Shown here in pieces: positions 1 through 34,022 of a DNA stretch of 34,022 bases. Made by a program: the position numbers and the translations under genes. The DNA comes from a virus: positions 1 to 34,022 of IMG/VR virus record IMGVR_UViG_3300044858_003347; one strand, written 5' to 3'. The notes below the pieces were generated by a model that saw only the letters and a list, made by a program, of their open reading frames with translations, searched no databases and was not told the origin of the DNA. Within the stretch, counting starts at the first letter, position 1; each line of letters starts with the position of its first letter.

Positions 1-15
1 CAAGCTCTGAGTTTC

Positions 16-43
16 GTCAGAAAAACGACTACATTTTTCTGAC
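16..43. repeat. Perfect 10-bp inverted repeat
   Basis: GTCAGAAAAA (16-25) and TTTTTCTGAC (34-43) are exact reverse complements around an 8-nt loop. The stem is too A/T-rich for a classical intrinsic terminator, so an operator or a weak bidirectional terminator is as likely. Confidence 0.6.
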
Positions 44-44
44 A

Positions 45-62
45 TATACCTCATCTGGTATA
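45..62. repeat. Perfect 6-bp inverted repeat
   Basis: TATACC (45-50) and GGTATA (57-62) flank the 6-nt spacer TCATCT. A direct repeat of GTATATCT follows at 69-76 and 85-92. It resembles a regulator-binding region; no binding protein can be assigned. Confidence 0.4.
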
Positions 63-102
63 AACAAAGTATATCTTCGTTGCCGTATATCTCATCGGCC
101 TC

Positions 103-130
103 GTTGAAAAAACAGGGTCGTTTTTTCAAC
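103..130. repeat. Perfect 11-bp inverted repeat
   Basis: GTTGAAAAAAC (103-113) and GTTTTTTCAAC (120-130) are exact reverse complements around AGGGTC. The T-run lies inside the stem, so it could act as a hairpin terminator in either direction or as an operator. Confidence 0.6.
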
Positions 131-442
131 AAGTTTTGAAGGAAAAAGACATCAAAATTTCCGTCAAAAATATGTTTAGAAAAGACCCCGCGAAATCAAG
201 CCACACTTGAACTGCCGCGCAATTTCTAATCTTTGACTCAACCGACTTCATGCAGGCAGTCGATCTACATATTGCCGTGACAAGCCCCTCTTCCCTTCGA
301 TGGGTAATGGGCGGCGGCCGGATCGGGGAGCGCTGGGCCGCTCGATTCACTCCGTAAAACCCGGCGACTGAAAAGGTGCGGCCGCGCCGTCCCTGCATTC
401 CTCCCCCTCCGTGCTCTCCGTGTCCTCTGTGGTCAAACCCAT

Positions 443-465
443 TTTGACACGCCCCCTCGGGCGTG
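443..465 (+). promoter_or_regulatory. TTTGACAC element with start-codon hairpin (copy 1)
   Basis: TTTGACAC at 443-450 is followed by a 7-bp hairpin, CACGCCC (448-454) with GGGCGTG (459-465), loop CCTC. The last three bases are the GTG start of the gpW-like gene, so the start codon sits in the stem. No -10 box follows at promoter spacing, which argues against a simple sigma-70 promoter. Confidence 0.6.
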
Positions 466-744
466 GACCAGCACGCGCAAGCCTTCGCGGGATTTAAATC
501 CTACATCCGAGCCCTCGGCAAAACCCAAGCCGAGCTTCTCGCCATGGCCGCCGATCTCGCCAATGGCGTCGAGGATGTCACGATCACTAGCATCTCGGGC
601 GACGGCACCGCTTCCTCTGGACAGATCGGAATGCTTCCCCGCGAGCTTCGACTTTCCGCCGTCATGGAAATCCTCTCCGAAGGCCCGAACGGACGCCAAC
701 TTTTCAACATCGCTGACCGCTCCCGCTACGGCACCGCCATTTGA
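463..744 (+). CDS. gpW-like head-tail joining protein (by position)
   Basis: A 93-residue protein immediately upstream of portal, where lambda-type phages carry gpW, which plugs the portal channel and links head to tail. The call rests on size and order (W, portal, protease, capsid) more than on motif recognition. It is helical near residues 5-35, then has a Gly/Ser/Thr turn region and a second helical stretch, compatible with a small alpha/beta fold. The GTG start at 463 is chosen because it lies exactly 20 nt after the start of a TTTGACAC element, the same spacing as at two other GTG starts. Its TGA stop (742-744) is part of the next TTTGACAC copy, so gpW and portal are probably translated together. 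Confidence 0.55.
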   Translation: MDQHAQAFAGFKSYIRALGKTQAELLAMAADLANGVEDVTITSISGDGTASSGQIGMLPRELRLSAVMEILSEGPNGRQLFNIADRSRYGTAI

Positions 745-764
745 CACGCGCCCTCGGGCGTGTC
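740..764 (+). promoter_or_regulatory. TTTGACAC element with start-codon hairpin (copy 2)
   Basis: TTTGACAC (740-747) contains the TGA stop of the preceding gene. GACACGC (743-749) pairs with GCGTGTC (758-764), a 7-bp stem enclosing the portal GTG start (760-762). The distance from the first T to GTG is 20 nt, as in copy 1. Confidence 0.6.
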
Positions 765-2247
765 CGCGAAATCAAAAAAATCAAGTTGGGGTGGAACCCG
801 CCCCGGAGCAGGCCGCCCCCGCAAACTCGACGCCAAAGCCGCCGCGTTCGAGGCCGCCCAGCCCTCTCTGAACCGTGGCTTGATTTGGGTCCCGACGACC
901 GACCCGAAGCGCGAACTCACCGCGCACAGCCGACTTGAAATCCTCAAGGTCTCGCGCTGGCTCTACAACAACGCACCGCAGGCCACTTACATTGTCGAAC
1001 ACCTCGCCCAGCGCGCGATCGGCACCGGCATCGTCGTCCAACCCAAAACCTCGAACACCGAGTGGAACAAGAAAGTTGATCAGTATTTTGAGGACCGCAA
1101 CTGCGCCGAGGCGTGGGCATTCGACGCCGGGGCACAGTGCAATTTCTACACCGCGCAATCGCTCATCCTCCGACAGGTCGCCATCGACGGCGACTTCTTC
1201 GCGCAATTTTTGAAAACCAAAGAAGGCGCGGCTCGCGTTCGTTTCCTCGGCGGCGAGTCCATCGGCGGTGCCGGATCCTTTGCCACCGATTCGCACGACG
1301 GCGTCATCCTCGACCGCTACGGCGCGCCCGTAGCCTACACGCTCAACAGCGAAAACGGCCTCCGCGTTCCCGCCGAAGACATCCTCCACTTCCGCCACAT
1401 CCGCCGCCAAGGCCAACCCCGTGGCGTCTCGTGGTTTCACTCTGCCGCCGCCAACCTCCGCGACATCTCCGAAATTAACGGATTTGTTAAGGGCGCGTAT
1501 AAGGCCGGCGCTCAGATCGGCTACATGGTGACATCCACTGAAGTCGCCAAGATCGGCCTCGGCGCTGGCATGAAGACGACCAGCAACGAAGTCGGCGACC
1601 TCACCACCAGCGACCTCCCAAACGGCATCCTCCTCCCGCGCCTCAAGCCAGGCGAAAAACTCGAAGCATTCAAAAACGACATCCCCGGCCAGACCTACGA
1701 AGCCGTCATGCGCGCCCTCCGCTCCGATGTCGCCTTCGCCATCGGCCTGCCGCCCGAAGCCATGATGGTCAATGTCGGCCTCGCCGGAACCGAGCAAAGA
1801 GCCGTGCTTGAGGTCACACAAAACTTCCTCGAGCGACTGCAACAGCAGGTCATCGATCAGTTTTGCCGACCGTTCTACAAATACTGGCTCTGGCATGAAA
1901 TGCAGGCCGGTCGCCTCGAATACCCCGGCGATGATTGGTGGCGGCACGAATGGCTCGCCCCGCGCAAGATCACCGTTGATTCGGGCCGCGACGCCCGCGC
2001 CTACAGCGAGCAACTCGACAAAGGCCACCTCTCCCCGACGCGCTACTACAACATGCTCGGCCTCCGCGCCACCGAGGAAGAGGACGATGTCATCGACACC
2101 TACCTCCGCCGAAAAGCCAAGTGCGACGCCCTCGGCCTCGATGTTTCGCAGGTCTTCCCAAACTCCCTCCGCAACGGCATCGCCGCCCAACAACCCGCCG
2201 AGCCGGATGGAGACGAGCAACCGATTCAACCACCCGCACAACCATGA
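760..2247 (+). CDS. Phage portal protein (lambda family)
   Basis: A 495-residue portal, the dodecameric ring at the capsid vertex through which DNA enters and leaves. The N-terminal half has the lambda-portal pattern of a helical region around residues 60-100 (…RWLYNNAPQATYIVEHLAQ…) and a core with …GDFFAQFLKT… and …EDILHFRHIRRQGQPRGVSW…. It is followed by the clip/wing region and a C-terminal helical part. Length fits the family (about 490-540). Residues 10-21 hold a WGGTRPGAGRPRK segment, a basic RPGAGRP motif more often seen at the N-terminus of phage DNA-binding proteins. The start is GTG 760 inside the hairpin element. The stop overlaps the ATG of the protease gene. Confidence 0.88.
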   Translation: MSAKSKKSSWGGTRPGAGRPRKLDAKAAAFEAAQPSLNRGLIWVPTTDPKRELTAHSRLEILKVSRWLYNNAPQATYIVEHLAQRAIGTGIVVQPKTSNTEWNKKVDQYFEDRNCAEAWAFDAGAQCNFYTAQSLILRQVAIDGDFFAQFLKTKEGAARVRFLGGESIGGAGSFATDSHDGVILDRYGAPVAYTLNSENGLRVPAEDILHFRHIRRQGQPRGVSWFHSAAANLRDISEINGFVKGAYKAGAQIGYMVTSTEVAKIGLGAGMKTTSNEVGDLTTSDLPNGILLPRLKPGEKLEAFKNDIPGQTYEAVMRALRSDVAFAIGLPPEAMMVNVGLAGTEQRAVLEVTQNFLERLQQQVIDQFCRPFYKYWLWHEMQAGRLEYPGDDWWRHEWLAPRKITVDSGRDARAYSEQLDKGHLSPTRYYNMLGLRATEEEDDVIDTYLRRKAKCDALGLDVSQVFPNSLRNGIAAQQPAEPDGDEQPIQPPAQP

Positions 2248-3359
2248 CCACACCCACATCCACCCCGAAATTTTATGCATTGGAAAAATCCGACAACGGC
2301 GAGGCAACGATCCATCTCTATGATGAGGTCGGTGCTTTCGGCTCAGGCTCTAAAGAATTCCTCGCCGACCTCGGCAAGCTCGAAGGCCAACACATCCACC
2401 TCCGGATTAACTCCCCTGGCGGAAGTGTTGTCGAAGGCACGGCAATCTACAACGCCCTTCGCCGGCACAAAGGCGGTCTGACCGTCCACATCGACGCGCT
2501 CGCCGCCAGCATGGCCTCGGTCATCGCGATGGCAGGCGCTCCCGTCTACATCGCCGACAACGCCCTCCTCATGATCCACAATCCGTGGACCGTCAGCATG
2601 GGCGACTCGGACCAGCTCCGCCGCGAAGCCGCTCTCCTCGACAAACTCAAGGACTCCCTCCGAAACGCGTATGTCCGCAAGACCGGCATGGAGGCCGACC
2701 GCATCGCCCAGATGATGGACGAAGAAACCTGGCTCGACGCCGTCGAAGCCGTGGCCCTCGGATTCGCCGACGCCATCGAGGAAGGCGTCGCCGCCGCAGC
2801 CACCGCGACACCCGCCCAACTCCGCGCCCGATTTGACAAGTTTGCGCAGGGCATGACCCAGCAGCCTGAAACCCAAGAGCCCACCGCTCCCGAAGTCCTC
2901 GACACCGTCGTCAGCGAATCCGCTCCCGAAGTTGTCGAAACTCCCGCCCCCGAAATCGTCGAAGATGCCGCCGTCCCTGCCGATTCTGTCGAGCCAACAC
3001 CCGAGCCAGAGCAACCCGCTCCCGCCGAACCACAAGCTCGCGCCACCGCAGCCGACGCGATCCTCGCCAAATACAACGAAGTGATCGCCCGCGCCGAATC
3101 CGCCGAAGCTCACGCCAAAGCCGTTGAGTCCAAACTCGAACTCGTAAAAAGCGAACTCGCCACCAAGTGCGAAGACCTCGACCGCCTCGAGCGTTCCCTC
3201 GGCCTCTCGCCCGCCCGCGTCGTCCCCGCCGTCGACCAAGTGCAAGACTCCGGCTCGATTTACGACCAATGGAAAAGCGCCAGCGGAGCCGACAAAACCC
3301 GAATCTTCCGCGCCAACCGCAAAGCCCTCGAAGCCCACTCGAGACTGCACGGCGTTTGA
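2244..3359 (+). CDS. Head maturation protease (ClpP/S49 type) with C-terminal scaffold domain
   Basis: A 371-residue prohead protease-scaffold fusion. Residues 1-190 are a ClpP-type serine protease: INSPGGSV (55-62), LAASMAS with probable nucleophile Ser89, and LMIHNP with probable His112. Residues 200-275 are acidic and Pro-rich (runs of PE, EP and AP), and 280-345 is a long charged helix expected to form a coiled coil, the usual layout of an internal scaffold. The protein should assemble with capsid subunits, shape the prohead, then digest the scaffold. ATG 2244 overlaps the portal stop (ATGA) and gives the right N-terminus; the reading frame stays open further upstream, inside portal. Its TGA stop lies within a TTTGACAC copy. 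Confidence 0.88.
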   Translation: MTTPTSTPKFYALEKSDNGEATIHLYDEVGAFGSGSKEFLADLGKLEGQHIHLRINSPGGSVVEGTAIYNALRRHKGGLTVHIDALAASMASVIAMAGAPVYIADNALLMIHNPWTVSMGDSDQLRREAALLDKLKDSLRNAYVRKTGMEADRIAQMMDEETWLDAVEAVALGFADAIEEGVAAAATATPAQLRARFDKFAQGMTQQPETQEPTAPEVLDTVVSESAPEVVETPAPEIVEDAAVPADSVEPTPEPEQPAPAEPQARATAADAILAKYNEVIARAESAEAHAKAVESKLELVKSELATKCEDLDRLERSLGLSPARVVPAVDQVQDSGSIYDQWKSASGADKTRIFRANRKALEAHSRLHGV

Positions 3360-3362
3360 CAC
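3355..3362 (+). promoter_or_regulatory. TTTGACAC element (copy 3)
   Basis: The TGA of the protease gene is embedded in TTTGACAC. A C/A-rich, G-poor leader runs from here to the capsid ATG at 3410. Unlike the GTG-start copies, no hairpin with the start codon is seen. Confidence 0.4.
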
Positions 3363-3409
3363 CCCACCAATCACCGAACCCAACCACCTAATCCAAACCA
3401 CCCACTAAT

Positions 3410-4315
3410 ATGGCCACCACCATCTCATCCGAACTCAAACTGAATGTCGTCCTCGACAGCGCCCTCATCGCGCTCCGCGAGGCACTTCTCCCGATCAACT
3501 CCTTCTCGACTGTCTTCAACAGCGTTCCGCTGCAAGGCACCGACAAAATCTCGGTTCCGTTTTTCCCTCTCGCCACTGACGCGACGAGCGACTTCAACGG
3601 CACCTACGCTTTCGGCGACACGAACGCGATCAACAGCCGCGAGATCACGGTCAACAAGCGCAAGTATCAAGCGCTCTCGTTCACATCGAGCGAACTCGCC
3701 CGCCAGCCTTACTTCAACCCCGAGCAACTTGGATTCTTGAAAGGCCGCAAACTCGCCGAGGACATCCTCCGCGACATCCTCTCGATCGTCACCCTCGCCA
3801 ACTACGGCGCGGCGATCCACACCGGCGCGGCTTCCGCGTTCGACAGCGAGGACATGGTCAACATCAAAACCGCGCTCGACCAAGCCAAATGGAGCAAGTC
3901 CAGCCGCGTGATGATCCTCGACAACTCCTACGAAGGCGCACTCCTCAAGGACGCCGGCATCAAAAACGCCGCCGCAGTCGGCAGCGCCACCGCGATCCAA
4001 AACGGCCGCCTGCCACAGATCGCTGGCTTCGATGTTATCGGAACCAACTTGATCCCCGGCAACAGCCAAAACCTCGTCGGCATGGTCGCACTCCCCGAGT
4101 CGATCTTGGTCGCCTTCTCGCCCATCCAGCCATCACCCGGCGTGCTCAACCACCTCACCAGCTACGAGACCGCCGTTGATCCCGAGACCGGCTTGACCAT
4201 CGAATACCGCGCATGGGCTGACCCCGACACCGACACCGAGAAGCAAGTCCTCGAGGTCAACTACGGCTACGCCCTCGGCCACGCCGCCGCCCTCAAGCGC
4301 ATCGTCAGCGCCTAA
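3410..4315 (+). CDS. Major capsid protein (HK97 fold)
   Basis: A 301-residue shell protein placed directly after protease-scaffold. It has the expected pattern of an N-terminal helical segment (residues 1-30), a β-rich E-loop-like stretch (35-80), a spine-helix-like segment (90-130), and P-domain and A-domain strands towards the C-terminus (…VLEVNYGYALGHAAALKRIVSA). It is near the shorter end for HK97-fold capsids and has no delta domain, consistent with scaffold being supplied by the preceding gene. No separate lambda D-like decoration gene is obvious between protease and capsid. ATG 3410 has no Shine-Dalgarno; its leader (3361-3409) is almost free of G and rich in CCA/CAA. Confidence 0.8.
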   Translation: MATTISSELKLNVVLDSALIALREALLPINSFSTVFNSVPLQGTDKISVPFFPLATDATSDFNGTYAFGDTNAINSREITVNKRKYQALSFTSSELARQPYFNPEQLGFLKGRKLAEDILRDILSIVTLANYGAAIHTGAASAFDSEDMVNIKTALDQAKWSKSSRVMILDNSYEGALLKDAGIKNAAAVGSATAIQNGRLPQIAGFDVIGTNLIPGNSQNLVGMVALPESILVAFSPIQPSPGVLNHLTSYETAVDPETGLTIEYRAWADPDTDTEKQVLEVNYGYALGHAAALKRIVSA

Positions 4316-4320
4316 GCCTG

Positions 4321-4560
4321 ATGCGCCTAGCAATCACGCTCACTCGCACCGGCGACACTTGGCAGGTCAAGCACCTGCCAAGCGTCCCGCTCGGCGAGCA
4401 GCTCGCAGACTTCAAAGCCAAGCAAGTCGCCGGCGAGTTGACCGCAGACGAGACGCTTGTCGTCTCCCTCGGCGACACGCTCAAGCGCCACATCTGCAAA
4501 GCCAAGCCAGCTCCCGCCGTTGAGGTGGAAGCCGAAGAGTCACCCAAGAAAAAGAAGTAA
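4321..4560 (+). CDS. Small hypothetical protein after capsid
   Basis: A 79-residue protein starting 6 nt after the capsid stop. Residues 1-25 look like two β-strands (LAITLTRTGDTWQVKHLP), then a helical middle, and a C-terminus with acidic residues followed by five lysines in SPKKKK. Position suggests a head accessory or head-completion role, but no family is recognised. It ends just before a strong intrinsic terminator, so it closes the head operon segment. Confidence 0.6.
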   Translation: MRLAITLTRTGDTWQVKHLPSVPLGEQLADFKAKQVAGELTADETLVVSLGDTLKRHICKAKPAPAVEVEAEESPKKKK

Positions 4561-4596
4561 TTCCCGCAAAGCGCCCGCACCGCGCTTCTCGCCCGC

Positions 4597-4638
4597 AAAA
4601 GCCCTCGCCGTTCTCACTCCGGCGGGGGCTTTTCTTTT
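4597..4638 (+). terminator. Rho-independent terminator after capsid genes
   Basis: A 14-bp stem with one T-G wobble: AAAAGCCCTCGCCG (4597-4610) pairs with CGGCGGGGGCTTTT (4620-4633), loop 4611-4619, followed by CTTTT. It is the clearest intrinsic terminator in the window. It probably lowers transcription from the capsid genes into the connector genes. Confidence 0.85.
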
Positions 4639-4660
4639 GACACGGCCCCAGTGTCGTGTC
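4636..4660 (+). promoter_or_regulatory. TTTGACAC element with start-codon hairpin (copy 4)
   Basis: TTTGACAC (4636-4643) overlaps the terminator T-tract. GACACG (4639-4644) pairs with CGTGTC (4655-4660), a 6-bp stem containing the GTG start (4656-4658) of the next gene. The first T to GTG distance is again 20 nt. The loop differs from copies 1 and 2 while the pairing is kept. Confidence 0.6.
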
Positions 4661-4976
4661 GCCCGCATCCCGCAACGCCCTCGCTCTCCGCTCTGCGCAA
4701 CTGCGCCAAAGCGCCCACGGCACCGCGGTCAAGTTTCGCCAGGCTGAGATCCGCGTCTGCCTCGCCCCTGTCTCCATCGGCCTCGACCTCGAAACCGGCG
4801 GCCTCCGCCAAGGCGGCGAGTTCTCGATCCGTTTCCTTGCCGCCGACCTGCAAAGCCCACCGCGCCGAGGCGAAGCCGTCACCTTCAGCGCCAAGACCTA
4901 TTTCCTCTCGCAGATCTCCGAAACCCACGCCCCCGGCGAATACCTCGCCACCATGTCTCCAGGGGGTGCCGCGTGA
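4656..4976 (+). CDS. Probable head-tail connector (gpFII-like by position)
   Basis: A 106-residue, β-rich protein between capsid and tail terminator genes, the place of head-tail joining proteins such as lambda FII. A segment with EIRVCLAPVSIGLDLETGG and a C-terminal AVTFSAKTYFLSQI stretch look like strands, and the middle has a Gly-rich turn. No diagnostic motif is present, so the name follows gene order. It starts at GTG 4656 within the hairpin element. It ends in GTGA, overlapping the next start. Confidence 0.5.
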   Translation: MSPASRNALALRSAQLRQSAHGTAVKFRQAEIRVCLAPVSIGLDLETGGLRQGGEFSIRFLAADLQSPPRRGEAVTFSAKTYFLSQISETHAPGEYLATMSPGGAA

Positions 4977-5380
4977 ACATCCCCGTCGAGTCCTCCCTCG
5001 CCGCGTGGCTCCGCAGCCAGCCAGCCTTTGACGGCATCCCGGTCCACACCGGCCAGAGCGCCGAGACCATCCCTCAAGACCAAAGCGTCCTCCTCGCCGG
5101 GTGCGAATCCACCGAAGCCGTCGCCCGTGGTTTCTACAAAGCCACCGCCTCGATCGTCCTCGTCACCCCCTCCGTCATCGAAGGCTCCCTCGAAGCCCAC
5201 GCCGCCCTCGCCGACTCCCTCCGCGCCTCCCTGCTTTCCGCCACCGATCTCGCCGACGCCTTCGCGCCCGCGCTCACCCTCGCCGGAGCCGACCTCCGCA
5301 GCGTGGACGACAGCCAATCCGACGGCCGCTGGGTCACCACCGCCGCTCTGACGCTGGCCTTCACGGCCTCCGGCATTTGA
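4973..5380 (+). CDS. Probable tail terminator / tail completion protein
   Basis: A 135-residue protein that overlaps the preceding gene by GTGA and precedes the tail-tube gene. This matches the place of lambda gpU-type proteins, which cap the tail tube at its head-proximal end. Helix 1 (residues 5-17) contains LAAWLRSQPAF, and the C-terminus forms strands (RWVTTAALTLAFTASGI), compatible with the alpha/beta fold of tail terminators. The assignment is from order and size. The stop TGA is within TTTGACAC copy 5. Confidence 0.5.
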   Translation: MNIPVESSLAAWLRSQPAFDGIPVHTGQSAETIPQDQSVLLAGCESTEAVARGFYKATASIVLVTPSVIEGSLEAHAALADSLRASLLSATDLADAFAPALTLAGADLRSVDDSQSDGRWVTTAALTLAFTASGI

Positions 5381-5383
5381 CAC
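5376..5383 (+). promoter_or_regulatory. TTTGACAC element (copy 5)
   Basis: The TGA of the upstream gene is embedded in the octamer. The next start (ATG 5428) is 45 nt beyond it, behind a C/A-rich leader with repeated CCAAC and CACC. No start-codon hairpin is seen. Confidence 0.4.
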
Positions 5384-5427
5384 GCGACCCCTCTCCGAAA
5401 CCCGCAACCACCAACCAACTCACCACC

Positions 5428-5796
5428 ATGGCCGCCACACTCTACCGCTCCACCGCAGTCAGCTCCGCCGAATACGGCACGCCCAATGTCACAGGGCTCA
5501 TCGTCACTAGCTTTTCCGTCAACGAAACCGCCGCACTCTCCGAGGTCAAAGACGACCAAGGCGGCGTCGTCGCCGTGGCGGTCGCCGAGCCCATCCAAGA
5601 AATCTCCATCGAGGGCATGCGCACCGGCACCTTCTCCGCTTCGGTCGGCAGCGCGTTGACCATCACGATGCCCGCCTCCGTGGATCTCGGCGCGACGACC
5701 ATCGTCACCGGCCTCACGAGCAACTTCGCCGCCGAGCAGTTCGAGACCGTCTCTCTGACCGCCCGCTCTTACCAGACCACGATGACGGCTTCCTAA
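5428..5796 (+). CDS. Probable tail tube (major tail) protein
   Basis: A 122-residue Thr/Ser/Val/Ala-rich protein with repeated β-strand segments (SAEYGTPNVTGLIVTSFSVNE, VAVAEPIQEISIEGMRTG, TIVTGLTSNFAAEQFETVSL). This suits a small tube-forming subunit, and its position just upstream of the chaperone genes supports the role. It is short for a siphovirus tube protein (usually 140-250 residues), so another β-rich tail protein remains possible. ATG 5428 has no Shine-Dalgarno; the leader is a run of CCA, CAA and CAC triplets. Confidence 0.5.
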   Translation: MAATLYRSTAVSSAEYGTPNVTGLIVTSFSVNETAALSEVKDDQGGVVAVAVAEPIQEISIEGMRTGTFSASVGSALTITMPASVDLGATTIVTGLTSNFAAEQFETVSLTARSYQTTMTAS

Positions 5797-5816
5797 GCCC
5801 ACGCCCGCACCCAGCG

Positions 5817-5844
5817 CCCGGCGCGTGTGATTCACCGCGCCGGG
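5817..5844 (+). other. Strong GC hairpin in the tail-tube/DUF5659 spacer
   Basis: CCCGGCGCG (5817-5825) and CGCGCCGGG (5836-5844) form a perfect 9-bp stem with a 10-nt loop. No T-run follows, so it is not a standard terminator. It may stabilise the tail-tube mRNA or reduce read-through into the chaperone genes. Confidence 0.5.
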
Positions 5845-5860
5845 TTCCCTACGAAAAATT

Positions 5861-6262
5861 ATGACAAAACCTCTGGCAGTTTTTAGCACTCGCGACCTCA
5901 AGCTCGCGACGATTCTTTTGACGCTCGGCTTCGAACCTGAGAACCCCGCCGCTCCCGCCACGCGCATCCGCCGCGATTCCGGCGACGAGACGACGGTCTT
6001 CCACTTCCTCGCCAACCACCCCACCAGCGGCCAGCAGGCCAATCAGGTCATGGAGTGGTTCCGCGATGCCGACATTTTCCTCGAGAAAAACCCCGAGCAC
6101 CCGGTCGCCTACCTTATCGCCGCCCTCCGCAACCGCGACACCCTCGTTTCGGTCGTCAAAGCCACCCCCCGCCAGCTCGTCTTCGAGCGCAACGGGAAAA
6201 TCGTCTCGATCTCCGAGAACGCCACCGAAGCCGACAAGAAGCGCTTCGCCAAATTTCTATGA
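5861..6262 (+). CDS. DUF5659-like tail-region protein
   Basis: A 133-residue protein whose N-terminus reads FSTRDLKLATILLTLGFEP. This is the pattern I associate with DUF5659 (a strand, then a helix after an (F/Y)-x-T-x-D-L motif); the label is from memory. The middle contains helical DIFLEKNPEHPVAYLIAALRNRD, and the C-terminus is charged. Function is unknown; position between tail tube and chaperone suggests tail assembly. ATG 5861 follows an A-rich leader without a Shine-Dalgarno. The stop overlaps the next ATG (ATGA). Confidence 0.6.
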   Translation: MTKPLAVFSTRDLKLATILLTLGFEPENPAAPATRIRRDSGDETTVFHFLANHPTSGQQANQVMEWFRDADIFLEKNPEHPVAYLIAALRNRDTLVSVVKATPRQLVFERNGKIVSISENATEADKKRFAKFL

Positions 6263-6675
6263 AAAAAAACAACGACAAATCCACCACCAACGAAACCCTC
6301 GAAACCGACGACGAAGTCCTCCGCGAGCAGGCCATGCGCGACGGCACCAAGCGCAAAAGCAAGTGGACACTCCGCCCCTGCGTCCCCGGCACCATCTCCA
6401 TCATCCGCTCGAACCTCCTCGAGAAGCGTGATGAGTTCTGGTTCGTCGCCGCCTTCGCCTTCGTTCACACCGCGCCGATCGAGGACATACTCGCCGTGGA
6501 CTCCGACCCCGAGGAATTCAACCGCGCCGTGCGCCGCTGGCAGCTCGAGAACATCGCCGACCTCGACGACCAAAACGAACTCTCGAAGCTAGTTTCCGCC
6601 GCCTGGGATCGAGTCAATGCCGCCGAGACCAAGGCCAAGAACCCCTCTGCCGGAGCCCCAACCTCGGGGGAGTAG
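6259..6675 (+). CDS. Tail assembly chaperone, G-type
   Basis: A 138-residue protein directly upstream of the frameshift extension and tape measure, the position of lambda gpG. The N-terminus is highly charged (KKNNDKSTTNETLETDDE), followed by a helical core (RSNLLEKRDEFWFVAAFAFVHTAP and a W-x-L-E-N-I-A-D-L segment). Such chaperones bind the tape measure during tail assembly. The last codons run through a G5 stretch (6666-6670) and stop at TAG 6673-6675, where a -1 shift opens the T extension. It overlaps DUF5659 by ATGA. Confidence 0.7.
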   Translation: MKKNNDKSTTNETLETDDEVLREQAMRDGTKRKSKWTLRPCVPGTISIIRSNLLEKRDEFWFVAAFAFVHTAPIEDILAVDSDPEEFNRAVRRWQLENIADLDDQNELSKLVSAAWDRVNAAETKAKNPSAGAPTSGE

Positions 6676-6896
6676 CATCCCCCAACTGGCTTGCCTCTTA
6701 TGTCTACCGCCTCGCAAGCATCACCGGTTGGGGGTTCCAGCAAATCATGTGGGAAGTCCCCTTTGCAGCCGGGCTCCAGATTTTGGACGCCGATTCATTC
6801 CAGCATGGCGTTCCTCGCCTATATCTTCGCCGCAATCCGAACGCGGATTTTGACTCACTCGCGGCAATAGAAAGCGCCTTCGCAAAAATCACATGA
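6669..6896 (+). CDS. T extension of tail chaperone, reached by -1 frameshift
   Basis: In the -1 frame relative to the G-type gene, codons from about 6669 to the TGA at 6894-6896 encode 75 residues that look like real protein: NWLASYVYRLASITGWGFQQ, then IMWEVPFAAGLQILDADSF and a charged helix. There is no ATG, GTG or TTG at the proper beginning, and the first internal ATG would remove the conserved-looking Trp segment. A ribosome slipping back one base on GGG within TCGGGGGAG, six bases before the G stop, would give a G-T fusion of about 212 residues. Many siphophages make GT this way; the exact slip site here is inferred. The stop overlaps the next ATG. Confidence 0.72.
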   Translation, partial: GVASPNWLASYVYRLASITGWGFQQIMWEVPFAAGLQILDADSFQHGVPRLYLRRNPNADFDSLAAIESAFAKIT

Positions 6897-7747
6897 GCAA
6901 CGCCACCATACAAATCGAATCGACCGGCCTCGAGGAGATGTTTCGATTTTATGGCGCGGTGAAGCAAAAGACTTTGCCGGATACGCTTCGCATCCACGCT
7001 CGTCTGCTCTGTGTCGAACTCGCTCGCCGCACGCAGCCATTTGGCGACAAATCCGGCGGCGAAAAGATCGGCGAAAAGGCGATTGCAAAAGATATCTATG
7101 GGGGGCGTCGAAGCTCAGGAAAAGGCAAAGGCCGCGCTGGTCTGTTTGCTCATGTCACGCCTCTTCAACTTGTTTACATGGACACTGTGAGCGATACTGC
7201 GGATATCTTTGTCCATGCCACAAAAGACGGCAAAGTCTATGGCGTTGATCGGGCGCACTTTGTTCCAGATGCGACGCCTTCTTGGATTAGAGGCATTCAT
7301 AAAAACCATTTTGTGAATGGTCGAATGAGTGCCGCCGGGGGTGACACTCACAATATTGGCCGCTGGAAATTCATAAATAAATACTTTGTCCCTAAGTCAG
7401 CTTTGGAAGAATTTGTTGCGGCTCAATACGCCAAAGTCGGCCTTGCTAAATCCGGGTGGGCATGGTGCGCCAAGCAGTTAAAAAATCCAGTAAAAGGCAG
7501 CGCTACGCGAGGGATTCCCAAATGGGTCACGCGGCACCTTGGCGATTACGGACTCGGGCGTGTCGAAGACAATGCGGACGATCAGGCAAACCCCAGAATC
7601 ACACTCACAAATACCAGCAAATATGCCGACAAGGTTTGCCGAAAAAGCGAGCGAGATGCCGCCGTAGTGATCGTCGTCCAAAAAATGATCAAACAACTCG
7701 CCAACATTCTGCGCTACGAGCGCAAACAACTTCAGAAAGCTGCCTGA
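6893..7747 (+). CDS. Hypothetical tail-region protein
   Basis: A 284-residue protein between the chaperone and tape-measure genes. Residues 20-55 are helical (RFYGAVKQKTLPDTLRIHAR…), followed by a basic Gly/Lys/Arg loop (YGGRRSSGKGKGRAG) and a β-containing centre. The C-terminus is helical and Lys/Arg/Gln-rich (KMIKQLANILRYERKQLQ). The N-terminal pattern resembles HK97 gp10-like or minor tail proteins, but I do not recognise it firmly. Base composition is lower in GC than its neighbours, suggesting separate ancestry. ATG 6893 overlaps the T-extension stop. Confidence 0.6.
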   Translation: MSNATIQIESTGLEEMFRFYGAVKQKTLPDTLRIHARLLCVELARRTQPFGDKSGGEKIGEKAIAKDIYGGRRSSGKGKGRAGLFAHVTPLQLVYMDTVSDTADIFVHATKDGKVYGVDRAHFVPDATPSWIRGIHKNHFVNGRMSAAGGDTHNIGRWKFINKYFVPKSALEEFVAAQYAKVGLAKSGWAWCAKQLKNPVKGSATRGIPKWVTRHLGDYGLGRVEDNADDQANPRITLTNTSKYADKVCRKSERDAAVVIVVQKMIKQLANILRYERKQLQKAA

Positions 7748-7750
7748 CCT

Positions 7751-9940
7751 ATGGCCGACGCAACAGTCACATTCGCCGCCAAAGACCTGAACCTCGGGTC
7801 CACTATCGACAAACTCAAAAAGGAACTCGGCGCCACGCAGGATGCCGCCAAAAACGCCTCCAAAGGCTTCGACCTCTCTTTCGGCAAGATCGGCGCGGCC
7901 GCCGCTGTCGCCGGTGCAGCCGTGAAGGTCGGCATGATGGCCGTCGAGGCCGCCACGGCCGGAGCTCGTGCGGTCGTGGATGGTTTCGGTCAAGCCATCG
8001 ATCTCGGCGGCAAGCTCAATGATCTTTCCTCCCGCACCGGAGAATCTGCCGGGAATCTCCTGGTGCTCCAGCGCGCCTTTGAAAACACCGGAGTCAGCGG
8101 CGACAAGGTCGGCACCAGCATCAACAAACTTCAAAAGTTCATGGCGGAAGCCGCTGCCGGGGGCGCGGAGCAATCGGCAACGATGAGCGCCCTTGGGATT
8201 TCCATGAAGGACTTGGAAGGCAAGACCCCGACGGAGCAAATGCAAGTCTTCGCCAAGAAGATCGCCGGCATTTCCGACCCCGCCGAGCGCGCCCGCGCCG
8301 CAATGGAAGTCTTCGGAAAATCCGGCGGCGAGCTTTTGCCGGTGCTTAATAATTTCGCAGGCGAGATCGATGCCGCCAAAGGCCAACTCGGCAGCCTCCC
8401 CGGCGTGATGGACCGCAGTGGCGCGGCATTAGATCAGCTTGGCGACCAGCTTTTCGGCTCAAAATCAAAAACAATGGAATTCGCCGCTGGTTTTATGGAG
8501 GCCGCTCTGCCTGCTTTAAATGCCTTTACAAAATCTCTCTCGGGCATCGATGCCGCCGGTTGGGGCCAAGCCCTCATGAAGCAAGTCATGAGTGTTGCGG
8601 ATTTCCTCATCGGTGCGTTTCAAGCCCCCATGCCAGCCATCGAAGCCCTCGGCGCGGCCCTCATCGCTGGCGTCAAGACCGCTGGGAACAACTACCTAAA
8701 TGCGCTCATCGATGCAGGCAAGTTCCTCTCCGCCTTTTTCTCGAGCGACCTGCCCGGCATTATCTCGGGCGTTCTTGGCAACACGCTCATCAAGGCATTT
8801 ATCGACAGCTCGAAGGCTTTCATCGATGCCATTCGCGGCGTCATTACCGCCTTCGAGACCTGGCTAGGCTCCGCCATTTCGAATGTCGTGGATTTTTTCA
8901 CGACCAAATTCTCGGGCGTCCTCAGCGCGGTGGCGCAGGATTTCCAATCCGCGATGTCCGACCCGATTGGATTCGTGACCGGCAAGATCGACAGCGCCTT
9001 GAAGGGCGTCATGCAAAATGGAGGGAACACCTTCCAGACATCCTTCGAGAAAGCCGGAGGCTCTGGCCTAGATAAACTCAGCGCCGGTCTCGGAGCCGCC
9101 TCGGCTGAATACGGTGCGAAGATCGTGGATGGATCTATCCGCGCCAAAGATGAATTCGGCAAGCTCGTGGACAGCCTCGACAAGAGCGACAAGGACTTCT
9201 TCGGCGCGAAGGACTCCATGACCGTGGCCTCCGAGAAATTGGCCACCGTCACCGAGTCCGGTAAGAAACTCCGCGAAGAGTTTGAGAAATCTGCCACATC
9301 GGCCGACGCCGCCAACAAGAGCACCTCTGGCGCGGTCACAGATGCCGAAGCTATCGCAGGCTCTTTCGACAAAGTCGCAGGGTCCGCCGCGAAGGCCAAA
9401 GAAGAACTCAGCGAATCCGCCAAGCTCTTCAAATCCATCGCCGAAGCCCGCGCCAAAGACGCCACAGACCGTGGCGGCCGCGATGCCCAGCGCGCCCAGG
9501 ACGCGCTCGGCAAAGGCAACTTCGCTGCCGCCGAGCGTGCTGCCAACCGCATCGCCGCCCGTGAAGAGCGCCAAGGCCGCCAAGCCGGAGAGAAACAAGC
9601 CGCCGAGGCCGAGGCCGCCAAGCCCTTAAGCCAGCGCATGGCCGAAGGCACCCAATCCCTCCGCGCCCGCTTCGCTAAAAAAGACGAACCAGCCGCCGAC
9701 CAGCCATCGGCCGAAAAACCAAAGTCCCTCCGCGACCGCATGGCTGAAGGCACGCAAGCGTTCCGCGACCGCATGGCCGGTGAGGCCGCCGTGGACAAAC
9801 CCGGACGCACCGGCCAGACCGACACCGCCGCCCGAGGTGGCGACAAAGCTAAGTCCTCCCTCGATACCCTCGTCGGCGACATCAAGACCCTCCTCGAAAA
9901 AATCGAACCCCGCCTGCCCGTCGCCGCCCTCACCGCCTGA
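7751..9940 (+). CDS. Tape measure protein
   Basis: A 729-residue protein, the longest in the window, in the standard place after the tail chaperones. Helical throughout and rich in Ala, Lys, Gly and Ser. Residues 1-80 contain an AAAAVAGAAVKVGMMAVEAA hydrophobic helix. Residues 260-400 hold further hydrophobic stretches (FLIGAFQAPMPAIEALGAAL and nearby), typical of parts that enter the host membrane during DNA ejection. Residues 440-700 are charged coiled-coil sequence with repeats of an …RMAEGTQ…R…RMAEGTQAFRDRMAG… type. By the usual rule of about 1.5 Å per residue the tail would be around 110 nm, with the caveat that processing can shorten it. Confidence 0.88.
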   Translation: MADATVTFAAKDLNLGSTIDKLKKELGATQDAAKNASKGFDLSFGKIGAAAAVAGAAVKVGMMAVEAATAGARAVVDGFGQAIDLGGKLNDLSSRTGESAGNLLVLQRAFENTGVSGDKVGTSINKLQKFMAEAAAGGAEQSATMSALGISMKDLEGKTPTEQMQVFAKKIAGISDPAERARAAMEVFGKSGGELLPVLNNFAGEIDAAKGQLGSLPGVMDRSGAALDQLGDQLFGSKSKTMEFAAGFMEAALPALNAFTKSLSGIDAAGWGQALMKQVMSVADFLIGAFQAPMPAIEALGAALIAGVKTAGNNYLNALIDAGKFLSAFFSSDLPGIISGVLGNTLIKAFIDSSKAFIDAIRGVITAFETWLGSAISNVVDFFTTKFSGVLSAVAQDFQSAMSDPIGFVTGKIDSALKGVMQNGGNTFQTSFEKAGGSGLDKLSAGLGAASAEYGAKIVDGSIRAKDEFGKLVDSLDKSDKDFFGAKDSMTVASEKLATVTESGKKLREEFEKSATSADAANKSTSGAVTDAEAIAGSFDKVAGSAAKAKEELSESAKLFKSIAEARAKDATDRGGRDAQRAQDALGKGNFAAAERAANRIAAREERQGRQAGEKQAAEAEAAKPLSQRMAEGTQSLRARFAKKDEPAADQPSAEKPKSLRDRMAEGTQAFRDRMAGEAAVDKPGRTGQTDTAARGGDKAKSSLDTLVGDIKTLLEKIEPRLPVAALTA

Positions 9941-9945
9941 GCCAA

Positions 9946-10656
9946 ATGAGTTACACAATCTACAAATCCACCTCCACCCTCATCGCCCAGCCCGGCCGCT
10001 CCGTGTCCACTTTCCCGTCCGGCCTCGTGCGCGTCGAGCAGACCTATCTCGGCCTCACCGCCAACGCCGCGACGAACCGTGCCACTCTCGCCGTCGGCAA
10101 CAACATGCCCGGCGGCGACTCCTCGCCATCCATCGACGGCTTAAAGATCTTCCCCGAGGTGCAAGAAGTGCGTCGAGAGGATGGATACACCGAATACCAG
10201 GTCTGCGCCTACGGCCGATGCAATACCTCTGGACGGAGTTTTAAGTCGATGGAAGTGCAGACCGTGCAAGTCCCGGCCTATTTGGTTTTCTCAAATCTCG
10301 GACAAGGCGAAAGCAACCCGACCACGCCGGTGTGGATGGGGGTTGTCGTGGCATTGAACGCGGTGACGAGAAGCGTTGTCGTGCCCGCCACCGCCTCAAA
10401 TAGCGCAATCCCTATCCCTCCCGCCGATACGACTTTCACGATTGTATCCACAACATTTGACTCAATAAAAGCCTCACTCAAGGGCAGATACCCATCCGGT
10501 CAATTCTCGCTTTCGGGCCTGTCCTCCACCATACAGGTCGCTGGCGAATTAAAAGGTCTGACCCGAACATGCTTTGGCTCTTTCGATGAGGTATCGGCGA
10601 CCGTCGTGGGCAGCCCGACAGTCATCTCCTATGCTACGATCAATGTCTCGACATGA
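9946..10656 (+). CDS. Tail protein, unknown function
   Basis: A 236-residue Ser/Thr/Val-rich, predicted all-β protein 5 nt after the tape measure, where distal tail and tail-tip genes lie. Two cysteines occur close together in YQVCAYGRCNTSG. It may be a tail-tip or baseplate component; no family is recognised. It overlaps the next gene by ATGA. Confidence 0.6.
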   Translation: MSYTIYKSTSTLIAQPGRSVSTFPSGLVRVEQTYLGLTANAATNRATLAVGNNMPGGDSSPSIDGLKIFPEVQEVRREDGYTEYQVCAYGRCNTSGRSFKSMEVQTVQVPAYLVFSNLGQGESNPTTPVWMGVVVALNAVTRSVVVPATASNSAIPIPPADTTFTIVSTTFDSIKASLKGRYPSGQFSLSGLSSTIQVAGELKGLTRTCFGSFDEVSATVVGSPTVISYATINVST

Positions 10657-10922
10657 ATTTTCCTGTTGATTTCGAAGCACAAGCCCGCGCTGCCAAATCT
10701 GCGGGCGGCGGCGGCTACCCGGTGCAAATTTCCGCCGGAGACCTCATGCGCAATTTTAATTTTGCCGCCCTCGACGCCGATCCCTCGCTGATCGACCAGA
10801 CGACCGGCCAAGGCGGATACCCTTCGCGGAAGCTCAAAATCCCCGCCGTGCCGTCAAGCGGAACGCATGTCCTCGGAGCCGTCGGCGGCGCGCTGCAATG
10901 GATCGCCACCGAGGAATGCTGA
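10653..10922 (+). CDS. Small tail-region protein
   Basis: An 89-residue protein coupled by ATGA to the gene before it. It has a Gly-rich turn (KSAGGGGYPVQ), a segment naming a short helix (GDLMRNFNFAALDAD) and a Gly/Ala/Val-rich C-terminus. It is probably structural, linked to the neighbouring tail genes; function unknown. Confidence 0.55.
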   Translation: MNFPVDFEAQARAAKSAGGGGYPVQISAGDLMRNFNFAALDADPSLIDQTTGQGGYPSRKLKIPAVPSSGTHVLGAVGGALQWIATEEC

Positions 10923-10924
10923 TG

Positions 10925-10998
10925 CAAAACCGGAAACCTGAGACCGGAAACCGGAGAGATTTTTCTTCCTTCATCCTTCATCCTTCTGACTTCAAAAA
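10925..10998 (+). repeat. Leader with two short tandem repeats
   Basis: ACCGGAAACC occurs twice with a 14-bp period (10929-10938, 10943-10952). A pyrimidine-rich tract then has CCTTCAT repeated at a 7-bp period (10968-10986), followed by CAAAAA and the ATG. It separates two tail genes that otherwise abut their neighbours. Function unknown; slippage-prone sequence. Confidence 0.55.
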
Positions 10999-11439
10999 AT
11001 GACCCTCGGCCGCACATCCTCCGGAGCCATCAAAATCAAAACCGACGGCGGCCTCCGAGCCGTCGAGTGCGCGTGTTGTGGGGGAGGCGTAGGGAGTTGC
11101 GGGTGCTCCCCCATGTCTGCCGCCGTGAAGGACGCCATCGCCTCGGCCACGCAAGTCACCGTCAACTCCCTTTCCCGCCCGTGGAATGGATCCACAGCGT
11201 CATCTGGACATCAACCATTCGGAATATTGACTTGGGAGATTAGCTTCAGCGGCGGCACCCTGTGCTTTTTTGGCGACAACGGAAATAACACCGTCGCCCT
11301 CTTGCCAGAACCGCTCACACCGCAGGAATGCGCACCAACCCCGTTTACATCAACAGACATCATCACGATCCAAGGCGAGTCTTACCGCTCGGTGAATTAT
11401 TTTAGCGACCCTCTGCCAGTCACGATTTCATTCAGCTAA
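10999..11439 (+). CDS. Cys-rich tail-region protein
   Basis: A 146-residue protein with a dense cysteine cluster at residues 24-36 (ECACCGGGVGSCGC), possibly a metal-binding knuckle. The rest is β-rich with FGILTWEISFSGGTLCFF. The stop overlaps the next ATG by one base (TAATG). Its position among tail-tip and fibre genes suggests a structural or assembly role; no family recognised. Confidence 0.55.
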   Translation: MTLGRTSSGAIKIKTDGGLRAVECACCGGGVGSCGCSPMSAAVKDAIASATQVTVNSLSRPWNGSTASSGHQPFGILTWEISFSGGTLCFFGDNGNNTVALLPEPLTPQECAPTPFTSTDIITIQGESYRSVNYFSDPLPVTISFS

Positions 11440-11723
11440 TGTTCCCCTCCGCCGCCACTCTCGCCCACCACGCCGAGCTTTTAGCGCGATTCGGTCTCTC
11501 TGCTGCAAATTTCGCGGCCTCCGGATTCTCGACCACCCCGCCCGAAATCCTCGCCGAGCGCGAAGCCACCTGTCGGTCGTGCCCCGAGTGGGATGCGAAA
11601 GCGCTGAACAACACCGGCCGCTGCCGCAAATGCGGCTGCTCGACTTGGGCAAAGCTCCGAATGGCCACCGAGCGCTGCCCGCTCGGCAAGTGGGAAGCCG
11701 TCTCCGAGCCGCTCCAGAAATAG
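11439..11723 (+). CDS. Zinc-ribbon-like small protein
   Basis: A 94-residue protein with a helical N-terminus and a C-terminal C-x2-C … C-x2-C-x-C … CP cluster (CRSCPEW, GRCRKCGCSTWAKL, CPLGKW). This Cys pattern with a final CP-x-GKW is one I recognise from small phage zinc-ribbon proteins located near tail genes. It probably binds Zn2+; molecular role unknown, possibly an assembly factor for the fibres that follow. Confidence 0.65.
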   Translation: MFPSAATLAHHAELLARFGLSAANFAASGFSTTPPEILAEREATCRSCPEWDAKALNNTGRCRKCGCSTWAKLRMATERCPLGKWEAVSEPLQK

Positions 11724-11740
11724 CTCGGAAGCCTGCCTGA

Positions 11741-11770
11741 TTTGACACCCGCCGCTCCTCGAGCGGCATG
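11741..11770 (+). promoter_or_regulatory. TTTGACAC element and hairpin before fibre gene (copy 6)
   Basis: TTTGACAC (11741-11748) is followed by a perfect 6-bp hairpin, GCCGCT (11751-11756) with AGCGGC (11762-11767). The ATG start (11768) lies directly at the base of the stem. The arrangement echoes copies 1, 2 and 4, but here the start is just outside the stem. Confidence 0.5.
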
Positions 11771-13678
11771 AAACTTTTCCTCGATCAAAAAGCCCGGCGA
11801 TTCATCAAGAGCGCCGCGTCGAATGTCGCGCTCCAGACGCTCGTGCTCAAGCGCCGCGACCAGGTGCCGATCGAAGTCATTTTCGTTGAGAACGGCGTCG
11901 CCATCTCCGCGATCCCCGGCACGCAGACCACCGTCGCACTCAAGTCCTCGTTCTCTGACGCCAATTTCCTAGCTTTGGCGGCTCCTGGGTCCACCATCCT
12001 TGACCTCAACACCGTCCCGGTCGAGGCCGCATTTTCTTCCGATCCTGCCTCAATCGCCGCCTTCCTCGAGATCCGCTGGACCGCTCCGAGCCAGGCATTG
12101 CGCACCGCGACCCTCCAAGTCGAAATCCAGAACAGCGTCATCCTCGGCACAGAAGCCACCCCCGCCGCACTCCCTGACGGCAAAGCCACACAAGCCGAAG
12201 CCACCGCAGGCACCGACAACACAAAATGGATGACCCCCCTGCGCACCGCGCAAGCGATCACCGCTCTCGCCGATGCCACATTCTACGGCACCACCGCGCC
12301 TGATCCGGCACAATTCACTCGATGGGTCCACACGGACCTCGGGCGACTCTTCACTTGGTTCGAGGGCGCATGGGTGGAATTTACGCATTCAACCGCCGCC
12401 TCCTCCACATCGACCGTCACTTGGACCGATGTCCTCGGCAAGCCCGCTACTTTCGCCCCATCCACGCACTCCCACACGATCGCGCAAGTTGACGGTCTAC
12501 AAGCCGCCCTTGACGCCGCAGGCACAGGAGGCGGCACATCTGGCCCCACCGCGTGGGCCGACATTACCGGCAAACCCCTCACCTTCGCGCCATCCACACA
12601 CAGCCACGCAATCGCCGACACGACCGGCCTTCAGACCGCGCTCGATGGCAAGGCAGCGACCACGCACACGCACGCAATCAGCGACACCACCGGCTTGCAG
12701 ACCGCCCTTGATGGCAAGCAACCCTCTGGGAATTATTCGCTAAACGGCCACACGCACACCACCGCGAATGTCACCGGCCTTGACGCCGCCCTCGCCGGCA
12801 AAGTCTCCGGCACCGGCGTGGCCTCGCTGGAAGTTGTCACCGCTTTGCCTGCCACGCTCGTCCCCACCACATTCTACATCGTCATCCCCAGCGGAGCCAC
12901 GACCGCATCGGCCGTGCAGCTCGGCAGCGTCTCGCTTTTCACCGGAGACGGCGGTGGTGGTGGTGGTGGTGGTGGTGGCGGCGGGGTTGCATGGACCCCC
13001 ACCGGCATGGGCGGCCTGCAAATGTGGTTCGCCGCCGAGGATGAGACAATCACTTCGTCTAGTGGCAAGGTCTCCGAGTGGCGTGACAAGAGCGGGAATC
13101 TCCTCCACGCCACGCAGTCCACCGCAGCCAACCAGCCGACCTTTTTTTCCTCCGACGCCTTTGGCCGCAAATCCGTCGGAAACGCCACAAGCGCAGGTCT
13201 GCTCGGCCTCAGCTGCCCCAGCACGACATACAAAGAAGTTTTCATCGTGGGCTACTACGGGGCTGGCACGGAATCCGTCTTTCCTGGCATTAACACCTTC
13301 TTTTCGGGTCCGAGCGCCAACAATGCCCAGCGTGTGGCTGGCAACAATGCAACCAATGCATTCCTCACCACATCGGCTTTCACAAGCAGCGTTTTCAAGA
13401 ATGCCTCCGACACATCCACCACGGCTCCGCTCCCGCTCCCGCCAACAATTTTGCGCTTCAGCGCAGCTAGTGCCGTGACACAGCAGACCTTCCTTTTTTA
13501 TTCATCACTCTCTTCAGGCCGTTCATTTAATGGAGCCTTCTCGGAGGTTCTATTTTTCGCATCTAACCTCTCTGCCACCGACCGCCAAAAAGTCGAAGGC
13601 TACCTCGCTCACAAGTGGAACCTCGCCGGGAATCTACCGGCTGACCACCCCTACAAATCCGCCGCCCCGACCGCATGA
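11768..13678 (+). CDS. Tail fibre protein with collagen-like hinge and LamG-like tip
   Basis: A 636-residue fibre. The N-terminal 150 residues form a baseplate-attachment-like domain (…IPGTQTTVALKSSF… with strand repeats). Residues 215-345 contain repeated fibre units such as W-x-D-(V/I)-x-GKP-x-TFAPSTHSH and GLQ-ALDG-K, the pattern of phage tail-fibre repeats. A poly-Gly stretch near 395-407 follows. The C-terminal 230 residues look like a concanavalin/LamG-type lectin, ending in LSATDRQKVEGYLAHKWNLA, a signature I associate with phage and environmental bacterial LamG domains. It probably binds host-surface glycans. A hairpin abuts the start codon. Confidence 0.8.
   Translation: MKLFLDQKARRFIKSAASNVALQTLVLKRRDQVPIEVIFVENGVAISAIPGTQTTVALKSSFSDANFLALAAPGSTILDLNTVPVEAAFSSDPASIAAFLEIRWTAPSQALRTATLQVEIQNSVILGTEATPAALPDGKATQAEATAGTDNTKWMTPLRTAQAITALADATFYGTTAPDPAQFTRWVHTDLGRLFTWFEGAWVEFTHSTAASSTSTVTWTDVLGKPATFAPSTHSHTIAQVDGLQAALDAAGTGGGTSGPTAWADITGKPLTFAPSTHSHAIADTTGLQTALDGKAATTHTHAISDTTGLQTALDGKQPSGNYSLNGHTHTTANVTGLDAALAGKVSGTGVASLEVVTALPATLVPTTFYIVIPSGATTASAVQLGSVSLFTGDGGGGGGGGGGGGVAWTPTGMGGLQMWFAAEDETITSSSGKVSEWRDKSGNLLHATQSTAANQPTFFSSDAFGRKSVGNATSAGLLGLSCPSTTYKEVFIVGYYGAGTESVFPGINTFFSGPSANNAQRVAGNNATNAFLTTSAFTSSVFKNASDTSTTAPLPLPPTILRFSAASAVTQQTFLFYSSLSSGRSFNGAFSEVLFFASNLSATDRQKVEGYLAHKWNLAGNLPADHPYKSAAPTA
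12953..12985 (+). repeat. GGT microsatellite (poly-Gly hinge)
   Basis: Eight tandem GGT codons (12953-12976) are followed by GGC, GGC and GGG. They encode the flexible hinge between fibre repeats and the lectin tip. Runs of a single codon can change length by slippage without breaking frame. Confidence 0.85.
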
Positions 13679-13902
13679 GTGCTTACTATGTTTTAAACTC
13701 CAAAGCAGAAAGCGACCAGTGCCGCGCCGAGGCTTTCGCGGCTTTCATCGCGCAGCAAAACGAACCCGCCTATGTCGCCACTACCACGCAGTGGAGCGAA
13801 GAGCAGACGCGAGCCGATGGGAAATTCATTGTGCCCTTTTGCCAGCAGCTAGGCGTGGCTGGCTACAAAATCGAAGACAGCACGGAGGAATGGTTCGCAT
13901 GA
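13675..13902 (+). CDS. Small protein following tail fibre
   Basis: A 75-residue protein joined to the fibre by ATGA. It is helical with a charged centre (KAESDQCRAEAFAAFIAQQ and WSEEQTRADGKFIVPF). Position suggests a fibre assembly chaperone, but there is no recognised family. Confidence 0.6.
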   Translation: MSAYYVLNSKAESDQCRAEAFAAFIAQQNEPAYVATTTQWSEEQTRADGKFIVPFCQQLGVAGYKIEDSTEEWFA

Positions 13903-14081
13903 TCGCCTTCCCCGCCAACCCCACGCTCAACCAGGAATACGAAGCGCCCGACGGCCGCCTGTGGCGCTTCAATGGCTTCGCGTGGGTCGGCTTCTCCGCG
14001 CCGCTCACAGCCGACAAGATCACTGATTTCACGGAAGCCGTCGTCGCCGCCGTCTCGGTCTTCGACGCGGGCGAATACTAA
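13899..14081 (+). CDS. Small fibre-associated protein
   Basis: A 60-residue protein starting at ATG 13899, overlapping the previous stop (ATGA). It has the pattern FPANPTLNQEYEAPDGRLWRFNGFAW, a short strand motif (NP…G…DGR-x-W-x-(W/F)-NG-x-AW) frequent in phage tail-fibre and assembly proteins. It ends with helical DKITDFTEAVVAAVSVFDAGEY. Probably structural. Confidence 0.65.
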   Translation: MIAFPANPTLNQEYEAPDGRLWRFNGFAWVGFSAPLTADKITDFTEAVVAAVSVFDAGEY

Positions 14082-14096
14082 CCCACTCACTCACCC

Positions 14097-14139
14097 AGAA
14101 CAACAAAACAACAAAACAACAAACATAGTATAAATCATT
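14097..14139 (+). promoter_or_regulatory. ACAACAAA-repeat leader
   Basis: AACAACAAA units repeat four times between 14099 and 14124, followed by an AT-rich TAGTATAAATC stretch and the ATG. There is no Shine-Dalgarno. The CAA-rich tract resembles the translational enhancer of the tobacco mosaic virus omega leader. TATAAA at 14130 could also serve as a -10 element, with no clear -35. Confidence 0.45.
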
Positions 14140-15192
14140 ATGGCAAATCCAATTATTAAAATTTTACGCGGTGCAACACCGCCTGCGGCTCTCCAAGCGG
14201 GTCAACTCGCAATCGATCAAGTCGCTAAGAATCTCTATCTCGGCGTAGAAGTCGGTGGAATCACAACCAACGAAATCGTTGGTGGTTCTGGCACATTCGC
14301 AACCAAAACCTATGTCGATACCGCAGTTTCTACGGGAACTGGCTCGCTCGGAACGATGTCCACGCAGGATGCTGATTCGGTGGCGATCACTGGCGGCAAC
14401 ATTAACGGAACAACTATCGGCGCAACTACCCCTTCGACGGGTGCTTTCACAACTCTGACCGCTTCTAGTGCGCCAAGTGCCTCGACAGATGTTGTCCGTA
14501 AAACCGACCTCGACACGGCTATTTCCGCTCTCGGATCGGTGTTCCATTTTGTTGGCGATGTTAGCTCTGCCTCTACTCCCCTTGATCTCAGCACCCTGAG
14601 CGATACAACTACTGGTGCTTACTACAAGGTCGATGTCGCTGGAACCTACACGGCAGGAGCATCTAGCTTCGCGGCCAAGGTTGGCGATGCGTTTGTCAAA
14701 ACCAGCACGGGCTGGCAAAAGCTGGACAATGTGGATGTCGAAGTGCTGCCAACCGCAAACGAAATCTCCGTAACTGGCGATGAGAATTCGGGTTACACGG
14801 TTTCCATTGATCCTGTTTTCTCAGGACGGGTTACGACTGCGGAAAGTGACATCGAAGACCTCGAAACCAAGACGCAGAACATTGACCTTGCTCTTACGAC
14901 TGCGGGAACGACCACGATCAATGGCGATTTCACCGTGGATTCTGGCGGCGGAGCATACATGATTAGAGCTACTGGTTCAGTGATCGAACTCAACGAAAGT
15001 GGTAATGCTGTTGGTGTTAGAGTTCACTCCACGCTCGATCTCGTTGATTCTGGTTATGGTCTTGGTGATGACACAGATGGCTTTATCGCCCTCCAAGCAG
15101 CAGGACATTTGGTCGGTGTCAATCACACCTATGGTGGGTCGTCCCAAATGAGCAAAATCGAAAACTTCATCATCGACGGTGGAGTTTACTAA
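14140..15192 (+). CDS. Tail fibre protein
   Basis: A 350-residue Thr/Ser/Gly-rich fibre. Residues 70-115 contain ITGGNINGTTIGATTPSTG, a motif I associate with fibre-like structural proteins of environmental phages. The central part is β-rich and ends in a charged coiled-coil-like stretch (TTAESDIEDLETKTQN) before a C-terminal domain (residues 245-350). The N-terminus MANPIIKILRGATPP suggests attachment to a conserved partner, since the next gene starts in a similar way (MASPIIIPKK). GC content drops from here on, suggesting this part of the fibre cluster was acquired or swapped. Confidence 0.75.
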   Translation: MANPIIKILRGATPPAALQAGQLAIDQVAKNLYLGVEVGGITTNEIVGGSGTFATKTYVDTAVSTGTGSLGTMSTQDADSVAITGGNINGTTIGATTPSTGAFTTLTASSAPSASTDVVRKTDLDTAISALGSVFHFVGDVSSASTPLDLSTLSDTTTGAYYKVDVAGTYTAGASSFAAKVGDAFVKTSTGWQKLDNVDVEVLPTANEISVTGDENSGYTVSIDPVFSGRVTTAESDIEDLETKTQNIDLALTTAGTTTINGDFTVDSGGGAYMIRATGSVIELNESGNAVGVRVHSTLDLVDSGYGLGDDTDGFIALQAAGHLVGVNHTYGGSSQMSKIENFIIDGGVY

Positions 15193-15211
15193 AAATCCCT
15201 AACCCCAAAGT

Positions 15212-15238
15212 CCCTTGCGGGTTCCAATCCCGCGAGGG
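15212..15238 (+). other. tRNA T-arm-like hairpin between fibre genes
   Basis: CCCTTGCGGG (15212-15221) pairs with CCCGCGAGGG (15229-15238) as a 10-bp stem with one T-G pair and the 7-nt loop TTCCAAT. The inner GCGGG-TTCCAAT-CCCGC looks like a tRNA T-arm, but loop base 57 is C rather than a purine and no anticodon arm lies upstream. No T-run follows. It may be an RNA processing or stability element, a recombination scar, or a tRNA mimic. Confidence 0.5.
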
Positions 15239-15252
15239 CAACCCATTCTATA

Positions 15253-16203
15253 ATGGCAAGTCCAATCATAATTCCCAAGAAAAGCACTATTGCTGATAAG
15301 GTCCCCCACCCAGAGCAACTTGAGGGGGGAGAGGTATCCGTAAACTGGGCCGATCAGGTCTGGCACGGCAAACATCCTAGCACGAATGCCGTAGTCCCCA
15401 TTGGCGCACCCGCCATTCACAGTCACGACGAATTGTATTCGCTCGATCAGACGAAGCACCTTGAGTTGCAAAACAATGGCGACTTAACGCTTCCCAACGG
15501 CGGCACGATTTCGGATTCTGCCGTAGCCGAGGGATCACTCACTTTCACGCCGCCAGGCGCAACTAACCAATGGACGCTCGGTATAGATGGTAGCACAATT
15601 TTACCTAATAACGCTTTAAAAGGTTATTCTTTCACCGCCACTAACACTGTTACTAATTATATTCCGCAAGCAGGGTCTTTTTTATACTCTGACAATGCAA
15701 TACTAGGTTTAATTACCTCAATAGGCGGAGCGTGGTATATTAAAGGGCCGGGTTTAGTAGGCTGGAAACAGATAACTCAAGCGCAGGACAATAGCGGAGT
15801 TGCTTTAATTTTAAGAATTGGCAGTGGGAACACTCCATTGCCAGACGGATCAGAATTTCCTTCGGGCGGCGGTAATGTTTACACAATCAGTCAATATATT
15901 GAATTTGACCTCAAGGTTGCTGACAAGACTTGGGTATTTAACAAAGACGGCGATTTAACACTGCCCGCTAGTGGGGATATTTTAGACAGTAACGGAACTT
16001 CGGTTTTAGGTGGCGGCCAACCCACCTCACACAAATCCTCCCATGCCACAGGCGGCTCGGATGCGCTCACTCCTGCCGATATTGGGGCTATCGCTAAAAA
16101 CATTTCGGACTCTAAGCCCGTCAATGCCATTCGTGCAATAAGCGCAACAGATTACGATGCCCTTGGATCACCTGATTCAAATACCATTTATTTTATACTT
16201 TAA
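15253..16203 (+). CDS. Tail fibre protein
   Basis: A 316-residue fibre with an N-terminus similar to the previous one (MASPIIIPKKSTIADKVPHP). Repeated NGDLTLPNGGTISDS and DGDLTLPASGDILDS strand units flank a β-rich domain (residues 95-215). The C-terminus has SHKSSHATGGSDALTPADIGA, a fibre motif in which the His and Asp/Ala-Ile-Gly turns lead to trimerisation or the next fibre. The stop is followed at once by the next ATG. Together with its neighbours this forms a multi-subunit or stepwise fibre. Confidence 0.72.
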   Translation: MASPIIIPKKSTIADKVPHPEQLEGGEVSVNWADQVWHGKHPSTNAVVPIGAPAIHSHDELYSLDQTKHLELQNNGDLTLPNGGTISDSAVAEGSLTFTPPGATNQWTLGIDGSTILPNNALKGYSFTATNTVTNYIPQAGSFLYSDNAILGLITSIGGAWYIKGPGLVGWKQITQAQDNSGVALILRIGSGNTPLPDGSEFPSGGGNVYTISQYIEFDLKVADKTWVFNKDGDLTLPASGDILDSNGTSVLGGGQPTSHKSSHATGGSDALTPADIGAIAKNISDSKPVNAIRAISATDYDALGSPDSNTIYFIL

Positions 16204-16204
16204 T

Positions 16205-17563
16205 ATGCCATCAACAGCCGGACAAGTTTATTTAGGTGACTCATTGATTAACAATTTGAGATTTGATAACACCCCCGTTTGGACGCGACCGACTGCGTGG
16301 ATTGCTATGCCGACAATTACATCTACCGAACAAAAAGTAGCTGCACTTTTTCTTGTAGGGGATAATGATAGTAATTTTGTTGCTTTTCGTTGCGCTGGAA
16401 ACTACACAGTTGATTGGGGCGATGGTTTTATTGAAAATGTTGCAAGTAATGTCACAGCGCAACATAACTATGTGTTTAGTAATCTCTCGGCATCAACAGA
16501 AATTGGGCCTGTTGATTCTAAAATGCGGCAGGCAATGATTGTCATAACTCCGCAAGCGGGACAAAATCTTACGTCTATTCAGTTCAATTTCAAGCACACA
16601 TCAGTTAATGCAACACAATATACAACACCAATTCTTGAAATTACTCTATCGGCTCCAAATTGCACAACATTGCTTATTGGAGGAACAACAGGGAATTTAA
16701 GGCTTCTTGAGCGGTGCGCTATCCTGTCACATAAGGCGACAGGTTTAGCCAATCTATTTCAAAATTGTTCATCGCTCCAAAGTGTTCCTTTATTTGATAT
16801 TTCGCCTGCGGCAAGCCTTGGCAGTATGTTTTTAGGTTGTGTCTCGCTTCGCAGCGTTCCTCTATTTAATCTTTCTAATGTGTCAAACATAAATGGTATG
16901 TTTAGCGGCTGCTCATCGCTCCAAAGTGTTCCTCTGTTTAATACTGCCGCTGCAACAAACATGAGTAATATGTTTCAAAATTGCACATCGCTCCAAAGTG
17001 TTCCTCTATTTAATACTGCGGCTGCTACAAACATGAGTGGTATGTTTCAAGCTTGCTCGGCACTTCGGAGTGTTCCTTTGTTTAATACTTTGAATGTATT
17101 AACTATGAGCGGTATGTTTCAGACATGCGCCTCACTCAATAGAATCCCTTTATTCAATACTCCGAACCTAACAAATACGAGTATCATGTTTCAAAACTGC
17201 ACATCGCTTCAAAGTGTTCCGTTGTTTAACACTGCGCTCGTGACAAATATGAGCAGCATGTTTCAAAATTGCGTTTCACTTCAAAGCATTCCAGCCTTTA
17301 ATTGCTCCAGCGCAACAAACATGGCTTCTTTTGCTTCAACTTGTCAGGCACTCAAGCGTTGCCAAGCAACAGGAATAAAAGCTTCTGTATCATTTGCATC
17401 CTGCACTCTTAGCGCAAGTGCGCTAAATGAAATCTACACCAATTTAGCAAATTTAAATTCTTCGCCACAGCAAACTATAACTGTCACAGGAAATTATGGT
17501 GTAGCCACAGACAACCCCGCAATCGCAGCACCCCCGGAAAAAAATTGGAATGTTGTTGGATAA
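16205..17563 (+). CDS. Leucine-rich-repeat (BspA/DUF285-like) fibre or adhesin
   Basis: A 452-residue protein, clearly AT-rich compared with the head and replication genes. Residues 1-185 form a β-rich N-terminal domain with a WGDG motif (TVDWGDGFIE), typical of PKD/BspA-associated folds. Residues 189-380 are eight 24-residue repeats with consensus SLQSVPLFNTxxxTNMSxMF and a closing Cys, matching the bacterial surface-protein LRR type called BspA or DUF285. The C-terminus is Thr/Asn-rich. BspA-like proteins bind host or matrix molecules; here it probably tips the fibre. The AT bias and bacterial-surface-protein design point to horizontal acquisition. The start is ATG 16205. Confidence 0.8.
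   Translation: MPSTAGQVYLGDSLINNLRFDNTPVWTRPTAWIAMPTITSTEQKVAALFLVGDNDSNFVAFRCAGNYTVDWGDGFIENVASNVTAQHNYVFSNLSASTEIGPVDSKMRQAMIVITPQAGQNLTSIQFNFKHTSVNATQYTTPILEITLSAPNCTTLLIGGTTGNLRLLERCAILSHKATGLANLFQNCSSLQSVPLFDISPAASLGSMFLGCVSLRSVPLFNLSNVSNINGMFSGCSSLQSVPLFNTAAATNMSNMFQNCTSLQSVPLFNTAAATNMSGMFQACSALRSVPLFNTLNVLTMSGMFQTCASLNRIPLFNTPNLTNTSIMFQNCTSLQSVPLFNTALVTNMSSMFQNCVSLQSIPAFNCSSATNMASFASTCQALKRCQATGIKASVSFASCTLSASALNEIYTNLANLNSSPQQTITVTGNYGVATDNPAIAAPPEKNWNVVG
16769..17344 (+). repeat. Eight 72-bp tandem repeats (24-residue LRR)
   Basis: Each unit begins near TCGCTCCAAAGTGTTCC and ends on a Cys codon. Units 3, 4 and 7 are the most alike, with units 3 and 4 nearly identical at the protein level (differing at N/G and N/A positions). 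Such arrays readily expand or contract by recombination in multiples of 72 bp, keeping frame. Confidence 0.85.
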
Positions 17564-17567
17564 TTTT

Positions 17568-17750
17568 ATGGAAAACACATCTGGATTTTACAAGGAAGAA
17601 AAAGGCGAACTGATTTATGGCCCAAATTTTGTTTTGAGCAAAAATTTTGAACTCCGCAAAGAAACGCATGATCAATATACATACCCGGTAGGCGGGTTCT
17701 ATTGGTTTGATTCCGAAACTGAAGCAAGGGCTTTTTTAAATATCTTCTGA
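17568..17750 (+). CDS. Small protein after LRR fibre
   Basis: A 60-residue protein starting at ATG 17568. It contains GELIYGPNFVLSKNFELRKETH and a C-terminal YWFDSETEARAFLNIF, a strand-turn-helix pattern. It may be a fibre chaperone or a cap. Base composition is AT-rich like the LRR gene, so both were probably acquired together. Confidence 0.6.
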   Translation: MENTSGFYKEEKGELIYGPNFVLSKNFELRKETHDQYTYPVGGFYWFDSETEARAFLNIF

Positions 17751-17753
17751 GCA

Positions 17754-17996
17754 ATGAACGAACTCGCTAAATACTTTGACATCGGGCTTAAAATCGCCAG
17801 CACCGTAGCGCTCCTCGCCGTTGCTCTGCTTGGAACAAAATTTGTTACTAAGGAGGAGTTTACGGCGGCAAACACTCGCATCGAGAAGATTGAGGCTGTT
17901 TTAATCAGGATGGAGCAGAACGCAGTCACCGATGCTCGCCACGACAACATTTTGAACGATCACGAAACCCGCATCCGTGGCCTCGAGCGCCGTTGA
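17754..17996 (+). CDS. Membrane protein with coiled coil (holin- or spanin-like)
   Basis: An 80-residue protein with one transmembrane helix (residues 12-31, IASTVALLAVALLGTKFV) and a charged coiled coil after it (TKEEFTAANTRIEKIEAVLI…). The layout suits an inner-membrane spanin-type or holin-accessory protein, or the DUF2730-like family found in phage lysis regions. It is the first gene of the lysis cassette. It starts 3 nt after the previous gene. Confidence 0.6.
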   Translation: MNELAKYFDIGLKIASTVALLAVALLGTKFVTKEEFTAANTRIEKIEAVLIRMEQNAVTDARHDNILNDHETRIRGLERR

Positions 17997-17999
17997 ACC

Positions 18000-18007
18000 T
18001 TTGACAC
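18000..18007 (+). promoter_or_regulatory. TTTGACAC element (copy 7)
   Basis: The octamer lies 22 nt upstream of the holin ATG and shares TTTGACAC and a CCCTC with copies 1 and 2 but lacks the hairpin. It marks the start of the lysis genes, far from the other copies. Confidence 0.45.
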
Positions 18008-18021
18008 TTGCCCTCTAATCG

Positions 18022-18195
18022 ATGAACGCAATCTACTTTGTCCTCGATCGTCTTTCGGAAAACAGCACTTGGCGCGGCCTCATCCTCGTCGCAGTCGCTC
18101 TCGGCGTGAAGCTCGAGCCAGAGATGCAAAACCAGATCATCGCCGCCGGGCTCGGCCTCGTCGGCACGATCAACATTTTCCGAAAAGGAAAATGA
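18022..18195 (+). CDS. Probable holin (57 residues)
   Basis: A short protein in the lysis cassette. Residues 17-26 (WRGLILVAVALGV) and 36-50 (IIAAGLGLVGTINIF) are hydrophobic helices joined by a short polar loop (KLEPEMQNQ), and the C-terminus is basic (RKGK). A two-helix membrane protein of this size next to an endolysin is the standard holin design, forming the hole that releases the amidase. ATG 18022 follows a TTTGACAC element. Its stop overlaps the next start. Confidence 0.75.
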   Translation: MNAIYFVLDRLSENSTWRGLILVAVALGVKLEPEMQNQIIAAGLGLVGTINIFRKGK

Positions 18196-18443
18196 ACCCA
18201 AAACAAGTCGCCGCGACCGCAGTCATGCTCGCGTGGGTTTTTCTGGCGATTAGTTTTCTGAGCGGATGCGTGGCCGTCCCCATGCCTCCCTTCGGTGAAA
18301 GAGTGGGCGAAGCCGGAACGCTCCACATCCGCGCCACGGTCCGCTTCGAGCCACGCCTGAGCAACAGCGAAGCCGCCAACCGCGACCTCTGGAACGCTCT
18401 TGGTGAGTTCCAAAAAACCCTGCCCGCGCTCAAGGACAAATGA
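18192..18443 (+). CDS. Small lipoprotein, probable outer-membrane spanin
   Basis: An 83-residue protein starting at ATG 18192, overlapping the holin stop (ATGA). The N-terminus is a lipoprotein signal: basic start, hydrophobic VMLAWVFLAISF, then lipobox LSGC with Cys about residue 26. The mature part is Pro/Arg/Glu-rich. A small lipoprotein between holin and endolysin is a common o-spanin arrangement in Gram-negative phages and implies a Gram-negative-type envelope. The final KD K and the next ATG overlap by ATGA. Confidence 0.7.
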   Translation: MNPKQVAATAVMLAWVFLAISFLSGCVAVPMPPFGERVGEAGTLHIRATVRFEPRLSNSEAANRDLWNALGEFQKTLPALKDK

Positions 18444-19033
18444 TTTCGCTCCTCGCCCGCTTCTTCATGTTGCCACGCCCGGCGCAATCCCCCGCGCCCG
18501 CGCCTGAGTCGAAGCCCGAGAAGCCACCCAAAACCTCCGGCCTCCTCAAGCCCGAGCCAAAGTTTTACCAACAGACAAACAAGAAGACGCCCAACATCTC
18601 AGCGGGCCGCGTCATCAAACCGACGCACATCGTCCTGCACCACACCTCCGGCGCTTACGCCGGATCCGTCTCGTGGTGCTGTGATCCGGCCAGCAAAGTC
18701 AGCTACCACTGCATAATCGCCCGCAACGGCAAACGCACGACTCTCGCCCTCCCCACCCAGCGAACCTGGCACGCCGGGGTCAGCTCGTGGCAAGGCCGCA
18801 AAGATGTCAACTCATTCAGCGTCGGCATGGCATGGGAAGGGGACACCTTCTCGACCCCATTGAGCGAAGACGCACTCCTCTCCGCCGTCGAATATCTCCT
18901 CCCCATCCTCCGCGAAAACAACATCCCCCTCGCAAACATCCTGCGCCACGCCGACATCGCCCCCGGCCGCAAAGACGACTGCTCCCCAACCGCCCACGCC
19001 GCGCTCCTAGCGGCCCTCAACCGCGTCCTGTAA
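18440..19033 (+). CDS. Endolysin: N-acetylmuramoyl-L-alanine amidase (Amidase_2)
   Basis: A 197-residue peptidoglycan amidase that cuts the bond between MurNAc and L-Ala. Residues 1-50 are a hydrophobic start (MISLLARFFM) followed by a Pro/Lys linker, which could be a signal-anchor-release or N-terminal membrane segment. Residues 60-197 are an Amidase_2 domain with IVLHHTSG (Zn ligand His), SYHCIIARNGK, TWHAG and HADIAPGRKDDCSP (Zn ligands His and Cys, with catalytic Lys/Asp context). A TAATG overlap couples it to the next gene. Confidence 0.87.
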   Translation: MISLLARFFMLPRPAQSPAPAPESKPEKPPKTSGLLKPEPKFYQQTNKKTPNISAGRVIKPTHIVLHHTSGAYAGSVSWCCDPASKVSYHCIIARNGKRTTLALPTQRTWHAGVSSWQGRKDVNSFSVGMAWEGDTFSTPLSEDALLSAVEYLLPILRENNIPLANILRHADIAPGRKDDCSPTAHAALLAALNRVL

Positions 19034-19272
19034 TGGCAAAAAAACCAGCCCCGCCCAAAGACCGCGAGGCCGTCATGCTCCAAGCCCGCGCCCTCCTCGC
19101 CGAGCATTTCGCGCATGGCATCTGCGTGGTGTCTTGGGAGGACGAAGGCACCACCTACAACATGGATTTCAAATTTGGCAATGACTACGCCGCCAAAGCC
19201 CTCGCCCGCGAAGCCGAAGAACTTCTCTGGCCCCTCGAGGAAGAAGAAGAGGAAGACGAAGAAGAAGTATGA
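19033..19272 (+). CDS. Small acidic protein
   Basis: A 79-residue protein overlapping the endolysin stop (TAATG). Basic N-terminus (AKKPAPPKDREAV), a helical/β central part (ICVVSWEDEGTTYNMDFKF), and a very acidic C-terminus (LEEEEEEDEEEV). It may be a DNA mimic or a protein partner, but no function is recognised. It overlaps the next gene by ATGA. Confidence 0.6.
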   Translation: MAKKPAPPKDREAVMLQARALLAEHFAHGICVVSWEDEGTTYNMDFKFGNDYAAKALAREAEELLWPLEEEEEEDEEEV

Positions 19273-19526
19273 AGGCCACGCTTGAGTTCACCCTACCCGA
19301 AGAACGCACCGAGCACATCTGCGCGGTCAAGGGAATGGACACGATTTTAATACTGGATGACCTTCTTAACGAAATCCGCGCCTTCCTTAAACATGGCAGC
19401 GGAGAATTTCGGCAATGGCGAGACGACGAAGGCGAGACCCGCACAGGGTGCGACGCCACGCTCGAAAAAATCCGCTCCTACATCTGGGAGTTAAGAAAAG
19501 ACAACGAGATTCCCGACATCCCATGA
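19269..19526 (+). CDS. Hypothetical protein
   Basis: An 85-residue charged, helical protein (EIRAFLKHGSGEFRQWRDDEGETR, LEKIRSYIWELRKDNEI) that links by ATGA to the acidic protein before it and to the phosphoesterase after it. Its transcription together with those genes suggests a shared process. Function unknown. Confidence 0.6.
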   Translation: MKATLEFTLPEERTEHICAVKGMDTILILDDLLNEIRAFLKHGSGEFRQWRDDEGETRTGCDATLEKIRSYIWELRKDNEIPDIP

Positions 19527-20254
19527 CACCGATCCGAAAATGGAAAAAGTGGATGGCTGTCGGATGCTCACACGGCGAACTCATCTGCCCCGAAAGCCGC
19601 CGCGCTGTGCTGGATTTTTCCAAGAAATTTCGCCCAGACTTCCGTGCGCATCTAGGCGATTTTATCGACCTCGCCGCCATGCGCGGTGGCGTCGCCTCCG
19701 ATGTGGACAGCAAAGACCGCGCTCGCAACATCGCCCAAGATGTCAGCGAGGGGATTTCATTCCTCTACGAATTTGCTCCGAATGTGATCATGCTCGGCAA
19801 CCACGAAGCCAGACTGAGCCGCATGGCAGAATCCCCCAACGCCGTCCACGCCCACGCCGCGCAGACCGTCCTCAACGAACTCGGAGACTGCGCCAAAAAG
19901 CTCAAGGCGCGCATCTACCCCTACCACAATTCAAAAGGCGTCCACCGCCTCGGAGACCTCGCCATGGTCCACGGCTATTCCTGCAATGTGTCTGCCATCC
20001 GCGACCACGCCGAGACCTACGGCAAAGTCATCATGGCCCACCTCCACCGAGTAGGCATCGAGCGCGGCCGCCGCATCGATTCTCCCACCGGCTACTGCCT
20101 CGGAGCGATCTGCAATCTCGACATGGACTACAGCTCCACCCGCCGAGCGTCATTGGCCCACTCGTCTGGCTTCGCGTGGGGCTACTTCACCGACAACTCA
20201 ACAACCGTCAACCTGTGCGAAAGACAAAAAAACCAACCGTGGCTTCTGCCGTAG
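19523..20254 (+). CDS. Calcineurin-like metallophosphoesterase
   Basis: A 243-residue enzyme with the metallophosphoesterase motif set in order: GCSHG (14-18, replacing the usual DxH), GDFID (45-49), GNHEA (92-96), a MVHGYS segment and AHLHRVG near residue 175. These bind two divalent metals and cleave phosphoesters. The substrate is not predictable, with nucleotide, nucleic-acid end or small-molecule phosphates all possible. The protein is complete. ATG 19523 overlaps the preceding stop by ATGA. It lies between lysis and integration genes in the late-transcribed direction. Confidence 0.8.
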   Translation: MTPIRKWKKWMAVGCSHGELICPESRRAVLDFSKKFRPDFRAHLGDFIDLAAMRGGVASDVDSKDRARNIAQDVSEGISFLYEFAPNVIMLGNHEARLSRMAESPNAVHAHAAQTVLNELGDCAKKLKARIYPYHNSKGVHRLGDLAMVHGYSCNVSAIRDHAETYGKVIMAHLHRVGIERGRRIDSPTGYCLGAICNLDMDYSSTRRASLAHSSGFAWGYFTDNSTTVNLCERQKNQPWLLP

Positions 20255-20514
20255 AAAAAGCCTGGGGCGCCTTCTTTCAGTCGACGGCCGCATGCGACCC
20301 CTCTGAACTGAAAAAGGAAGGCTGGATGACCAACATGGAAATTTCCGAGCTATCAAAGCTCAAAGGCGAAGCCGGTCGACAGCTCGCCGACAAAGGCGTC
20401 CGCTCTGGCGTCCTTGAAAAAAAAGTAGCCAAAATTTTGATCAATGGCCGTCGAGCCAATGTCAATTTCTACAGGCCTCGGGCAACACCGGGCAACACTC
20501 CCGCAAGTCATTGA
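20215..20514 (+). CDS. Small putative DNA-binding protein
   Basis: A 99-residue protein from GTG 20215, overlapping the phosphoesterase by 40 nt; GTG 20239 is an alternative. It is Lys/Arg-rich with a possible helix-turn-helix: WMTNMEISELSKLKGEAGRQ, then DKGVRSGVLEKKVAKILING. The C-terminus contains NVNFYRPRATPGN. The 3' end of the gene carries the left pair of GGGCAACA repeats, so it overlaps the recombination region. It may be an accessory DNA-binding protein for integration, but this is only from location. Confidence 0.5.
   Translation: MRKTKKPTVASAVEKAWGAFFQSTAACDPSELKKEGWMTNMEISELSKLKGEAGRQLADKGVRSGVLEKKVAKILINGRRANVNFYRPRATPGNTPASH
20480..20498 (+). repeat. Left GGGCAACAC pair (candidate arm-type sites)
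   Basis: GGGCAACAC occurs at 20480-20488 and 20490-20498, 10 bp apart and therefore on one DNA face. Matching copies lie on the other side of the tRNA-derived core, as expected for arm-type integrase-binding sites. Confidence 0.5.
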
Positions 20515-20534
20515 AAAACAAAGCCAAGAAAGCG

Positions 20535-20589
20535 ACTTAAAATCCGTTTTCGCGAAAGCGGAGTGCGGGTTCAAGTCCCGCCGCCGGCA
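20535..20589 (+). other. attP core: 3' half of tRNA-Leu(UAA)
   Basis: The 55-bp stretch reads as the 3' part of a leucine tRNA. It has an anticodon loop with TAA (20536-20542), the 3' anticodon stem, a long type II variable arm (TTCGC-GAAA-GCGGA), a perfect T-arm (GCGGG 20565-20569, TTCAAGT, CCCGC 20577-20581), the acceptor 3' strand CGCCGGC and discriminator A (20589). Upstream of about 20534 the match fails: the 5' anticodon stem cannot form. So this is not a gene but a phage attachment site copying the host tRNA, placed about 140 bp before integrase. Recombination would rebuild a whole tRNA at one junction. Confidence 0.85.
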
Positions 20590-20699
20590 GAGCGAGTTGT
20601 GACGATTTGGGCTAGGTTTTATGCGGGTTGGCGGGCGGTTGGCTTCTTGAAACTACAGGCGGGAAGTGGTGGCTACTGGAAGAAAATAGTTGCGATTTC

Positions 20700-20728
20700 G
20701 GGCAACACGGGCAACAAGTGGGCAACAG
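20700..20728 (+). repeat. Right GGGCAACA triplet (candidate arm-type sites)
   Basis: GGGCAACA starts at 20700, 20709 and 20720, ending 3 bp before the integrase ATG. With the left pair they bracket the tRNA core. Integrase bound here could also repress its own translation or transcription start. Confidence 0.5.
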
Positions 20729-20731
20729 ACC

Positions 20732-21751
20732 ATGAGTGCCTTTCTTGTCAGTCCATACCCGCAGCGGCCTTCGACGCCTTGGAAGCTGACGATCCCGCAG
20801 AAAATTTTTGGGAAAAGGATTCGCCGGTTTTATCGCACCGAGGCGGAGGCTTGGGCGGCGGGGCCGGGGCTGGTGGAGAAACTTCAGAAGGGTGGGACGG
20901 ATTCGCTCTCGGAGGAGCAGGCGAGGGGTATGTCGATGAAGTCGGCGGTGCGGGATTATCTGGCTTCCAAAACGGGGTCTTCGGAACGGCATCGTGAGAA
21001 ACTTGAAAAAATATGTGGGGAGCTTTTGGATGCTTTCCCTGGCGCGGTGGCGGCGGTCACTCCGATGCAGGCGGCGAGGGTCTTTGCCAAGGTTCAAGGC
21101 GCGCCGACGACGCGGGCGGGGTGGCATCGTTACGCCTCCGGGTTCTTTCGGTGGTGCGTTGATATGGAACTTCTGGACCGAAATCCATTTCGCCGCGTCG
21201 TGGCGCCGGAGGCTGAGAGTAAAAGGTCACTGATCTCGGCGAAGGAACTGCGGGCGATCTTAGATGCGGAGATGTCGGATGCGCTGCGCGCTTGGTTTCT
21301 TCTCGGTGCCTTTGCTGGGTTGCGGTCCATCGAGGTCCATCGAATGCGGTGGGAGGATGTGGACCCGAAGACAGGACAGATCGAGGTTCGGAGGGAGGTT
21401 TCGAAACAATCCTCGGGCCTGCCGGAGCGGATCGTGGATTTCACGGAGCCGCTGGCGAGGCGGAAGGAATTTTTCAAAGGAAAATCGGGGCTGATTGTGC
21501 CTCCGAAATCTCTCCGGCTTTATCGGGAGCGGGAGGCGCTGATCGAGCGGCTGAACAATGAGGGCGTGGTGCCGTGGGCTATGCTGCCAGAGAACGCACT
21601 CCGCCATTCTTTCGCTACCTACCACCTCGGCCGATGCCAAGATGCGGGCAAGACCGCGCATCAGATGGGGCATTCGTCAACGGCTCTGGTTCTCAAGACC
21701 TACGCGGTGCCGTCTCGCAAGGCGGACTGGCGGGCTTGGTGGAGGGTTTAG
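20732..21751 (+). CDS. Tyrosine site-specific recombinase (integrase)
   Basis: A 339-residue tyrosine recombinase. Residues 1-70 are a basic, probably arm-binding N-terminal part (KLTIPQKIFGKRIRRFYRTEAEA). Residues 75-165 form a core-binding SAM-like domain with helices (YLASKTGSSERHREKLEKI…). Residues 170-339 are the catalytic domain: GLRSIEVHRMRW with the first Arg, RHSFATYHL as the HxxR-type box, GHSSTALVLKTY with the nucleophile Tyr near residue 326. ATG 20732 is chosen because the open frame before it reads the GGGCAACA repeats. With attP next to it, it should integrate the phage into a host tRNA-Leu(UAA) gene. Confidence 0.9.
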   Translation: MSAFLVSPYPQRPSTPWKLTIPQKIFGKRIRRFYRTEAEAWAAGPGLVEKLQKGGTDSLSEEQARGMSMKSAVRDYLASKTGSSERHREKLEKICGELLDAFPGAVAAVTPMQAARVFAKVQGAPTTRAGWHRYASGFFRWCVDMELLDRNPFRRVVAPEAESKRSLISAKELRAILDAEMSDALRAWFLLGAFAGLRSIEVHRMRWEDVDPKTGQIEVRREVSKQSSGLPERIVDFTEPLARRKEFFKGKSGLIVPPKSLRLYREREALIERLNNEGVVPWAMLPENALRHSFATYHLGRCQDAGKTAHQMGHSSTALVLKTYAVPSRKADWRAWWRV

Positions 21752-21764
21752 GCGGACAGGTCGA

Positions 21765-22094
21765 TTATTTCGCCTTGCCACCCTGGAGGGAGATCGCAGT
21801 TTGGTGAGTTGACAATCCACCATCGGAGGTCACGGATTGTGGGCGCACAATATTCGCAGACGCGCCCTGGGGGAGGGGCTGTTCCTTCGATTGGTGCCTC
21901 TCATAAGCTGCCCGGTAGTGGTAGTCCCACGCGAGCCTCATGCACTTACGGATGGCTTGAGATGGAACCATGTCGGTATGGTTCACTTCAAACTCGTAAC
22001 GGATAATTTTGGACAAAATATCTTGGCACTCCGGGGTCAAGCTGACGCCCGGTTTTTTCACTTTTTCGCTGTCTGTTTTTTTGTGCCGACCCAC
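21765..22094 (-). CDS. Divergent regulator, candidate lysogeny repressor
   Basis: The only credible minus-strand gene (109 residues). It starts at a GTG (22094) giving MGRHKKTDSEKVKK; an alternative GTG at 22124 lies in an operator half-site. The core VSLTPECQDILSKIIRYEFEVNHTDMVPSQAIRKCMRLAWDYHYRA resembles a ribbon-helix-helix or small DNA-binding domain (strand, then two helices), followed by a Gln/Ser-rich tail. Convergent with integrase by 13 bp and divergent from an RHH gene, with GTGCAC palindromes between. This is the layout of a lysis-lysogeny switch; no established repressor family is recognised. Confidence 0.6.
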   Translation of the reverse strand: MGRHKKTDSEKVKKPGVSLTPECQDILSKIIRYEFEVNHTDMVPSQAIRKCMRLAWDYHYRAAYERHQSKEQPLPQGASANIVRPQSVTSDGGLSTHQTAISLQGGKAK

Positions 22095-22117
22095 AACGAA
22101 AACAATGTCAGCGAATA

Positions 22118-22156
22118 GGTGCACCCTTGCAACCTATATTTTTTATTCGGTGCACC
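22118..22156. promoter_or_regulatory. GTGCAC operator pair near repressor
   Basis: GGTGCACC occurs at 22118-22125 and 22149-22156, 31 bp apart (about three helical turns), inside an AT-rich stretch between the divergent regulators. GTGCAC is a perfect palindrome and is likely the binding site for one of the two regulators. Confidence 0.6.
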
Positions 22157-22215
22157 AAAAAAATATTTTCGCCCGCAAACCTTGTCCCCATGCGGATGTC
22201 AATAGAAATCTTCGT

Positions 22216-22244
22216 ATGGGGAGAACACCCCATTGACTTTTTTT
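22216..22244 (+). other. Palindrome plus T-run upstream of RHH gene
   Basis: ATGGGG (22216-22221) and CCCCAT (22228-22233) form a perfect 6-bp stem, loop AGAACA; a run of seven T follows at 22238-22244. It may be an operator, or an intrinsic terminator that stops upstream transcription before the early genes. TTGACT (22233-22238) could be a -35 box, but no good -10 follows. Confidence 0.45.
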
Positions 22245-22253
22245 ATTGATAAA

Positions 22254-22279
22254 AGTGCACCGAAATAAAAAAGTGCACC
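22254..22279. promoter_or_regulatory. GTGCAC operator pair at early gene start
   Basis: AGTGCACC occurs at 22254-22261 and 22272-22279, 18 bp apart, just ahead of the RHH ATG (22282). With the left pair this makes four sites flanking the two divergent regulators. Confidence 0.6.
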
Positions 22280-22281
22280 GC

Positions 22282-22443
22282 ATGACAGCGAGCAACAAAA
22301 AACAGGGAGCGTGTTTCCCGATTGACCTCTGGCAGGAGATCAAGCGGGAAGCTGAAACAAACGACACGACACTGAGCAAAGTGATCGTTCAAGCGGTCCG
22401 CGAAATGGTGGATCGGAAAAACAAACGGAGGGCGAAGAAATGA
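22282..22443 (+). CDS. Ribbon-helix-helix (CopG/Arc-like) regulator
   Basis: A 53-residue protein from ATG 22282; the open frame extends upstream only through the operator repeats. FPIDLWQEIKREAETNDTTLSKVIVQAVREMVDRK has the strand then two-helix RHH pattern. It is likely a dimeric DNA-binding repressor of early transcription, with GTGCAC as candidate operator. The 3' end holds an AACGGAGGGC ribosome-binding site for the next gene, which overlaps by ATGA. Confidence 0.7.
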   Translation: MTASNKKQGACFPIDLWQEIKREAETNDTTLSKVIVQAVREMVDRKNKRRAKK

Positions 22444-22673
22444 ACCTCTCCGAGACTTTCATCGATATGGACGAGGCAAAGCGCCTCTCGGGTTTTTCCA
22501 GCCGATCGATCCGCGACTACATTAAACGAGGTGAGTTCGCCGCCACGATGCCACGGGGCCGGTGCGGAGGGTGGCACATCGTCCGCCAATCATTTCTTGA
22601 TTGGTGGGGCTACCGCAACGCATCGACGGCAAACCGCACGACGGTCCCAACACGGAAACGGAGGGCCGCGTAA
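22440..22673 (+). CDS. Helix-turn-helix DNA-binding protein (excisionase/MerR-like)
   Basis: A 77-residue protein with a winged-helix-type HTH: MDEAKRLSGFSSRSIRDYIKRGEF, then a wing-like MPRGRCGGWHIVRQSFLDWW. This is the pattern of phage excisionases and MerR-like DNA-binding proteins. Because it sits close to integrase, an excisionase role is plausible, but control of early genes is equally possible. A strong AACGGAGGGC Shine-Dalgarno precedes it, and it ends with the same motif before the next gene. Confidence 0.7.
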   Translation: MNLSETFIDMDEAKRLSGFSSRSIRDYIKRGEFAATMPRGRCGGWHIVRQSFLDWWGYRNASTANRTTVPTRKRRAA

Positions 22674-22822
22674 TGAACCTCTATTACTGCCAAGCAAACG
22701 GGGTCTTTGGCCGGTTCGGCGATTATGTTTGGGCGAAGTCCCGCGTGGATGCCGAGCTGGATTTTCAGCTCAAGCATCACGCATGGCCGACATCGACTCG
22801 GCTCGAACGGAGGGCGGCGTAA
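22673..22822 (+). CDS. Small hypothetical protein
   Basis: A 49-residue protein starting at a TAATG overlap (ATG 22673). An AACGGAGGGC Shine-Dalgarno lies at 22657-22666 in the preceding gene. Contains GVFGRFGDYVWAKSRVDAELDFQLKHHAW, a helix-strand pattern with no recognised function. It ends in another AACGGAGGGC copy before the next start. Confidence 0.6.
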   Translation: MNLYYCQANGVFGRFGDYVWAKSRVDAELDFQLKHHAWPTSTRLERRAA

Positions 22823-22929
22823 TGGACTACGAGACCACGCTTCGCTGTATCGGTTACGGCCTCGACTTTATCCAAATCCTCGCCCTGCCGGTCTTGTTGC
22901 TGGCGATCACTTGGAGGCTGGCACGATGA
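22822..22929 (+). CDS. Small membrane protein
   Basis: A 35-residue protein with one hydrophobic helix (IQILALPVLLLAITW). It starts at ATG 22822 by TAATG overlap and has a strong Shine-Dalgarno. Early location suggests a host-directed membrane function, such as superinfection exclusion, but nothing specific is visible. Confidence 0.5.
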   Translation: MDYETTLRCIGYGLDFIQILALPVLLLAITWRLAR

Positions 22930-23120
22930 GCCGCTGGACCCCCGCAACGGTGGAGCTGCCGGATGAAGACATCGAGGTCGTCATCCACACGGCAGACGAC
23001 GATGTGGCAACTGGCTTTTTGGATGCCGGCGTGTGGAGGTTCACGAATGCGGCCCGCGTTCTGGTGCCGGTCCTTCACTGGCAACACCTCCCCGAGCCTC
23101 CCGAGGAGGGCGCGAAATGA
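22926..23120 (+). CDS. DUF551-like protein
   Basis: A 64-residue protein starting with MSRWTPATVELPDEDIEVVIHTADDD and ending in VPVLHWQHLPEPPEE. The W-x-P-…-LP opening and HW-x-x-LPEPP close match the DUF551 family of small phage proteins of unknown function. ATGA overlaps the gene before it and the one after. Confidence 0.7.
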   Translation: MSRWTPATVELPDEDIEVVIHTADDDVATGFLDAGVWRFTNAARVLVPVLHWQHLPEPPEEGAK

Positions 23121-23287
23121 GCGCGTGGGAGGCCGTCCTTCTCTCCTCCATCGCCTTTGGGTCCATGTGGGCTTGCTACTGCATCGGCTGGCGTGACGGG
23201 CGCATGACAGAGCGCCGTCGCCAGGAGCGCTACTACCGGCGCGAGGAGTTCAACCGCGATTGGGACAACCACGACGACTTCGACTGA
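23117..23287 (+). CDS. Small membrane protein
   Basis: A 56-residue protein with a single transmembrane helix (LSSIAFGSMWACYCIGW) and a charged Arg/Glu/Asp-rich tail (GRMTERRRQERYYRREEF). It overlaps DUF551 by ATGA. It ends an early operon before the recombination genes. Function unknown. Confidence 0.55.
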   Translation: MSAWEAVLLSSIAFGSMWACYCIGWRDGRMTERRRQERYYRREEFNRDWDNHDDFD

Positions 23288-23300
23288 TTTTGCCTCGCTA

Positions 23301-23380
23301 GTCCCCAAGGGGGACGCAGGGGACAAGGGGGGCAGCGCATCCCAAAAAACGCTGACCAACAACAAACAAACAAAAGAGTG
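23301..23380 (+). promoter_or_regulatory. Leader with hairpin and CAA-rich tract
   Basis: GTCCCC (23301-23306) and GGGGAC (23310-23315) form a 6-bp hairpin; GGGGAC repeats at 23319-23324, so an alternative fold is possible. An AACAACAAACAAACAAAAG tract then precedes the ATG (23381), without a strong Shine-Dalgarno. It may control expression of the recombination genes. Confidence 0.45.
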
Positions 23381-24307
23381 ATGAAAATTGTAAAAGGAAA
23401 ACAACAGCGGCCACAGCGGGTGGTCATTTACGGGGTCGAAAGCGTCGGTAAGACGACTTTTGCCAGCAAGTTCCCTTCTCCCTTGTTCCTCGACATCGAG
23501 GGCGGCAGCAACCACCTCGCCGTGGACCGGGTCGCAGTCTCGAGTTGGAAGGAACTCGGCGAGTGCATCACCGAAGCCAGCCGGACGGATTACGAGACGG
23601 TGGTCATCGACTCGGCAGACTGGGCCGAGCGCCTAGCGGTTGAAGACCTCCTCGCCACGAGCAAGAAGCAGAGCGTCGAGGATTTCGGATTCGGCAAGGG
23701 GTGGGTGATGGCGGCGGAAAAGGTCAGCCGGTTTTTGACCGCTCTCGATATGCTCATCGATGCCGGCAAACATGTGGTTGTCCTGGCGCACTCCAAAGTC
23801 CAGCGCACGGAGCCGCCGGACATCTTGGCCGCTTACGACCGCTACGAGTTGAAGCTCTCCAAGCAGTCCTCGCCGCTGGTGAAGGAATGGGCTGACGAGC
23901 TTTGGTTTTTCCGGTTCAAGACCAAGGCCGTTTCGCAGGAGAACGGCAAGGCCAAGGGCATCGGGGGCAAGGAGCGCATCATCTTGACTACCCACTCGGC
24001 GGCTTACGACGCGAAGACCCGCTCGGGCCTCGCCGAAGAACTCCCGATGGAATGGGAATCCGTGGCGCATGTTTTTGGGAAACCTGCACCCAAAACCTCG
24101 GCGCCTGCCGTGGAGATCATTGGCCGGGAGTCGGTGGCCGTCCTCGAGGACAACGAGGAAGTCGTCAACCTCTTCCTCGTTAGCAACGGATCCATCGCCG
24201 AGGGCCAGACATGGCGAGACGCCAGCGAGAAACTGCGCCAGCAGATCGTGGCGCGGCCTGCCGCCCTAGTGGCTAAAGCCAAAGCTCAAATGGAGGTGGC
24301 GGCATGA
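23381..24307 (+). CDS. Sak4-like recombinase (RecA-core, AAA_24)
   Basis: A 308-residue P-loop ATPase. Walker A is GVESVGKTT (18-26), Walker B is VVIDSAD (74-80), and a RecA-like core continues through VVVLAHSKVQRTEPP. The C-terminus has a charged, helical tail. This family includes Sak4-type single-strand annealing proteins, which work with their own SSB. The following nuclease and DUF669-like gene support a phage recombination module. The start is ATG 23381, one codon after a GTG. It is coupled to the nuclease by ATGA. Confidence 0.8.
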   Translation: MKIVKGKQQRPQRVVIYGVESVGKTTFASKFPSPLFLDIEGGSNHLAVDRVAVSSWKELGECITEASRTDYETVVIDSADWAERLAVEDLLATSKKQSVEDFGFGKGWVMAAEKVSRFLTALDMLIDAGKHVVVLAHSKVQRTEPPDILAAYDRYELKLSKQSSPLVKEWADELWFFRFKTKAVSQENGKAKGIGGKERIILTTHSAAYDAKTRSGLAEELPMEWESVAHVFGKPAPKTSAPAVEIIGRESVAVLEDNEEVVNLFLVSNGSIAEGQTWRDASEKLRQQIVARPAALVAKAKAQMEVAA

Positions 24308-25311
24308 TCAAGGAAATCTCCCCTTCCTCCCTGCCGAAGCTCGCCGAGTGCGCCCTGTTTACGAGCGCACCCGGCACCAGCGCGGCGGCGGAGCGTGGGA
24401 CTCTATTAGACAAAGCCATCAGGGAGCTTTTGGTTGATGATCCCACGACCTACGACGGCCTCGCTGCCGAGGATCAGGCGGTGGCTCGGTGGGGCGTGGA
24501 TGAACTTCGGACGCTCTCCGGTGGCTACCATGTCGAGACCCGCGAAGAATATCTCGGCATGGAGGTTCCGGGCCTTTCCAAACCCGGAACAGCCGACGCG
24601 GTATGCGTTCGTGCTCAGTGGGTGGCAGACATAAAAACGGGAGCCGTCAGGAATTATAGGGAACAATTAAGTGCCTATTGTTTAGCCTGCATGCACGAGC
24701 ATTTTGCGGACTCGTGGACGGCTCATGTCGTTTATGTCGATCAGAGAGTTAGGCGCACCTACACATTCACGAGGGAGCAAGCCGAGGCGACCGTTTCGGC
24801 GGTGATCGCTAATGCCAGCAGCCGGTTAGCGGAGCCGACGCCTAATGAATTTTGCGGCTGGTGTGCTCATGCCAACTCGTGCCGAGCCTTGGTGCGTCAA
24901 TCGACCGAGGCGCTGGCATTAGTCAAGTCCGACCGTTGTCTTACCGATATCCGCGACCAAATCCTCGCCAATCCGGTCGAGCTATCCGCTTTCGCCGCGA
25001 ACTGGAAACTCGCCGAAAAGCAGATCGCCGAGCCGGTCATCGATGCTCTGAAGGAACGCCTCGCCGCTGGTGAGGAAATCCCCGGCTGGAAGGTCACGAC
25101 CGGCGCAGGGCGTCAGTTCGTGGAGGCCGATGCCATCGCTCGGGCCTCCGCCAATGTTTCAAAAGAAACGCTTATCCTCGCCCTCGGCGGGAAGATGAGC
25201 GCCGACAAATTTCGCCAGTTCTGCGCCGATGCCGGTGTCGAAGTGGATGAATCCGCGGTGAAAGCAGGGTCACCGATAAACACCCTGCGCCAAATCAAAT
25301 CCAAAAAATAA
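24304..25311 (+). CDS. Fe-S-type PD-(D/E)XK nuclease
   Basis: A 335-residue nuclease with PD-(D/E)XK core features: GTADAV (Asp98), VADIKTG (Asp109-x-Lys111) and QLSAYCLA (QxxxY). Cys16 near the N-terminus plus CGWCAHANSC (Cys184, Cys187, Cys193) give C-Xn-C-X2-C-X5-C, the pattern of AddB- and Cas4-like Fe-S nucleases. It probably resects DNA ends for the annealase encoded just upstream. The C-terminal 130 residues are helical (WKLAEKQIAEPVIDALKERL…). It starts by ATGA overlap with Sak4. Confidence 0.83.
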   Translation: MIKEISPSSLPKLAECALFTSAPGTSAAAERGTLLDKAIRELLVDDPTTYDGLAAEDQAVARWGVDELRTLSGGYHVETREEYLGMEVPGLSKPGTADAVCVRAQWVADIKTGAVRNYREQLSAYCLACMHEHFADSWTAHVVYVDQRVRRTYTFTREQAEATVSAVIANASSRLAEPTPNEFCGWCAHANSCRALVRQSTEALALVKSDRCLTDIRDQILANPVELSAFAANWKLAEKQIAEPVIDALKERLAAGEEIPGWKVTTGAGRQFVEADAIARASANVSKETLILALGGKMSADKFRQFCADAGVEVDESAVKAGSPINTLRQIKSKK

Positions 25312-25312
25312 T

Positions 25313-25747
25313 ATGCCTACCTACAAACAATCCGAACCGAAACCCGTCTATTTCGTCGAGCCGGGAACCTACAAAGTCGAAATCGTCAACGCCATGGAGA
25401 AGCTCTCCAAGGCCGGAAACCCGATGATCAAACTCATCTGCCGAGTCGAGATCGGCGAGGGTGCCAAGGGGCCGGAAGTGCATGAGCACCTGACCTTCAC
25501 CGAAAAAGCGGGGTGGAAGATTGACCAAGTGCGCGAAGCCTGCGGGTTCGCCGTTATCCCAGGCGAGGACATCGATGTGCAGCCCGAGGATTTCATCGGC
25601 AAGACCGCCACGGTCGTTCTTGGCGAGGAAGAGGGGGCCGACTCCGGCCATCGATTCAACACCCTCGAGCGCTGGATGTCACCCAAATCCTCGGCCCCCG
25701 CGCCGAAAGCCAAGCCCGCCAAAGAGACGGACGATATCCCGTTCTGA
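25313..25747 (+). CDS. DUF669/SSB-like protein
   Basis: A 144-residue protein with an all-β body similar to DUF669 or OB-type phage proteins: VEPGTYKVEIVNAMEKLSKAG, MIKLICRVEIGEGA, then KTATVVLGEEEG. A disordered Pro/Ala/Lys linker precedes a C-terminal DDIPF, nearly identical to the acidic tail of bacterial SSB that recruits partner proteins. It likely coats single-stranded DNA and helps the Sak4-like ATPase. The gene follows the nuclease by one base. Confidence 0.75.
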   Translation: MPTYKQSEPKPVYFVEPGTYKVEIVNAMEKLSKAGNPMIKLICRVEIGEGAKGPEVHEHLTFTEKAGWKIDQVREACGFAVIPGEDIDVQPEDFIGKTATVVLGEEEGADSGHRFNTLERWMSPKSSAPAPKAKPAKETDDIPF

Positions 25748-25759
25748 GGATTTGATCTT

Positions 25760-27262
25760 ATGATTACGCTGATCCCAACAAACAAACTTAAACCGCATCC
25801 CAAAAACCCGCGTCTTGTCATGCGGGAGGATGTCATTGAGTCAATCAAAGCAGGGCTGGCGGATGGGTTTCACCCGTCTTATGCCCTGCAAGTCTGGCCA
25901 CAGGGAGATGATTACTTCATTCTCTCCGGTCACCACCGAACCGAGTCAGCCCGCCGCCATGGCATTCAAGAAGTGCCTTGCTTCGTGCGGGAGGACTTGG
26001 ACGAGGACGAGGCTTACATGGTCCTTGCTACGGCCAACGCGCAAGGCGAACTCTCGCCGCTCGAGATCGGGATGCACGCTCTGCATTATGTGGAGAAGGC
26101 CACGGGTGGGCGAGGGCAGAAAGGCGGGCTGTCTGCTTATGCGGAGGCTGTTGGAAAAGATGTGAGGACTCTTCGAGCAAATCGAGATGCTGCAGAGGTA
26201 GCCGTAAAGATAGGGGATAACCCCCACCTTTTGAAAAAGTCAGATCACCTTGCTGCGATTCACAAACTCCCGGAGGATGCTTGGGGTGTGGCGGTCGATG
26301 CGATGCTCAAGCAGGAGCTTTCGGCCAAGGACACACAGAAGACCGTGGAGGATGCCTTGGAGGCCGCGAGCGAAATCCCAAAAGCCCAAGCCGAGCGGCT
26401 CCACGGCGTAGAGGCCCGCGTGATGGCTGGCAAAGTCCGCCGCAAAGGAGTGCGCGACCTTGTGGCAATCCTTTCCGAAATTGATGCCCTCGAGGAGCAG
26501 GTTACTGAGGGGGAGCTAACGAACGAACTGAATCCGCCGGCAGACTGGTGGGATATTCGGGAGGTTAGCGCATACAGGGACGAGATCGCTGCGGTCGTCG
26601 CAGAGGCTATGGCACTCAGGCCGACCGTCTACCGCACAGATGCCCTCTCATTACTTGGCACGATTGAGGACGGGAGCGTGGATTTAATCATCACCGACCC
26701 ACCTTATGCGACCGACATCGAGGACATCGCCGCATTTGCCAAGTCATGGGTGCCGGTTGCCATGCGCAAGCTCTCAAAGACGGGCCGCGCTTACATTTGC
26801 ACGGGAGCCTACCCAGCGGAGTTGGCAGCCTATGCCACGGAGTTGCTTGCCATCGAGGGGCTCAATGTTGGGGTGCCGTTGGTTTGGACCTACAACAACA
26901 CGATCGGGCCAGCGCCAACACATGACTATAAGACAAACTGGCAATCCATCTGGCATGTCTACCGTGAGGACGCACCGCCGATCAATTCGCCGATCCTGAC
27001 AGAGAAAAACACCGTTCACACGATCAGCGCGCCGGACGGCCGGCATGACGGGCGACTTCATGCCTGGCAGAAGCCGGACGAGTTGGCGCAGATGCTCATC
27101 CGCCATGCTTTGGCAAAGCCGGGGGCCACGGTGGTGGATCCGTTTTCTGGCACAGGCACATTCTTGGTGGCTGCATCAAAGGCCGGCCACAAGGCAATCG
27201 GCTCAGAAGTCTCCGAGGACATGATCAAAATCCAAGCCGGAAGGGGGATCCGTCATGAGTGA
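25760..27262 (+). CDS. ParB-like/DNA methyltransferase fusion
   Basis: A 500-residue fusion. Residues 1-100 are a ParB/sulfiredoxin-like N-terminal domain with IPTNKLKPHPKNPR and ILSGHHRTESARRHGIQEVP. Residues 100-265 are helical linker sequence. Residues 280-500 are an amino-methyltransferase: DPPY-type motif LIITDPPYA near residue 310 and later the SAM motif VVDPFSGTGTF, with motif order that suits the beta class. It transfers methyl to adenine N6 or cytosine N4; specificity is unknown. The gene overlaps the next by 8 bp. It could protect phage DNA or control DNA replication and packaging. Confidence 0.85.
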   Translation: MITLIPTNKLKPHPKNPRLVMREDVIESIKAGLADGFHPSYALQVWPQGDDYFILSGHHRTESARRHGIQEVPCFVREDLDEDEAYMVLATANAQGELSPLEIGMHALHYVEKATGGRGQKGGLSAYAEAVGKDVRTLRANRDAAEVAVKIGDNPHLLKKSDHLAAIHKLPEDAWGVAVDAMLKQELSAKDTQKTVEDALEAASEIPKAQAERLHGVEARVMAGKVRRKGVRDLVAILSEIDALEEQVTEGELTNELNPPADWWDIREVSAYRDEIAAVVAEAMALRPTVYRTDALSLLGTIEDGSVDLIITDPPYATDIEDIAAFAKSWVPVAMRKLSKTGRAYICTGAYPAELAAYATELLAIEGLNVGVPLVWTYNNTIGPAPTHDYKTNWQSIWHVYREDAPPINSPILTEKNTVHTISAPDGRHDGRLHAWQKPDELAQMLIRHALAKPGATVVDPFSGTGTFLVAASKAGHKAIGSEVSEDMIKIQAGRGIRHE

Positions 27263-27827
27263 CTTTGAGCAGGATAAGAGTTGGTCCGAGAGGATGCTTG
27301 CGGATGTCGTATGGCCTGCAATCCGTGCCGCTTACGGTGGTGCCAACTTGCTCTCTGTTGAAGGCGACTTTGGCGTTGTCTCCAGACAGATGGATATGAC
27401 CTCAGGCATTGATGCTTTCATCATGGGTGAGGCAGGGATGCAGTCGATTGCCAGCAGGGTTCAGCGGTGTAATCCGGCCAATCCTTGGAACACTTTCACA
27501 ATTAGAGCCGCGAGAAATACCAGAGCAAAAACAGAATACGAAAAGCGAATAATTGCTCTCGATAATGAGTCACTTCTGCCGATGGTTACGATGCAGGCGT
27601 ATGTTTCTGGTGATGAAAAATTCGCATCTGCTTCAGCAATAAAGACCGAGCATCTTTATAGGTTTATTAAAGAACACCCAGAAAAGGTAAAAATGAACCG
27701 CGCTCCTAACGCGATTTTCAAGTATGTCTGCTGGCGTGATTTAAAGGCTTGGATGATTTCAAAAGACATCCGAGGTAGCATGCGGGTTTTTCATCTGCAA
27801 GCGGAGTTCAACGAGTTGGTCAACTGA
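27255..27827 (+). CDS. Hypothetical protein, possible nuclease-like fold
   Basis: A 190-residue protein overlapping the methyltransferase. It contains SGIDAFIMGEAGMQSIASRV, reminiscent of a PD-(D/E)XK core (Asp, then a Gln-x-x-Arg), followed by PWNTFTIR and a basic RNTRAKTEYEKRI. The C-terminus has FKYVCWRDLKAWM. The overlap with a methyltransferase raises the idea of a paired nuclease or host-takeover protein. The motif is weak, so the call is only a hypothesis. GC content is lower than in neighbours. Confidence 0.5.
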   Translation: MSDFEQDKSWSERMLADVVWPAIRAAYGGANLLSVEGDFGVVSRQMDMTSGIDAFIMGEAGMQSIASRVQRCNPANPWNTFTIRAARNTRAKTEYEKRIIALDNESLLPMVTMQAYVSGDEKFASASAIKTEHLYRFIKEHPEKVKMNRAPNAIFKYVCWRDLKAWMISKDIRGSMRVFHLQAEFNELVN

Positions 27828-27828
27828 C

Positions 27829-28026
27829 ATGACCCAAGACCTCACCCTCCGCCTCTCTATCTGTCTGAACGACTGCCCTATCGGGCCGCGCATTCAACGG
27901 GCGGAGCCTCTGCCGACTTATCGGCACACCTACGCGCTGGCAGAACAGGCGGTGGCGGAGGCCGACATGGAGCGGGTGCGGGAATACATCGAACGGAACC
28001 AGAACACTATGAAGGGGAAGAAATAA
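27829..28026 (+). CDS. Small hypothetical protein
   Basis: A 65-residue protein, Pro/Arg-rich first, then helical (ALAEQAVAEADMERVREYIERNQN). It starts 1 nt after the previous gene. Its TAA overlaps the ATG at 28026 (TAATG), a coupling style used elsewhere in this genome, which matters for the overlapping frame described below. Function unknown. Confidence 0.55.
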   Translation: MTQDLTLRLSICLNDCPIGPRIQRAEPLPTYRHTYALAEQAVAEADMERVREYIERNQNTMKGKK

Positions 28027-29138
28027 TGTGGATACTCCCAAAACAATTACACACCTCGGACTTTGTGCCGGATACGGCGGCATTGAGCTTGGACTGCACC
28101 GAGTTATCCGAAATCTGCGCACGGTCGCTCTTTGTGAGATCGAAGCCTTCTGCTGCGCGAATTTGGCGGCAAAGATGGAAGCGGGACTCATGGACGCAGC
28201 ACCTATCTGGACGGATCTTAAATCCTTCCCATGGGCAGAGTTTCGTGACCGCGTGGACATCCTCACTGGGGGCTATCCCTGCCAGCCCTTCAGCGCAGCC
28301 GGAAAACGCCTCGGCACAGACGACCCTCGGCACCTCTGGCCTTTTATCGCAGACGGAATTCGGATTCTGCGACCCAAGCTCTGCTTCTTTGAGAATGTCG
28401 AAGGACACATCTCCCTCGGACTCCGAGAAGTCATTGGAGAGTTGGAATCAATCGGTTACAAAACGGCGTGGGGAATATTCAGCGCGGCTGAAGTCGGCGC
28501 ACCGCACCAGCGGAAACGGGTCTTCATCTTGGCCTACGATCAGAGCCAGCGAATACAAGGACACAGGGCCGATTGGCTCCAAGAGTCACGACCACATGCT
28601 GGGCAAGGGCTACCTCTGCGCGGTGGTGACGCAGGATGCGGCGAATTGGCTGACCCCTCAATCGGGAGATGTGACTGGCAGCACGCAGGAAGCCGTAGTG
28701 ATGTGGGCCAATGGGAAACGCCCCAAGACATCCGACCAGAGGCTACGCACCCAAGTTGCTGCGGAGCAACTCAAGTATGGCCCTCCCGCCCCGGCCAACC
28801 CCAGCACGGATGGGAGCCGCCAAGGGTTGTGGCGAACCCCAAGCTCATCAGACGGCGAGGGAGGAGTGATGGAGATGCGGGAGGGCTGTGCGGGGAAATA
28901 CAAACTGCGGGATCATGCTGCGAACGGGAACAAATCAGCAAAACTCAACCCGCGTTGGGTCGAAACGCTCCAAGGCGTCTGTATGGGGTGGACCTCGCCG
29001 AGTTGTCCGGCCTCAGTCATCAAGAACTGGCCGAAATTTGTGAGTGGATGGTGCGCTCTGACAATCGAACAGACGAACTGCGACTCCTCGGCAACGGAGT
29101 CGTGCCTGCCACCGCCGAGCGAGCTTTTCGCGTTTTGA
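28026..29138 (+). CDS. Overlapping +1-frame ORF within the cytosine methyltransferase gene
   Basis: A 370-codon frame that shares almost the whole of the methyltransferase gene in another phase. It starts at ATG 28026 with TAATG coupling to the preceding gene, a better start than the methyltransferase GTG at 28028. The product is Ser/Thr/Trp-rich, with segments SSWPTIRASEYKDTG, NWLTPQSGDVTGST and LWRTPSSSDGEGG (Trp169, Trp208, Trp269), a repeated W-x-T-(P)-x-S-x-D pattern. From memory similar frames recur in phage methyltransferase genes. Long shadow frames are common in this GC-rich window, so length alone proves little. Could be real dual coding, or a by-product. Confidence 0.4.
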   Translation: MWILPKQLHTSDFVPDTAALSLDCTELSEICARSLFVRSKPSAARIWRQRWKRDSWTQHLSGRILNPSHGQSFVTAWTSSLGAIPASPSAQPENASAQTTLGTSGLLSQTEFGFCDPSSASLRMSKDTSPSDSEKSLESWNQSVTKRRGEYSARLKSAHRTSGNGSSSWPTIRASEYKDTGPIGSKSHDHMLGKGYLCAVVTQDAANWLTPQSGDVTGSTQEAVVMWANGKRPKTSDQRLRTQVAAEQLKYGPPAPANPSTDGSRQGLWRTPSSSDGEGGVMEMREGCAGKYKLRDHAANGNKSAKLNPRWVETLQGVCMGWTSPSCPASVIKNWPKFVSGWCALTIEQTNCDSSATESCLPPPSELFAF

Positions 29139-29173
29139 TAGAGGAACTTTTTACAATGGAAGGACAAGAATAA
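28028..29173 (+). CDS. DNA (cytosine-5) methyltransferase
   Basis: A 381-residue C5 methyltransferase. Motif I is LGLCAGYGGIELG (10-22), the catalytic loop is GGYPCQPFSAAGKR with Cys85, then FFENVEGH (121-128), QRKRVFIL (161-168), and motif X-like LLGNGVVPATAERAF near the C-terminus. The target-recognition region (about 175-320) has the Arg/Gly/Pro-rich ELADPSIGRCD and VVANPKLIRRRGR repeats seen in phage-type enzymes. It methylates cytosine C5 at an unknown site, probably to evade host restriction. The GTG start (28028) gives the correct N-terminus; TAATG couples it to the next gene. Confidence 0.87.
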   Translation: MDTPKTITHLGLCAGYGGIELGLHRVIRNLRTVALCEIEAFCCANLAAKMEAGLMDAAPIWTDLKSFPWAEFRDRVDILTGGYPCQPFSAAGKRLGTDDPRHLWPFIADGIRILRPKLCFFENVEGHISLGLREVIGELESIGYKTAWGIFSAAEVGAPHQRKRVFILAYDQSQRIQGHRADWLQESRPHAGQGLPLRGGDAGCGELADPSIGRCDWQHAGSRSDVGQWETPQDIRPEATHPSCCGATQVWPSRPGQPQHGWEPPRVVANPKLIRRRGRSDGDAGGLCGEIQTAGSCCEREQISKTQPALGRNAPRRLYGVDLAELSGLSHQELAEICEWMVRSDNRTDELRLLGNGVVPATAERAFRVLIEELFTMEGQE

Positions 29174-29631
29174 TGGCCGGAGAATGGATCAAAGTAGAGA
29201 ATCACCTGCACGAGAAGGTCGAGGTGGCGGCGATTGCTGAACAGACCGGATTAGACCCGGATACAGTGGTCGGGAAGCTCGTGAAGGTGTGGGCTTGGGC
29301 GTCACGGAATTGTCACGCTGACGGCGTGACAAGTGTCACGGCTCTCCGTGTCATCCGCGAAATCACGCGATGCGAGCAGTTCGACGAAGCACTCGCAAAC
29401 TGCGGATGGATTCGCATAAAAGGCGAGAAAATCGAGTTCACAAACTTCGACCGCCACAACAGCCAAACCGCTAAAGAGCGTGGACTTGCAACACAAAGAA
29501 AGTGGAAGCAACGCGCCAAAGAAGCTGTCACGAAAATGTCACGCCCTCACCGTGACAAAAACGGGACTAGAGAAGAGAAGATAAATAAGGCGTCTGCCTA
29601 CGGCAGCACGCCAGCCCCCATGTCTCTATGA
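29173..29631 (+). CDS. Replication initiator-like protein
   Basis: A 152-residue protein opening with MAGEWIKVENHLHEKVEVAAIAEQTGLDPDTVVGKLVKVWAWA, the pattern I associate with phage replication proteins that carry an N-terminal winged-helix domain: helices, then …FDEALANCGWIRIKGEKIEFTNFDRH. The Lys/Arg-rich C-terminus could bind DNA or helicase. Sitting just before DnaB, it likely plays the lambda O role. The gene carries two matching GTCACG clusters, as lambda O carries its iterons. It overlaps DnaB by ATGA. Confidence 0.65.
   Translation: MAGEWIKVENHLHEKVEVAAIAEQTGLDPDTVVGKLVKVWAWASRNCHADGVTSVTALRVIREITRCEQFDEALANCGWIRIKGEKIEFTNFDRHNSQTAKERGLATQRKWKQRAKEAVTKMSRPHRDKNGTREEKINKASAYGSTPAPMSL
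29301..29340 (+). repeat. GTCACG iteron cluster 1 (candidate origin)
   Basis: GTCACG at 29301 and 29312 and inverted CGTGAC at 29325; a further GTCACG at 29335. The first three have spacings of 0, 11 and 24 bp, repeated exactly by cluster 2. Confidence 0.6.
29527..29556 (+). repeat. GTCACG iteron cluster 2 (candidate origin)
   Basis: GTCACG at 29527 and 29538 and inverted CGTGAC at 29551, the same 0/11/24 geometry as cluster 1 about 226 bp upstream. About two thirds of the 30 positions match between clusters. An A/T-rich stretch (AAAATG) lies between the first two iterons. Confidence 0.6.
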
Positions 29632-30923
29632 ACGCAATGGAGAAAATCATTCCCATGCCGAAAGCGGCGATCCCTCTCAACGAACCGGCAGAGCGCGCGG
29701 CGATTTCGTGCCTGATGCAGAATTTCGCCAATCTGGACGCGATGAGCTGGCCGGATGACCTGTTTTTTTACGAGAAGCATAAAATCATCCTCGGCACGAT
29801 CCGCAAGCTGCACGAGGACGGGGTGAAGACGGATTTCATGGCGATCATGGCGCAACTCGACGCCACGGGTCAACTCGACGCGGCGGGCGGTGCTCACGAA
29901 CTCAATGACCTCCACGATGTCATGCCCACGGGCGACTCGGGGACGGCGGCATGGCATCGCGGGGCGTTGATGGATGCGCGGCGTTACCGCACGGCGCTGG
30001 CCGCGATCCGCAAGGCGGAGGATTCGTTTCTCCGGCAGGAGGGCGACATCGCTGCCGTGGCTGAGGCGCTCAATGGCGCGGCGGCTATGCAGGAGACGCC
30101 CCGCGTGGGCATGAAGCAACTCATCGACGGGTTGATTGCCGACCTGGAGAAGACCGAGCCGGTGGAGACCTTCGGCTCGGGGATCGGCGCGCTGGACCGC
30201 GTGGCGCACCTGAAGCGCGGGGAACTCCTGACCGTGGCGGCGCCGACATCGGGCGGCAAGTCGATCATGCTCTTGCAAATGGCGCTCCATGCTCTCCGGG
30301 CGGGGAAGCGCGTGGCTGTCTTCAGTCTCGAAATGCCGGCGACTCAGGTCGTGGGGCGGATGCTCTCGGCCATGTGTGGGTTTCCCGTGGGGATTCTTCG
30401 GATGAGCAACAGGGAAGGGGGGAAGTCGCGGGGGATGTCGGACAAGTTCACGGCCTACGCGCAAGAGCTGGCGCACTACCCGCTCGAGGTCGAGAGCAAC
30501 CTGACCGAGTGGGAGGCGATTGATGGGGCGGCGCGGGAGTTAGTGGCGAAGGACAAGGCGGACCTGATCGTGGTGGATTACATCCAACTCATCCACCTCC
30601 GGGCGCTCGGATCCAACGAGACCCGCGAGCAACATGTCTCCGAGGTGTCCAAGCGACTCAAGTCGCTGGCCCTCCATCTCAATGTCGCGGTGGCGACGGC
30701 CTCCCAGCTCAACGACGACAACCCGCCGAAGCTCCGCGAGTCCCGAGCGATCGGCCACCACTCGGACCATGTGTGGTTCGTGGGAGGCCAGCCCGAGGAG
30801 CAATTCCTGACCATCATCAAAAACCGCGACGGTGAGCGAGGCGGGGCCGTGCCGGTCCGAATGAACGGAGCCACGGCGACATTTTCCGAACGAATCTCTA
30901 ACAATCAAACAACTAACAAATGA
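29628..30923 (+). CDS. Replicative DNA helicase (DnaB-like)
   Basis: A 431-residue hexameric helicase. The N-terminal domain (residues 15-110) matches the DnaB N-terminal fold (LNEPAERAAISCLMQ…). The RecA-type motor domain begins near 170: Walker A APTSGGKS (205-212), a SLEMP segment (233-237), and Walker B ADLIVVDYIQL (311-321, Asp317). A late catalytic-Arg region is near residues 390-410. It unwinds the fork ahead of replication. ATG 29628 overlaps the initiator stop and the gene overlaps dpdA by ATGA, so replication and DNA-modification genes form one unit. Confidence 0.87.
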   Translation: MNAMEKIIPMPKAAIPLNEPAERAAISCLMQNFANLDAMSWPDDLFFYEKHKIILGTIRKLHEDGVKTDFMAIMAQLDATGQLDAAGGAHELNDLHDVMPTGDSGTAAWHRGALMDARRYRTALAAIRKAEDSFLRQEGDIAAVAEALNGAAAMQETPRVGMKQLIDGLIADLEKTEPVETFGSGIGALDRVAHLKRGELLTVAAPTSGGKSIMLLQMALHALRAGKRVAVFSLEMPATQVVGRMLSAMCGFPVGILRMSNREGGKSRGMSDKFTAYAQELAHYPLEVESNLTEWEAIDGAARELVAKDKADLIVVDYIQLIHLRALGSNETREQHVSEVSKRLKSLALHLNVAVATASQLNDDNPPKLRESRAIGHHSDHVWFVGGQPEEQFLTIIKNRDGERGGAVPVRMNGATATFSERISNNQTTNK

Positions 30924-31513
30924 TCGTCATGCTTGATACTCCCGAGGATTTGGATGTGGCGGCTGGCGAGCTTGGCTGTGCGGTCGAGCAATTACTGACC
31001 CCATTAACTCGGCGCAAGCGACAGAAGCCAGAATGCCGATTCACGATAGACAATGGCGCATTTGCAAAATTCAACCCCTCTGGGTTTTTGTCGCTTCTCG
31101 AAAGAAATGCCGATGGCGTTGACCTTTGTCGGTGGGTGGCGGTTCCCGATGTCGTGGGCAGTGCCATAAGAACAATCGAAGTTTTTAACCATTGGAAAAC
31201 CAAAATCTCCCGCTGGCCATTAGCCTTTGTCTGCCAAGACGGGCAGGAGTCATTGCCGATCCCATGGGGTGAGATCGTGGCCGTGTTTATCGGCGGAACG
31301 GATGATTTCAAACTAGGGCGCCATGGGGCCGCTTGCGTGAAAGCGGCAAAGGCTCTTGGCAAGTGGGTCCATGTGGGACGGGTGAACACGCCTGGGCGCT
31401 TGGAATACTTTGAGGATTTAGGGGCCGATTCGTGCGACGGCACCGGCCTCGCTCGCTACTCGCACATGCGGGCGGCGATTTATGAAAACGCACGGCAACC
31501 AAAACTTATATGA
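30920..31513 (+). CDS. dpdA: DpdA-like DNA-guanine transglycosylase
   Basis: A 197-residue protein with the tRNA-guanine transglycosylase-like pattern of phage DpdA: FTIDNGAF (Asp44, equivalent to the DSGGF motif), WVAVPDVVG (Asp77), FVCQDG (101-108), FIGGTDDF (Gly125-Gly126, equivalent to GGL), and LGADSCDGTGLARY with Asp173 at the position of the TGT nucleophile. DpdA enzymes replace guanine in DNA with 7-deazaguanine bases such as preQ0. Its length is short and it lacks the CxCxxC zinc site of tRNA enzymes. QueD is encoded directly behind (ATGA), which strongly supports the role. Confidence 0.8.
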   Translation: MIVMLDTPEDLDVAAGELGCAVEQLLTPLTRRKRQKPECRFTIDNGAFAKFNPSGFLSLLERNADGVDLCRWVAVPDVVGSAIRTIEVFNHWKTKISRWPLAFVCQDGQESLPIPWGEIVAVFIGGTDDFKLGRHGAACVKAAKALGKWVHVGRVNTPGRLEYFEDLGADSCDGTGLARYSHMRAAIYENARQPKLI

Positions 31514-31890
31514 CAAAGCAAGATCGGCTCAACGCCACATTCAAACTCTGGAAAGACTTCACATTTGAAGCCGCTCATCAACTCACCAAAGTTCCGGTGG
31601 GTCACCAATGCGGCCGACTTCATGGCCACAGCTACAAACTTCGGATTCATTGCCAAGGCAAACTCAACCCTGAGCGTGATTGGGTGGTTGACTATGCCGA
31701 TATCGCTGCCGCCACAAAGCCGATCGTCCAGCAATTAGACCACACCTTTCTCAACGATCACTTTGATTTTGAGACAACTGCCGAAAATATCGCCTTTTGG
31801 GTCGCTGGCGAGATCAAGCCGAAATTGGCGTCGGTGTATGCCGTCGAGCTTTTTGAAACACCAACGACATCCGTGTTTTTTGAACTATGA
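31510..31890 (+). CDS. queD: QueD: 6-carboxy-tetrahydropterin synthase
   Basis: A 126-residue enzyme that converts dihydroneopterin triphosphate to 6-carboxy-tetrahydropterin, the second step in 7-deazaguanine (preQ0) synthesis. FTFEAAHQL (His23 zinc ligand), GHQCGRLHGHSY (catalytic Cys34; zinc ligands His38 and His40), VDYADI, LDHTFLND (Asp77 and His78) and VELFETPT (Glu116) match the family in order and spacing. FolE, QueE and QueC are not visible in this window and may come from the host. The gene overlaps dpdA by ATGA. Confidence 0.9.
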   Translation: MTKQDRLNATFKLWKDFTFEAAHQLTKVPVGHQCGRLHGHSYKLRIHCQGKLNPERDWVVDYADIAAATKPIVQQLDHTFLNDHFDFETTAENIAFWVAGEIKPKLASVYAVELFETPTTSVFFEL

Positions 31891-32321
31891 AACTCTACAT
31901 CGGCATAGACCCCGGCCTGTCCGGCGGTATCGCATTCATCCCAAACCTCGGCGACCCATGGGCGCACAAAATGCCCGAGACCGACCGAGACCTTATCGAC
32001 CTCCTCAGCGACTCCATTTCGCTGGCCGAGCCTCGGGCGGTGCTGGAGTTGGTCCACTCCTCGCCGCAGATGGGCGTCAAATCGGCTTTTACATTCGGCG
32101 AGGGGTTTGGACGCCTTCAAGCGGTTCTGACCGCTCTACGCGTCCCTTACGAGCGAATCCGACCGCAAGCATGGCAGAAGGCAATGGGGTGTCTCACTAA
32201 GGGCGACAAGAATGTGTCGAAGCGCCGAGCGCAGGAGCTTTTCCCAACGCTCAAGGTCACGCACGCCACGGCGGACGCGCTGCTCATCGCCGAATACAAC
32301 CGGAGGACGGCCAAGCCATGA
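31887..32321 (+). CDS. RuvC-like Holliday junction resolvase
   Basis: A 144-residue nuclease with an RNase H-like RuvC core: IGIDPGLSGGIA (Asp8), VLELVHSSPQMGVKSAF (Glu54), and THATADALLIAEY (Asp130). These acidic residues bind metals for junction cleavage. It would resolve branched replication or recombination intermediates before packaging, alongside the Sak4 and Fe-S nuclease genes. It overlaps queD by ATGA and the next gene by ATGA. Confidence 0.85.
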   Translation: MKLYIGIDPGLSGGIAFIPNLGDPWAHKMPETDRDLIDLLSDSISLAEPRAVLELVHSSPQMGVKSAFTFGEGFGRLQAVLTALRVPYERIRPQAWQKAMGCLTKGDKNVSKRRAQELFPTLKVTHATADALLIAEYNRRTAKP

Positions 32322-32542
32322 GCTACGACGACAAAGGGTGCCGCGAACTCATGTGCGCCTTCATTCGCCAGACCGTGTTCGATGTCGATGCCAAGACGGA
32401 TTTTGCGAACAAAAACAAGAACGCCGAGTGGGAACTCCACAAGGCCAGCGCGATCCGCTTTATCCGCTCGCCGATGTTCGTCTCCCTCTGCCGCACCCTT
32501 CGACTCCCTGCCGACAAAATCCAACGACGAGCCTTCCAATGA
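32318..32542 (+). CDS. Small hypothetical protein
   Basis: A 74-residue protein, coupled by ATGA to RuvC and followed by an ATGA overlap. It is charged and helical (CRELMCAFIRQTVFDVDAKTDF, ASAIRFIRSPMFVSLCRTLRLP). No family is recognised; its tight coupling suggests a replication or recombination accessory role. Confidence 0.55.
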   Translation: MSYDDKGCRELMCAFIRQTVFDVDAKTDFANKNKNAEWELHKASAIRFIRSPMFVSLCRTLRLPADKIQRRAFQ

Positions 32543-33045
32543 ACACATTCACCGCACGCGACGGCGAACCCGCCTATATGCCAGACCTCGACATCGACGC
32601 ACCCGAGGACATCCTCGCCGATGAACTCGGCACGACGCCCGCGGTGGCCCGCAAGGTCATCGCCATGCTCCAAGCCGCCGAGGTGCGCCAGCAGGCTCTC
32701 ACGCTCGGCAAGGTCGTCGGGCTTCTCCTCGAGACAAACAACCTGCCGGTCATGGCCAACGCCATCGCCTTCGCGGCTGGCCTCGACCAGCTCAACGGCA
32801 AGATGTCCCAGGCGCAAGTGGCTCGGGAGCTAAAGGTCACACGCGCACTCGTCTCCCATTATGTCGTCGGCGTGAGGGATTTCCTATCAGGTAAAAGCCA
32901 GACCTTCGACTGCACCAAGTTCCGTAAGTCCAACAAGTCGCGCCAGACCTTCAGAGAGAAAGCGACCGATCCATTCACGGCGGCCAAGGCGGCTGCCATC
33001 GCCAGATACAAAGCCAGCAACCACATCACCACAAAATGCAAATAA
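32539..33045 (+). CDS. Helix-turn-helix regulator
   Basis: A 168-residue protein from ATG 32539. The N-terminus is acidic, and the middle contains MSQAQVARELKVTRALVSHYVVGVRDFL, a clear helix-turn-helix of the kind that recognises DNA. The C-terminus is Lys/Arg-rich (KSNKSRQTFREKATDPF). It may be a transcription factor for the late genes, given its position at the end of the early region, but this is inferred. It overlaps the next gene by 10 bp. Confidence 0.65.
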   Translation: MNTFTARDGEPAYMPDLDIDAPEDILADELGTTPAVARKVIAMLQAAEVRQQALTLGKVVGLLLETNNLPVMANAIAFAAGLDQLNGKMSQAQVARELKVTRALVSHYVVGVRDFLSGKSQTFDCTKFRKSNKSRQTFREKATDPFTAAKAAAIARYKASNHITTKCK

Positions 33046-33461
33046 TCGACACCACCATGTTCACGCTCCATGCGTTGAACTTACCCGAAACCCTCACCCC
33101 TGCCGAGTGGACGAACATCCACCGCGACATCCTCGTGTGCAAGCGCGCCGCCTCCAAGTGGCTCAGTCAGTCGAGGGACTACAGCACGGCACGCTGGGGC
33201 ATGGAGTTCTGCGCCGACACCGAGGCTCAACTCGAGCTAGACCTCGGCCTTACATTGACCGAGGAGAAGCCAACCCTCAACCCGGACGATAAGACCAAGG
33301 CCATCGTCACCATCGAGGGATTGAGCCAGAAGTTCACCGTATGGGAGAGGAAGATGAGCGATGACATCGGCAAATGGGACCGTGACCGGCTCGAGCGCGC
33401 CCTCGAACTCCTCACGCCCATGGAGGCGACAGCGGCACGGATCCGCGGGCTATTGGCATGA
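33036..33461 (+). CDS. Hypothetical protein
   Basis: A 141-residue, mostly helical protein (ATG 33036; ATG 33057 is an alternative). Contains DILVCKRAASKWLSQSRDYSTARWGMEFC and a charged EKMSDDIGKWDRDRLERALELL-like C-terminal half. No family recognised. It overlaps the next gene by ATGA. Confidence 0.55.
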   Translation: MQIIDTTMFTLHALNLPETLTPAEWTNIHRDILVCKRAASKWLSQSRDYSTARWGMEFCADTEAQLELDLGLTLTEEKPTLNPDDKTKAIVTIEGLSQKFTVWERKMSDDIGKWDRDRLERALELLTPMEATAARIRGLLA

Positions 33462-33739
33462 GCGACACGCCAGAGACGGACCACCTTGAAGTTCAATTAG
33501 CGCAAGCGGCAATGCACTCACATCCGATTTTGTGGGAGCATAGCCGACGCATGGAGCGCGAGCGCGACGAGGCACGGAGGAAGCTAGAGGAATTGGATGT
33601 CGCTGCAATCCATTCATGCCACAACGAATGCCAACGACCGATGTGTGTGTTAAGGCGCGAACGCGACGAGTTGCTTGATCGCAACGCCAAGCTGCGCGAC
33701 ATAGCCGACAGAGCACTAATGCTTAACCAAACCCAGTGA
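33458..33739 (+). CDS. Small coiled-coil protein
   Basis: A 93-residue protein with a charged coiled coil (RRMERERDEARRKLEELD) and a central SCHNECQRPMCVL Cys cluster, followed by a second helix. Such small coiled-coil proteins are frequent in phage early operons and have no assigned function. It overlaps the next start by GTGA. Confidence 0.55.
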   Translation: MSDTPETDHLEVQLAQAAMHSHPILWEHSRRMERERDEARRKLEELDVAAIHSCHNECQRPMCVLRRERDELLDRNAKLRDIADRALMLNQTQ

Positions 33740-33966
33740 CCTGCCCGACATGCGGCACCGACACCCGAGTCATTGCAACCCGCGACGGATACAGGCGCAG
33801 GCTATGCAAAGCCGGGCATCGGTTCGTCACCATCGAACAGGCGCACGAAACAAAATTCCCATGGCCATCCAAGCCAAAGCGCAAACCATTGAAGAAGAAA
33901 AAGAAACCAAAGCAGGACGACAAATGGATCGAACGCATTGAGGCCAAGCTGGCCGACTCCGATTGA
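33736..33966 (+). CDS. Zinc-ribbon-like protein resembling the NrdR N-terminus
   Basis: A 76-residue protein from GTG 33736. MTCPTCGTDTRVIATRDGYRRRLCKAGHRFVTIE matches the NrdR-type zinc ribbon (CPxCG … RRRxC … GHRFxTxE), but the fourth Cys is missing, with KAGHRF where NCGHRF is usual. The C-terminus is Lys-rich (KPLKKKKKPKQDDK). The ATP-cone that makes NrdR a regulator is absent. It could bind DNA or mimic NrdR; function unknown. Confidence 0.6.
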   Translation: MTCPTCGTDTRVIATRDGYRRRLCKAGHRFVTIEQAHETKFPWPSKPKRKPLKKKKKPKQDDKWIERIEAKLADSD

Positions 33967-33976
33967 GGGGGGTGGC

Positions 33977-34022
33977 ATGGGAACCCTACCGAAATGGTTC
34001 AACCATCGCAGTTTGCCAGTCG
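33977..34022 (+). CDS. Partial ORF at right edge
   Basis: ATG 33977 opens a frame of 15 codons (MGTLPKWFNHRSLPV) that runs off the window. A G-rich GAGGGGGG tract lies 7-14 bases upstream and could act as ribosome-binding site. No function can be read from so few residues. Confidence 0.3.
   Translation, partial: MGTLPKWFNHRSLPV

Follow-up and report, generated by a model that had tools for sequence, protein, structure and literature searches.

A putative swappable tail-fibre tip cassette, comprising an LRR protein gene and a small partner gene, in a 34-kb viral record

The window, meaning the whole 34,022-bp stretch that was analysed and that makes up one IMG/VR record, contains two adjacent genes that we consider rather likely to form a swappable tail-fibre tip cassette, in which an LRR adhesin is combined with a small cap or chaperone, in a phage that is probably temperate and siphovirus-like. 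An earlier note on this DNA had treated positions 16205–17750 as one fibre of BspA/DUF285 type; positions 16205–17563 (plus strand) are indeed the gene of a 452-residue LRR protein, whereas the end of that interval is a separate gene encoding a 60-residue partner (17568–17750, plus strand). The observation of the LRR protein was confirmed and its interpretation as a fibre was partly supported.

The LRR protein was matched by the DUF285 model of Pfam (PF03382, E 3e-33, 114.5 bits against a cut-off of 25) and by the TIGR02167 repeat of NCBIfam (E 9e-24, 82.8 bits against a cut-off of 30). Eight DUF285-like repeats, as the note had proposed, were found as a tandem array of consecutive 24-residue units with conserved hydrophobic positions at residues 184–375 (16754–17329, plus strand), having a bridge residue once every 24 residues in the structural model, and TRF reported the array with a period of 72 nt, 5.4 copies and 68% matches. 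Units 3 and 4, described as nearly identical, are the most alike pair among the eight, but at 83% DNA identity that wording was somewhat strong. The BspA part of the description fared less well, because the BspA-type Pfam model LRR_5 (PF13306) gave no match at E ≤ 0.1 on the 452-residue protein; it does match the relative L050. Palindrome scores for DNA dyad symmetry in the repeats were no higher than those of 300 synonymous shuffles (p 0.49, 0.53 and 0.12), using a scoring of our own where the PARCEL paper used MEME, and we therefore file them as DUF285 repeats and not as PARCEL in the strict sense. Compared with the DUF285/PARCEL proteins as presented in the available parts of one paper (PF03382, TIGR02167; Roske et al. 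2010, PMC2996958), the window protein belongs to the same repeat family by the curated models and shares a conserved hydrophobic frame, variable polar positions and horizontal spread. It differs in having units of 24 residues instead of 25, in the lack of excess dyad symmetry, in being modelled as an LRR solenoid where those parts of PMC2996958 predict amphipathic helices, and in sitting in a phage tail context together with a small partner.

The layout common to a 29-row alignment of relatives was a variable N-terminus, a beta domain with W-x-R-P-x-x-W and WGDG motifs, then the LRR array, and finally a cap that ends with ...IATAKGWTV. On the plus strand of the window these parts correspond to the N-terminal 30 residues (16205–16294), which are variable in relatives, have low model confidence and are likely to be a docking segment, to the beta domain at residues 31–165 (16295–16699), and to the C-terminal cap domain at residues 386–452 (17360–17560). 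A scan of viral contigs in IMG/VR found 161 relatives of the LRR protein, so that the gene is by no means confined to a single contig, and in the best 80 of these 161 tblastn detected the beta domain in 79 and the N-terminal 30 residues in seven. The cap profile matched in 71 of the same 80 loci.

An AlphaFold2 model from the 29-row alignment was an LRR solenoid with mean pLDDT of 92.3 and pTM of 0.88, having pLDDT below 50 only at residues 1–9 and 16–19, and the protein is thus predicted to be a curved LRR solenoid, as opposed to a non-LRR fold. The top-ranked structure in VIA-align was 4fs7, an LRR protein of Bacteroides (Z 21.2, rmsd 3.5, 322 aligned), which also gave a sequence match (E 1.2e-13), and the Foldseek matches to PDB were LRR proteins at E down to 5.5e-6, with low TM-scores of 0.17–0.31, query-normalised, among the matches listed. 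The structures 4fs7 (Bacteroides ovatus), 4gt6 and 4h09 (Eubacterium ventriosum) share the LRR fold, with sequence matches at E 1e-13 to 4e-5, but were deposited as cellular proteins, some of them cell-surface, and 4fs7 is about 16% identical to the window protein.

The gene of the 60-residue partner starts 4 nt past the LRR stop codon, and its association with LRR genes was seen in profile scans run both ways, which overlap in contigs. A partner profile matched 61 of the best 80 of the 161 LRR loci, 55 times directly behind a recognised cap and six times (L035, L067, L069, L070, L071 and L073) immediately after an LRR gene with an end that the cap profile did not recognise. Among the 19 loci having no partner match, the LRR gene stops at the contig edge in five, a different small protein occupies the partner slot in eight of the 80 (L021, L022, L040, L057, L058, L061, L064 and L065), a weak look-alike of the partner was seen by eye in four (L024, L026, L056 and L062), and L023 and L033 carry neither partner nor other small protein behind the LRR gene. 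The reverse scan, starting from the partner alone and using a tighter 10-row alignment as a 26-row alignment gave no searchable stretch, found 219 relatives; of the best 80, 74 contain an LRR cap, located directly upstream in 73, with the cap match in L230 being partial and non-adjacent. Six partner loci had no cap match (L191, L197, L207, L248, L256 and L237), and in the first five of these the partner sits within about 100 nt of the contig end, the last 30 residues of a cap being visible in L191, L197 and L248. The sixth is clearly a true exception to the rule of a partner behind an LRR gene: at L237:3977-4192 the partner follows a collagen-repeat fibre and a 99-residue ORF, and no LRR, cap or beta-domain match was found in that locus. 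Together with the eight unrelated small proteins in the slot, it shows that the pairing of LRR protein and partner is not absolute.

Both scans taken together gave 128 loci with adjacent cap and partner, at a median gap of 9 nt, from which 64 unique triples, forming 41 clusters at 70% beta-domain identity, were taken into a distance test. Partner distance correlated with cap distance (r 0.71), also when the beta domain was accounted for (partial 0.65, Mantel p 0.001), while partner and beta domain showed no such relation given the cap (-0.06, p 0.83). As adjacency in the DNA could yield an equal correlation, this co-divergence supports, and does not prove, contact between partner and cap.

The partner itself was modelled with confidence (pLDDT 93.7) and had nothing over cut-off in Pfam, PHROGs or NCBIfam, including the curated chaperone and tail-assembly families. 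The Pfam signals for ydhR (E 0.09) and for Inhibitor_I69 (E 0.0075, in L013) were rejected as sub-threshold noise, and a match of the partner profile to Lmo0181 among PDB sequences (E 0.05) was set aside. No PDB match to its fold was found by Foldseek at E ≤ 0.001, nor any Z ≥ 2 among 79 Foldseek-ranked chains that were aligned, although the fold may be a known one. Four BFVD models did match (E 2.4e-6 to 2.5e-4), all of them uncharacterised proteins of uncultured Caudovirales phages, and tblastn found no match to the partner in 50,697 phage records with two queries (E ≤ 0.01 and E ≤ 0.1). We also noted that the small proteins in the partner slot of the eight loci listed above and of L111:5950-6117 look alike by eye, being about 52–68 residues long with the pattern ..YYIHVTADEGK.LTNG..KEI..PL..D...W.E.., and that the three members tested of this second family had no Pfam or PHROG match. 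On cyanobacterial genome contigs (L113:9374-9817, L112 and L114) the partner domain was instead seen in an ORF directly upstream of the LRR gene.

That repeat copy number may vary, as the note had anticipated, was evident in the close clade, where eight units are found in the window, L004 and L193 (in the latter counted by eye, as the unit finder returned none), six in L005, five in L006, L007, L008, L012, L198 and L200, and four in L010. L005, which according to contig names stems from the same metagenome as L004, has units that are mosaic relative to those of the window, with best matches of 0.79, 0.96, 0.90, 0.72, 0.97 and 1.00. Within proteins of 52 distant loci (duplicates included), unit positions 3, 4, 6, 23 and 24 differ most, and the entropy order over 375 distinct distant units was 6, 3, 9, 23, 4 and 24, in which position 9 comes third, and the five positions are thus not sharply set apart from the rest. 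The bridge residue falls at unit position 21 in the model, and the five positions would so lie near the strand of the predicted solenoid. Pooled dN/dS in the close clade, with the five positions chosen by close-clade entropy and unit pairs at least 75% identical, was 0.92 at these positions against 0.25 elsewhere; since dS approaches saturation in several of the comparisons and the repeat pairs depend on one another, a dN/dS near 1 may mean relaxed constraint and not selection. An origin of the variation in a diversity-generating retroelement (DGR), with the repeats as its target, was considered and set aside, as the 34-kb record had no RVT_1 match where 3 of 14 control genomes were positive, which is weak evidence given that the record is probably incomplete.

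These patterns bear on what the tip might bind. In cellular bacteria, BspA-like LRR proteins attach to matrix proteins, and the tip could bind mucus, exopolysaccharide or biofilm matrix and concentrate phage near hosts without deciding host range. The partner-like ORF at L026:4545-5216, which is lengthened by three repeats, one of them CBM_5_12-like (25.0 bits, cut-off 26.2), would agree with such a role, but it was recognised as a partner by eye and not by profile, and the variable positions and the turnover of units fit a changing target better than a generic matrix. We regard decoration of this kind as unlikely and prefer a receptor-directed tip.

With regards to placement on the virion, the LRR gene follows directly upon a tail-fibre gene (15253–16203, plus strand) that has a Phage_tail_C match at residues 293–315 (PF24243, E 1.2e-8) and stops 1 nt before the LRR start codon, and further upstream, within the exchanged region discussed below, lies a fibre-like gene at 14140–15192 (plus strand) having no Pfam or PHROG match. 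Eight of the longer LRR relatives were scanned against PHROGs. The open frame of the LRR protein in L063 matched phrog_701 (E 2e-25) and the baseplate wedge family phrog_708 (E 4e-20), that in L078 matched virion structural and baseplate families (E 2.4e-14 and 9e-9), and both also matched head-closure PHROGs; those in L026, L050, L056 and L077 matched the tail-fibre family phrog_9370 (E 1e-12 to 3e-6), and those in L015 and L021 matched solely families of unknown function. These matches place the LRR module, in some relatives, on proteins of virion type. With fibre genes as neighbours and relatives joined to tail or virion proteins, the window protein has the features looked for in a tail-fibre tip, and its location on the virion of this phage is inferred from them.

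The same evidence weighs against lysogenic conversion, with the LRR protein being a BspA-like surface or secreted protein of the lysogen and no part of the virion, which we judge to be quite improbable. It would agree with the integrase of this phage, with the frequent links of DUF285/PARCEL proteins to membrane and surface proteins stated in the available parts of PMC2996958, and with the many cellular relatives of the LRR protein, which in the best 79 examined out of 189 are, judging by record titles, largely from Flavobacteriia. However, the N-terminus has no hydrophobic signal sequence visible by eye, the gene has fibre genes on one side and lysis genes on the other, all in one orientation, the frames in L063 and L078 match virion-protein families, and large contigs, L020 (180,758 bp) among them, likewise carry the beta domain, the cap and the partner. 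That the repeats are a mere length spacer of the fibre with neutral variation is least probable of all, as the variation is centred on few positions while others are conserved, in the close clade as well as in distant relatives, even if repeat number varies widely among relatives and dS is high.

As a separate observation, L111:4572-11278 of Flavobacterium supellecticarium holds three LRR genes of the window's family near an amidase-like ORF (by eye), two of them following near-identical short fibre-like ORFs, and resembles a prophage that has a choice of tips.

The case for the tip cassette as a swappable unit starts from its borders. Similarity to other carriers of the cassette begins inside a linker and tip motif, the HKSSHATGGSDALTPADIGA linker with the NTIYFIL tip at 16045–16204 (plus strand), at about 16045 for L012, 16051 for L004 and 16153 for L010. 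Using the tape measure protein to find 26 phage loci, we saw a match to the upstream-fibre-like protein (P0002) in 13, in which the fibre region is hence present, and among those 13 the LRR gene with its partner occurred in one, L096, which is on the same contig as L012. L085 has a portal 99% and a capsid 100% identical to those of the window, yet its fibre genes are different ones. Similarity to the window resumes near 18.0–18.1 kb in L085, L087 and L101, and the amidase (lysis) gene at 18440–19033 (plus strand; Pfam match) belongs, by the similarity map, to the resumed shared backbone. The contig of L004 (G984, IMGVR_UViG_3300042556_001810, also L284 and L285; 39.6 kb) is identical to the window over 1–5918 and 26096–34022 and 99.6% identical over 16008–26095, with three mismatches after 16205, up to 25560. 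It could have been taken as proof of a fibre swap within one phage, which we rejected as the contig may be a chimeric assembly; by eye it has two unlike genes of large-terminase type, and L004 is for this reason not counted as an independent exchange event.

Base composition points the same way, and here the note was right in giving the LRR gene a lower GC than head and replication genes: it has GC 0.41 and GC3 0.33, against 0.565 in its flanks (6 kb on each side) and mostly near 0.6 in the remaining listed ORFs, the two fibre genes directly 5' of it being intermediate at 0.51 and 0.47. An intrinsically AT-rich LRR family was ruled out, since, over 60 relatives, the GC of the gene tracked that of its flanks (slope 0.75, r 0.86; duplicates removed and flanks of more than 4 kb required). 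The window gene lies 0.089, or 2.3 SD, below that regression line, and being an outlier within its own family makes a recent transfer more likely. Sister genes in L006, L008 and L010 lie in flanks of GC 0.43, and the portal of the window phage had no match in those three records, which may be fragments. The simplest reading of these sequences would be a recent transfer of the LRR gene from phages of lower GC, as suggested by composition together with L006, L010 and other, possibly fragmentary, records.

The remainder of the window encodes a lambda-family portal, a head maturation protease, a major head protein, a tape measure protein and an integrase (20690–21751, plus strand; PHROG E 1.7e-30, Pfam 26.9 bits, just under the cut-off of 27.1). 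A ParB-like N-terminal domain fused to a DNA methyltransferase was also noted at 25760–27262. About 5.75 kb of G984, between the regions matching the two ends of the window, is absent from the window and includes a terminase-like gene, and the window record seems to be incomplete. Among cultured phages, the portal matched only records below 60% identity. An 88% match was found on a contig in one of 387 genomes from the phylum of L164 (Verrucomicrobia), where 14 of the 387 had portal matches at E ≤ 1e-20, as compared with no such match in the phyla of L111 (Flavobacterium; 296 genomes) and L142 (Gammaproteobacteria; 299 genomes). The 38,860-bp verrucomicrobial contig was matched by 16 of 22 window proteins and appears to be a phage contig that sits within a genome bin, with no match to any part of the LRR protein or its partner; DUF285 had no match in the whole verrucomicrobial genome holding the contig with the 88% portal. 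From these portal matches, a verrucomicrobial host is probable.

LRR and DUF285 genes in phages are already on record. The LRR protein was matched in 124 of 50,697 cultured-phage records, but in no record did a single place account for 80% of the query; Sphingomonas PAU gp103, Aeromonas LAh10 and Synechococcus S-SKS1 have repeat homology to it at 28–39% identity, and tblastn of the 50,697 records did not find the 60-residue partner in the cultured phages with such proteins. ORF200 and ORF287 of Vibrio phage vB_VhaM_pir03 are DUF285 or LRR proteins according to the available parts of PMC7765460. We found these DUF285/BspA annotations of pir03, and no description of a two-gene cassette of LRR protein and partner, in the open-licence PMC literature.

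In phages, adhesins that have a chaperone or other small partner are known from gp37/gp38 of T4-like phages and from lambda Tfa. For Alteromonas phage V22, a functional gp26 receptor-binding protein depends on coexpression of gp27, as stated in the available parts of PMC7289586. The window pair resembles gp37/gp38, Tfa and, as far as that partial source goes, gp26/gp27 in joining a putative receptor-binding protein with a separate small protein that may be required for its function, but its 60-residue partner differs in having no Pfam, PHROG or NCBIfam family over cut-off. The variable lymphocyte receptors of jawless vertebrates are likewise LRR solenoids that vary in unit number and at certain positions, and 3m18 gave a weak sequence match (E 0.0012); this is an analogy only.

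We propose that the short flexible N-terminus would dock on the upstream fibre and be followed by the beta domain, the eight-turn LRR solenoid and the C-terminal cap, with side chains at positions 3, 4, 6, 23 and 24 presenting a variable surface that might bind a structure of the bacterial host. Specificity could then shift through point changes at the five positions, through the addition, removal and rearrangement of entire 72-bp units, and through exchange of the whole cassette between phages, all three patterns being seen in the data and their functional effects presumed. Because of the tight linkage and co-divergence, the partner may act with the cap, either as a dedicated folding chaperone or as a bound end-cap subunit. 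A wider reading, which we put forward tentatively, is that uncultured phages have a common and mobile adhesin system resembling variable lymphocyte receptors, in which unit shuffling and face variation change host specificity and a new family of partners of about 60 residues, possibly with a new fold, stabilises the cap; LRR gene and partner would then move together because of that stabilisation.

The range of bacteria open to a phage depends on its receptor-binding proteins, many of which evolve so fast that they are missed in uncultured phages. The signature of cap plus partner is short and conserved, and could thereby flag LRR tips in metagenomic phages that match only families of unknown function. 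The partner, with a confident predicted structure for which no good PDB match was found, can be tested directly by biochemical means through its link to the cap. Should the shuffling of units change specificity, the LRR tip would be a natural modular binding scaffold.
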